From: Acholoe squamosa
Taxonomy: Eukaryota; Annelida; Polychaeta; Phyllodocida; Polynoidae
NCBI GenBank assembly: GCA_949317995.1
Contig: OX439038.1
Location: forward strand, 59,540,813 to 59,604,812
Length of the DNA: 64,000 nucleotides
Direction of reading: 5' to 3'
Every line of letters begins with the position of its first letter. Within the stretch, counting starts at the first letter, position 1. A model generated the notes under the pieces. It saw only the letters and a program-made list of their open reading frames with translations, did not search any database and was not told where the DNA came from. The position numbers and the translations under genes are program-made. Shown here one piece after another: positions 1 through 64,000 of the stretch.

Positions 1-690
1 ATCTGCTGCTCTGCAAAAATCCATTAAGCCCACACCTCGCCCCAAACTGGCAATAAATCACTTGGCCCTTTAAAGCGGTACCATTCCTACCATAATCTCC
101 CGCGTAGAAAGCGCGCCAAACAAAATGCTGCTGGGTCTTATACGCGGGAGGGGCATTGCCTTGAGTTTGGGGTGCGCCTTTTATGCGGGTTTTTCTGACT
201 TTCAATTGGGAGACTGATTGATGTGGCCAAGGAAAACACCTCAAAATAAATGGATAACCTTTATATATCAATCTAATATTAACTATGAGTTCATAACATG
301 TATAGTTGTGTACTTTGGGGCAATAAAGCCGACCGTGTGCCGATGACAGCTTGAACTCATAGAGCCCTGCCCGGTCAGTGTATAGGCAGGGGTGGGCAAC
401 TGTCGCAATGTCGCAAAAAATGTGCGATAGAGACCTTAGAAAATGCAACAGTGACCAGGGGAATGGTGTGGGCTTTCTAAATCTGAAAGAATTTTTGAGA
501 TATTCCAATTAGAACCAAATATAAGCCTATGATCTTTCCAATAGTCCTCATGATCTAGTAGAGATTCCTGGATCTCCCAGATTGAGCAATGTCCACTTGC
601 TTTAAAGGTTTCCTTTTTAATTTGCTTGGAGCAAGATCTTAAGAGAGGTCCCATGTATTCTTGGAGAAATGGACCTTAAAACCCATTAAT
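1..690. other. Non-coding stretch with degraded MITE fragments
   Basis: No gene is visible. Around 90-200 there are diverged pieces of the CGTATAAGACGC MITE family (CTCCCGCGTAGAA near 98, then TATACGCGGG). A short phrase near 327-355 (CCGATGACAGCTTGAACT) recurs near 3208, so this stretch shares ancestry with 3190-3400. Confidence 0.5.
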
Positions 691-2400
691 ACTAATAGAG
701 ATGAAATCCCTACCTTTCCTTGGAGCAATTGTCACCAAGTGCATAAACTACTAATTTATAGTTAGGATCTGAATTTCCTTGGAGCAACCTTTTCTCAACC
801 CCTTAGAATACTCTGCTCAATATAATTTTGCTCTGGGGTCCAAATAGCTGAAGATTTGCAGTTCCATGAAGCAATATGCTACTTATTTGCTCCCAAATCC
901 TCTAGAAATACCAATTTGATTTAGATCTTTTACTCAAAATCTTCTTGGAAGTATTATCTGAAAATCCCCATAGAGCAATATTTCTCTTAATCCTCTAGAT
1001 CACAGTCATTCTAAAAGTAAGAAATGAACATTTTCTTGAAGTGTTTTTCCAAAAATCTGTCAACGAGTCCGTAAATGATGAATAAGGATGAATACAGACG
1101 AATCAGGAATCCAGTTTGATATCCACTTTATTCATTGAAGTCCACGAGGTATAGTTGGTGATACAGTATGAGGGTGCCCAACAGTGTCCAAGCCTAGCCC
1201 TTGAGCCAAGGGCCTTGGTCTCACGTGAGTGTGTGAGGTATGAAGTATGAAGGTGGAAAGATGAGTGAGCTGCTCCCTCCACAGGTATTTGTAGTAGGAG
1301 CCGCTCACCCAGCTCATCCTAAAAATAGTATCAGGTGAGCTAAATATAGCAACTGGGGAACTCCAGTGCAGGTATGTAGGGAGGATCCTAAACATAGCAC
1401 TGGGGTTCACAGAGTTCAGTATGATTCTAAATATAGCTGCTGGGAATTCCCGGTATGCTGTGAGCTGCTCATGATCAATGGGCATGTCCTCCAGCTGGAG
1501 GAGTTGGTCTAAACATTGTCTGCTAGGAATTTCCAGCATGCAGCAAGCTGCTTGTGATTGATGGCATATCCTCCAGTGGGAGGAGGCGGGGTCACTGAGT
1601 GCAGTTGACACCGCCAGCCTTTGGTCTTTGGTATGGTTTGGCTTGTGGGTAGACTCGGACACTGGGTTACATGGTAGAGTCAAGGTGAAAAATAAATATG
1701 ATAAGTACAATACCTATAACGGTCTACTGACAAATCCATGAAAACAAAAACATTTAGAAGTACCGTATTCTCCCGCGTATAAGACGCGTCCTCTCGCCAA
1801 ACAAAATGCTGGGGGGTCTTATAGCTTTCTCTCAAGTTGGGTGTGCGTCTTATACGAGGGGTAATTTTACTATAGAAATGTACTAATAGAGATGAAATCC
1901 CTACCTTTCCTTGGAGCAATTGTCACCAAGTGCATAAACTACTAATTTATAGTTAGGATCTGAATTTCCTTGGAGCAACCTTTTCTCAACCCCTTAGAAT
2001 ACTCTGCTCAATATAATTTTGCTCTGGGGTCCAAATAGCTGAAGATTTGCAGTTCCATGAAGCAATATGCTACTTATTTGCTCCCAAATCCTCTAGAAAT
2101 ACCAATTTGATTTAGATCTTTTACTCAAAATCTTCTTGGAAGTATTATCTGAAAATCCCAATAGAGCAATATTCCTCTTAATCCTCTAGATCACAGTCAT
2201 TCTAAAAGTAAGAAATGAACATTTTCTTGAAGTGTTTTTCCAAAAATCTATGAAAACAAAAACATTTAGAAGTACCGTAATCTCCCGCGTATAAGACGCG
2301 TCCTCTACGCCAAACAAAATGCTGGGGGGTCTTATAGCTTTCTCTCAAGTTGGGTGTGCGTCTTATACGAGGGGTAATTTTACTATAGAAATGTACTAAT
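691..2400. repeat. Tandem duplication of a ~515-bp segment
   Basis: The block starting ACTAATAGAGATG at 691 recurs almost exactly from 1882. The unit is about 513 bp once a 675-bp insertion in the first copy (1058-1732) is discounted. Both units end inside a copy of the 233-bp MITE at the word ACTAAT, so the first copy carries a truncated MITE (1763-1887) and the second a complete one. ACTAAT occurs both in the MITE and at the left edge of the unit, so microhomology at the breakpoint is a plausible cause. Confidence 0.75.
1058..1732. mobile_element. Solo-LTR-like insertion (TG...CA, 675 bp)
   Basis: This insertion interrupts the first copy of the 513-bp duplication. The second copy (around 2245-2255) shows the uninterrupted site. 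The insert begins TGTCAACG and ends CTACTGACA, and it is flanked on both sides by AATC. TG...CA ends with a 4-5 bp target duplication are typical of a solo long terminal repeat. No internal retrotransposon genes are present, and the orientation and family are not determined. Confidence 0.6.
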
Positions 2401-2507
2401 CTTACAAATTTCAGCCTTAAAATGTGCGTCTTATACGCGAAAATGCATGTGCTGAGTTTGGGGTGCGTCTTATACGCGCAACGCGTCTTCTACGCGGGAG
2501 TTTACGG
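2275..2507. mobile_element. 233-bp MITE with TA target duplication, copy 1
   Basis: Terminal inverted repeats start CCGTAATCTCCCGCGTATAA and end with a near reverse complement, TACGCGGGAGTTTACGG. TA flanks both sides (2273-2274 and 2508-2509). Internally it repeats the phrase GCGTCTTATACG several times. Two other copies here (12208 and 18581) have exactly the same 233-bp length, and a truncated one lies at 1763-1887. TA duplications suggest a Tc1/mariner/pogo-type parent, but no transposase is present to prove it. Confidence 0.75.
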
Positions 2508-2512
2508 TAAAA

Positions 2513-4262
2513 GCTGATAATTGACTTGGAGCAATTCACCCACAAATCCCTCCAACAGACCAATTTAGAAATGAAATATAAAAATATACTTAGAGCAATA
2601 TTCCTACCGTAAAAATCTTTTAGATCACATTTACAGATTTTAAAGGTAGAATCTCAAGATTTTCTTGTCCAATTTTGCCCCCAAAGTGAAAATCTAATCT
2701 TAGGTGTACATAGAACCTGAAATTTTCTTTGAGATATATGGTTAACTCCCACCCGCCAGCCGGAATGCGCCAGTGTAGAGGTAGAGGCTAAAAATTTGTT
2801 GAAGCAATTCGCCAACCCCCTAATTATATTCATTCCAACACACCTAATGGAGAATTAGAATTTTAAAATTATCTGGGAACAATTTGCCTCAAAACCCCTG
2901 TAACAAACCCATATTAAAGGTAGAAACTGAAAAATTTCTTTGTAATTTGCTTTGTAAATCCTCATGAACATAACCAATTTTAGAAGTACATTGAGAACTT
3001 TTCTTGGTATCTATACCTCCCCTAAAGCACCTTTAATAAATATGCAACATAAATTCGGTAGAAATAGACGCTGAAAACCTCCGCTGGCCGAAGTGACTAC
3101 CCCAAATCCTTGAAAAAACATTGCTACATGAATCTGTAGGTTTGCTCCAGCACTTTGCTTTTTGCCCACCCCTGATAGGAGCTCGGCGGGCATCAAGCCG
3201 ACTGTGTGGCGATGACAGCTTGAACTTCTACGCGAAACAGCCCCCCTGTGAGTTGGAGGGGGGCGCCTTCTATGTGGGATTTTCCAGAAATCAATCCAGA
3301 AGAGGTAGGTGCGCCTTCTACGTGAAAAGGCATTCTCTGAGTTGGGGGTGCGCCTTCTATGCAAGCTGCGCCTTCTACGCGGGAGATTACGGTAGTACAA
3401 CATCCAGCAACGCTGGGACATCTCCTCCGACGAGTCCGACTCCGAGTCCTCGGTTCGGGCACCTGCTTGTGTGGGGTTTCCACACCGTCTGCCGTTCCCA
3501 GGTCACTCTGTACGGTGTGGGAGAGTCCCAAAGCAAATCTTGGGGGAGCGCGGGGAGACTTTCCGCACACCCCTTTCCCATAACCAATCTTTCTAAAAAT
3601 AAGTGTGGACATATGTATATCACGTCTGAAAATCTTCTGAAAGTTTGAAGTAGCTACGATAATTTTAAGATAGGGAAAACAAAGATTTTCCAACTCTCTC
3701 CATTTCAAAACAAATATGGCGACCACCAGAGATGCAAGGTGCCACTTGGCGAGTTTACTGTATCTCAATAAATATGGCAAATTTCAGCTCCATTTATGAT
3801 TTTTTGTAAATCACTAGAGGAAAACATGATCTATCGCTCATCTCTTCTACAGCATCCATTTTAAACTCTAAATATATCGGTGAGGCACTTGTAAACAAAC
3901 TACTTGCAACTTGATACTTTCGGTTGCAGCAGGAGACAGAACCAGGAGCTGAAACCTCTTATAATTATATTGGAGAGTGGCGGGTCCCTAACATCATATG
4001 TCTAGGCTAGTAGTAGCGATGACAGCCAAACACAGCTGAATACTCCCTGTATCTGCCACAGTGCTAAACACCTGGTACTGCAAATTCAATTCTGACGGTT
4101 CTGGTGGACAGAATTACATCAAATTACCACCAAATAAAAGGAAAAACTTTATTCTATCCAGATATTATGTTCTCTAGACCCATGTCTATAGTTTAATGTC
4201 AAATGAGACAGGGGGAAGTTAGGTAAGTTTTAGTTTCTGTAGGGCCAAACACCCCAAAAAAT
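2513..4262. other. Non-coding stretch with eroded MITE copy
   Basis: No gene is supported. Around 3225-3395 there is a diverged MITE copy of the CGTATAAGACGC type, ending TACGCGGGAGATTACGGTA. Open frames near 3000-3780 are arginine/proline-rich translations of this repeat and do not look like protein. A 24-bp word at 4004-4027 recurs inverted, with a small insertion, at 10342-10380, on the far side of the DIRS element. Confidence 0.5.
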
Positions 4263-4396
4263 AATAGGTAATTACCCGAGGAACTTACCTGGGTATAGTT
4301 ATGAAGGGGAATTGATGTTCTAACGAAGCCTACAGCACCATCTGGCGGGCTGAGGAGATCAAGGGAGAAGACACCAGCGGAAGTCGGCAGTTGTAG
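4263..4396. repeat. DIRS terminal inverted repeat, 3' side of element
   Basis: Positions 4263-4368 are inverted relative to 4555-4664. Positions 4356-4395 (AGGGAGAAGACACCAGCGGA and following) are inverted relative to 9735-9772. These are the inverted terminal repeat of the DIRS element. Confidence 0.85.
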
Positions 4397-4554
4397 AGCG
4401 GGAGCTTCAAAAATAGAAATTTTTAGTTTATCCTATAACAAAATATATTCAGAATAGAATTTTTCTCACCTTTCCATAAATTTATCTTATCATTTCTGGG
4501 GGATTTGATGATCTAACGACCTCCACTATTTCCCGCTTTAAGGGGCAGGTGGGG

Positions 4555-4715
4555 GGGCCCTTGATCTCCTCAGCCCGCCAGATGGTGCTGTAGGCTTCGT
4601 TAGAACATCAATTCCCCTTCATAACTATACCCAGGTAAGTTCCTCGGGTAATTACCTATTCTAACTCTCCCTACAGCCCCCTCTAGCGGGCTGTCGGAGA
4701 ACAAGGGAGAACTTC
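4555..4715. repeat. DIRS internal complementary region
   Basis: The left half (TTGATCTCCTCAGCCCGCCA onward) is complementary to the element's low-coordinate end. The right half (CTAACTCTCCCTACAGCC onward) is complementary to its high-coordinate end. The two meet around 4651-4663, which reads as the two termini joined with an AAT(A) overlap. In DIRS elements this region templates completion of the termini during replication. Confidence 0.85.
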
Positions 4716-5050
4716 AAAGCCTAACTAAAAATTTATTCTTTGGATCGGACCCTTACGTCCCACAAAAGAGCTATAGTCAGGAGTAAACATCTGAACTTTA
4801 TTTCCTTAAAGTAGGAATAACAATGGTTTAACAAAGAAACGATCCATCACCTCATAGCGTAGATGACCATGATCAACAATAACATAGGTAAATACCAGTA
4901 AATATATAACAAAGAGTCTTCTATTACACAACAACATCTCTTGTTTGCGACCTCTGACCTCTTCTTCTGAGATCAAGTACCAAAAATATAAAATATATAG
5001 AACAAAAACCAAAACTTTATAAACCTGTAAATCAATTGTAACTTAAGCAC

Positions 5051-6253
5051 CTATTCTGTCGCGTGGTTTAACAAAATGTCCCCTAGAGTTTTCTCTGTCT
5101 CCACCTGGACCTTTTTCAAGTAGTGTTTGGCCATCGTTTTGGCACTCTTCCATGATCCATATTGTAGTAACAGATCCATCGAGATCCCCAACCTAGCTCC
5201 AGCTGAGGTCCCAGCACCCCTCAATGAATGTGCCCCAAAGCACTTCGTGTTTATCCCACTTGACCTCATTACATGTAGCACCCAAGTGGAAATAGTATCC
5301 CTTTGAACCCCATTATGTGGTGATACTGAGGATACAAACAACAAATCTGAACTCCTTAAACTAGCTGTTCTTTCAATATACCTCCTTAGAGTTCGTATTA
5401 CACAGAGTCGGACTTCTTTATGATAGGGTTTCAGAATGATTTGTTTTAGTTTTTGACCTGTTCTAGCAGTTTTCATGGGAAACAGTAGTGTAAACACTAC
5501 TGTCCCATCATCCTTTTCTACCATCTCTTTGAGACTCAACGCCATTGCAAGTTGTCCTCTCTCACCTGTTACTAACAAAATCAATACCACTAGCTTCATG
5601 GCAAGCTTCCTCAAAGGCATTCTTGAGTTTCTTCCCCAAGCAATCAACGTATTAAATACCAATCTAACATCCCAAAAGAAAGCATGTTTTGGTTTGGGTG
5701 GATTCCTGATATATGCTGATCTCACCCCTCTTGTCACCCAATATTTCTTACCCATTGTATCGCCTGTGGAAGTCTTGGGGAGTACTATTGAGAGAGCACA
5801 ACGTGCTGCGTTGATCGATCCGAATGAATAACCTTCATCCGACATCTCGCGCAAAAATTCACAGACCTGGCCTTCTGAGGCATTGAACTTTTCTATCTTA
5901 TGTCTAATACAGAAAGTGAACCAACGTTTGACATACTGATTGTACACCTTTTGAGAATTCGGTTTCCAACTTTCAACCAGGAACTTAGCCGTATATCGGC
6001 TGCACTTAAGATCACTACACAGTCTTATTTCTAAATCTCTGAAATAATTAAACTTATGCCCCTGGGGAACCTGTCGTCGAAACTGGGGTTTTTCTCTATG
6101 TTGCCCCTTTTTCTGCTGAACGTTAACGTTCTCTTGGCCATCTTGAGCAGTCGAGAAAACCACACTGCAGTCGGCCACTTTGGTGCTACTAATATCACCT
6201 TCCTGGGCACATCCTTCTTGATTTTGTTGAGAACCCTCAGGATCAGACTGCAA
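5051..6253 (-). CDS. DIRS tyrosine recombinase
   Basis: The 400-residue frame ends at the stop adjoining 5051. The N-terminal 60 residues are low-complexity and Q/K-rich. A core-binding (SAM-like) region follows at about 90-160, then the catalytic domain. The tyrosine-recombinase tetrad is visible: Arg232 (TGERGQ), His342 and Arg345 (HSLRGAG), Trp368 (GSWKSAK) and the nucleophile Tyr378 (KHYLKK). DIRS elements use this enzyme instead of a DDE integrase to insert a circular DNA copy. The frame is intact. It overlaps the end of the RNase H frame (6031-6253) in another frame, as is usual in DIRS. The true start may be downstream of the nominal first Met. Confidence 0.92.
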   Translation of the reverse strand: MQSDPEGSQQNQEGCAQEGDISSTKVADCSVVFSTAQDGQENVNVQQKKGQHREKPQFRRQVPQGHKFNYFRDLEIRLCSDLKCSRYTAKFLVESWKPNSQKVYNQYVKRWFTFCIRHKIEKFNASEGQVCEFLREMSDEGYSFGSINAARCALSIVLPKTSTGDTMGKKYWVTRGVRSAYIRNPPKPKHAFFWDVRLVFNTLIAWGRNSRMPLRKLAMKLVVLILLVTGERGQLAMALSLKEMVEKDDGTVVFTLLFPMKTARTGQKLKQIILKPYHKEVRLCVIRTLRRYIERTASLRSSDLLFVSSVSPHNGVQRDTISTWVLHVMRSSGINTKCFGAHSLRGAGTSAGARLGISMDLLLQYGSWKSAKTMAKHYLKKVQVETEKTLGDILLNHATE

Positions 6254-7813
6254 GGTGGAAACACATATACAAACATGTTAGCCCAATTCAGTGTGAAAGC
6301 ATTTACATGAAATGATCCAGGATCTGGTTTATATGATACATACTGTAAACACTTTGTAGTATATCTTGACGCAAACAAGTCCACCTCAGGAGTCCCAAAT
6401 ATTCTGCAAACTTTTGCAAAAATTTTTGGGGACAAAGACCATTCTAGATTGTCTGCAAAGCATCTCGATGCTTTATCAGCATCCGAATTGTCTTTTCCTG
6501 GCAAGTATGAGACTTGCACCCAATGATCATGCTCTTCTAGCCAATTCCAAAGTTCCTTTGCAACTAAATGGCATTCTGGGGATCTCACTCCTCCACCTTT
6601 ATTTACATATGCCATTGCAGTCATGTTATCAGTGGTGACGTGAACAAACCTACTATCTCTTTTCAGAAAAGCTTGAAGACCCATGAAAATGGCTTTAGTT
6701 TCAAGTACATTTATATGAGCCAAATCTTCCACTTTCCACCTTCCATTTGACTCCATTCACAACTGCTCCCCAGCCCCCATAGCTTGCATCTGTGGCTAAG
6801 ACTAAGTCCGGAGTTATTGGTCTTATTCTCCTAAAACCACTTTCTGCATTGTTCAACCACCATTCTACATCCGCCTTTCCTTCACCAGAAAGATACATTG
6901 TTTGATTATAATCTCCACCTGTTCTAACCAAAGCTGAGTTTTTGTCCCTCTCCAAGTCCTTAATGTGTGCTATTCCATAGTCTACTGCCGGAATATAGGA
7001 TGTTAGTAATCCCACTAATTCAGCCACGGATTGAATAGTAGGATACTCAATTGATAAAATGTTTTGAGAACTTTGTTTCAGTTTCAGAACTTTATCCTGT
7101 GGTAGGTACACTATTTCTCTCTGGGTATCGATTTGAAACCCCAAAAATTTCATGACCGTGGAGGGAACCACAGATGACTTTTCAGGGTGAATAACAAACC
7201 CCAAACCATCCAGCATTTCTGCTAGCCTACTGAGTGAATGTGCACATTCGTCAGCCGTGTCCCCCATTACAAAGACATCATCTATGTATTGAAAACATTC
7301 AATACCACTTTGCCTTGCCTCGGCAAATACAGGTGACATAATTTTTGTGAAATACCTCGGGGCACACGAGAGCCCATTTGGTAGGGCAGTATACTGGTAT
7401 AACACCCCATTCCAATAGAATCTTAAAAACTGCCTATCTTCCTCTGCAATTTTTACAGAGTAATAGGCATCTTTCAGATCAAGGGACCCAAGAAAACAAC
7501 CTTTCTTGACCATTTCCAGCGCCACACTGAGGTTATTCATCTTGAAGTGTTCATATTCAATGTTTTTATTCAACTGAGTCAAGTCAAGAATAACTCTAGT
7601 TTCCCCATCCGGTTTAAGCCTGGGAAAAACATTCGAAATCCATTCCCCTTCTGAATGTGTTGTTTCTTCAATAACCCCTTTTGACAACATCTTCTGGATT
7701 TGAACATCCACCCCCTGTCTTTCTTTTGCTGCCAACCTATAAGGAAACGGAGCCTTGACTTGACATGGTTTTTCGACAAATGGTATCTGCATAGCCTCTA
7801 CCTGTTTTAGCAC
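6031..7813 (-). pseudogene. DIRS reverse transcriptase-RNase H, frame interrupted
   Basis: The frame 7813-6701 encodes reverse transcriptase. Fingers/palm motifs include SLDLKDAYYSV (first catalytic Asp at about 112) and FQYIDDVF (the YxDD box, about 176-179), and the RNase H domain begins at TDASYGGWGA (about 341). The RNase H continues only in a second frame, 6756-6031 (LETKAIFMGLQAF, then the TTDNM active-site region), so there is a frameshift near 6730-6756. A TAG at 7814-7816 also separates the RT frame from a clearly related upstream stretch (7817-7960) in the same frame. Function in the family: copying element RNA into DNA. With two interruptions, this copy is probably defective unless recoding occurs. 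Confidence 0.9.
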
Positions 7814-7962
7814 CTACTCATCATTAGTGACCTTAGCCCATTCATCAACAAACTCACTTATTTGTCCTGCTACAAATTTTTCTGGTCTGTTATTTAATTC
7901 ACTAAAGTCAACTGCTTTTGATAGAGGTTTTATAAAGGGTAACACACCTGCTTTACCCACCT

Positions 7963-9480
7963 CTACTGCTTGTTGTTCTTGTTTGCGTTGTGGTTCTCGA
8001 GGGGGCTGTGGTGTTCCACATCGTACTGTACTCTCAAGGAGTTTTCATGCTGCTGACCGTAGTTGTTATTCCTCCTACCACCACGGCCCCTGGCTCCATA
8101 AGGCCTGTATCGACCTCTGGGCACAAACTTTGGAGCCCCCATCAAATCCTTTATGAGTCTATCAGACTTCTTGGCTTCCTTTACACGATCTGCTACATCA
8201 TCTCCAAACAATTCCTCTCCTGACACATCAGCATCCACCCCAGCTGTCGCAACCCGTTTGTCCAGGTTACCTCTCAGTGCTTGTCTGCGACGCCTCACAA
8301 TTGAAGTGTTCGAGTAGAACATAAGCAGAAGCGCTTGAAGTGCTGATTCGCCAGTATCTGCCAGCTCCTTATCCTTCTTTCCTTGCTTTATCATGAGTTG
8401 GATGATTGGTAGCAAACCCACAATAGCTGCCAGCAGGGTTTTCTGGGAGAATTGTAGTTCCTTATCAGCACGTTTTGTGACAAAATCTACTTCTTCATGC
8501 CTGTAGAAACCCAAATTCATGGGTGGTGCCAATAAATCTTTGACATTTTTCGGGGGTGGATACTTTTCTGCCAACTCCTTACCTTTAGTCAGGTCTTTGC
8601 TCGATTTGAATAATGTTTTTAACAGTTTAGCTAGACCTTGATCAATTTCCTCCGATACATTCAACTTTTCCGCCTCTTTGATCATTTGCTGAGCAGCTTC
8701 GGCAAACGGTGACTCCTCCCATTCAGCAAACAGATCTGCTTCTGACTCTTCACTGTCTCTATCACCCTTATCCTTATCTATAACAGACTTACTCTTCTTA
8801 TCACCTGTACTGGTAGTCTTTTTCTTCTTCTTTGGAATTTCATCCGTGGCTGTTTCTGATGGCGCTCCAGCCGCCTCTGCTGCCTTACGCTTGACAGTAG
8901 AACCACGTGCTGATGACACTGACTGTGACACTGTCTGTGACATTGACGACTCTGCTCTAACAGACTCCTGGTCAGCTTCTGTATTCATTCCAGAAATTCT
9001 GTCCTGAGACCTGACACTACCACGTATAAAACTTTCAGCGTAATCCGAGGTAGCAGGTCCATCCCCCACTCTCACCTTGCCCGGGGCCTGGGTTCTGGTC
9101 CCTGTGCGTCGCCTGACAGCTTCCATTCTCAGTCGGGACCGCTTGGCTTCCACATGAAACTCTTGAAGTTGTTCCTTAATATGATCTTCTCTCTCCATAT
9201 CACGCCTTCTCTTCTCCAGCATGGCGCCATACTCTGCAAGTCTTTCGCGTTCTTTCTTAAGCTGTTCCCGTTCTGTTTCATACGGGTCATAATCCACACT
9301 CCAGTCAGCCAGTCTACGCCTTGACAGCTCTCTCTGTGACACCTCTTGTTCCGTGTCATTTTCATCCTCATGTTGTTCAATCAGTTGGTCATGATCACAA
9401 TCTTGTCCAACTTGATCATTTTGACCCATATCTTCATTTGTTTCTCCTAAAATGGAGCACTGATCATTAGAGTGTGCCAT
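7963..9480 (-). CDS. DIRS gag-like ORF1 protein
   Basis: The best start is the ATG at 9480 (protein begins MAHSND), giving about 505 residues. The frame is open slightly further upstream, but that part is short and unlike the rest. The N-terminal third is acidic then strongly charged and coiled-coil-like (many E/K/R, about 50-130). The middle holds a KKKKK basic run (a likely nuclear localisation signal) and an acidic patch. The C-terminal part (about 280-430) is helical, followed by an RG-rich tail (about 460-490: RGRYRPYGARGRGGRR) suited to nucleic-acid binding. The position as first gene of the element and this composition fit a gag/nucleoprotein role; there is no enzymatic motif. Confidence 0.8.
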   Translation of the reverse strand: MAHSNDQCSILGETNEDMGQNDQVGQDCDHDQLIEQHEDENDTEQEVSQRELSRRRLADWSVDYDPYETEREQLKKERERLAEYGAMLEKRRRDMEREDHIKEQLQEFHVEAKRSRLRMEAVRRRTGTRTQAPGKVRVGDGPATSDYAESFIRGSVRSQDRISGMNTEADQESVRAESSMSQTVSQSVSSARGSTVKRKAAEAAGAPSETATDEIPKKKKKTTSTGDKKSKSVIDKDKGDRDSEESEADLFAEWEESPFAEAAQQMIKEAEKLNVSEEIDQGLAKLLKTLFKSSKDLTKGKELAEKYPPPKNVKDLLAPPMNLGFYRHEEVDFVTKRADKELQFSQKTLLAAIVGLLPIIQLMIKQGKKDKELADTGESALQALLLMFYSNTSIVRRRRQALRGNLDKRVATAGVDADVSGEELFGDDVADRVKEAKKSDRLIKDLMGAPKFVPRGRYRPYGARGRGGRRNNNYGQQHENSLRVQYDVEHHSPLENHNANKNNKQ

Positions 9481-9734
9481 GTCAATCGACGCACGTGTCT
9501 GTCCAAGATGGCGACAACTGGTGTCGCGTGGTCTTGTAGTGGAACTTCTGTAAAGACAGAAATAAATAAAACTGGTTAGCGCCGCCAATCCAGAAACGGT
9601 ATTTCATCATATTTGACAAAATAACGCGTTTTTTATATCTCCCAGAGCGAGTACTGCTTATATTTATTCGAATATTTGTACTCACCTCTTCGCTGCTCTT
9701 TTCACTGCGTCCTGTCCGATCTGATGCGCACGCA

Positions 9735-9813
9735 CAACTGCCGACTTCCGCTGGTGTCTTCTCCCTTGTTCTCCGACAGCCCGCTAGAGGGGGCTGTAGG
9801 GAGAGTTAGAATA
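9735..9813. repeat. DIRS terminal inverted repeat, 5' side of element
   Basis: Positions 9735-9772 are the reverse complement of 4358-4395. Positions 9765-9813 are the reverse complement of the right half of the internal complementary region (4660-4712). The boundary at GAGAGTTAGAATA matches the predicted circle junction. Confidence 0.85.
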
Positions 9814-10555
9814 TTTTTTGCCAAGCAGGATGAACATACTGGGTTCTTCTCCATAGATTTTTTTAGTCAGAATTGTTTGGTTTTATGTAGCTATACACCA
9901 GCGATTTTTGGCGATTTTTAATCTCCTGGAGGCATTACACCAAAATGTTCAAAAAAAGAAAATAAATTACTGATTTGGACTTAAAATTTAAAATACTTAT
10001 CACCCTAATAATATGATGTGGCCTTGTAGTGTCAATCTATGAACTCTCAGTTACATTCTGCTGAAATCAGCTAGTGGATTCTCCTTTTCAATCCAAAGTT
10101 ATGAATGATTAAATAAAATATGCCAAAATACTGTGCATGCAGCACATGTTTTATTCTGTCTTTTCTTGGTCAACACTGCTTGGCAAAGCATGACAGAGAG
10201 ATTTTCACCTTTCCAATTTATAAAGTGGCATAAAAATGGTTCTAGAAGGAGTATCAACTTGATTCAAAAAGCTATGGATTGCAAATATTCTCCTGATTAA
10301 TGTGGTATATGATTATATCATTTCATTGAAGTCCTTACTTTTGGCTGTCATCGCTACTAGTAGTAGTAGGAGACTAGCCTAGGGATCGGTTGGCAGGTCT
10401 AGCACCTGCCGACCCCGACCAATCAGATTTCTCGGTGCCATGGGGACCTGCAATTATTTTGAGATATTACCCCTTTTCCCCCAAACTTAGAACACTATCC
10501 TAGATCATTACCTTGGAGTTCTTTCCTTTCTTTTCTGTGCTTTTGTTGAATTTTT
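9814..10555. other. Intergenic, no gene seen
   Basis: AT-rich non-coding sequence between the DIRS element and the RABGGTA promoter. Positions 10342-10380 (GGCTGTCATCGCTACTAG and following) are an inverted relative of 4004-4027. No ORF, splice pattern or RNA gene is recognisable. Confidence 0.5.
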
Positions 10556-10640
10556 TCCTCTGCAGTCGCGTTTTCCTCTTCGACGTCCGCCATGTTGTCT
10601 CAACAGGAAGTAGAACTCTCCGAAGTTGGTGGCAAAGAAG
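10556..10640 (+). promoter_or_regulatory. RABGGTA: Probable RABGGTA core promoter / 5' UTR
   Basis: A GC-richer island in AT-rich surroundings. It contains CCGCCATGTTG (reverse complement of a YY1-type AACATGGCGG site, about 10586) followed by ACAGGAAGT (an ETS-type site, about 10601). This pair is common in housekeeping promoters. It lies about 0.2 kb upstream of the candidate first coding exon. The ATG inside the YY1-like site does not lead into the RABGGTA frame. Confidence 0.4.
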
Positions 10641-10799
10641 CGTGGCGAAATGAAATCTCTCAACAGATCTTGTGTGCTATTGCAGCAGGGGTAATTTCGC
10701 GGAATAAGTGCTTGGAGAAGTTATCGATTAATGTCTGCTAATCAAGCCTAATGGCTGTACTTTGAGCAAGGAGAGAATTTGTGTCTATTTACAGTGACA

Positions 10800-13700
10800 A
10801 TGGTGGGTATATATTTACATAAACTGCATGATCCGAACACGAATATGTAGTTTATCAATGCGTCTATTGTACAATGGGTAATGTTGACGGAAAGCTAAAG
10901 TAGAGTTCATTATATGGACAGGTGAGGTGGGCCTTACAGCTTACTCCACTGAGGACCACTCCCCACTAGTCTAGTGACTGACTAGTTTTAGTGTTGGGGT
11001 TTCCACACCGTCTGCCGCTCAGCCTCAGGGAGCTCTGTACAGAGCTATCATCATAAATTCATATGCCTAGGGACCGGTTGGCAGGTCTAACTAGTCTAGT
11101 CCCGGGGGGGGGCACTCTCTATGTAAGGTATACCACATATGTGCGGCTGGCAAGGGTACTTTTTCAAGGAAAAGTCCCTAGCAAGCCTCCTGTTTCAGCC
11201 ACAAATGTCCCTAGCAAGGGTCTCCTTTTCAGCAAAATGTCCCTAGCAAGGGTCAACTTTCAGCAAAATACCCCGATTTACGCAGGAAATTTCGAAATTT
11301 TCTTGGACATAAGCACAGTTTTTTATGAAAATAGCATGATCCAAATTCAATTTTCTCCCCAGTCAGTGTAAATTTAAGACATTTTGAAACAAATCTAGGA
11401 TTATTGAGTCAAAAGTGCCCTAGCAAGGGTAGGCTTTCGAAGAAAAACCCCGCGAATGAGTGCCCTAGCAAGGGTAAGGGTTGTCGTGGGTTCAGCCTCA
11501 CACCTGTATCAAAAAAAATTGAAGTGCCCCCCCCCCCCCGGGAGTCTAGTCACTGACTCTAGTGACTGACTCACTGAGACTTAGTGTCACTCTTCTTGAA
11601 AACTGACTCACAGATTCAGGCAGTCAGTTTGAGTGAGTCACTATGGCCAGTATGGGCTTTAAGAGAAGGCAGTGGTCATTAGGGAGTGATCATTTTTTAA
11701 CAACAGGGGGGGGGGCTGGTGGGTTTGAGGGGGGGTCAGAATTTTTTCAACCCCTTGACCGGGGGGGGAGTCAGAATTTTTTCAACACCTCTGATGGGGG
11801 AGTCAAAATAATTTCATCTGTTTCCAGTGGAAAACCCCGCGCATTACTATAGGCTAAAAGGGGACGTTCGCGCACGATTTTTGTCCCTTATGGGGGGGGT
11901 CGAAAAAATGTTACCCCCTCAAGAGGGGGGGGCAAAATTTTTTTCGCGCATCTGCACGCAAACCCACCAGCCCCCCCCCCCATGTTATTAAAAAATGATC
12001 ACTCCCTTATTTGGCAACAAAGAGGGAGTGGGTTTGAGGGGTAAGATTACCACGGTACGTAAAAACTTTTGACACCTACTCCTGTCCTGAGGCCCGGAGT
12101 GAGGGTGGGGGGGGGGGGGTAAAACGTATGTTAAAGACAAATGCTACAACATCCCAAAATTTGGTTCTGCTACTGATTATCTCAAAAAACTCTGGATTAT
12201 AATAGTACCGTAATCTCCCGCGTATAAGACGCGTCCTCTAGGCCAAACAAAATGCTGGGGGGTCTTATAGCTTTCTCTCAAGTTGGGTGTGCGTCTTATA
12301 CGAGGGGTAATTTTACTATAGAAATGTACTAATCTTACAAATTTCATCCTTAAAATGTGCGTCTTATACGCGAAAATGCATGTGCTTAGTTTGGGGTGCG
12401 TCTTATACGCGCAGCGCGTCTTCTACGCTAGAGTTTACGGTATGATGTACTGACATTAAGAAAATGCAAAAAAAAAATCTATATGTCACGGTGCTTATTA
12501 TCACAGAACCGGTAGGCCTATGACAGTTTAAGTGTAAAATGCTATAGAACTATTAGAAGCATATAGGAAAACTATTTTTAGGGTATGCCCGTTCTATATA
12601 TAGATATATCTATATGTAGAGGAGGCTCACCCTTATTGGTGTTGGGGTGGGTAGAATGGTCTGAAATGGAAGATGGCTTCTGCTCAGAAAAAACGCTATG
12701 TAGAGGTAAATTATCTATCCAATCTATCTGTCATCTAATGATTGACATAGATGTCCTTCCTATTCTGTTTTCATTTTTTTCAAAATATTTATGAAAAAGG
12801 TGTTTTCAGGAAGGTTAAAATCAAAGACTAAATTGATTCTCTGTATGGCCCTAGATTGCCTGCAGAGGTTTTCTGCCCGGGGGCCACTCCCTATATGTTC
12901 AATAGTAACCATGTGCGTACATGGCCCTTGACTTGGTACCCCTTTTAGTGGGGGGAAATTCAACCAAAATATACCCCTTGGTCAAGTCTGCTAATGTTTT
13001 GGGGCCCTCGAGGGAATACTACACTTTGCCCCCCCCCCCCCATAATATAGCCACAGTATGCTATATTATACTATGATTTCAAAATTCACTGCCAATCTTC
13101 CCTAGAATAGCAGCCACACCCTTCCAGTAAAACATGTTTTACTCTTAACTGCAATGTAGTATTGAAGTGTTGTATTTTTGTGTCATGTCTCATAGGTAAT
13201 GCCTCTCTCTTTTTCTTCAAGACTCTCTAGATAGAAAGAGGACATCTATACAAACATTTTGATAAAATCAATGGTGATCAGAAATGAGCTGAACAAAATA
13301 TGCACAGGTAAAATGGTCCACTTAGACTGTGAAAAGACATTAAGATAGTGCCCTTTATAAGTTTTGTTTTTTTGCCACCAGGTGGCTTCTGTGTATCTTG
13401 GCTCATTTGTCTTTAATCAGGAGTGAGGTTGTGTACAGACGCGCAAAAAAATTGATATTCCTGGGGGAGGGGCCGAAATCACACACTATTGCAGTCTTTT
13501 AACCTATACGATTAGTAAGTAACGTGCATGCTTTTTTTGCTGAAAACAGGTAAAATTATTTTGCCCAGTTATCAATTAAAGGGGTCGAAAAAAAATTCCC
13601 ACAACCCCTCAAGGGTTGAAAAAATTCACCCTCTTGTTAAAAATGATCTCTGGAGCTCTGAATTCACACGTCTGATACAGTGCAAATGTTGGCGGTGGTA

Positions 13701-16700
13701 GATCCTTACTATAATTCAGTGCGCCTTTAAATATTGATGGAGGGGTGTCGCTGTGTTAAATGTGATGCAGTACGCCCAGTAGGCCTAACATGGGTGGGTG
13801 TGTCCTGTACATTTCTGTTATAAAGGCTTGGGAAGGTAGGAGGGGGGGGGGTAGAATTGTCAGAAAATAGAGCATGTTATCATCCATGGACGGCCCTGGC
13901 CTAGGCCGAAAGAGGTAATTTCCACATCCCCCTCAGAGTCTCAGTTGTTTACGCCCCCTGTCTGTTGACAATAAATGATACCTACATACATTGATCATAG
14001 TCTAAGAACACGTTGTTTTCCCAGCATGGAAGATTGAAAGTCAAGACGACTGCAGAACAGCAGGAAGCAAAAAGGAAAGAGCGAGAGAAGAAGCTAAAAC
14101 TCTACACTGCAGGCACAGAGAAGGTGTTCGAAAAGGTAGTGCACATGTACCAATAGATTGATTATACGTGCACTTGAAAGTAACCAGTAATTATTGTAGC
14201 AAATAACATGTTTTATAGAACAAATACCAGTGTTTGAATAGTTCCAGGTACATTGTATTTGTGTTAAATATAGCGTGTAATGCAACTCCGTGTTAGCTTG
14301 GTTAGGTGATTTTTTTTCTTCCAAACATTTTATACCAAGTCGCATCAAACAAATTATGTTCTTCATCCAGAGACGCAATGCAGAATATGACAACGAAGGC
14401 CTCACTGTATCTGGTGAACTCCTGGCTGCAAACCCAGACTTCTATACCTTGTGGAATTTCCGGAGGGAAACCTTCCTGAATTTCAAAGAAACAAGGTTGG
14501 TCCTTGAGATTTTGATCTATTTATAATAAAGACTGAATTTTAGATGAAATTAAAACGGAGAAATAAACAGGATAATCACAATTCTATATGTACATAAGGT
14601 TTATCAAAATACAAACGTAGGGGAACTTCATCTTTAAAAAAAAATCACTTCCATTGATGTGGATCTTGAGATAGGCAGATTGTACGTAGAGAGCAGACCA
14701 ACTGTTTGGTGGTATATAGGGACATAGAACATAGAAACCTTAAGTGTGATACATGAAATATATGCAGTATATATGTAACTAGGTATGCGCACGCTCTCTT
14801 TGGAAATAGACACTTCAATGTTTGATAATCCCCATTTCAGGATTTAAAGTAAAAATAAATAAAAGACATATACCGTAGGTGAGGATAAGTATAAACTCTA
14901 TCGTTGTGTATCTTCTATAGGTCAGAACAGGAGATGAAGGAGCTCTATGATACAGAGCTGGGTTTCCTGGAGGCGTGTCTGCGGGTTAACCCAAAGTCGT
15001 ACGGCACGTGGCATCACCGCTGCTGGGTGATGGACAATACACCAACACCAGACTGGAAACATGAACTCAAACTCTGCAACCGATGTCTGGAGTTGGACGA
15101 GAGGAATTGTAAGTACATGTACTAGTACCTTTAATGAGCAATGGAGATGGTAATGAAAGAGGATATTTAAACTGCACATTCAGGCCGCTTATGGCCTGAA
15201 CCTACCAGGCTAATGGATTGCACTCACCTTTAGGCTCTTACCTTTTACCCTGCACAGTGCAAAAGCAACCCTTAATCCACGTAGGAAAAACAAAAGACAG
15301 TAATTTTAAAACTCGAAGACATCATATGTTGAGATAGTGATTACTGATAGCCACTGAATTCTTCTTGCATTTTTCTTCTTGCAGTTCACTGCTGGGACTA
15401 CCGACGCATTGTTGTGAATCGTGCAAAGGTTCCTCTAGAAAAAGAGTTCACGTTTACCACTGATAAGATCAGTTCAAACTTCTCCAACTTCTCATCGTGG
15501 CATTACCGCAGTAAACTTCTGCCAAAGCTCCATCCGGACGCTGCTCACCCTGTAGGCATTAAAGAAGATGTCTTATTTGAGGGTGAGTGAAACTTTATTT
15601 TCTCTCTCAGTTTTTATGCCCGGATATGTATCGGTAGACACATATGTGGAATTCAGTGTCATTTAAAAGCTTCAGATGACATATTTTTGTGTAATGAGTT
15701 TGTAAATTGTACATTACAGAGTACGAGTTGACCCAGAATGCCTTCTTCACTGACCCCAACGACCAAAGTGCCTGGTTCTACTATAGGTGGCTGCTGGGTA
15801 GAGGGAGTAAGTATTGCCTTTTCAGAGATGGATTACAGTGATGGAAGCAAAGACAAATTTACATCATCATTTCATCCTACAAATTCATTGATATTATTTA
15901 TGTTTGGCTGAAATAAATGTACCATTGCATATCTTTTTGCGGTTGAAAAAATGTTGATTGATATTCATGGTATGGCTGAATACAATATAATATCGAGTAC
16001 AAATAGAAATATGTTTTTTTGGTCATTTTGCAATCTTGTTCTCTATTTAGAACACATGGGAAAGTGGCAATTTGGCAGAGCCATCCATCATTCTGATAAA
16101 CTATTTTCTATTTCACGTAGGTGAGAAGCCCTTCAACATCCGGCTCCTTTATGTTTCAAGGGCACGTACCAAGCCAATGGTCATGGTGACCCTAACTAGA
16201 GTTGTCAAGGTAGGATCCCCAATTTAATGTTTTGTTTTTGAATTTCTCTGAATCATAGTGTACATTCTCTAAATATGGTAGGAATGTTAGGTATTCACAA
16301 AGGCCTCTTTGGGGTTGTAAAGCGCTTGAAAAATATTTACAAAAGGGTTGATTAAAGCAAGGACTTGTACAATAGTAAATTAGTTTGTTAAGTACTTAGA
16401 ATGCAGTAGGTCTACTTTTCGAGACCTTTGCCCCTTCGGCAGTACTATTTCAAAAGGTGTCACAAATCTAGAGCCTTTTTACAGCTGTTTTCTCTAAATG
16501 AATCTAAAGTATTTTAAGTTTTCATGTAACTGAAACATTAAATGACTCTGTCGTCTACAGGTGGGTAAGGACTGTCAGCTACGTCTGATGGTGGACAGCG
16601 AGCGGGTAAAGGACGTCACTTGGTACACTCCCAGTAAAACCAACTACAGCAACGTCTGGGTATCCTTGACAACCAGATGTGGCACGTGCCACTCTGCGCT

Positions 16701-19700
16701 ACTGATACACACACAAAGTGTTGGTTGACATGCCTAAGTCTGTGGGACCAGTTTCATTAGTTCAAGTATGATAGGGAAGTAGTCGCAGGCACTTGCAATT
16801 ATGTTGGGCTGAGATAATTAGGCCTGGAGGCACTTTCTCTTTTCTAGACTCCTTGTTAGTTGTAGAACATTTAAGTGATTAATTCTGGAAATTGATGAAT
16901 TTATGGTGGTGTACGTTGGTCTAAATGAATACCTCTAATTTTTACATGGTATTGGCTTTCTCATTCTGTAAAGAATTATAACTTCTGTGTTTGTAATGAC
17001 TTTGACTAGAGTCGGTGTTAAGCAAAATACAAGTATAGGGAATAACATAAATTCTCGCTTATAAGCTGCAAGTTGCATACCTGGTAAGCACACTTAGACT
17101 TAAGGCAGTCTTACAAGCCACACTGGATATAATCCTTAACTTTAGTCAAGTGTTGTGACCTGGTGGCAGAGCCCGGTGAACACAATATTCAGGTTAAATT
17201 ACGGACTGCGAGTGACGACAAGACTATTGATAATTGGAGCTGTGTACTTGGGAAGGACAAACAAGAGGCCAAATACACATCCAACTTTAAACCTGGAATG
17301 CTGTTTGGGTAAATTATTTTTTTGTCGGGATGGGAAATGACAATAGAGGCACTTACAAGTAATCGACACCCTCATCAGCTTGACTATAGTCTAAAATGTA
17401 CATTAAATCTGATAAAACGGCCCTTAAGGAGTAGTTAAACACTAATGTATTTTTGTAGATGTATAAAGATTCCCTCAAAGTTTGACAGGTTTGAATGCTG
17501 TTTAGAAATATGACGTGAGAGATATGTTGTGGATCTTAGATATTGGTTATTGGTAGACCTTTGTATGTTAGATTATTGACAGATGACACTGATTTATCTC
17601 TAGATCAGACCTCAGTGCGTGTGCAACAACGACTCTCCAAGAGCAACTTGAGCAGTGCCAACAGCTTCATGAACTGGAACCAGAAAACAAATGTAACAAT
17701 CATAGTCATTACATTTATATTTGCACGTTTAGAGCTTTCTTTCACAGAAAATAGATTTGATAGATATTCAATCAAAAAGATTACTGTTGCGAGTGTTTGT
17801 CAATCCATTCATCCGTGCAGATTTTCTTTGAATCACCTAGTTCCCTCCAACTCAATTCAATATAAAAATAAACAGACAACGTCCAAAAGTTCCCTCTTAT
17901 ACAGTCTAGGAACCGTACAGCGCGTAATATAGATTAAATCGAAGTTCTTGTTTTCCCACATATATACGAATCAAAAGAAATTACTCATAAACTCTATTGA
18001 TTTGTGTTCATGCCACATGTGGGGTTAACTATATGGCCCCATTAATTAAATAAAAAGTAACGCAGGTTCTTGTCTTGGTTGGTCATGTATTAGCTTGTTA
18101 ACTTGATAAGTGGTTGGTGTGGCTGTGGTTGGGGAGCAGCAGCTGCACAGCACACGTCTCTCTCCCTCACGTCCTCTCTGCCCTCTGTCTGAGTGGTGCC
18201 CAGTGCTCACCCAGATCCCTCCCCTGTCCTGGAGCAGCTCCCTCCTACCCCTAGCAGCTCACCCCTGTAAGGTGGCTCCCTCTACTACACACATATGGCT
18301 ATACTACACACAAAGGCCATATTGTATAGAAAATAACATCATTAAATATCTTGCAACATGCAGTCAAACATTACAATGGTGTTATCCTTCCAGGGGCCAT
18401 GCTGACCATCTTAGCTCTGACTCGAGCATTGGATACCATTAAACATGCGGATGAAACATTTATCTTCCTGGACAAGCTAAAATTAGTAGATCCCATGAGG
18501 GTCAACTACTATAATGACCTTCGTAAGTTATTTTCCTTTGCTGTAAACCAGAGTACATGTATCTCATTGTTTCGCAACTACCGTAATCTCCTACGTATAA
18601 GACGCATCCTCTAGGCCAAACAAAAGGCTGGTGCGTCTTATAGCATTCTCCCAAGAAGGGGGTGCGTCTTATACGTGGGGTATTTTTACTATAGAACAGT
18701 ACTGAATTTACAAAATTCACCCCTAAGAGGTGTGTCTTATACGCAAACCAGCCTTTCCTGAGTTGGGGGTGCGTCTTATATGCGCACCGCGTCTTCTACA
18801 CAAGAGATTACGGTAATAATGAGAACTTGTATATCAGTCTATCATCTAGATTTTTGCGATTGTTTATAGCAACCTCATTGGTTAATACCTCATAGGTCAA
18901 TGTTTCAATGGAATATTCCGTCATGTTCACTCCCTATATCCCCTTTTCCCTGGGCTATTGATGGAATAAATGGTAAAACCAATTATCCATATTCTATTCT
19001 GAGTACAAATCATAAACCCGACACTAGATCTTGGTACAATGAAGTGTTGTATGACTCACAGATACTTGAATTTGACTGTTACAGGTAGTAAGTATGTTAT
19101 TGAGAACGCTATAGAGTCTAGTCCCAAAGGTGGAGTGGTCGAGTTGAACCTGCATAGCCGACAGCTGACTTCGCTATACCACCTCGACCACCTGGTCATT
19201 GCCAAGACAGTTGACCTCAGCGACAACCAGATCTCGTCACTGCGCGGGTTTGAAGTGCTGCAGTGTTTGAAGACACTGAATGTGGACGATAACCGCATCT
19301 CATTGTGTGAGGGTCTGCAGGGTCTCGACTGTCTACAAGAACTGTCCCTTCGTAACAATTGTATCCTTTATACATGTTGTATAGATGAAGTTGGGTTCAG
19401 GGGAATCCGTTTGAAGTGGTCATTTCTTTTTTTCGCTATTCTTTCATTGTAATAACAATTTAGATTTTCAGTATTGAGGTGCCCATATTAATAGATTAAA
19501 AGAATATATTACATTGAAATTTGAAATAGAATATTTTGATTTCCTTTTATGATACCTGAAAGGCTGATATTATAAAAAAGGGTCTCTGAAATCAAATATA
19601 CATGATATAAAAATGTTTTTATATATTATAACCAATAATGATTAAATATATAGTAAACACAACTACAATATCAGACATGCAGTTTATGAAGTTTTATTAC

Positions 19701-19966
19701 TTATAACAAGTAGATACACTGTATGATCACAACGTTTCGACAAATAATTTGTCTTCTTCAGGTGATGAATATAAAAATCCCTATGCACTTTGATTGTTAT
19801 TCGCCTTAACCAATCACCAGGTATTTCTGATGTCAGTGCGCTATCACCATTAGTCTCATGTGTCAATCTTCAGACCATTCACTTGGAAGGAAATCCACTC
19901 ACCTCCAATGCTGACTTCCAGGATCAAGTTCACCTCCTACTTCCTCATGTTACATCGATAAGCTAA
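10800..19966 (+). CDS. RABGGTA: Rab geranylgeranyltransferase alpha subunit
   Basis: Regulatory subunit of Rab GGTase, the cytosolic enzyme that geranylgeranylates C-terminal cysteines of Rab GTPases presented by REP. Exons by splice site and phase: ATG at 10800-10802 (weak, ATG directly before a GT donor), 14025-14135, 14371-14495, 14921-15108, 15385-15582, 15720-15806, 16121-16209, 16561-16659, [one exon not found], 17170-17308, 17604-17692, 18394-18522, 19085-19360, 19821-19966 (stop TAA). The N-terminus HGRLKVKT matches the family, including the conserved His2. Prenyltransferase-alpha (PPTA) repeats follow: [62 protein letters not shown]. An Ig-like insert is at 16121-17308, and the C-terminal leucine-rich repeats ([27 protein letters not shown]) are at 19085-19966. 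Exon 16659 ends in phase 0 while 17170 needs phase 1, so about 10-15 residues are missing. Confidence 0.92.
11094..11550. mobile_element. MITE-like element with CCCTAGCAAGGG repeats
   Basis: Lies in RABGGTA intron 1. It is bounded by inverted TCTAGTCCCGGGGGGG (11095 onward) and CCCCCCGGGAGTCTAGT (ending near 11550). Inside, the near-palindromic word CCCTAGCAAGGG or a close variant recurs at about 11146, 11176, 11208, 11240, 11409 and 11461. There is no coding capacity. Confidence 0.5.
11682..12006. mobile_element. PIF/Harbinger-type MITE, family H1, copy 1
   Basis: Terminal inverted repeats GGGAGTGATCATTTTTTAAC and GATCACTCCC are flanked by TTA on both sides (11679-11681, 12007-12009). A 3-bp TWA duplication with a GGG start is typical of PIF/Harbinger. 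The interior is G-runs and C-runs, so the whole element can fold into a hairpin. Sits in RABGGTA intron 1. Other copies: 37325, 39616, 40326. Confidence 0.75.
12208..12440. mobile_element. 233-bp MITE with TA target duplication, copy 2
   Basis: Same length and termini as the copy at 2275 (starts CCGTAATCTCCCGCGTATAA, ends GAGTTTACGG), flanked by TA. It is nearly identical internally, so one of the two inserted recently or both came from a young source. Lies in RABGGTA intron 1. Confidence 0.75.
12441..14024. other. Remainder of RABGGTA intron 1
   Basis: No exon-like open frame with splice sites is seen. It holds several poly-C/poly-G tracts (13029-13040, 13843-13850) and degraded G-rich hairpin pieces near 13450-13640. 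Confidence 0.4.
18581..18813. mobile_element. 233-bp MITE with TA target duplication, copy 3
   Basis: Begins CCGTAATCTCCTACGTATAA and ends AGAGATTACGG, with TA on both sides. The length equals the copies at 2275 and 12208, but this one is more diverged. It lies in the RABGGTA intron between exons 18394-18522 and 19085-19360. Confidence 0.7.
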
Positions 19967-20007
19967 CCTAATTATGAATTTAGTCTCTGCTCATTGTGAT
20001 TAAACAT

Positions 20008-20263
20008 CCTTTAAGGGCCACGTAAGGCCATGTGGGGTCTCCAGCTTCATGACTATTTGTTGTCACAATGCACCAATGCAGTTCTGGCAATTCAACGTTG
20101 TATAACTGCATTGGTGCATTGGGCCGATATTTTGGGAGGGTATCAACCCCTGATGGTGAACATGATGCATGAATCCAGTCCTGTATATAGTCACTCACCA
20201 GGGCTGCATCCATGCATCATGGCGATCAGTGGACATAATGTTGTAATATGTGGGCCTTAAAGG
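20008..20263. mobile_element. 256-bp inverted-repeat (MITE-like) element
   Basis: The outer ends CCTTTAAGGGCCAC and TGGGCCTTAAAGG are inverted. Within it, CAATGCACCAATGCAGTT (about 20067) and AACTGCATTGGTGCATTG (about 20104) form a perfect 18-bp inverted pair, and ATGATGCATG pairs with CATGCATCAT. It looks like a small non-autonomous element or cruciform-prone sequence just past the RABGGTA stop. Confidence 0.45.
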
Positions 20264-20703
20264 CTCAGATTCAGCTCTGCACCATGCACTGCCGCATACT
20301 TATCTACACGTTTATTGGCTCAGGGACTCCCTGAGTTAAGGCTGCCGGGTTGGCAGGGTCCATTTCAAATTTCAAGACATCAAAATGTTAATCTTAATTT
20401 TTTATAAGAAATTATAGTCATTCTCTCACAAAACTCATTTGGATTAATAGAAAAGAGGTGTATCTTCCTATTACATGAACTTCAACCAGAAAAAAAATTG
20501 TTGCATGTCAAAAGAAAGCTGGAAAAGGGACTAGCAAAAACTCCAAATTTGCAAACTTTTGCCTTTCCCATTGAAACCTATATATAAGCCAATTTCATCT
20601 CAAGTCTATTCCTCATAGAGTCCAATAGTAAAGGTTCCAGGATGAATGCAAAGCATCTGAAATTAAGACACTTTGCCCTCTGTGAGATGACAATTTCTAC
20701 TCC

Positions 20704-21032
20704 GAGATAGCAATTTTGAAATTGGCTCGACAATTCTTGCTCTCATTAATCCTGCGCATGCACGAGAACTCTACTATAAATACAGCGATCCGCCATCTTT
20801 TATTTTAGTAACTATGCCAGGTGAGGGGGCCAGGGGGTCAGTGGTCAGGTGTCCAGGCGTCAGGGGGCCAGGTTCCAGGAGGCCAGCATGCCAGGGGGCC
20901 AGCATGCCAGGGGGTTCAGTAAGAAAAGATGACACCAGACTGGTGTCAGTACATGTAAATTTTGAAATTGGCATGACAAATCTTGCTCTCCTCAAGACAG
21001 CGATCTGCCATCTTTTATTTTAGTAACCATGC
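20704..21032. repeat. Local duplication and CCAGGGGGCC minisatellite
   Basis: TTTTGAAATTGGC, then ATCTTTTATTTTAGTAAC, then ATGCC occur at both 20710-20818 and 20957-21031. Between them lies a C/G-rich minisatellite with the word CCAGGGGGCCAG repeated. An inverted relative of the minisatellite and its flank is at about 26383-26470. Confidence 0.5.
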
Positions 21033-22800
21033 CTTGTGGCGTATGGATCTGGAGTACTTTTTCCCTCTGATCAACCTTGCGCTATCAAAAATTTGTTTTG
21101 ACAAAAAAAAAAAAAAAATTTGACTGAGAAAGATTTTTATCAAAACACCAAAAGGTGACTGTTGCGAGCATGCCCCCGACACCACATGTTGACTGTCCAC
21201 CCACTAGCTCCTGCTGTTCCCATCTATTTCTACTGGAAGCAGTGTATGTTTAGTAGGTAATTAGTCGACTGTGTCCATCAACTGGTAGCATAATCACCAT
21301 GAGGCTTAAAGGGAGCGCAGATGTCCGTGTTTAGTCCTGGTACTGGCATTACCGGCATGTTTAACTTGACAATTGCTATCTCTGTTAATAATAGGAGTAC
21401 AAGCCATTGTAATATATCGTTTTGAGGTAGCACGTCATGGAGGTCAATATTAGATCATCATATTTCAGTTTTGAGCAAGATTAAAAACTTTAGTGTACAA
21501 AAAGATAGAAAAGGGGTTTATGAAGTGGTTTTGTGATCTATATCACACATTCAATCTTTTGAGTGTTGGGGGTCTGGTACATGTATGGACATGGATAGGT
21601 ACATGTGGTGTTGTGTGGATAACCGACCCTGAGTCATGTGTGCTTAAAGGCACCATGCCAATTCATTTTATATTCAGCAATTATTGTCTTCCACTGACTA
21701 TAGCGACACCAATAAATCATAAATTGCTACAGAATTATCAAAGATTATGCCTCTATTGGTCTTTTTATTTGAGCTCAAAACATTTTTTTTCTGTTTGGTT
21801 AGGGACAGGCTTATTGATTTACTATTGCTGATGTAGAAAATGAGAGGAAGGAAGACTTAAGTCTGAGCTCCTTGTCGCACCTAAGTGGGGTTAATGATTC
21901 ATCAGATTCAATAATGTAATATCATTTTTTTAATGTAATGTAATATCATGTAGGTAGAATAATTTACGTTGGCATTTTAAGGATTGTGAAACTATGATGA
22001 TACCTGGTGCTTGTAGACACAGGAACTGACAGACCCATTACACAAAGGAAGAATAGCAGAGTTCCAGCTGATAATGAGTTATCAGAGAGCTTAAAAAATA
22101 GAGATCAATCAGTTCTATATCAAAGCCAACATCAGAAGAAAATAGTTGAAAGTTCTCTCCATGAACATTCCTCACCCAGGTTTACCTAATTACTACAACT
22201 TTCATCTTGCCGCATCTTCATGTGCACCTGGTCTTTAAAATTAAAAGCCTTTGGAAAAATTTGCAATGGTCGTCTTTGTCTTGTCACCTGTCCCTTTTCA
22301 TTTATGCCTCATACCCCATTGTAACATTATAATTTTATCAAATTCCCGTAAAACCTACACATTAGTGCCCCATCTTTTTGATGTGCATGTAGAGAGTAGG
22401 AAGTAATTTCTGATACATTGTCTCGAGAAAATATTGATTTAAATGGAGCCATTTACTTAAATCTAGACCTCTCTTTTTAAGAAATTCTGATGTATTGTGT
22501 GCGCTCATAAATTTCGAGCACTAGTCATCCCCTACATTTGAGGTTTAAATTCTAGCATGCTCGAACTTGACTCCTTTCCATGATGGATGAAGTGAGTTGG
22601 TTTGGTCTGGGGTCCGAGTATGATGGAGCGATCAATAAACGTTTGGAAAAAAGAATGGGTAGGGTAAAACATAACCTATTGACACTACGGATATTCTTCT
22701 GGCCTGTAGACATAATGTTATCATGCATTAAATGGCAGAATAATCTTAAAAATGGGTAAACTGACCAATTGGGACCCTGCTATAGATATAAAAACAATCA

Positions 22801-25800
22801 CACAAATCTGACATTTCTTTAAAAACACCTTTATTTCTGTAGATGGGATGTTATAAAGATATATTTGGCATAGACATACAGAATAATGATGATGTTGGAT
22901 GAGTTAGAGGCCTTGAGTTCAATAGTTTCAAAACCTGTTAGTGAGCCAACAGGCAGAAGATGATAGATGATGGCTGACATGAAGACTCAGTTTTAGACAT
23001 GCTCTTGCACACTAAAACTCAACATTTCTGACACAAGGTCTTAAGTTACCGGTACCAACAACACTCAGTGCACTGAGGTAATAAATCAAGACAAAACAAA
23101 TAGGAAAACACATGGTGTACGATTCAAATTCCATGCACTTCTTATTATACCTGATGTTATAATTCTTTTATGAAGCTTATCGGGTGGTTGTCCAGCGCTG
23201 GCGAGGTTTGCACCCCCAAGTCTGGTTGGCCACCATGGACACTTGCATGGCATTAATCTACACAATGCAGACATGTGCATATAAAATGATATGCACTCTT
23301 TTCCCTTTTGGTTTTTGTTGGAGAAGGTGAGATGTACACGCCATTGACCTTTCAACAGTAACCAATATTATACTCTTCAACACGTATCCACTCGAAGTTC
23401 CACTATGTAATCGACATATATGGCAGATCTGTATCAACTTATATCTTCATATCTATAATTACCTAAAAAGTTCATTCTAAAAATCTAAGTCATTTCATCT
23501 ATGATTTCGCATTGGAATTCTAAAATTTCTTTTGTCCCAGCTGTAAATATGGAGATTAAAAATAAAGATGGCAACAATAAAATGAAATCCATTGGAGTTC
23601 TAGATCAGTGACCTGGCATGGTGCATATATTTTTAAGCAGTGAACATTGGTGACTCTCAAATATATAGATATTTATGTGTAGGGATGTGTGATGGAAATG
23701 CTGATTACTTATTATGAATATAGAGATCATTCTACAAACAATACTGTCGTTACGCCATCCTCTTTCAGATAACATACGTCATACTAAATCATTTGAGATA
23801 ACAAAATCATTGACTACAATATAACCTGGCACAAAATGCGACATATGAATGAACCTATGACACATTGTGAAATGCAGTCTGAAACACAGTTTGCATTTGT
23901 CGATGATCTCTAGTGAGTGAGCATGTACACATTAAAGTATGGCCAGACTTCTTAAAGATGACTGCATATTACATATGATATAAGTCTGGGGTGAATTCCT
24001 TGAGATTTGGAGATATTAACATTTAAGTTCCACATTATCGTTAAAGCAACACACAATACACCGAGGTCTTTTAACCCTTTAACGGCCACATGTTGCTTTA
24101 GGATATTCACACCTATTTCTGCCATGATACCCGAATAAGGCAAGGCGCATCAAAGCATCAGGTGGCACTTAAATGGCTAAAAAAGCATCTATGCCAGAAC
24201 CAAACGATATCTAAATGTGTTGACGGTTAATTGCTCTATGGACCATCACATCTGCTTTGTGACAACGTTGCAAACTAAGTGAGAGTACGGAGAAAGTCTG
24301 TATCGAGTCCCCTAGGCTCTATGAATGTATGCTTTACTAGTCCGTGGGCTGCCGCCCAACACAACCATTACTGGACGCAGTGCCTGAACCAACCACAGCA
24401 AACACCTGCCTTATTATGGAACGTAGGACACAGATACATTTGTGCTATAATTATCGTATAATATATAGTTGCCTTTCACTTCTTTTGTAGACCTTTGACT
24501 GTATTTATAAGGATATGGCTCGACTGATAGGCTACAATTACTCTCACACATATCTCCTACAAGATAGGCGATTTATCGAATCTGCTTCTTTTACACTTTA
24601 TACGGAACAATTTTCTGAGTCGCGCAAAGAATTCGGGGAACAGAGATCAATGAATATCATTTCACTGATAAATCCACTCCTGCTCGTCAGTGTTCCGTAC
24701 TTTTCCTCTGCCATAACAATAGCATTAGGGACACAATTGTCATAGGATCAGACAGTCAAAGTTATCATTTGACCTTTCGCTCCATACATTTACTGCCAAT
24801 AATATACAAAGCACCTTACATTCTTTCTCTACATAATGGATTAAACATAATACACTGGAAGATCAAACCAAATGTATCCATCCATTATTCAGTTTAAATA
24901 AGTTTGCCATCTGGCGCATACACAACTATGACTGGATAATCATAGAATAAATAATGCAAGAAATGCAGTATTGGTTATTAGGCCTACATCGTGTGAATAT
25001 CATTTCATAGCAGTCACAATGTTATTTTTTTCTTAATAACGGGTCGTATGTGAATGTGAACACACTTTACATTTCTAGGCATTTCACATACACAGCGTTT
25101 CCCTATAATTATATTCCTTCACATCATTACTAAACGGATCATACTGTGCTGCTATCATAATCCATTTTTTGACACATACACCTTTGCAAACATGAAATAT
25201 TTACACCTGTAGTTCAAAAAATATAATTCTGATTTTGTCAGTCAATTCCCTAAGTCCAAATGTCAGTCTTCTTTTACACGGGCAATTCATTTTTAACATC
25301 AAACAATCAATTTCGATATTCAAATTCATGGTCATGCTACACGTTATATTTAAATGTAGGCTATTTTCATAGTAAAATTTTAGGAATAGACGCCTGGCAC
25401 TCCTGCAATTTCCACCAAGAAATTTAGTTCTGCTTCTCATGTTTTGCTTAGTCCTAGTTTTACACACCTTACAACTGGGTTCATGCAATGAACCACCAAA
25501 TACATGAAAAATATGTGTGGATGTTGGCAAGAGAATGCTTGGGTGGGTTGATGTGTAACTTGCCGAATAAAGGACACTATTGGAGATTCTGTACAATACT
25601 GTGCAGTAACCAGGGCTGAGTAACAACGATTTGTCTGGAACCACGCTGGGTAGGGTTGGGACAGTGCAAAAATAAAACATCTATTAAAAAAAAAAGACAA
25701 ATGAAATGGAATAACAGGTGTTACCTCAGTGTCCCCTGAGTAATTCACAGAATGTAAATAAATCCTTTGCCTCCTATTAACCGGCAGATTATATTTAGTC

Positions 25801-25918
25801 AGGATGCATGGGCAACGCGAGAGTGCATCATTACCTGCGCCAACGGATATATCAAAATGTGCAGCACATTCATTAATTCTAGACCACTAATACAAATTGG
25901 CTAGATCTGGGGGCATGG
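22801..25918. other. Downstream of TOP1 stop; possible long 3' UTR
   Basis: The region is AT-rich and no gene is recognised on either strand. On the minus strand AATAAA occurs at 22830-22835, so a long TOP1 3' UTR is possible but untested. The open frame 25201-25680 (minus) has no recognisable domain and no splice support. Confidence 0.35.
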
Positions 25919-28900
25919 TTAAAACACATAGTCCTCCTCTGCCATGTCGATGGCCCAAGCAAACTTGTCTCTTTGCGTCTTGTTGTAGATTTTCTCGATT
26001 GGGACTTCCCACTTCTTACACCTGCAAATAAAATGTCATTTGTTTTTTTATAGCTAGACAGCAATCCAAAGATAAAGGAAAAGAAAATGTAGAAAGTATT
26101 ACATATATTGGGGACCGTAGTCAGATTATGTTGGATTGTCAAATTGGATCTATCTACTGGTATATAGGAGGACCCCCTTTACATGAATCAGGTTAGGCAA
26201 AAACAAAAAAATCAAGATTTAACGTTTGATATATATCACATATGGCCCAGGGTCTACTACCCCCCCCCCCCCAATATAAAAATTGGGCGTTGTGCATTGA
26301 AGCACAGAAGGCCTGTAGGGTCACAGGAATCAGCACTTGCGAAATATTGACTAATTACTTACAAACAGAGACTATTATCTATACATGTACTGACACCAGT
26401 CTGGCATAGTCTTCTCTTACTAAACCCCTTGGACCGCTGGCCCCCCGGACACTTGGCCCCTGGAGACCTAGCCCCCACAGAAAACTTTATCCTTAGCATG
26501 CTTAGTTTATCGCTCAGTCCCCAATGTGTTATGTGTATAGCTTGGACACTGTAAACATTGCCTGCTGAAAAAAAGTGTCTCACTTGGTGATTACCCATAG
26601 GACTCCATGTGCTAATTTTATCGCCAAAATCTATCTGACCCATAGACCCAATGGTTAAAGAACTTGTAGTCAGTATAGCTCCCAAAAACATGACATAAGT
26701 ACAGCAGCTTTTTTCGTAGAGAAAGACATCACTCACCATAAAGGACAAAATGTTGTCTGATAGATGAGATTTGAAACTTTCCTTTGGCTTTTGAAAAATG
26801 TGTAAACTAACAGTATATCACTGAATGATTACACCCTAAAGTTGGTGATTACAAATTTGTGGATCTGACTGAAAACCCGGCTCCAATAGCCCAGGGGATA
26901 CCCTGGGCCAAAAAGACATACATTTGAATTTATCCTCTTGATAGGGCATGGTGCTTATGGGATATGATGAAATAACGGGATTGTGTCTGGGATTACAATG
27001 AATTGCTTACATCATCAAAGTAAGTACACATGTACTTAGGAGAAAGACATGTATGCTACATGGGGATCCTGAGTCATAACTATTTATAGCTGCAATGATG
27101 GTCCCCCATAATTAACCCATCTCCTATTAAATGTTGTAAAGGTATGCGTGCATGCAACATTTTTTTTTTCAAATTTGCTGAAGATAATTCAAATTTGCTT
27201 CAATTGTGTATTCATTTCAACCTATAGAATCTTTACAAATAGGGATTTCTGAGGCTAAAAGCATTAAAACTGCACATGTGATTGAAGTACCCTTATTCGG
27301 GAACTAAATTTTTCACTGGAATTTATTCAGATATGCACATCACAGAAATTCCACCTACCATGCTACGGAGATCCTGGGGTCGAGATAGTTCAGCTTAGAG
27401 GTGCCAAGCGCAATATCCTTGTTCTCGTCCTTGTCGGTCATGGACACCTCCAGCTTAGTGAGCTGTTCCTCCAGACGGTCCACTGCCTTCTTCTTTCTGT
27501 CCAGCAACCTGCACACAGAGGAGGGAGTGTTAAGCCAGAGATGATAATGCATATACAGAATGCGACACTTATGATGTCGCGTCGCTTCCAGAATGCTATT
27601 TTATTGGATTTTGTTTTAGTTCCCAACACTACCCCGGTATATAAAGAATATCAGAATAACCAGAATGATGCAGCACCAGACAGGCACTTACTGAAACTTA
27701 CTATGTAGCTTCATGTTTCGAGCTTAATACTGTTTCAAGTCTCATATCCATTTATATATCTTATAAATGGAATGGTACTTACGTTTTGGTTGCATCAGTC
27801 TTTTTGTTCTTGAAGTCAGATTTTGCTGCTTTCAAATCTTTCTTTGCTGTGTGGATAGCGTCCTTCTTAGCATCGATCTGTTATTGAGATAAACATTTCT
27901 CCTTCAGATTTTGTTGGTACACATTAGATTCTTTTCATACATGCAATAGCCATCTATTTGATCAATGAATGATGCCATGTTTAAAAAGATCTACTTTAGA
28001 CTCTCTGAGTGAATAATTTACTAGCTTCCATCCATTGGAGTGTGGTACCCCTCTCTTAAGGTCTCTCTTAATGCTATGTTAGGCCACACCAAATTAAAAA
28101 ATTGGTCTATGGATTTTCTGTTTTAGAAAAAGAGGCGGGAGGGCGAAATTTTTTTTATTTTTCTAGGAAAATTTATGTCAATGGATTTTGCATAGCCAAA
28201 ATGTGGAGAGGGTGATTTTTTTTATTATTTTTTTGTGGCAGGGTCCCTTGCTGAAAATGTTCTCTTTTTTTTCCTGGGTGCAGAATAGGCCTATATAAAG
28301 AAAGCAGTGGCATCTTTACCTATCCAATAAGTGGTCTGCCATTTTTGTACTTTTATTGACCGATCCTGTAAGCTCCTTGGGGAAAAAAAAATGTAATTTT
28401 CCAGAAAATGATGGGGGCGGAATCCATAGACCAATAAATTTTCTTAAAAAATTAAATTTTTTTTTTTTTTTTTTTTTGAAAATAAGGTGCGGGAAATCCA
28501 TAGACCAATATCTTAATTTGGTGTGGCCTTAGTTAGCTTCAGTGAGTACCCACCTTGGTCTGGATGTTCTCCATTTGCTTACTGAAGTTTTTGGGCACTG
28601 CACGTTGATGGTTACAGAGCACAGCTACAGCCCTGTTGGCACGGTTATACGATAGCATTTTTGCAGCAACTGGATCATCAGCTGAAGATCAAAGACAATG
28701 ACTCAATGAAATATCATTTTCATCTGTGATTCTCCCCCCCCCTTTTTTTTAAATTATTATGCATGTTACCCAATCTTTTATATATTTTGGAGAAAAAAAA
28801 AGAAATTCAAGTTGTGTGCCAGTGTCCGGCTTGTGTCGAAAAGTTGGTCATGACCGTGAAGCATACCACCACACTATCCAAGCTTTAACCTAACACCTGG

Positions 28901-31900
28901 ACCTAGTATCTCCTCATGAGTTATATCGTAGATTTTATTTGCATGCTCATCAACTGCTGCCTTTTAGTGTAAAGACCAGGTGTGGAAGACATTTCTTACC
29001 TTCTGTTAGCAAGTTTAATTGTTCCTGTAGTGTTCTAGAGGCATTGTAAGTACGGAATACCTTGGCGGTCAATCCGTCCATCAAACTCTGCAGATGTTTG
29101 TTCATAATTGATGTCTGGGGAAGAAGAAAAAAGAAAGTTTATCATATGAAACTATGACAAGTGTCTGAAGTATTAAGATTCAAATTACTAAAATATTTAG
29201 ACTGCAAATAGAACATCAAATACACAGGTCTAAAATATCATACACAGTACTTTCACTGATGAAAATCAATATGGTAATGGCTCATTTACAAAAGACTTAA
29301 AAACTGTTCTTACATTGAGGCGATCAAAGAGGTCATCACCCCCGGCCTTGTTGTCTGTGAAGAGCTGGAGGTTTTTGAAGACGCGCTTCTCGACAGCCAC
29401 CTTGTTGTAGTAACGGATGGAATCTTTACCAAGGAAGTCAAACTCGACAACATACTCTTTCCCATCCATCTCCTCATGCAGTTTGATGTGCTCAACTCGG
29501 AGCGAACAGCAACCGACTGTGTCAGCAGTCTCTTCATCCTTCTCGTTACCAGCTCTCAATGCCAACTACAACCAAAGACATGAATCTCAAACACATGATA
29601 AATGGAAATAGTCGGCCCTTGCATCCTCAGATTTGGAAGATGCAAGGAAAAATGTCTGAGGATACAAGTTATTTGAGGACTTAAGTCCAAACATGATATA
29701 AAACAGAGCTAGTTGTAGATCTTCCGTCTTAGGTAATGAAGGTTCTGAGGAAACAAAGGGTCGAGGAAGCAAGGGCCGACTGTATGCAATTGGTGTACCA
29801 TCCGTGGTATTAATGTATCCATTGCTTTGCAACTACTCTACCTTACACTAGTTTTGCTAAATATTTCATTAGTATAGATTAGTGGTAACAGTTTGGAGAT
29901 TACTTCACCTAGAGCTGCTATATCACCAACACTCACAATTGCAGTCTCATGAAAGATTACAGGCATAAATACCTTATCAATAAAGTACAGGGCAACGGCA
30001 CGCTGGCGGATGCGCATCTCCTTGGACTTCCAGTCCTCGCGGTAGGTGGCACGGATTTTGTCAACAGTTTTGTGAAGTTTCCGTGCTGTCTCATATTTCA
30101 TCCAATCCTTTTCACCCTTAAGGCGGGAGGCTGGGTTCAACATGATATACTTAGTCCCACCCTGGACGTTCTCCTGCCAACTGGCCAGCCACGTCACAGT
30201 GTTGTCATGCCGCACCTCCTTCCACCTCTGTCCCTCAGGTGGTTGGGGTATTTCAGAGTCCCTGTGAGTTAGAGGTTTAGGTAAGTCAAGCTTAGTGGAG
30301 CATCAATATGATCTCCTGCATATAAGGCACGGCTTATACGTATATAAGAGGACCCCTGTGGCTCATAGAATGTCCCAAATCAGGCTACAGCTCATACGCT
30401 AGTATTTAACCTTACAAAGAGAGTACTAAGCCCATTCATTTTCAAGGTGCGATTTACCACCTTCTTCAAAAGTATGGGTGTGGCTTTTATGGCAGTTTCA
30501 CCACAGGGCATTCAAACACGCTATTTTATCGTATCATTTAAGTATTCAACAGGCATTCTAACAAGTGGTGTAGAGTTTAGATGTACATACTTGCTACAGT
30601 TTATAATTATATCCTTTGCCAGCACACGACGCTTTAGATGGCCCATCTTGGGATGTGAACCGCGACCACGGAATAGACCAGGAGGCTCAATCCTGAAGTT
30701 ACCGATCTTCTCTTTATGGTTGTCCATGGTACAGAAACCATATTCTTCCACCAGACGGGCATTCTCTTCCTTTATTTTCTGTAATCAAGTTGTCATAGTA
30801 TCAGTAAAGACCGTGGCAGGTGAAGAGCAGCGCAAAACCTGTTAACTCGAATTTACTTTAAGCATTTCTGTTCTTAATAGCATATATAAAAGACCAAATT
30901 CATGTATTTGAGCCTTTTGAGGGGGGAAATTGTGGACTCACATTTTTCTCCTCTTTCGACATGGCTTTCCGTTCTTCAGACTTCCTCTTGAAGTGTGCAT
31001 CAATTTCCTTGAAGTTGCACTTTTTCAGGTCCTTTATCTTTTCCTTCTCTTCATGCGTCATCACTGATCGCCAGTCCTAAAACAATGGTAGATAAATGTT
31101 ACATGTAACTATATAACTAATGTGCAGCGAATGACGTACAGTGACCTAGGCATCAGACCTCAAACTACAAAATTGCTTTGTATTTTATTTGTCCATCTAC
31201 ATTGAGTCAAAGTACTGATTTTATTTCCTTTAATACTCTATTTTTTTAATGTCCGAATGAAATGTTTAGTCCTTGGATAAAATCCACCTATAATTCTCCT
31301 TACCTTGAAGAAGTTCTTATTGAAGACCTCCATGGTGGTGTAGTCGTGATCAATCATACGTCCATAGAAGGTGGCTACCTCTTCTGTTTCAGGCGAGAGC
31401 TTCATGTGTTTGCCATCATAGTAGAACTTGACATTATCTGGGAGCGGCTCATAATCTGGGGCAAATACTGGGCCGTTATGTTCAAGGAACTTCCACTTTG
31501 TACCGTCATCTTTGCGCTCCTCTTCCCACCTAGTAGAACATAAGAGGTTTATTCTCAATTTAGTGCTGTTGAATGTTTAAGAAAGTACAAGTTGTGCATA
31601 ACACATGGTCAGAGGTGTCAGTTGGGTGTTGGTCCAACCTCTGAAAATTTTATTACCCTTAAACATTTCACAAGTGGAAGGATTTCTCAACATATAAAAC
31701 TGCACTAAAGTCTAAATTTAAGGGGAACTCTGAAAGTAAATGAAACTCTGAGGGTCTGATATCTCTGCATGGTGGCCATAATATATTTAAAATATAGGGC
31801 AGCAATGTGCATTGCTTGTAACTCGAAAAGAAATAAATCAACAGCCTTGAGCAAGTCTAGCTTGTGGTCTGACATCAGCACTCCCTCACCCAGGTTATAA

Positions 31901-34900
31901 ATTGGCAGCACCAAGCCACTATTTGCATAACTCCCGCCAAAACTGCCCTATTTGCACCACACTGCCAAAAAAGGCAGGAAAGTTGATACATGGATCAACA
32001 TCATATACCTTAACCATCGCAGGCAAAATCCGTCTTATGGCTGCCAACCAACTGACTCTGTAGAATAGACAATTACTCAAAATTTACAAAAGTTGGTACT
32101 GAAATACCCTTTCCTGCAAGACCCCTACATCTCCTCCTTTAATGGCACTACAAATTCATTAAGTAATTCTGCCTCTTATATATAAATTTCCATCTTTTTT
32201 TTAAACTTATTTGCACCACCAAAATGACTAAAAATGAGGTGACCCATAGGCGTCTCCTATAACTCTTTTCAAGTTAATAAAAATTCCAAAGATTTCAGGA
32301 AATCCCTTAGTAATATCATGTCTTCTTTGCATGAAAATGGATCGATAAATGTACTACCGGTATATGTTTACTTACCATCTCCATTTCTCTTCAGGCTCTT
32401 CTTTCTTCTTGCCCTTCTTTGTGGGCGAGGCTACCGGTGTGGGTTTGGCCTTCTTTTTCTGTGGGGATAACATTTCAATAATTTATTATAAATGTGCTAT
32501 TGCTATAAGTGTACATGGATCACTGCAGCGCAGTGTTACCTTTATATCTATCTTATTTTTCTTTGTATTAATTCATTTGAATTAAATATTTTTTCTTTGA
32601 TTTTTTTCCCTTACCCCCCCCCCCACCCCAATAATCTGTGATGGTCACTATTTGTTTATATTGAACAACCTATTTTGGTAATCACAATATAAATGTCAGA
32701 AGGAAAAGTTTTGAATATTTTGTTGCCTTACCTTTGGGACATCATCGTCACTGTCATCGCCTTTCCGTTTCTTTGGCTTTGATTTCGGTTTGGCCTCCAC
32801 TTTGACTTTCTTTTCTTTCTGGGCACGTGCTGCTAGAGGTACATCATCGTCTTCGTCATCAGATAGTTCCCGCTTAACGGGTGGTGCCTCAACCTTGGGA
32901 GCACGGGCAATCTGTATACCAAAAGATGTGTAGCTGTGATAAGAATAACCCTAAAACTAATGATATCCTCATTTCTGTGTTATCACCAGAACAATTTTGT
33001 GTATTACATGAACTATATCAATATCAATAGAAAATGCACATATATCATGGAGGAGTCAAATCTGAACGCCCTTAAAAGCTCTAGCATTACTTACCAGTGG
33101 CATATCATCCTCACTGTCGTCCATGGGCTCTGGCTTGGGTTGTTTGACTGGGGTCACGGGTTCTGGTTTCACCACTACCTTCTGTTCCACTGGCTCGACC
33201 TTCACCTTTTCTGTTTTGACCTTATCGTGTTTGTGATCTGCAATTTAAACGGTGTATTTTAATACCGGTACATGTATATGTAAGTAGATATGGCCCAACT
33301 AAAAAAATAAGTTGGTCTACGGATTTTAGTTTTGAAAAAATGGTGCGAGCGAGCAAATTTCTTTCTTTTTTTTTTAAAGAATTCTTTGGCATCCAATGGA
33401 TTCCTTGCTGGGAAATTGAGGCGAGCGGACAATTTTTTTTTTTTCAAATTTTGCCAAACATCACATAGAGAAAACTTGTAGAAACTGAAGCAAGCGAATT
33501 CCAAAGACACGATTTTTTTTTTCAAAGAAAAAATTGTTTTTTTTTTCTCCCCGAAAATGTGGAGAGGGCGATCCGTAGACCAACTTATTTTTTTGGTGTG
33601 GCCTAATTAGAGTCATTTAATAGTTGGGTATTTCAAATTGTATCAGTGGTATAAGCGATGCTACTATAGCATCGCTGAGAATAAGTTCTAAGCATGTTCT
33701 GAAACTTAATTACAGAAGGTACTTTCTGTTGGCTTTCTTGGAAATTTAAAATCAGTTTATACCTTGAATAGTTCTAAACATACCTGAACTGCTATGCTTG
33801 CCATCTTTGTCGTGTTTGTGCTCCCTGTGCTTGGAGCTGGAATGTTCTTTGCCATCTCTGTGCTTTGACGACGAGGACGAATGATGATGCTTCTTGTCAG
33901 AGGATGAACTGCTGTGGTGCTTTTTATCCCCGGACGAGCTGCTGTGATGTTTCTTATCACCTGAGCTGGACGAGCTGTGGTGCTTCTTGTCGCCTGACGA
34001 GGAGGAGCTATGATGCTTCTTGTCACTTGATGACGAGGAGCTGTGCTTCTTCTCACCAGACGAGCTAGAACTGTGCTTCTTGTGGTCGCTGCTACTACTA
34101 TGCTTGCTCGATGAAGAGTGATGCTTCTTGTCGCTTGAAGAGCTGTGGTGCTTTGAAGAGCTCGAGTGGTGCTTGCTCGATGAGCTGTGATGCTTGCTTG
34201 ATGAGTGTTTGCTCGAGCTATGGTGGTTATTGGAAAGGCCATTGCTTGTCCCATTCTCTGCATGTTTTTTCACGACATCTGTTAATACATAAGTTAGAGC
34301 ATTACAAAGTAATCCCATTTTACTGCTTCTCTAACAAGACGAACAGGACAGCAATTTTAAGTGAGAGCAGTTCAAATGGTAACCAGTTACCAGTATGGGG
34401 GGCCGTGGAACAAGAGAGCAAAGAAAGTGGGGAAGAAACCAAGATTGCATCAATCCAACCTTTTAGTATATATACAGCCTTACTGATATCTTAACATCAA
34501 TCTACACCTGTAGCATGATACAGGTATATATACTCGTACTGACATCTGAGATTGGTGAGACCCTCCCACCACTCTATTTTGATAGCCCCTGTGGTCATGT
34601 ACTAAGCCACTGACCCTACTCCTGCCCAACCAGAACTACTGAGGCATGACTGAGTAGTCCCCCACCCACCCAGGACTGCTAAGCAGTAGCTGAGTGTCCC
34701 CCCACCTCCTACACCCAGTGGTGTGCCTGCCTACCTGCCTGCCTACCTACAACCACCCACCCACCCTCGCCCTGCCTACTGTACTCTGGTGATTGTCTGA
34801 TGGTGTCACCACCTACCCAGCCTCCCCCCTGCCTTCACACCCAACTGGTTTTAATTTGTGTGGTGACAAGTAGCTAATTATAGCTGTGTCTAGACCAATC

Positions 34901-37900
34901 AAACATCAGTCACGCTACCGTATCTCCTGCGTATAAGGCGCACCTAGAGTTAGCCTGCGTATAAGGCGCACCTAGAGTTTTGGAAAATTCTCAAAAAAAT
35001 GTAAAATTCATAACTTGGTTCTACTGAATAAATTTTCAAAATTCAAAAACCTATGTGTAGCTTGGGCCACCCTGGACCCTCCTGGGCCCCCTTATGTCCT
35101 ATTATGACCAAGGGGACATGTAAGATATTAAAAGAAAGGTCTTGGTGCTCCCCATGTGGATCCAATGAGAACTAAAACCTCCTGTATAAGACGCGCCTTA
35201 TACGCAGGAGATTACGGTAGTCAGGTGTAGTAATCTACCTGAAACTGATCCATGCCCATATATGGTGAACAAGGCCCAAGCCATGTATGGCTCCTTATAT
35301 GGTAATGATTCTATTTCAGTCCCCTCTCCTAGCATAGTCTTAGACCTTCAACATGCAGGATGTCACTAGAACATGCCACTCATTTCCACTTAGGTACTAT
35401 GATAGGAGATTGAACACCAATGCTCATTTAGCATATTGACCTTCACAAGGAAAGATTGCGCAATATTAGTTACCTCTTGGTAATTATAACATCAATCATA
35501 CTGACTTTACATGATATAGGAATGATTCAAACAAAAAAAACAAAAAACTTTTTGGCCTTATTACAACAATTTTCTCTACATTTTAGTACTTGTTCTTGAA
35601 ACTACACCTTACTTTTTACGGCCTTATACTCAAATACAAAAGTGGAATTTTCTCAAAAACTGCCTATTAGGCCACAAAAAAAAATTAAGTTGGTCTACGG
35701 ATCGCCCTCTCCATATTTTCGGAAATACAAATTTTTTTTCTTTGAAAAAAATCTTGTCTACGGATTTCACTCGCTTCAATTTTTACAAGCTTTGTTTGTG
35801 ATGTTTGGCAAAATTTAAAAAAAAAGTAAAATTTGTTCGCTCGCCTCAATTTCCCACCTAGGAATCCATTGGACGCCAAAAATTCTTAAAAAATTTCACT
35901 CGCTCGCACCATTTTTTCAAAACCAAAATCCGTAGACCAACTAAGGCCACACCAAATTAAAAAGTTGGTCTATAGATTTTCATTTTGAAAAAATCGAGGA
36001 GGGTGAATTTTTTTAAATTTTTTTTTTTTGTCAATGGATTCTGCACATCACATATGTGGAGGGCGATTTTTTTTTATTTTTTTTTTTATAACCAAAGATT
36101 TCCCATGAAAGGAGTTGAGAGGAGTTGGCCAGTTTTTAAAGCTAGTATCTGCCATTGTTTGTTCAAAAATAATGGCTAAAAAAAATATGATAAAAAAAAT
36201 AAGATTTTTTGCAGAATATGGTGCGGGCGGCGCAATCCATAGACTAAATAATTTTCAAAGAAAAAAAAAATTTTGATTTCCGAAAATTTGAAGGGGGAAA
36301 TCCAAAGACCAACTTTTTATTTTGGACTGGCCTTAGAAAAATCTGCAATTTTGCACACTCGTTCTATGTGCACTGATCTCACAACTATCCCAAAATGAAG
36401 CTCCTGATTACAATAATAAAAAAGTTGATTTTTACTATAGAGCTCTATGGACAATTTGGATAGCTTTTACAAACCTCAGTTTTTCTAAACTTTCCACATC
36501 AAATTTCAAGAATTCCTGAAAATTGTACGCACAAAAAACTCTCACACTACTCTCAAGTTTCCTGCTTTTACCTCTATATTTCTGCTATTAAGCACCAACT
36601 TTATCTTAATTTTTCGGCCAAACCCCTATGTAAAGAATGGGGGGTCGTTCTGTATAACCAGACAGAGAAACAGCATAGCATGGCCCCCCATAATTAATCA
36701 TATCCAGCTGTGGCTATTTGCCTCTAAAATAAACTACATTTGTATTTTCACCATTTTTGTATATACATTGTTGTACCTTCACTCTTTTTGTATAAACCAT
36801 AACAGCCTGTTTATGTGCCAGGGTCCCAAATAAGCGCCAGTATTGAATAAGCGCTGGGGGTATAGGGGTATGGAAATTGCCATTAAGCTTGCTGGATTTG
36901 CTGGCGTAGAATCTAAATGGCCAGCGTAGGGCCTTAGGACACAGGCCAGAATGGGATTCTTGCCTGCCATCATCTCAGCTTTCTAATGGTGAAAGAATTT
37001 TTTAAACCGGTCAAAGTTGTGTATAAATACAATTACAATGAATTTTATACCTGCTGCCTTAAAATGTCATTTGGCCTGCTTGAGAGGGAAATGGCCTGCG
37101 AAAGATGCAAGCCAAAAATTTCGACAACACTGGTATAAGTCTTCGGAAGTTGAAAATGCTAGACTTCCATCACTGGGGGCCATTGTGACTGTTGAATTAT
37201 CAAGTCTGGATATTTCAGGATGTTAGGGAGTCAACTATGCGCGACTTGTATCTCCTTTGGCATGCAGCCAAGAGGTAAGTGACCTCCAGTTGTGAATACA
37301 TGTATACATAGTAATGTGGTGTAAGGGAGTGGTCATTATTTATCAACAGGGGGCTGGTGGTGGGTTTCTGCGCATCTTTTTTGCGCCCCCCACCAAACCG
37401 CAGGTGCAGAGAATTTTCGCACCCCTCTTTGAGCTATAGTAGCGCGCTCGCTTTTTTGCTCAAAACAGGGTAAATTTTTTTAGCCCCTCCTCTCAAGAGG
37501 GGTCAAAATTTTGTTAGCCCCCCCCCTCGGGAGGGGTCTGAAATTTTTACGCCCCCCCCCTCAAACCCACCATCCCCCCCCCTGTTGATAAATAATGACC
37601 ACTCCCTAAGAAGGAGTCTAACCAGTCTTTTTTATTTAATGAAACTACTAGGTCTGGTAGCCTATCATGGTAGAAATCCTACACAGGTCAACTCAAATAT
37701 GTGAGCAGGTATAGGAAAGGGACAAATCATCGCCTCAGTGCACCAAGGTTGTATCTGCATATTTCAAGTTTTGCAGGAGGCAAAGAAGTGTTGCTATTAC
37801 AACAACTCAAGGTTGACACAACCTTATTGCATTGATGCCTATTGACACATACCAGTAATCATACACAGAGCTTCAATACTTTCGTAGAAGGTAGATAAGG

Positions 37901-40900
37901 GCCCAGCCCCTACACAGTGACTAGGGTACGTCACCTGCGTTACCAAAAACGTGAAATAAGGGTTCTTTTTCATAAATTCCCAATGTCCTAGAAATCCAAA
38001 ATGAGGGGTATTTTCTCCCAAAATATCTGTGGATTTTGAAATAAGGGGTCTTTTTCATCTCAAGAAAATCAGTGGATTTCAAAATAAGGGGTGTTTTTAT
38101 CAAAAGATTGACATGTATGTTTAGAAGAAATGAGTTTGGTAAGAAGGAATCCTCTATCAATATTGTGAAATTACTGAGGAGGGGAAAGGTTCGTTCCTGT
38201 AATCATATTCTAGTGTTAGCATGTCAGGGTTTTCAGAAATAAGGGGTATTTTTAGAGCCCTAGAAATCAGTGCTTTCTTAAAATAAGGGGTATAATTTTG
38301 GCCCAAAATCAGTGGATAAGAAGGGTAATTTCGAAAGGTGGTAACGCAGGTGATGTACCCTTTTGTTGGAGAGTACAGGGGTTGGGAGATAAGGGTCCAT
38401 ACATGTAAAAACTGAAGAAAATTCAATTTTGTCAAAAGGTCAGTCACATCCTTATTGCCCTGAGGCGACAATATGAAAAGTGACCTAAAGGGGTACCGTA
38501 TGCATGCAGAACCATGGTGCAGTAAATTATCCCTATGCTCTGAAGTGTGACCTAACTCTAAGTTGTGCGTTTCAGGTAACATGCTGAAAAATATTAGGTA
38601 TGTTAGGCCACACCAAAAAGATATGTCAGTCTACGGATTTTGGTTTTGAAAAAATGGTGCGAGTGAGCAAAATTTTCATTTTTTTTTAAAAAGATTTAAT
38701 TTTTTTATGCCCAATGGATTTCTTGCTGGAAAAGTGAGGCAAGCGAAAAAATTTGATTAAAAAAAAAAAGCCAAACATCACAAAGAGAAAACTTGTAGAA
38801 ATTGAAGCGAGCGAAATCCGTAGACGAGGTTTTTTTTTCAAAGAAAAAAAAATTTGCATTTCCGAAAATATGGAGAGGGAAATCCGTAGACCAACTTATT
38901 TTTTTGGTGTGGCCTTAGGTCGGAATTTTTTTCTTGCTTTTTTGATAATTTTTAATGCCACACAGAGGTGGGACGAGCCGGGACGGGTGGATGTGACACA
39001 CGGTTAACTCAAGATACCCGAAAATTGATAAAAATAGATAAATTTTCCTCCAAATTGAAGAAGAAAAAAATTAGGGTCGGCCCTGTTTAGCTAGGTTACC
39101 TGAAACAAACAAGGTTTTTTTTGCCTAATATCAATACTGAATACACATTTGCTGGGGCAGTCTCATCTAATAAAAGTATTTCGGCAGAAATTTGAAAACG
39201 GCATGATTTATATCATCAGTTTTCATTATTTGCACCTTGTGGTATTTCCATACCCTGTACATATTGTCTCATCTTAGCTCATCTATGACTTAGTCTAAGG
39301 CCCGGGTCTAAGGTTATAACTTATAGCCAAAAGAAGTGAATACCCGGGTGAATACACATCGAACAGGGATGCAAAGTGTCATCAATGACATCAATTCTAA
39401 AGACAGGGATGTAAGTAAGGGTGCTTGAAAAATTCTGAAGATACACAAATAAGTTCTGAATTCATTGTAAATTACCATAAAACTCTGATCAAAGAATGGA
39501 AATCAAAGAAAATCTAGTCTTGTTGAATTTTGAAAATTCTGAAATCAGGCAAAATTCTGAAAACTTACATCCCTGTAAAGAGTACCGCAGGTGGGCCCGA
39601 GTTGATTGGTAGTTAGGGAGTGGTCATTATTTATCAACAGGGGGGATGGTGGGTTTGAGGGGGGGGGGCGTAAAAAATTCAGACCCCTCCCGAGGGGGGT
39701 GGCTAAAAAAATTTTGACCCCTCTTAAGGGCGGAGCTAAAAAAAAAAGACCCTCTTTTTAGCAAAAAAAGCCAGCGCGCTACTATAGATCAAATGGGGAT
39801 GGGTAAATTCTCCGCACTTCCAGCAATGTCGGGGGGGGGGGGGCGCAAAAAAAAAATTTGACTGCTGTTGAGGGGGGGCGTAAAAAATTTCCGCGCGTCC
39901 ACACGAAAACCCACCACCCACGTTAATAAATAATGACCACTCCCTTAGGGTGATTGGCACCGATCCGATCATGGACATCTAACATGTTTGATATTGTCAG
40001 GCTCGATTGGACATTCACGCTCCTGATCATCAGGATCGGTCGGTCGAGCCAGGCCTGTCTGTGGTCCCCTTAAAACACCTTGATTCTATTTTATATATGT
40101 TAGCAATCTTGATAGTTGCACTTACCATCAGATGCACAGGATTTTACTAAGTCATTAAAGATTCACGCTTGTCATAGAATATACGTTTTCGTTTGATTTT
40201 TAGTGAGTTGCCTAAGTTTATCATTATTCTGGGACTCCGACCTTTTCCAGACCATTAACACCGACGAATCTTTGCCTCTGTCTGCTTTGTAGAGCTGTTG
40301 AGACTTGAAAACATGAACACACATTGGGAAATGGTCGGGGGGGGGGGGGTTGGTGGGTTTGGGGGGACAAATATATTCAGTCCCCTCTTAGGGGGGGGGG
40401 GACAACAAAAATCGCCCTTTTGAGCGAAAAAGCCCACATGCGACTACAGAATAAAAGGGGGGGGGGGACGGAAAAATTTCAAACCCCTCAGAGGGGGGGG
40501 GGGACGGAAAAATTTTCGCCGCGCACACGCGAAATTTCACCCCCCCCCCCCCCCCGTTTGTTAAAAAATGACCACTCAATACTGTATCCCAAATAAGTCG
40601 ACAGCAGTAGACAGCCTACTGTGCAGTCCTTATGGCCTAGTCGCGGCCCTACTACGGTAAAACTATTTACTACTTGGCTTGGTCAGCGGCTGTGTGGTGT
40701 GCTGCTGCTCTAATACACACCGCGTGCTCTACCGTCCTCTGTCCCCTGCACAACGCACAGAGGTGGGAGACCGGCCGGGAAAGGCGCACCCCCAGCCCGC
40801 CTGCCCCTGCCTCGCCTCCCGTTGGTCCTCCCTGCATATGAACAAAGAACTCCCCAACACTCCCAATCAATCATGTCTAATTATTATGTCAGTTTCACTG

Positions 40901-41723
40901 AACCAAGCCACGTCCTTAGAAATTCTTTATTTCCCAGTATGAACCCACTCTGTTGTGTACTATTTTAATCCTAAACCCACAAAAGCCAGCTTTCCCACAG
41001 CCCATGACAAAGAGACTTAGCCTGCATGCGCTAAGTCCAGCTGCCATTGTAAGGGGCCGGCTGGAGATAGACAAAATCTGCCATGTTGGTTCGGAAAATT
41101 TTCTAAGTCCAGCCAGCCACCCGGCGTGGAAGGTCGATCCAATATTGGATTAAATCTATAAAACTAGATCTACTTCGTAGAAATGTGTAAAAAACTGTAT
41201 ACAAATAATTTCGATAAAGAACTTGTGGTACGCAGAGATTTACCTAGATTGTGAGTGCCAATATTGCACAATGATGAAAAGAAATAGGAAATGGTGGTTG
41301 TTGGACATAGCCGTTTTCACGGCCATTGCTGCACAGAAATAGCAAGAAAGGGAGAGACTTGCCTTGTCCGTTCGACGAAGACTTGCTGATGTCAGGGGAC
41401 TGCAATAAACCAAATCAAGTTGTTTTATCGGCATATATTTATTGGGATTAGAAATATAAGTTCAACTAGGCCAGCAAATGGGAGAAAATGAACCATTATG
41501 AACACATTTTACTCTAGTTCTCACAATGACGTCGGACTTAGAAAATTTTCGGCCATGTTTCATTTTCCGGACACAGGGGGTAACCTTTCCAAGGCAGTTT
41601 CACAATGAAACATTAAATGAATTTAAACAATAAAATCACAGGCTACAGCCCAGTTACAGTTATATAGCTTGAAGTTCTTACCTTGGTTGAACCAGCCCCT
41701 GAAACTTCAGAAACACCGTCCAT
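25919..41723 (-). CDS. TOP1: DNA topoisomerase I (nuclear, type IB)
   Basis: Relaxes supercoils by nicking one strand through a 3'-phosphotyrosine. The sixteen coding exons, from the ATG at 41723, are 41682-41723, 41363-41399, 33784-34278, 33095-33237, 32732-32911, 32376-32458, 31304-31529, 30942-31076, 30591-30778, 29973-30261, 29314-29565, 29000-29114, 28554-28681, 27783-27877, 27359-27508 and 25919-26021 (stop TAA). All phases agree, totalling 2,661 bp or 886 residues, against about 765 in human. The excess is a long Ser/His/Lys N-terminal domain. Core motifs: [32 protein letters not shown]. Catalytic residues by family: Arg in LALRAGNEK, Lys in GKDSIRYYN, Arg in KVFRTYNAS, His in LCNHQR, and Tyr in KLNYLDPR (exon 27359-27508). 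The coiled-coil linker (27783-27877) precedes the C-terminal EDYVF. The gene is intact. Confidence 0.97.
26383..26470. repeat. Inverted copy of the CCAGGGGGCC minisatellite
   Basis: TGTACTGACACCAGTCTGG followed by CCCCTTGGACCGCTGGCCCC and CTTGGCCCCTGG is the reverse complement, with differences, of the stretch around 20870-20955. It lies in the last TOP1 intron, so the two convergent gene ends share an inverted repeat. Confidence 0.45.
28082..28528. mobile_element. PIF/Harbinger-type MITE, family H2, copy 1
   Basis: Ends GGCCACACCAAATTAAAAAA and TAATTTGGTGTGGCC are inverted and flanked by TTA (28079-28081, 28529-28531). Interior phrases ATTGGTCTATGGATTT and AAATCCATAGACCAAT are also inverted. 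Lies in the TOP1 intron between exons 28554-28681 and 27783-27877. Confidence 0.7.
33292..33603. mobile_element. Family H2 MITE, copy 2
   Basis: Starts GGCCCAACTAAAAAAATAAG (left end eroded) and ends TTTTTTTGGTGTGGCC. It contains GTTGGTCTACGGATTT and its complement near 33570-33590. Lies in the TOP1 intron upstream of exon 33095-33237. Confidence 0.6.
33784..34278 (-). CDS. TOP1: TOP1 exon 3: Ser/His/Lys repeat N-terminal domain
   Basis: A 495-bp exon (phase 1 in, phase 1 out) encoding about 165 residues built of short KHHSSSS and [11 protein letters not shown]-like repeats. The N-terminal domain of TOP1 is always charged and disordered and carries nuclear-localisation signals. Here the usual Lys/Asp/His-rich form is replaced by a repetitive Ser-His-Lys tract. 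The antisense frame is also open for stretches because of the codon repeats and should not be taken as a gene. Confidence 0.9.
34918..35217. mobile_element. TA-flanked MITE, larger relative of the 233-bp family
   Basis: A 300-bp element in TOP1 intron 2. Ends CCGTATCTCCTGCGTATAAG and CTTATACGCAGGAGATTACGG are inverted and flanked by TA. A doubled phrase GCGTATAAGGCGCACCTAGAG is at 34936-34977. It shares termini but not the interior with the 233-bp copies. Confidence 0.65.
35670..36332. mobile_element. Two adjoining family H2 MITEs
   Basis: 35670-35941 begins GGCCACAAAAAAAAATTAAG and ends CGTAGACCAACT. It abuts a second copy, 35945-36332, which begins GGCCACACCAAATTAAAAAG and ends TTTTTATTTTGGACTGGCC followed by TTA. 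The right terminus of the first is missing at the junction, as if the second inserted into it. Both are in TOP1 intron 2. Confidence 0.6.
37325..37606. mobile_element. Family H1 MITE, copy 2
   Basis: Perfect long terminal inverted repeats (GGGAGTGGTCATTATTTATC and its complement) flanked by TAA at 37322-37324 and 37607-37609. G/C-run interior. The most intact copy of family H1 in this window. TOP1 intron 2. Confidence 0.75.
38606..38914. mobile_element. Family H2 MITE, copy 5
   Basis: GGCCACACCAAAAAGATATG ... TATTTTTTTGGTGTGGCC with TTA at 38603-38605 and 38915-38917. TOP1 intron 2. Confidence 0.7.
39616..39944. mobile_element. Family H1 MITE, copy 3
   Basis: GGGAGTGGTCATTATTTATC ... AATAATGACCACTCCC with TTA at 39613-39615 and 39945-39947. 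TOP1 intron 2. Confidence 0.7.
40326..40578. mobile_element. Family H1 MITE, copy 4 (eroded)
   Basis: The right end GTTAAAAAATGACCACTC is recognisable. The left end is reduced to GGGAAATGGTC and then a G-run. The interior has the same G-run and C-run hairpin. TOP1 intron 2. Confidence 0.5.
41363..41399 (-). CDS. TOP1: TOP1 exon 2: 37-nt exon with a GC donor
   Basis: The exon encodes [12 protein letters not shown] plus one base. Acceptor ATTGCAG, donor CAAG|GCAAGT. Only this exon restores the phase between exon 1 (phase 0 end) and the repeat exon (needs phase 1), joining as ...NGQ-DVVKK. GCAAGT is the consensus form of the minor GC-AG intron class. Confidence 0.8.
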
Positions 41724-41865
41724 AATCGGGTGAAAATCGTTACAAGTCCACTCTGCACTATGGCGGCGTGAGACTATGTCCCGATTTTCTGCCCTGCGCA
41801 TGCGTGCGCAAACACCCGGATGACGCGTCTGAGGAATCTCATGGCCGCAGTTCTTGGAAATAATC
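41724..41865 (-). promoter_or_regulatory. TOP1: TOP1 5' UTR and core promoter
   Basis: Immediately upstream of the ATG. CTATGGCGGC (about 41759) resembles a YY1 site. TGCGCATGCGTGCGCA (41795-41810) is an NRF1-type palindrome. Both are common in ubiquitously expressed genes. No TATA box is seen in a fitting position. Confidence 0.5.
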
Positions 41866-42559
41866 TGACAATGGTATTACAGAACCTGTTATAACTTTTC
41901 AGATAAATAGTTAACCATTGTTTTTAAATGATGAAAGTATTAAATGGATATTGGCACAACGTCTTCAAATGTTCTTTACGACGTCTGATTGATATAAAAG
42001 GAAAGACCAATGAGTTTCCTTTGAAATCACTCAGTGATTCACATCACAATTCACATTCACAAGTCAGAGACAGAGACAGAGGTAGTGAGAGTACAGAAGA
42101 ATGGATTGAAGAAATTCAGGATAGATTGTAAATCCATTTCTAGTGACAGCAGAGAGAGGGGGAGGGATGGGGGGGGGGGGTATTGTAGTGTTGGAGGGAG
42201 AGCTCAGGGACCGCCACCAGTCAGAAATAGGGCTCAATAGAATCTAAGGGAATACTCATGATCAATTCTAAATTTATTGATCAGATTTTTCTTAAAAATA
42301 AAGAACCATTTTAAGGCTGCTTTTGTTTCTTTTAGAGTTCATGATTTATTTTTTATTGTAAAAACAAGGAATTTCCTGGACTATTTTGAGAATATGCCAG
42401 AAATAATGCCCATTTTTGTCCTATTACCATGGAGCGTGGATATAAGTGTGCGTGTACACACAAACATATCCAACCTCCTTGCTATTACCCCCAACACATG
42501 CTCGTATTTGCCCTCCTTATGACAGTAAAATCCCTTTCAAAGGAATATTTTCATAAAAA
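41866..42559. other. Spacer between TOP1 promoter and the large element
   Basis: No gene is seen. There is a short GAGACAGAGACAGAGG purine-rich stretch at about 42066 and a G-run near 42171. The open frames here are short and without homology. Confidence 0.4.
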
Positions 42560-42613
42560 GGGCCCCTTTCCATGCAATAAAGACCAGGTTTCGCGAATTT
42601 GATGCATTTGGGA
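42560..42613. repeat. Left terminal inverted repeat of the large element
   Basis: GGGCCCCTTTCC at 42560, then 14 bp, then the 26-bp block 42586-42611 identical to the reverse complement of 59621-59646. The spacer between end and block is 20-odd bp shorter than on the right. Confidence 0.6.
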
Positions 42614-42766
42614 GGGGGGGGGGGTCCCCAAGAAATATCAGAGTCGGATGATTTCCTTCTTCATGGGTATAATACAGGTCTGGGTCCATGCCACAGCACA
42701 GGTGATTTTTCTTAAATATGTGCACTGTTGCCATGGTGACCATGGGAACTTAGTATGTACAAAATC

Positions 42767-42798
42767 GTGTCAACAATTGCCCGGGCAATTGTTGACAC
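42767..42798. repeat. 32-bp perfect palindrome, leftmost motif copy
   Basis: Two GCAATTGTTGACAC half-sites meet head to head at CCCGGG, about 0.2 kb inside the left end. A single half-site follows at 43152-43164, preceded by ACATAGCCGA. The same context (ACATAGCCGG) is found near the right end at 59238. Confidence 0.85.
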
Positions 42799-43680
42799 AC
42801 CAAAATGTGTATTTTTTCATAGTTACATTTACTTTTTTCTATCACTTTCAACGTAAATGTAAGGGGACATGAACATACTTTCAACATATCAGGTACTTTT
42901 AGGCATCTTCCAAGCCATATTTATATGGGAGAAAAAAGAAAAAAGTCAGTTTCCTCTAATTTACGATTTTTACAGAACATCAATTTGGACAAACTTTGAA
43001 GAATCCGTACAAGGCTAGTCTCATACTTAGGATTGTGCCTCATATATATATTAATTCCTTCTTCCCTCATTTTCCAAAGGACATCTTGCTTTTTAACCTT
43101 TTTGGTATTTGTCTTTCTCTATAGCCTTTACCAAAGGGGGTACATAGCCGAGCAATTGTTGACATATATCTCACAATGAACATACATAAATTAAAGTTAA
43201 TAATCCAACATAAGATTAATAATAAGTTTTAATAACTCTTTTATTTTTTTTAACATATGTAGTATAATTACTCATAATGTACCTACCATTCACATTAATC
43301 CCCTTTATCGCCCAAGGGGGTACAAAATGTAGGCTATTTGATAAAAAAGTCACAAAAATTGCATGAAAACATCTCTAATTTTTGTAATTTATCTATTTAA
43401 CTTGCCGTATTTCTTCAATTTCAATAAATAAAATAAGTTCTCTAAAATAATTAATTACCCTGGCTGCTTGCTCCCCCCCAAAACAAATTAGGGGGTCTTA
43501 AAGTCTCACTTTTTCGGTCAAAATTCTGAAATTTCACCTCGCTGTGGCTACAGGTTTTTCTCTTTATGCATCTTACATGCCAAATGTACTTAAAAAGATG
43601 GTCCAATCACTTGTTTCCATGACAACAATGATTAAATATTAATAAATGCATTATTGGTTATCTGGTCCGGTCATATGTCC

Positions 43681-46600
43681 AAAATCCCCATGTTCCCCAG
43701 CCGAGCAATTGTTGACAGGTCGCAAGGCAAAATACAGCAAGGCATCTCATCCACCTGGACAGGTAAAAACTCTCATTCTCCCACCTCCTTTATCATTTTT
43801 TATCTTCTCCATGTAGTACTCTTCTGCAAACATCCCATTTTACGCACCAGGGGGCCTCTGAAAAATTCGTTTTGGGCCTAAAAATGTCAAGTTTAGTCCA
43901 AAAAACCCTAAAATTCACTTTTCTAGGCGTACAACTTTTTAAAAATGCACCTTTAACATGTTGCATGTCTTTGAAATTATGCCCCCTTCTCTTGTTGCTA
44001 TGCCAACAGTCAGTGTTTCTTGATAGATTACAATATATATACATGGCACATCCAAAATATGGATGTTCCCCAGCCGAGCAATTGTTGACAGGTCGCAAGG
44101 CAAAATACAGCAAGGCATCTCATCCACCTGGACAGGTAAAAACTCTCATTCTCCCACCTCCTTTATCATTTTTTATCTTCTCCATGTAGTACTCTTCTGC
44201 AAACATCCCATTTTACGCACCAGGGGGCCTCTGAAAAATTCGTTTTGGGCCTAAAAATGTCAAGTTTAGTCCAAAAAACCCTAAAATTCACTTTTCTAGG
44301 CGTACAACTTTTTAAAAATGCACCTTTAACATGTTGCATGTCTTTGAAATTATGCCCCCTTCTCTTGTTGCTATGCCAACAGTCAGTGTTTCTTGATAGA
44401 TTACAATATATATACATGGCACATCCAAAATATGGATGTTCCCCAGCCGAGCAATTGTTGACAGGTCGCAAGGCAAAATACAGCAAGGCATCTCATCCAC
44501 CTGGACAGGTTAAAACTCTCATTCTCCCACCTCCTTTATCATTTTTTAGCTTCTCCATGTAGTACTCTTCTGCAAACATCCCATTTTACGCACCAGGGGG
44601 CCTCTGAAAAATTCGTTTTTTGCCTAAAAATGTCAAGTTTAGTCCAAAAAACACTAAAATTCACATTTCTAGGCGTACAACTTTTTAAAAATGCACCTTT
44701 AACATGTTGCATGTCTTTGAAATTATGCCCCCTTCTCTTGTTGCTATGCCAACAGTCAGTGTTTCTTGATAGATTACAATATATATACATGGCACATCCA
44801 AAATATGGATGTTCCCCAGCCGAGCAATTGTTGACAGGTCGCAAGGCAAAATACAGCAAGGCATCTCATCCACCTGGACAGGTTAAAACTCTCATTCTCC
44901 CACCTCCTTTATCATTTTTTAGCTTCTCCATGTAGTACTCTTCTGCAAACATCCCATTTTACGCACCAGGGGGCCTCTGAAAAATTCGTTTTTTGCCTAA
45001 AAATGTCAAGTTTAGTCCAAAAAACACTAAAATTCACATTTCTAGGCGTACAACTTTTTAAAAATGCACCTTTAACATGTTGCATGTCTTTGAAATTATG
45101 CCCCCTTCTCTTGTTGCTATGCCAACAGTCAGTGTTTCTTGATAGATTACAATATATATACATGGCACATCCAAAATATGGATGTTCCCCAGCCGAGCAA
45201 TTGTTGACAGGTCGCAAGGCAAAATACAGCAAGGCATCACATCCGCCTGGACAGGTTAAAACTCTCATTCTCCCACCTCCTTTATCATTTTTTATCTTCT
45301 CCATGTAGTACTCTTCTGCAAACATCCCATTTTACGCACCAGGGGGCCTCTGAAAAATTCGTTTTTTGCCTAAAAATGTCAAGTTTAGTCCAAAAAACAC
45401 TAAAATTCACATTTCTAGGCGTACAACTTTTTAAAAATGCACCTTTAACATGTTGCATGTCTTTGAAATTATGCCCCCTTCTCTTGTTGCTATGCCAACA
45501 GTCAGTGTTTCTTGATAGATTACAATATATATACATGGCACATCCAAAATATGGATGTTCCCCAGCCGAGCAATTGTTGACAGGTCGCAAGGCAAAATAC
45601 AGCAAGGCATCACATCCGCCTGGACAGGTTAAAACTCTCATTCTCCCACCTCCTTTATCATTTTTTATCTTCTCCATGTAGTACTCTTCTGCAAACATCC
45701 CATTTTACGCACCAGGGGGCCTCTGAAAAATTCGTTTTTTGCCTAAAAATGTCAAGTTTAGTCCAAAAAACACTAAAATTCACATTTCTAGGCGTACAAC
45801 TTTTTAAAAATGCACCTTTAACATGTTGCATGTCTTTGAAATTATGCCCCCTTCTCTTGTTGCTATGCCAACAGTCAGTGTTTCTTGATAGATTACAATA
45901 TATATACATGGCACATCCAAAATATGGATGTTCCCCAGCCGAGCAATTGTTGACAGGTCGCAAGGCAAAATACAGCAAGGCATCACATCCGCCTGGACAG
46001 GTTAAAACTCTCATTCTCCCACCTCCTTTATCATTTTTTATCTTCTCCATGTAGTACTCTTCTGCAAACATCCCATTTTACGCACCAGGGGGCCTCTGAA
46101 AAATTCGTTTTTTGCCTAAAAATGTCAAGTTTAGTCCAAAAAACACTAAAATTCACATTTCTAGGCGTACAACTTTTTAAAAATGCACCTTTAACATGTT
46201 GCATGTCTTTGAAATTATGCCCCCTTCTCTTGTTGCTATGCCAACAGTCAGTGTTTCTTGATAGATTACAATATATATACATGGCACATCCAAAATATGG
46301 ATGTTCCCCAGCCGAGCAATTGTTGACAGGTCGCAAGGCAAAATACAGCAAGGCATCTCATCCACCTGGACAGGTTAAAACTCTCATTCTCCCACCTCCT
46401 TTATCATTTTTTAGCTTCTCCATGTAGTACTCTTCTGCAAAAATCCCATTTTACGCACCAGGGGGCCTCTGAAAAATTCGTTTTGGGCCTAAAAATGTCA
46501 AGTTTAGTCCAAAAAACCCTAAAATTCACTTTTCTAGGCGTACAACTTTTTAAAAATGCACCTTTAACATGTTGCATGTCTTTGAAATTATGCCCCCTTC

Positions 46601-47506
46601 TCTTGTTGCTATGCCAACAGTCAGTGTTTCTTGATAGATTACAATATATATACATGGCACATCCAAAATATGGATGTTCCCCAGCCGAGCAATTGTTGAC
46701 AGGTCGCAAGGCAAAATACAGCAAGGCATCTCATCCACCTGGACAGGTTAAAACTCTCATTCTCCCACCTCCTTTATCATTTTTTAGCTTCTCCATGTAG
46801 TACTCTTCTGCAAACATCCCATTTTACGCACCAGGGGGCCTCTGAAAAATTCGTTTTGGGCCTAAAAATGTCAAGTTTAGTCCAAAAAACCCTAAAATTC
46901 ACTTTTCTAGGCGTACAACTTTTTAAAAATGCACCTTTAACATGTTGCATGTCTTTGAAATTATGCCCCATTCTCTTGTTGCTATGCCAACAGTCAGTGT
47001 TTCTTGATAGATTACAATATATATACATGGCACATCCAAAATATGGATGTTCCCCAGCCGAGCAATTGTTGACAGGTCGCAAGGCAAAATACAGCAAGGC
47101 ATCACATCCGCCTGGACAGGTAAAAACTCTCATTCTCCCACCTCCTTTATCATTTTTTAGCTTCTCCATGTAGTACTCTTATGCAAACATCCCATTTTAC
47201 GCACCAGGGGGCCTCTGAAAAATTCGTTTTGGGCCTAAAAATGTCAAGTTTAGTCCAAAAAACCCTAAAATTCACTTTTCTAGGCGTACAACTTTTTAAA
47301 AATGCACCTTTAACATGTTGCATGTCTTTGAAATTATGCCCCCTTCTCTTGTTGCTATGCCAACAGTCAGTGTTTCTTGATAGATTACAATATATATACA
47401 TGGCACATCCAAAATATGGATGTTCCCCAGCCGAGCAATTGTTGACAGGTCGCAAGGCAAAATACAGCAAGGCATCTCATCCACCTGGACAGGTAAAAAC
47501 TCTCAT
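43681..47506. repeat. 373-bp tandem satellite, about ten units
   Basis: The phrase CCCCAGCCGAGCAATTGTTG recurs every 373 bp: half-sites start at 43705, 44078, 44451, 44824, 45197, 45570, 45943, 46316, 46689, 47062 and 47435. Units are almost identical, with two subtypes: TTTTGGGCCT with CCCTAAAATTCAC, and TTTTTTGCCT with CACTAAAATTCAC, ordered A A B B B B B A A A. Open frames of about 100 residues recur on both strands only because the unit lacks stops; they are not genes. The array ends about 100 bp beyond the 3' end of the transposase-like gene. Confidence 0.95.
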
Positions 47507-47604
47507 TTAAATTACAATATCTTAAAATGATCAAAATATATACAAAGCATGGCCAACTTTTGTGATATGACAGTTGTAACGTAAGTGTAAGAAAGAGGAG
47601 ACCT

Positions 47605-50212
47605 CTAAATAAGACGGATTCTCCGTAGAGTCTGGAGAGGCAGAGTGTCGAAAATCGCCCAATCATCACTAGATGTCTCTCCATCTTCCCGGAGTTCCAC
47701 CATCTCGTTAACTACCTGTCCCCGACGTCTTTCCTCAGTAGCATGGCGGTTCTTTTCAGCGGTTTCTTTCGATGGAGGGAGGTAGTCTGGATCATCATCC
47801 GGATCCTCGTAGTCTGCGTCATCACCGTCTTCGTCGTCGATCACTACAGCCTTTTCCCTGCTCTTCCTCTTCCTCTTCACTTTGGGCCTGGCATGGACGA
47901 TGGGATCCTGAGGTACATAGTCTGATTCATCATCATCGGAGGTAAAGACCTCTTCTAAGAGTCCAGTTGTATTACCTCCCGCCAGGTCAACAAAGTCAGA
48001 GTCAGATTCAGAGTCAGAGTCTACCTCAGAGTCAGAGTCTTGTGGAGGCAGGGGAGCAACAACAGGATGCTGCCTGGACTTAGACTTACTCTTTTTGGAA
48101 GCATGTTTTGGTACCTTTGCTGTCTTCTTCGTGAGGGAGGCTTTCCTCCACGGTTTGCACATCGGTCGTAAGTCATCTGTCCAGCAGCATTCATGCTTGT
48201 AGCATGAAGTCTCCCTCAGGTACAAGTAGCCATCATGCATTGTGGCAGTGTGCACTTTAGAAATGCCATTGACGGAGGATGACGCCCAGGATTTTACCAG
48301 CGTCTTACTACGGAGGACCTCACTCTCAGTAGCCAGGAGCAACTTGATCTTGGTTGTCTCTGGTGCGACACACTCGACAAAGTCCTCTGCCGTTTGGATT
48401 TCACCGACGGACTTGACGACGCGGTCCGCCAGACCTTTAAGAGCACCGCCCACCCCATCACAGGGACCCTTGCCATGACCAGCTTCAAGCCAGTTCCATG
48501 TTATCCGAATGGAAAACATGGACTGAGCCTTGGTTATAAGATCACAGGCGAAGCGATTTCTGTATTGGGACGAGGGAGAGTCAGTGATGATGTGCAGATG
48601 CTTCATATCAGACGCCATTTCCTTTTTCACCTCTACCAGAAGCAGGGTGAGAAAAGTAAGGGTAGTAGGGAAGGAGTGTGACCTGACCTTACTCACACCC
48701 ACGAAGGAGAGTTGCTTAACTGCTTCACCGCAGCGGATGTACACAACCATCGGGTGCAAGGTGAGCTGGGCCTTTCCAAAAAACACTTTTTGGATCTCAC
48801 GCATGTAGCTGGTGTTCCAGTTTTCACTGTAATCCATTTGGCAAACTACATGGGAGTCAGGAAAAGTGGCCTTCAGCTCCTTGACCGCAGCATACTGCTG
48901 CTCGACCCGATCACAGTGTGCACGGAAGGACACTAAATCTTCCATGAACTTTGCAATAAAGCTCTCCGCGGGAACTCTAACCTTCTTTAGACTTGTGTGG
49001 AAGCAAGTCTTGATGACGTCATTTTTGTTGTACATTTTGGGCTCTTTCACCCACTCCTTATACTGCACTGCTGAGGTCTGGATCTTTGCAGCCAACTGCT
49101 CCTTTATCTGAAGGTCCGTCAACTGGATTAACTCTGACGTCCGCTTCACGAAGCCAGGGACCACCTCCTGCTTTAAGGACATGTTGGAGTGTAGCATACA
49201 TAAGCAAACACTCCTTTTAAGGAAAATGCATGCCTTAATGCTGGCAGTGTCTCTGGCTTTGTGGAAGACAGGAAACGAGAGGGTGAGTCCCGTTTCTACC
49301 ACAAACTTCTTCCACAGGTTTCGGAGTGTGTCTACAAGGGCGACTACTGGAACATTCCTATGTCGACGGTAGTGTTTCTTGTCTGGGAGAATGTAACAAT
49401 TGTCCTCCCGTCGCAAGAACTCATTGACGGCAAGGATCTTGGCTTTCGCCTTAGAGATCCGTGCCTCGCCCTTGGTTGGACTATTGCAGGGAAAAACATT
49501 ATTGCGACACAGGGCAATAGCATCTGCAATGGCTCTCTTTTGCTTGTGACGGTAGTGAATTCTGCTGTGACGGAAGATGCCTTTCTTGGTCTTATTGTCA
49601 AAAGAGGCTATCTGTTGCACCACTTCCACATACGGGGCAATAAGGTCCACCGCATCTCCTGATGGTTTCTTTAGGCCGGATCTCACCAACAGGCTTCTGG
49701 CCTTGGACAACGCATCAACGGCAGGTAATTCACAAGTGACCTGAGGCGGATGGACAACAGCTTTCCTTTTAACTTGGGCAATCTGCGGCTGGGGCGCTAC
49801 AGGTTTAGCTGTATATGGTGGTTGAGGAATTTGCGGCACCACAGCGTTCTCATTAATTTGAGCTATCTGGGGTATAAGAACGATAACCGCCTCCCCATCT
49901 GGTACATGAGCAAACCGTGGCTCAGCAGATTTCTGAGTACCAGCCGTACAAGTTCTTCGTTTTGGTTTTGGTCCAGTCTGTTCAGGGGCCACCACCTGGT
50001 CATAGACTGTTGCAGGCTGAGAGTGGAAGGCCTGCTGACTCTCATCTGTGTCTTTCTCTGGCCTCTGCTCAGGGCTTCCAACCTGGTCACTGAGGAATGC
50101 CATATGTCTGTCTATGTCCTCGTCTTGTAAGTCCTGGAAAGTGTGATCAGGGCTGAGAACCTGGTCATACACAGAATCCTTTAACAGCTCGACGACGCCT
50201 GAAGGTAATTCT
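47605..50212 (-). CDS. Catalytic 3' exon of the transposase-like gene
   Basis: Residue numbers here count from 50172 as residue 1. Residues 1-160 are Pro/Gln-rich. A basic segment (about 197-275) and CLCMLH (323-328, possibly metal-binding) follow. The RNase H-fold candidate starts at CQMDYSENW (Asp447), continues through the strand HPMVVYI and the region of FVGVSKVRSHS to TDSPSSQYRN (Asp531), and reaches WLEAGHGKGPCDGVGG (Glu563, Asp572). The spacing of the first two Asp residues and an acidic residue 30-40 later fit a DDE/DDD site. The tail 710-800 is very acidic (DSDSESDSD, DDEDGDD). An upstream acceptor at 50344 is also in phase but includes an in-frame TGA at 50284-50286; the acceptor used here (GCAACAG at 50213-50219) avoids it. 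Confidence 0.8.
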
Positions 50213-53200
50213 CTGTTGCAAGGTGGTGATAGGTTATGTGAGGTGGTTGTAGGTGGAGTCGCCAGCTTCTCTGGTGGAGAATGTCATGATGTTGTTGACA
50301 TGTAGGCCAGCCACTCTTCGCAGCTAAGGTCAAGATGTGTTCTCCTGAGGGTAAGAGGAAAACACACAGGTTTAAAGCAAAGAAGTCTGTAAACATTTAA
50401 TGGAGTGTATCAACAATTGCCCGGGCAATTGTTGACGTAACTTGCCCAGGCAATTGTTGACATAACACACGGGTTTAAAGCAAAGAAGTCTGTAAACATT
50501 TAATGGAGTGTATCAACAATTGCCCGGGCAATTGTTGACGTAACTTGCCCGGGCAATTGTTGACATAACTCAGATGCCTGTGTAATTGACAGTATAAGCA
50601 ATGTGTGTAGGCGAAAATATCATTGATATATTAAACCTAAGCAGAACAAGTTATATAGGCAGAATAGTAAACAAATCAGCGAAAAGAGCATACCAAATTA
50701 ATTAAATGGTATTGAGAGCATGATAAAAATGCACTGAGATATGGCTGTGTAGTTTCTAAAAGAAAACAACTCACATTGGAACGTTGTGATTCACACGGAG
50801 TTTGGGGCATTCCGTAGTCGGCGATGGATGGATCTCAGTGCAGATATTGGTAGTGGGGGCAGCCACCTTGGTGTCTCTGGACAGTCGGGGGTTTGGATAA
50901 AAAGTTAGGTTAGGCATGCATGCATGGGGAAACAGTCTTGACATATTTCAACTCTAAGTTATGAAGAAACAACTCAATACAGGTCTGAAGGACTTCACAG
51001 TTCGATTCATGTACTAGTAATGATTCAACACAAGGTGCTGACATTTAATGCTAGCTTAGCTAAAGTTTATACTACACAGTGTAGAGGAAGAGGCAAACAT
51101 TTACATGTCAGCGATGTACATGTATGCCCGTGACAAGGAAGGAAAAAATACTCACTCAGTACCGATATCCTTGTCGTTATCGGGCGTTGCACACGATAGG
51201 TCGGTAGTCGGCAATGGATCCTCGGAAAGAGGAGAGGACTCCTGATCTGCCGAAGCCATGTCGTTATCGGGCGTTGCACACGATAGGTCGGTAGTGGGCG
51301 ATGGATCCTTGGAAAGAGGAGAGGACTCCTGATCTCCCGAAGCCATGTCGTTATCGGGCGTTGCACACGATAGGTCGGTAGTGGGCGATGGATCCTCGGA
51401 AAGAGGAGAGGACTCCTGATCTGCCGAAGCCATGTCGTTATCGGGCGTTGCACACGATAGGTCTGTAGTCGGCGATGGATCCTCGGTGCTGACATTGGTA
51501 GTGGGGGCAGCCACCTTGGTGTCTCTGGACAGTCGGGGGTTTGGATTAAAAGTTAGGTTAGGCATGCATGCATGGGGAAACAGTCTTGACATATTTCAAC
51601 TCTAAGTTATGAAGAAACAACTCAATACAGGTCTGAAGGACTTCACAGTTCGATTCATGTACTAGTAATGATTCAACACAAGGTGCTGACATTTAATGCT
51701 AGCTTAGCTAAAGTTTATACTACACAGTGTAGAGGAAGAGGCAAACATTTACATGTCAGCGATGTACATGCCCGTGACAAGGAAGGAAAAAATACTCACT
51801 CAGTACCGATATCCTTGTCGTTATCGGGCGTTGCACACGATAGGTCGGTAGTCGGCAATGGATCCTCGGAAAGAGGAGAGGACTCCTGATCTGCCGAAGC
51901 CATGTCGTTATCGGGCGTTGCACACGATAGGTCGGTAGTGGGCGATGGATCCTCGGAAAGAGGAGAGGACTCCTGATCTCCCGAAGCCATGTCGTTATCG
52001 GGCGTTGCACACGATAGGTCGGTAGTGGGCGATGGATCCTCGGAAAGAGGAGAGGACTCCTGATCTGCCGAAGCCATGTCGTTATCGGGCGTTGCACACG
52101 ATAGGTCTGTAGTCGGCGATGGATCCTCGGTGCTGACATTGGTAGTGGGGGCAGCCACCTTGGTGTCTCTGGACAGTCGGGGGTTTGGATTAAAAGTTAG
52201 GTTAGGCATGCATGCATGGGGAAACAGTCTTGACATATTTCAACTCTAAGTTATGAAGAAACAACTCAATACAGGTCTGAAGGACTTCACAGTTCGATTC
52301 ATGTACTAGTAATGATTCAACACAAGGTGCTGACATTTAATGCTAGCTTAGCTAAAGTTTATACTACACAGTGTAGAGGAAGAGGCAAACATTTACATGT
52401 CAGCGATGTACATGCCCGTGACAAGGAAGGAAAAAATACTCACTCAGTACCGATATCCTTGTCGTTATCGGGCGTTGCACACGATAGGTCGGTAGTCGGC
52501 GATGGATCCTCGGAAAGAGGAGAGGAATCCTGATCTCCCGAAGCCATGTCGTTATCGGGCGTTGCACACGATAGGTCAGTAGTGGGCGATGGATCCTCGG
52601 AAAGAGGAGAGGACTCCTGATCTCCCGAAGCCATGTCGTTATCGGGCGTTGCACACGATAGGTCGGTAGTCGGCGATGGATCCTCGGTGCTGACATTGGT
52701 AGTGGGGGCAGCCACCTTGGTGTCTCTGGACAGTCGGGGGTTTGGATTAAAAGTTAGGTTAGGCATGCATGCATGGGGAAACAGTCTTGACATATTTCAA
52801 CTCTAAGTTTTGAAGAAACAACTCAATACAGGTCTGAAGGACTTCACAGTTCGATTCATGTACTAGTAATGATTCAACACAAGGTGCTGACATTTAATGC
52901 TAGCTTAGCTAAAGTTTATACTACACAGTGTAGAGGAAGAGGCAAACATTTACATGTCAGCGATGTACATGCCCGTGACAAGGAAGGAAAAAATACTCAC
53001 TCAGTACCGATATCCTTGTCGTTATCGGGCGTTGCACACGATAGGTCGGTAGTCGGCGATGGATCCTCGGAAAGAGGAGAGGACTCCTGATCTGCCGAAG
53101 CCATGTCATTATCGGGCGTTGCACACGATAGGTCGGTAGTGGGCGATGGATCCTCGGAAAGAGGAGAGGACTCCTGATCTGCCGAAGCCATGTCGTTATC

Positions 53201-56200
53201 GGGCGTTGCACACGATAGGTCGGTAGTCGGCGATGGATCCTCGGTGCTGACATTGGTAGTGGGGGCAGCCACCTTGGTGTCTCTGGACAGTCGGGGGTTT
53301 GGATTAAAAGTTAGGTTAGGCATGCATGCATGGGGAAACAGTCTTGACATATTTCAACTCTAAGTTATGAAGAAACAACTCAATACAGGTCTGAAGGACT
53401 TCACAGTTCGATTCATGTACTAGTAATGATTCAACACAAGGTGCTGACATTTAATGCTAGCTTAGCTAAAGTTTATACTACACAGTGTAGAGGAAGAGGC
53501 AAACATTTACATGTCAGCGATGTACATGCCCGTGACAAGGAAGGAAAAAATACTCACTCAGTACCGATATCCTTGTCGTTATCGGGCGTTGCACACGATA
53601 GGTCGGTAGTCGGCGATGGATTCTCAGCAGACACCTTATCCGGCGACTTGTGTACAAACTCCGAAAGCCATTTTTCATATGGAATAAGGGTATCTCTTTT
53701 CCTGTAGGTCAAAGGCAAAGTATGTACAGGTATCTGTGCACAACTCATTTTGCTTTAAAAAGAGGCAAATTAGAACTCTTCATGATTTCTTAAAAGAAAT
53801 GATGATACATCTTTTCAGGCTATTGTACATAGTTTGCATAAAGTTGTGAGTTCTTATATAACAGTAAAAAATCAGTGGACAAGTATTGATGAATTTACTT
53901 ACTTCTGAGGAGTTGAAGCTGGAGACCTCAGCTTTACCTTCCACTTACAACTGCACGATGTGGGATGAAATGGATGTGAGGAAGTATTTTTTTTAAAGAT
54001 AGTTCATGTAATATACTGTCTCCTTTTGATGAGTGACTAATGGACTGATATTCTTACTGTATTAAAATATTGCCTCTGCATACCTATTGCATGCCTCATG
54101 CCTCTGAATAAAACTTTGCGATGCATAGACATCTTTACTCAAGTAGAATAACAACAGGGATGTAGAGAATTAACATTTTTAAAACTTTAATCAAAAAGTC
54201 AATGTTTATGTCTTTTACATAATAAAAGTAAGGAAATAAAACATGAGACTCTAAAAATGTCGAATAGATGTGAAGTGCAATGACAATGCAAGATAAAGTA
54301 TATATATATACTTTTAAAAATGAAGTGTCAGACAGCCCTCTGTGTCTCTCTTAAAACTTCAGGAACTCTAGATATGTGGCAGGCAGCAGTGCTACCGGTA
54401 CATAGTGCCATACAGTCAAATCATAATAAAAGCATAAGAATAATGTAATATGCACTAAAAACTTCAGGAACACTATGTGTCGGGCAGTGATACCGGTGAG
54501 CTGGTCACCTGTGTCTCTGTTGTGATTTTGCGCCTGAGCGTCGGACAATACCTCCTAAAATGCATCTTATGGCTTACAGTCAAATAATAATAAAAGTCTA
54601 AGAATAATGTAATATGCACTAAAAACCTCAGGAACACTATGTGCCACATGTGTCTCTGCGTTGTCGTTTTGCGCCTGACCGTATAAAGGTATAAAAACTG
54701 AATACTGCACTTGTAATATGTGTTGTGGACAGCACTCTAAATATAGATCTATATCATACTCCATCCTCTTGTGCATAATAACATAGTTTAGTTGCGTTTT
54801 CTGAAAGGAAAGGCGAAACGATCGTTACAACAACCGTAAAAATTCAAACCAAAACATGTCAAGAAATTTGAAGAAGAAAGGGTACTAGTTAGGGGAATTT
54901 AAGCAAAGTTCACCATGAAATATATTCAAGAACCGTTGAACATTGTTACCATTGTTAGTTTGAAATCAATTAAATAAACAATGAAATTGTAAAGTCTACT
55001 ATAGTAACTCAAACATACATATCCATCAGAATTTAGTGTGAGAACTTACCCTTTAGATTTCTTTCCTTTCCCCTTCCCCTTCCCCTTGTACGAGGGAGTG
55101 GGTGAGGAGGGCAGAGATGGAGTGGAGTCTGTGTCTACCACAGTTATGGCTGTAAGAAGATAAAATGGTATTTAAAGGTGAACGACGATAAGTTTATATG
55201 GTCAATGGAGCACTAGTATTTACCTTGACGTAATTATAAATTCTATACCAATAATTGCTTACAATTGGCTGCATGGTTACAAGTATAAGGAAAGTTATTG
55301 ACTGCTTAAGCGTATTTCTATCATATCACATCCAAACTATACAATAGAACAAATGTTCACTTACTAGAGTCTGTTGATCCCTCCGTGCTGCGTTCAGGTG
55401 AGGTGAAAACGGGTATCTCAACATATGTCATGTCTGTCTTACGACTCTCTGTAAATAGAGAGATATTTTTAGCCACTCCTAGTCATTCTTAGTTAAGGCT
55501 ATAAAACAGAGGTACAGAGGTACAGACGTGCATGTCAACATTTGCCCGAGCAATTGTTGACATGTCAACAACTGCCCGGGCAAATGTTGACATAAACAAA
55601 AGGGAAATTCCAAAATACGATTCAGAGAGAGGGGGTAATTGATACTCATTGGTGCATGACAAAGGAGATTATGTGTAATTGAAGAAAGCAAAACACATAC
55701 TCGCAGCAGCAGCAGCCGGGGACTTGTCCTTAGTAAAAGACAGCCTCTTTCGTGGACTTCTTTTTTTATTAGGGTCGGTGGCTTCTTCTTCCGTCCCTGG
55801 AGTAGAGGTCTCCTCCTCCAGCTCCTGTAACATGGCTCGACGGGCAGCCTGGTCCTCTAGGGACTGTAAGGACTGTAAGGAAACAGTGGCGGAGAAAAAA
55901 ACTTTAAAACTGCCAGTGCTATCAGCCTGGACACAAAAACTCACTTTATGGAGACTGCTTCAAAGCCATTTGAATAAGACGATATTGTGTGGCTGCACAT
56001 AAATGACTTCTCTATTTCAGTTTTGAAAGTACTTACCAACATGTTAATGATAATTACCCTATATATAAAAATGGGTTGGTATGTACAGCGCTGGTTACTT
56101 TTACAATATAAATGACTGCTTTAAATAGCCTAGTGTACTCGTGAGGTACCAGACCAGATGAAATAAAATGGTAAAGGTGAACGATGAGCAGTTTTCAAGA

Positions 56201-57855
56201 GCTGACCGTTTCTTCACGAGGGTGGCCTGCCGTGCAGGTCATCTTCATCGCGAAATCCTGACCGCCGCCATTTTGAATGTTTACGTTTCAAAAATGCTGC
56301 GCATGCGCAATAGACCTATGACGTCATCGTGCAGATTTGGCGCTGGTTATTTAACGCAGGGGTGCAATACGGGGGTTTAGTGCATTGTCAATGGAGCATC
56401 GATATTCACCTTGACATAAAATAAAATTTTATAGGCTGTTACTTAAGCAGCGAGGAAAATGCCAGCTAACTGGACTGTCAGTATAGATTGACTTTCATTA
56501 ATATGCAAGCCAAGTGCTAGTGATAATTTTAAATGCCCATTGAGCTCACCATTCCAGCAGGCTGCCATTCAGTCACTGCATCTACAGATGTACCTGCCTC
56601 TTGCAGGTCCAAAGGTGATGGCGAAGGGGGAGGGGGGATGGGAGTTTTCTGCTTTTTCTTCTTGACGCGTCGCTTTTTGGCATCTGGCAGCTGCACCTCA
56701 GAGTCAGACCCTGAGGTGGAGGCAGCTGCCCTCGTTCGCCGCCTCTGACTAGGCGGAGTCCTTTTCTTCTCTGAAAAACATAGGGGCAGATATTAATTTT
56801 ATTTTATGTGAATAACTTCTTCCTGTAGAGATAGCATTGCGGAGCCGATCGCCACACCCCAGTGTGTCGATCCACCACAGCGTACCATAGACTCGTTCTG
56901 GGTGCGTGTAAACATTCAAAATGGCGGACCACCGCTTGTACGGGGCACTACGGTAATGGATTTTGTTAATTTTCAGTTAATTAAAACATAAAATAAATAT
57001 AGAACTAAACTTCCCTGGTGTCCTCGGGGTGGATCGGCCACCTCGTACACCACGGTCGTTTAGTTCTATCTATTTATGTCAAGCTGAATATCGATGCCCC
57101 ATAGAAAAAGCACTGAGACCGTGTTTTGCATCCCTGTCTTAAATAACCAGCGCCAAATCCGCACGATGACGTCATACACCCACCGCGCATGCGCAGCCTT
57201 TTTGAAACATAAACATGACACATGGTCTCAGTGTGTTTCCTATGGAGTCTCAATATTCACCTTGACATTTATAAACATGTACATACTAACCTCGCGACTT
57301 CTTTTGGCTGTTTCGCCAAGTTTCCCTACGTTTTTCCATGGCTGGCGTCCCCTCAGCTGGCTTGTTTCGCTGAATAAAATATTAAAATTATGAACCTTTG
57401 TCTGCTTGACATACATTTATTTAAAGTTGAATAACATTCTGAGTAAAAAATTCTACTTAATTACTTTTCTCTATCAGAGGAGTAAGGACTTACAAGTTTT
57501 AGTAACCTGATTTGAACACCTCGCATTGTTCATGTATTAATTATATGCTTTGTGGAAAAATAATTCTGAAAAATCAAAAAAAACTTACTTCCTGTATGTC
57601 TGCTAGGTATTCTTTATATGCTTCAGAGTCCTCCCCCTTTTTTTTGTTTTTATCACGCTTCCTGGTGTTGTAGTTAGACCTAATGGACTGGAAGACAGCC
57701 TTTTGTTCCTCAGTCATATAACGATAAACGAGACGGTGTCTTGTTAGCCACTCTTCTAGAACATACAGAGGGGCTCCTCTGGGAGGCCTGACAAGGGGGG
57801 GGAGGCATCCCACCACCATCTCATCTTGTACAAGGGATTTCCTCTTGCGTGGCAT
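47605..57855 (-). CDS. Large multi-exon DDE-transposase-like protein
   Basis: Proposed gene: ATG at 57855, then exons 57589-57855, 57291-57369, 56550-56770, 55701-55872, 55365-55448, 55050-55149, 53903-53950, 53558-53701, 53001-53282, 52444-52725, 51800-52168, 51156-51524, 50775-50876 and 47605-50212. Every junction is GT-AG and every phase matches, giving about 1,708 residues. The N-terminus (MPRKRKSLVQ) has a helical domain with VLEEWLTRH and RSNYNTRKRDKNKKK. Disordered Ser/Pro/Lys-rich segments follow with an NLS-like KKRRVKKKKQK, then about fifteen 29-residue PSPTTDLSCATPDND-type repeats, then the catalytic exon. I recognise the core (MDYSEN ... TDSPSSQYRN ... GHGKGPCDGVGG) as a widespread uncharacterised animal family. 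A transposase role is inferred, not proven. Confidence 0.7.
50363..50571. repeat. ~104-bp tandem duplication carrying the palindrome
   Basis: The block CACACAGGTTTAAAGCAAAG ... TTGTTGACATAA occurs twice in tandem in the last intron of the transposase-like gene. Each copy holds one near-perfect palindrome (50410-50435, 50513-50538) and a further half-site with GCCC(A/G)GG (about 50443-50462, 50547-50565). Confidence 0.85.
51156..53282 (-). repeat. Four tandem exon-intron modules, nested 29-residue repeats
   Basis: Exons 53001-53282, 52444-52725, 51800-52168 and 51156-51524 are near-identical copies together with their flanking introns, with module periods of 557, 644 and 644 bp. Each exon starts and ends in phase 2 and begins DTKVAAPTTNVSTEDPSP. 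The exons contain three, three, four and four copies of an 87-bp repeat (29 residues), which accounts for the 87-bp difference in period. Exon 50775-50876 is a decayed end member and exon 53558-53701 a divergent first member. The near-identity, introns included, indicates recent unequal exchange. Confidence 0.9.
55531..55594. repeat. Two adjacent palindromic motif copies
   Basis: Two imperfect palindromes of the GCAATTGTTGACA type lie end to end in an intron of the transposase-like gene, centred on GCCCGAGC (about 55547) and GCCCGGGC (about 55578). Both have AAATGTTGAC in one arm. Confidence 0.8.
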
Positions 57856-59619
57856 TTTGAGAACTGTAATAGAATATGACATGATAGAACATCGAAGGGG
57901 TATGAGGTTTTAAGGCTATGACATAGGGGTAGACCTACATATTTTTTATAGTATATTTCAACCCCCCCCCCCAACCCTTATGGATAAACTATTTCCTATA
58001 CCTAAGGGAGGAAACAGAATTCTGAGAACTTGTAACATGTGATCTCTTGGCATGGAAATCAGTTTGACTTAATTGGGAGTACTGGTATAAAAAAGAGACA
58101 TAGAGAGGGTTTACCATGCTATGTCAACAATTGCCCGGGCAAAAACGCTGGGAAAAACTGCTGAAATTTTACATTATTTAAATAAATAAGGCAGTAAACA
58201 AACATAAAAAGATGTGACATGTTATAACCAGTCAAGAAAATAATTGTGACTCACTAGGGATGAGAATTGAGAGAGACAGAACACATTTAAATAGTGCCAG
58301 GACATGTCAACAATTGCCTGGGCAAAAGTTCGGGCAGAAAAGGGGGATTTTTTTTACTATAAGACTGAGATAAGGAACCAAATGAGAATGATAAGGTGTG
58401 GAATGATATAAAGGGTCTTAGTTCTAAGTTTGGCTCGTTTTCGAGTGCAAACTACTAAGATAGATAAGGTTTAAGGGTGTCAACAATTGCCCGGGCAATA
58501 GTTGACAACTGCTTTAAAGGAGCCAGACAGTGATGTATGAGTGCGGGTGCGGTAATTAATGTTGTTTTTGAAGAGAACACATCAAGAGCGATATAAAAAA
58601 CGATATCAGTTGGGCCTATGGACCTTTATGAGGCACTGGGGAAGGTGATCAGGCAGAAATGGGTGTAAAAATACGAGGTTCATCACTTTTTGTAAGGCCA
58701 GTCGAAGAAAAATCAAGTTAACTTACCGCAGACCGGCGTCCCTGTCAACGGGGAAAGGGGTGCAGAAGAAGGAGGTACCCGTTACGACCGCCGAAAGTGA
58801 CGCTAGATGGGAGGAGAGTCAATTAACTTACAAATTTGTTGACAGGGGGCAGGCCGGGCAATTGTTGACTTCCCGCCCAGGGCTACAGGGAACTTCTTGC
58901 CTGGCTCTGCTTGTACACATGCTACGAGCACCATCTTTGGCCTGAATGGGAGGGGCATGGGTCCACATAAGATGAACATATGGTACATAGTTAAATAATT
59001 ATAACATGGAAGCACTGATGGCATGTTTCACAGCCGAGCAATTGTTGACAGGCATCATTTTTGAGGCGGTCCAAATAAGGAGTGGGGGGCTGAGCCAAGG
59101 ATAGATGACAGATATACATAAATATATTATTACATCCAAACTATTACATATGCAGAATACTATTTTAAAGGTAATTAGAGTTAAAGCCTAGAGGGGAATA
59201 CAGGAGAAATGAGGAAATGAGAAATTAATTTTGAGGTACATAGCCGGGCAATTGTTGACATGTCAAGAAATTTTCATCTTCTTCAGTTAAATACCTCCTG
59301 TGAGATTTTGGATGGGGGGGAGCCCTAAAACCTCCTGTTTTGTTAGCCCAAGTGTATTCCTGGACTTTAAAACAAATAAACAACAGGATTTGACTGCAAT
59401 TTTTTTTATAATTGAGAATCCTGCGTGAGAGAAAACAAAAAAACGTGACTTTTTCGTCAAAAAGGGGTAAATTTCCCCCCCCCAAAAAAAATCTTTAAAG
59501 GTAAAACTATACATTTTCAGAGAGAGCATAAAAACCCCTACGCTATAACACAAAAAACACATGAAAAAAAATATAAGGGAGCCTTACAGTACCCCCCAAA
59601 GGGTCTGAAGCCTGATTTT
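57856..59619 (-). promoter_or_regulatory. 5' region of the transposase-like gene with motif cluster
   Basis: No coding exon is seen upstream of the ATG at 57855. The repeated motif occurs at 58122-58142 (half), 58305-58325 (half), 58478-58507 (palindrome, one mismatch), 58853-58869 (half), 59038-59050 and 59248-59260 (half), roughly every 170-370 bp up to the right end. The element's promoter must lie here. The spacing suggests arrayed binding sites between promoter and terminus. Confidence 0.5.
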
Positions 59620-59694
59620 TCCAAATGCATCAAATTCGCGAAACCTACTCAAAAGCAGGGTTTTTAAAAACAAAAAAAAAACAAAGGGGGGCCC
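59620..59694. repeat. Right terminal inverted repeat of the large element
   Basis: The 26-bp block at 59621-59646 is the exact reverse complement of 42586-42611. The element appears to end at AAAGGGGGGCCC (59683-59694), matching the left GGGCCCCTTT apart from two extra C/G bases. An A-rich spacer separates block and end. Confidence 0.6.
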
Positions 59695-59705
59695 AGCAAA
59701 CAAAA

Positions 59706-59885
59706 AAAGCGTTAAATCACCTCAAAATAACGTTTCCTGAGGGCTTGGAAAACGTTTTAAAAAAATGGAAATAAAACGTTTGATTAACGTAAAAACGTTG
59801 ACTCTAAATAACGTACAAAAAACGTTTATCAAAAACGTTTTTTGTATAACGTTTATAAATGTTTTATAACGTTTGTTTTCTGTAC
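59706..59885. repeat. AACGTT-rich stretch
   Basis: At least eight AACGTT words occur within 170 bp (AACGTTTCC, AACGTTTTAA, AACGTTTGAT, AACGTTGAC, AACGTTTATC, AACGTTTTTTG, AACGTTTATAA, AACGTTTG), spaced irregularly. It lies directly outside the right end of the large element. Origin unknown. Confidence 0.6.
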
Positions 59886-59916
59886 CAATGGCCCCTGTAC
59901 TAGCCCTTGTCAATTC

Positions 59917-59918
<2 letters not shown>

Positions 59919-59959
<41 letters not shown>
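59919..59959. repeat. (TA)n microsatellite
   Basis: About 41 bp of alternating TA. Confidence 0.95.
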
Positions 59960-59962
<3 letters not shown>

Positions 59963-60205
59963 TAGATATGGGATTTTCTACACATTCAACAGTACCAAGT
60001 TTCTGATAGATTATCCATGTTTTTAATCTGCGACTTTACTGGGGGAGGGACATGGCAAATGGACATTGAAAATCTTTGCCCATACCCACCACAGTACTAT
60101 TCTATGTAGGTGGCTAGAGAGACAGGTAGCCCATTTCAATTCATTTGCTCAGTGTACATGGTTGGAACTATATATATTTTCTAATTCCTACAAAAAGGGT
60201 GTTCA

Positions 60206-61300
60206 TCAATTCAATGCAGGGTTGGACATTATGTAATTGATGAAGTTAGGATCCTGTCGTATATGGGTTTCCTCAACTTCTGATACTATATTAGGTCGTT
60301 GCTCGACCCTATCTGCTTCAACTCCCTGTTCAGTAGCTATATGACTGCCATCAGCCTCATGGGCTATGTCACTGGAATCCCCTGGATTTATGTCAGCTAC
60401 AGATGTCACCTGACTCATTTTATCTTTTAATCTTAGTCTTCCCAGTGACGCCTATGGACACTTCACTACCTGACTGTCAGAGTTCCCATAGTCTGGGTCT
60501 CTTGGGTCTTGTGGTTTTCCCCAGGTTGCAACGTTGCCAGTCCCGGTCGAACCCGCCGGTTCACGTTGACTTGTCTGCGCTTGTGACGGCTGCAGGGTGG
60601 AGGTGAGGAGTCTCCTTCGTACTTCAGCCCTTGTTTTCAGCGACTCTTCATCTGATAGGTAATCTCGATCTCTATGAAGGCGCCTAGAGTGAAGATTCCT
60701 GTTGTCCTCCACCTGAGTGGGTTCTTCTATAGTCGACAGCTCTTTCTATTTCCACGCCGGTGCTGTTATCCTTACCTGAGTGTCTCTGGGACCCAACTGA
60801 ATCGGCTCAGCCGGTCCAACCGACCGGGTAGCTCTCCTGGTAGGTTGATCAGGTCTACCTGAATGGGCTCCTGGTCCTTTCAATAGCTCTAGTTGATTTC
60901 CTGTTCTCTATGTCTCGTTAGCTATAGCGTGTTGGTCCTGTTCCTCTACCTTACCACCTCTGCTGTTTTGCCATTAATTTGCTCTTCCAACTCTAAATCA
61001 CCTCTAGTTTCCCGACACTGTTTTTTTCCAGTCAGGTTTGTTCCTTTTGCACCGCTAACCCGTGATCTTCATCCTCTCTATGGCAATCTCCATCGATATT
61101 AGTACTGCTAGAATCAGTCAGTGCTGAATTACTTCCAGCAGGCGTCCCCCCCCCCCCCCCCCCCCCCGAGGTGCAGTGCCCCGAGGTTCTGGGAACAGTG
61201 TCTGATTCATTAGGAGACACGGTCATTCTTCTCCACCATCTGGGCTATAGGAGGGTGGAGGAATTTGAGGTGTTTGTGTGGTATTGGTTGGTCTGTTTTG
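60206..61300 (-). other. Degenerate open stretches, unassigned
   Basis: Three minus-strand frames (60206-60418, 60452-60712, 61032-61226) encode charged, Ser/Gly-rich sequence with no recognised fold and no splice evidence joining them. Just upstream on the same strand (about 61220-61275) a frame reads PQIPPPSYSPDGGEE, which contains a PPxY-type motif such as gag late domains carry. They may be the decayed remainder of the element at 61840-63794. A C-run of about 22 bp is at 61146-61167. Confidence 0.3.
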
Positions 61301-61839
61301 TTACCCTGTTATATAAAGAGTTTCCCCATAATAATAGAAATATGTAATAGCTTCTGAGTCATCCACCATGAAGCAGCTAATTTTAGTGATTATATGGGGA
61401 ATTCACTAGCGTCAAGTGGTAAAGATCCCAGCTAGCACAACTCGTGCAATTTACATCATTCTTACGTGAAAACTCATGTGATTTACCTAAAAAATACATC
61501 ATTTGAATGAGTTGTGCTAGCAGGGACTTGTGTCTAAATCTCAAGCCCATACGAAAAGAAGACACAATGGGTAAAGTCAGCTCGGAAGTTTTATTCACAC
61601 CCGCAAGCATATATTAGAAAGATAATTCCAGACATTTCATTTTAATTCCATGGCACTGATTCATGATGCCTCCATTAGGTATATCTATTTCATTCACAGT
61701 TCTTAAACTATCATCAGAACACAGATGGCATTGGTTCTCAAGTTCTTGTTGTTTCCTGGTAATTTCACATTAATCCATAAACTTTATAAAAGAGAACCTT
61801 GGACTTAATCTTAAGTCGTTGGCAATGTCTTTCATAAAT
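61301..61839. other. No gene seen
   Basis: AT-rich non-coding DNA. A short inverted word (GCTAGCACAACTC at about 61431 and GAGTTGTGCTAGC at about 61519) suggests a small hairpin or MITE remnant at 61431-61531. Confidence 0.4.
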
Positions 61840-63794
61840 TTTTCATAACTTCATTGAATAATCTGAATAATAGCCCTTTAATGTATTCCTGGTAGCCCTG
61901 AAAGTCTCATGAGGCTTTTGGGTCAGTTTCTTGAAAACCATCATAGGGTCCTCGGTCACCAAGTTGTACAGCAGTACACTCGCAAATTCAACTAAATCAG
62001 TGAATGTGCCACGTTCATTTTAGACTTCATTCCATTTGACCACTGCTATCTTCCCTGGTCCAGCCTTCAAACATCTGACCAGGTGTGGCAGTGCTTCCTC
62101 GGGAGACCCCGGTTACAGCGCATGTCGTCGGTAAAGTTCGAAAACTATTCCTTCCACGTCACAGTCCCATCATAAAACTTGGGAACGATGGCAACTCTTC
62201 GAGCAGCGTACCAGTTTACTCACTTGGCCAACGCTCCAATCCCAAATCGTTTCTTCGTTGTGGGCACGCCCGGAAGTGTTCGAAGATCGATTCAGCAAAT
62301 TGTCAAGGGTGGCTCTAGATCGCCTCCTGTTTCCAGAAGACCCTCCAGCAGCACCTGTCGCTCCTCTGTTAGGCCTGGGGGCTCCTCCGGTATTACTCGA
62401 AGTACCGCCCGTGGCGCCTTGGCTCCCGTCATTACTAGCTCCAAGATCTCGAGGATAGGAGTCGTCTTCATATGAGATGTCGAAGGATCCATCCTCATTG
62501 GTGCAGACTTGGTCCAAACCCTGGTAGGGTCCACCATTTTCATCACTGTAGTTCCCAAAGGGACATCTCCGACACTAAATCTCAATTTCTTATCTCCACC
62601 CTCATTAGATTTATGTCCAGGTTAATAGATACCATCACCAGTAACATTCGCCCTAGCATTATCATTGATGAATGGGTCATAATCCGGTAATCTCTGTCTC
62701 ACCAAGGCTTCAGCTGGTGTCGAAGTTGTCATTGGTGCCATACGTTTGACAAATGTTTGGTCGGAAGGTATGATATTCTGTTCTTCGAATTCATCCGAAT
62801 CGGAATCATCAATGATATCACAACTAGCTGGAGTTATATCTGTATGGAAAGAGTTTTCTCCACCATCGATGTTGACATTATCATTGTTAGAAGTGTCCTC
62901 GGTGGTAAGTTGACTTGATGTTGTCGTCTTTGGTGGTGGCACTGTATTTTCTAAGCCTATTACATAACAGTCCAGAGCCTTTTTCTTTAAAGATGGGCTA
63001 TTTGCAGACAGAGCTCCTGCTGGTGGATTAACAAATCTTCATTGTTATCCTTTATTTCCAGCATTAACTGTTCGTTGTCTTCGATCATTGCATTTCGAAT
63101 CTGAACTAATTTTTCGTTCTCGGTTCTCCAGAGTTCAATGTTTTCTCGGAGTTTATCTTCTTCGACTAATAATTGATTACGTTTATCTTCTTGATCAACT
63201 TCCCATTGTTCATATTCGATCTCAAGTTTCAGTTTCTCGTTTTCCAGTTCGGTTTTGGTCGAGCTTCTTTTGGATCACTAAATGCTCCTTTTCCAGAGAT
63301 CTGTTTCTAGCTTTCTTGTTTTCTACATTCTGTTCAAGATTGTTCAGAGTGAAGAATAGGATCTTTTGTTCATCTTCGTATTTCTCGCATTGTTTTTCAA
63401 GATTTCGTAGACGCAATACTTTGTGTTCAGAATTTTCCGACTTCCTTTGTTGGTCACGTCTCATCATCTCATCTCGATTGATTGCTTGCTGTCGCAAGTA
63501 TTCTTTTGCGGTCAATCCTTGGCTTTGGCTTCCACCTACATCAAATATAGATGTGCTCAAGCCTTCGAGTGACTTCCTATCTGTAATCGGTGTAGCTGTA
63601 GCAATACTAGTGGTAGTAGCTACATGTCTTTGAAGCGAAGTATTCATCATCATGATGGGACTTCGAGTTTTTGAATCTGAAGTGGTTGGTTCTGTCAAGT
63701 CTAATTTCTTCGGGTTCGAAGTCAGTAGGATGTTGGTAGTTGTCAACTTGGGAGTTCGAACTACCTTCTCTGTCAAAGAATCAGTAAATGTCAT
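61840..63794 (-). pseudogene. Decayed gag-like polyprotein with coiled coil
   Basis: On the minus strand, 63794-63222 starts MTFTDSLTEK and ends in a long heptad-rich coiled coil. The coil continues in another frame to about 63000 (QLLVEEDKLRENIELW, IEDNEQLMLEIKD), so there is a frameshift near 63230. Acidic, disordered frames follow (62942-62622, 62585-62170). Near 62200-62150 comes AIVPKFYDGTVTWKE, which resembles the start of a retrotransposon capsid region, and GPGKIAVVKWNE and MVFKKLTQKPHETF lie downstream. Several stops and frameshifts separate the pieces. A Ty3- or BEL-type gag is possible, but no protease or RT is in the window, so the assignment is tentative. Confidence 0.4.
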
Positions 63795-64000
63795 GTAACC
63801 ATCCTCGGTTTCGATAGTGAGGCCTCGGCCTGTATCTATTTAGTTTGATCTAGTTCGAGAGATATCAATGTCAAGCAAAACCAGATGAGTTAGCTCGGGT
63901 TAGTGCAACCGGCACATGTTTATTTGGAGTTACATATTGTCAATGTCTCGTTACATGTCATGAAGTGAGGTAACAGGAGTCCAGACAATTCAGTTGATGA

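Follow-up and report, generated by a model that had tools for sequence, protein, structure and literature searches.

In a stretch of 64,000 nucleotides of Acholoe squamosa DNA (the window), one long minus-strand gene lies between two inverted repeats about 17 kb apart, together with many occurrences of a palindromic motif. This raises the question whether the interval is a mobile element and, if so, of which kind. A preliminary description had read it as an intron-containing DNA transposon of about 17 kb and of unrecognised superfamily, and had made this reading depend on whether other loci pair these ends with this gene. Such loci exist. The exact 26-bp end occurs 24 times in the 1.48 Gb genome and not once in the reversed control. 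Among these ends are nine convergent pairs, which are spaced 12.7-26.8 kb apart and located on eight contigs, and all nine pairs enclose the same gene; dispersed copies of one gene between identical ends are expected of an autonomous DNA (TIR) transposon. A 35-place end pattern with up to three mismatches was found at 255 places genome-wide and at none in the control; it contains 25 bases of the 26-mer, and its anchor base is counted among the three permitted mismatches. Together with perfect 4-bp target duplications at seven of the nine pairs and the empty site of a sister copy, the paired copies bear out the transposon reading, and the interval is indeed an autonomous DNA transposon, with a length of 17,069 bp.

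The whole copy extends from 42582 to 59650, with limits taken from the comparison with other copies and from the exact empty site of the sister copy. Its A-end terminal inverted repeat (42582..42611, plus strand) consists of GACC and the 26 bp, and its B-end repeat (59621..59650, minus strand) of GAGT and the 26 bp; the true ends are the GACC/GAGT tips plus AGGTTTCGCGAATTTGATGCATTTGG. The perfect 26-bp inverted repeat was thus described correctly (42586-42611 and 59621-59646). The GGGCCC blocks (42560 and 59694), which had been proposed as the ends, are outside the element, 22 bp beyond its left limit and 44 bp beyond its right limit, as other copies open with the GACC/GAGT tips. Directly adjacent are TAAA on the left (42578..42581, plus strand) and AAAA on the right (59651..59654, plus strand), a presumed target duplication that is imperfect, with a match at three of four positions. 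The other window-family pair that lacks a perfect duplication is the copy on contig C12 (GTAA/CGTA). In a second, related family, all 12 pairs with both flanks in hand have perfect 4-bp duplications. Altogether, 24 perfect duplications were tabulated (seven from the window family, 12 from the second family and five from short elements), a set that excludes the window and C12 pairs.

The joined flanks of the sister copy at 34.9 Mb on contig C6 gave at least 40 end-to-end genome matches over all 300 bases with 92-94% identity, 40 of 189 first-look candidates having been scored. The one match that was aligned (L059) is an exact empty site and crosses the junction with a single ACCT; it belongs to this sister copy and not to the window copy. 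Target duplications and an exact empty site for one copy, both expected of a TIR transposon, are thus present. Near-identical copies of the element are dispersed in the genome. The DNA of the last ORF is identical between the window copy and one copy on C6 (C6a), and a full-length, stop-free last ORF is found at seven of 12 window-family loci.

The gene had been described as having 14 exons that keep phase on the minus strand, and the resulting model holds, with 5,115 nt coding for 1,704 aa. Exon 1 (57589..57855) contains the start codon and encodes an N-terminal region weakly similar to that of the second family (when just the two sequences are compared, 66 positions with 30% identity and E 8e-05). 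It is followed by exons 2 (57291..57369), 3 (56550..56770), 4 (55701..55863), 5 (55365..55448), 6 (55050..55149) and 7 (53558..53701), all on the minus strand like the remainder. Exons 8-11 (51156..53282; 53282-53001, 52725-52444, 52168-51800 and 51524-51156) are four similar tandem exons of 29-aa repeats. They form a phase-symmetrical unit, and the number of these units differs from copy to copy. Exons 12 (50775..50876) and 13 (50300..50344) precede exon 14 (47605..50212), which includes the stop codon and is the probable catalytic exon of a transposase. In this predicted model exon 13 has a weak donor (gtcaac). A short stop-containing exon at 54800-54788 could serve as the terminal exon instead. 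It was also considered that the locus might hold two genes, one of 308 aa with its end at 54788 and the other comprising the last exon. Because the continuous 14-exon reading is equally in phase, alternative splicing with the short terminal exon ending at 54788 may occur beside it. The coding differences to five other copies gave no sign of constraint (synonymous/non-synonymous 0/0, 5/10, 0/2, 1/2 and 3/10), in a count that comprises few differences and leaves out three of the eight other copies (C3, C6b and C18), the anchors or lengths of which differed. Selection is therefore shown solely by the conservation between the families.

A DDE-like core had been noticed in the last exon, and an alignment of six related proteins agrees with this. 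The candidate catalytic residues D484 (48832-48834), D568 (48580-48582), E600 (48484-48486) and D609 (48457-48459; all minus strand) within the last ORF, 892 aa long, are the same in all six, and seven Cys/His residues are invariant as well. Judged by motif order in this alignment, D, D and E/D follow each other in a plausible order for a DDE/D transposase, and we infer an RNase H-like catalytic fold in this exon. D484, D568 and D609 are conserved as in the DDD type; E600 is equally invariant. Searches of Pfam and NCBIfam at permissive thresholds yielded no family above its cut-off for the last-exon protein. In Pfam, the best match among the six proteins, to Cornifin on a proline-rich stretch, stayed below its cut-off with E 8.8e-4, and the best NCBIfam match had an E value of 0.036. 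A profile search of PDB gave a best E of 0.16, to an unrelated enzyme. In PHROGs, one of the six proteins matches phrog_15511, an unnamed family, with E 2e-5. Prokaryote and viral collections, when searched with the protein, by alignment and with the motif, yielded no relatives. For the last ORF, the one that covers exon 1 and nine others in the element, Pfam gave no match that passed its cut-off.

The claim of an unrecognised superfamily is neither shown nor refuted: these libraries gave no family above its cut-off, but the anatomy of the element fits the published description of Sola, with which it was compared by description only. Sola elements are characterized, in an excerpted account, by a DDD enzyme, 4-bp duplications, inverted repeats of 11-1124 bp and sizes of mostly 2-9 kb, some exceeding 15 kb (PMC10741241). 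The element shares the 4-bp target duplications, its repeats of 26-30 bp and its spacing of 12.7-26.8 kb are within the ranges given there, and its last exon has possible DDD residues (PMC10741241). In the length of its duplications, its size and its possible catalytic type, it looks most like Sola as described in the literature. It is slightly more likely than not that the element is an ordinary large member of Sola1, 2 or 3 that is already present in repeat libraries; the 4-bp duplication, the repeats at the ends, the size and the possible DDD residues speak for this (PMC10741241). Against it stand the descriptive nature of the comparison, and two published figures from excerpted sources. 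Sola2-type elements of an amoeba have duplications of the form AWWT (PMC3627910), which is found in one of the 24 duplications here (AAAT), and consensus elements of bivalve Sola1 average 5.4 kb (PMC10294476). The size range of 12.7-26.8 kb, the 14-exon gene model, the tandem exons and the dispersed motif also set the element apart from Sola.

There is a smaller but real chance that the element represents an undescribed transposase superfamily, in which a distinct DDD/E lineage has GACC tips and makes 4-bp duplications. The results from Pfam and NCBIfam at permissive thresholds and the unrelated best match in PDB point in this direction, as do six short motif strings that had no match in the literature text searched. 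Against this reading, the overall anatomy fits Sola and Pfam is incomplete for transposases, several superfamilies of which are, to our knowledge, absent from it. Duplications of 4 bp are also made by some or all members of Kolobok, piggyBac, Chapaev and Ginger, a likeness to the element. Kolobok and piggyBac target TTAA, which is found in none of the 24 duplications. A Gypsy-integrase-like core as in Ginger was not seen, the catalytic exon having no integrase or DDE match in Pfam, and the last ORF, the exon-1 ORF and the nine further ORFs contained neither the polymerase nor the capsid gene of a Polinton by comparison with Pfam. Altogether, we regard the element as representing a new, large and probably Sola-like family, which may recognise its own DNA by means of an address motif.

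This last possibility arises from the dispersed motif GTCAACAATTGCC, which is often palindromic. With up to two mismatches, 31 half-sites are located inside the element and one in the 46.9 kb of the window outside it; 20 Markov shuffles of the element contained 0-1 sites each, counted with the motif extended by one base. The modelled exons contain none of the 31 half-sites. A perfect 30-bp palindrome, TGTCAACAATTGCCCGGGCAATTGTTGACA, is located near the A end (42768..42797). An array of 373-bp tandem units (43690..47507; 10.2 copies according to TRF) includes 11 half-sites, and the marker of this array has 12 matches in the window copy and 1-15 across the nine copies. Six half-sites are in a 103-bp duplication in the intron before exon 13 (50361..50569), two adjoining palindromes in the intron that separates exon 4 from exon 5 (55533..55593), and seven half-sites between gene start and B end (58123..59259). 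The motif had been thought to be restricted to the interval. This largely holds within the window but not beyond it, as a genome-wide search found the 26-bp core of the A-end palindrome at 106 places, against 0 in the control.

The second family has GACC tips, is 57% identical over the last ORF and carries a different motif, GTGAGCAGACGCGG, at 22 sites in one of its two copies and at 18 in the other. With up to two mismatches this motif is absent from the nine window-family copies and from the rest of the window, and it has 277 exact places in the genome (0 in the control). Each family carries its own dispersed motif. Short non-autonomous relatives, the ends of which are similar, are also present in the genome; those of the family-2-like kind that were examined had been chosen for carrying the motif.

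It is rather unlikely that the dispersed motif is a functionless by-product of tandem duplication. Such an origin would suit the 11 of 31 half-sites in the single 373-bp array. It would also suit the 35 of 43 listed window-type ends that have no perfect palindrome within 1.2 kb, imperfect ones being uncounted. The other eight ends have one on the inner side and none of the 43 has one on the outer side; these ends are those among the matches listed on contigs C1-C7, excluding window-family ends and entries past the last listed palindrome. Against a by-product, 20 sites are outside the array; they are distributed over both strands and occur in two introns as well as close to the two ends. The second family, moreover, carries similar numbers of a motif that is unrelated to this one. 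In addition, the one short window-type element that was located by its ends, not by the motif, and then read (L100) keeps three exact motif cores.

As a whole, the locus is very probably a recently active autonomous DNA transposon of the cut-and-paste type. A host gene that has inverted repeats by chance, or an ancient segmental duplication, would accommodate the long intron-rich model in phase, but is extremely improbable and was rejected for the family in view of the paired copies, the seven perfect duplications with the exact empty site and the identity of the last-ORF DNA at two loci. In the transposon reading, the protein of the 14-exon gene would be the transposase. Its putative RNase H-like core, with D484, D568 and either D609 or E600, would make the cuts at the GACC/GAGT tips, and the element would be inserted with a 4-bp stagger. 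With less certainty, GTCAACAATTGCC may be a binding site for an element-encoded protein, which could bring the ends of this very long element together or relieve host silencing in cis.

VANDALs are plant Mutator-type elements. In Arabidopsis, as reported in part of a study of VANDAL and VANC, a family-specific short motif is found in non-coding parts, partly in fast-changing tandem arrays, and the encoded VANC protein shows tandem peptide repeats and exon-intron changes (PMC5735166). In motif architecture the element would work alike, with a repeated non-coding family motif, tandem arrays and a tandem-repeat protein (PMC5735166). VANC is a separate protein there, whereas the element has one long gene, and the two are not the same family. 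The most far-reaching reading is quite unlikely: a giant, intron-rich element of an unclassified DDD/E superfamily with a family address throughout its non-coding DNA, read by an element protein with a fast-changing tandem-exon region, as an animal counterpart of VANC/VANDAL self-recognition. Subterminal transposase-binding repeats are present in hAT and En/Spm (CACTA) elements, which make duplications of 8 or 2-3 bp. Many short sites near the ends are a likeness in mode of working, with binding known there and putative here. In contrast, the sites of the element are also present in inner introns and in the 3.8 kb array, and its duplications are 4 bp long.

Transposons of 12-27 kb with a 14-exon gene that still appear recently mobile are unusual. 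The enzyme has no match above cut-off in Pfam or NCBIfam, and annotation relying on these libraries would therefore miss the element or call it a host gene. The two related families with unrelated motifs provide, outside plants, a testable case of how a transposon could distinguish its own DNA from other DNA, and the near-identical copies could be tried in a mobility assay.

The tips of the ends vary. Among the 100 of the 255 pattern-matched ends that were listed, 59 have GACC and 13 GAGT. A switch between the two at each jump was considered, and frequent switching is not supported by the second family, in which GACC was found at 21 of 21 right tips (19 and two further; four of 25 right ends are outside the count) and at 14 of the 15 left tips found (four of 17 left places are without the end). 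In a tree of window-family ends, in which most forks are unresolved, six GAGT B ends that are nearly identical group in a single supported clade, and five other GAGT ends are outside it.

The preliminary description proposed a DNA transposon of unrecognised superfamily, on the grounds of a perfect 26-bp inverted repeat, a palindromic motif and a 14-exon gene that share a 17 kb interval. Copies of the transposon were sought in the 1.48 Gb genome (63 contigs), with the reversed sequence as control. The perfect 26-bp inverted repeat claimed in the preliminary description was confirmed in the window, and the exact 26-mer occurs 24 times in the genome versus 0 times in the reversed control. These 24 occurrences form nine convergent pairs that enclose elements of 12,684-26,815 bp. 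Alignment of the 24 ends from the outside in showed that the 26-mer is preceded by GACC or GAGT in 22 of them and by TACC and GTGC in the remaining two; the inner sequence next to it is of two kinds, A and B, which distinguish the two ends. The GGGCCC blocks, earlier taken for the ends of the element, are absent from the ends of the other copies. Since those ends lack GGGCCC and are tipped with GACC or GAGT, the limits of the window element were set to 42582-59650. The tip is GACC in most ends read and GAGT in many B ends of the window family, to which the element belongs; the two tips differ by a two-base change immediately inside the target duplication.

Perfect 4-bp duplications flank seven of the nine pairs (ATCA, ACCT, TCAA, CTTA, TAAA, TCCA, GATA). 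The window copy is flanked by TAAA and AAAA, with three of four bases in agreement, and the flanks of the C12 copy do not match each other. The C6a copy (34.9 Mb on contig C6) is inserted into repeated sequence: with its flanks joined at a single ACCT, 40 places matched over all 300 bases with 92-94% identity; scoring covered 40 of 189 candidates. Of these places L059 was aligned, and it is gap-free through the junction, so that the two tips and the duplication are established for this copy.

A protein search of the genome with the 892-aa last ORF gave 74 matches, from 51 of 1,532 first-look candidates scored. Within this scope the ORF was found at at least 12 window-family loci, including all nine end pairs; it is full-length and stop-free in seven, open from residue 81 in an eighth, and interrupted by stops or breaks in four. 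Among the blocks listed, those common to the window element and other copies are mostly 95-99.7% identical (84-95% for the C3 copy). The 2,679-nt last ORF is identical between the window and C6a copies; at the B end, C6a and C6b do not differ over the final 1,500 bases. The scored candidates also included a second family (family 2, about 20 loci, the majority with an uninterrupted 909-aa frame) as well as families further removed, down to approximately 40% identity. In two family-2 copies, of 12,367 and 10,844 bp, the ends read CTGTTTAGTGAGACTGGTGCAGGTC and AAGTTTACTGAAAATGGTGCAGGTC after a terminal GACC or GAGT, and the duplications are AACA and TGTA; all ten further pairs with both flanks in hand have a perfect duplication. 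All 19 right tips fetched are GACC, as are all 13 left tips found at 17 fetched places. The left end of the family-2 copy at G000:C4:65.63-65.64 Mb is tipped GAGT.

The minus-strand gene model comprises fourteen exons (5,115 nt) in a single frame. Exon 13 has a weak donor, and a short alternative exon with a stop is also present in the gene region. Exons 8-11 are similar tandem exons that form a phase-symmetrical unit, whose marker (exon 12 counted) has five occurrences in the window copy and between 2 and 23 in each of the nine copies. In the copy at C6 40.88-40.90 Mb, the coding tandem exon has strongly grown in copy number: 23 unit starts versus five in the window copy, and 56 markers of an 87-bp unit versus 15. 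Exon 1 is 30% identical over 66 positions to a first-exon-like ORF of family 2; the whole 308-aa peptide of exons 1-7 gave no match to family 2 by tblastn. The introns also hold a 153-bp inverted pair (56268-56420 and 57073-57225, 82% identity, 652 bases between), perhaps a nested short element.

In six aligned proteins the acids D484 (MDYSENW), D568 (TDSPSSQYRNR) and E600 and D609 (WNWLEAGHGKGPCDGVGG) are invariant, as are C360, C362, H365, C694, C699, C700 and C709. Judged by eye from the sequence, the strands and helices follow the order of an RNase H-like core, in which E600 or D609 would be the third acid. Searches of Pfam, NCBIfam and PDB with the catalytic exon proteins gave no convincing match, and the viral and prokaryote collections yielded no relatives; one of the six had a match in PHROGs, to a family without a name (E 2e-5).

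The dispersed motif GTCAACAATTGCC has 31 sites within the window element, none inside a modelled exon, and one elsewhere in the window; the nine window-family copies carry 9-35 each. Its perfect 26-bp palindrome is found at 106 genomic places. Five of these outside known copies were fetched: three (L054, L057, L058) have A-end-like sequence inverted on both sides, and the other two have inner sequence in common with them. Family 2 has a different motif, GTGAGCAGACGCGG, with 22 and 18 sites in the two copies at up to two mismatches, none of the 18 inside the 909-codon ORF of copy b. At this threshold it is absent from the nine window-family copies and from the window outside the element; at three mismatches there are 0-1 per copy and three in the window outside the element. 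Exact GTGAGCAGACGCGG occurs at 277 genomic places versus 0 in the control. Four elements of about 0.5 kb, picked for two GTGAGCAGACGCGG sites about 416 bp apart, have GACC in seven of eight tips (one base different in the eighth), 4-bp duplications (TACT, ATGT, TTAT, TTCA) and 6-8 exact motif cores. A window-type element of 0.55 kb that had been picked by its ends is flanked by an ACCT duplication and contains three exact cores.

There is thus a strong association between the motif and this transposon group. Being family-specific, spread out and located in non-coding DNA, it is a putative binding site, which might serve either end synapsis or anti-silencing. That it has no function is unlikely, yet its retention in short relatives is a weakened argument against this, as the short family-2-like elements examined had been picked by motif. 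A less biased check covered 43 window-type ends among those listed on contigs C1-C7, other than window-family copies: a perfect palindrome lies within 1.2 kb on the inner side of eight and on the outer side of none, which leaves 35 without one (imperfect sites not counted). Because of this check and the way of picking, we consider a functionless motif slightly less improbable than we otherwise would; for short members the motif shows association, not proof of need.

In the best-supported model, the element would move in a cut-and-paste manner by its encoded enzyme with a 4-bp stagger. The ends, the duplication and the empty site behind this model were observed, and the action of the enzyme is presumed. 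Altogether, 24 perfect duplications of this group show a mild WNNW target preference, the first base being A or T in 22, the fourth likewise in 22 and both in 20; otherwise they are mixed. A Sola2 group is reported to have AWWT targets (PMC3627910). The Sola outline in the literature (PMC10741241) fits the window family in duplication length and size and possibly in DDD residues. We regard the family as new and probably Sola-like rather than as an established member of Sola. For the architecture of the element, the closest published parallel is VANC/VANDAL (PMC5735166), as a comparison of how it may work only.

The window transposon lies on the 5′ side of a host DNA topoisomerase I gene, present in pieces on the minus strand (29269-31576; Pfam Topoisom_I, Topoisom_I_N). 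A Ser/His-rich ORF (33755-34330), judged by eye, may be its N-terminal exon. A minus-strand retroelement with reverse transcriptase (5054-9603; Pfam RVT_1) includes an ORF that resembles a tyrosine recombinase by eye, with no Pfam match for that ORF, and which we take to indicate the DIRS/Ngaro type. A leucine-rich repeat exon is located on the plus strand at 19003-19449 (Pfam LRR_9, LRR_4).
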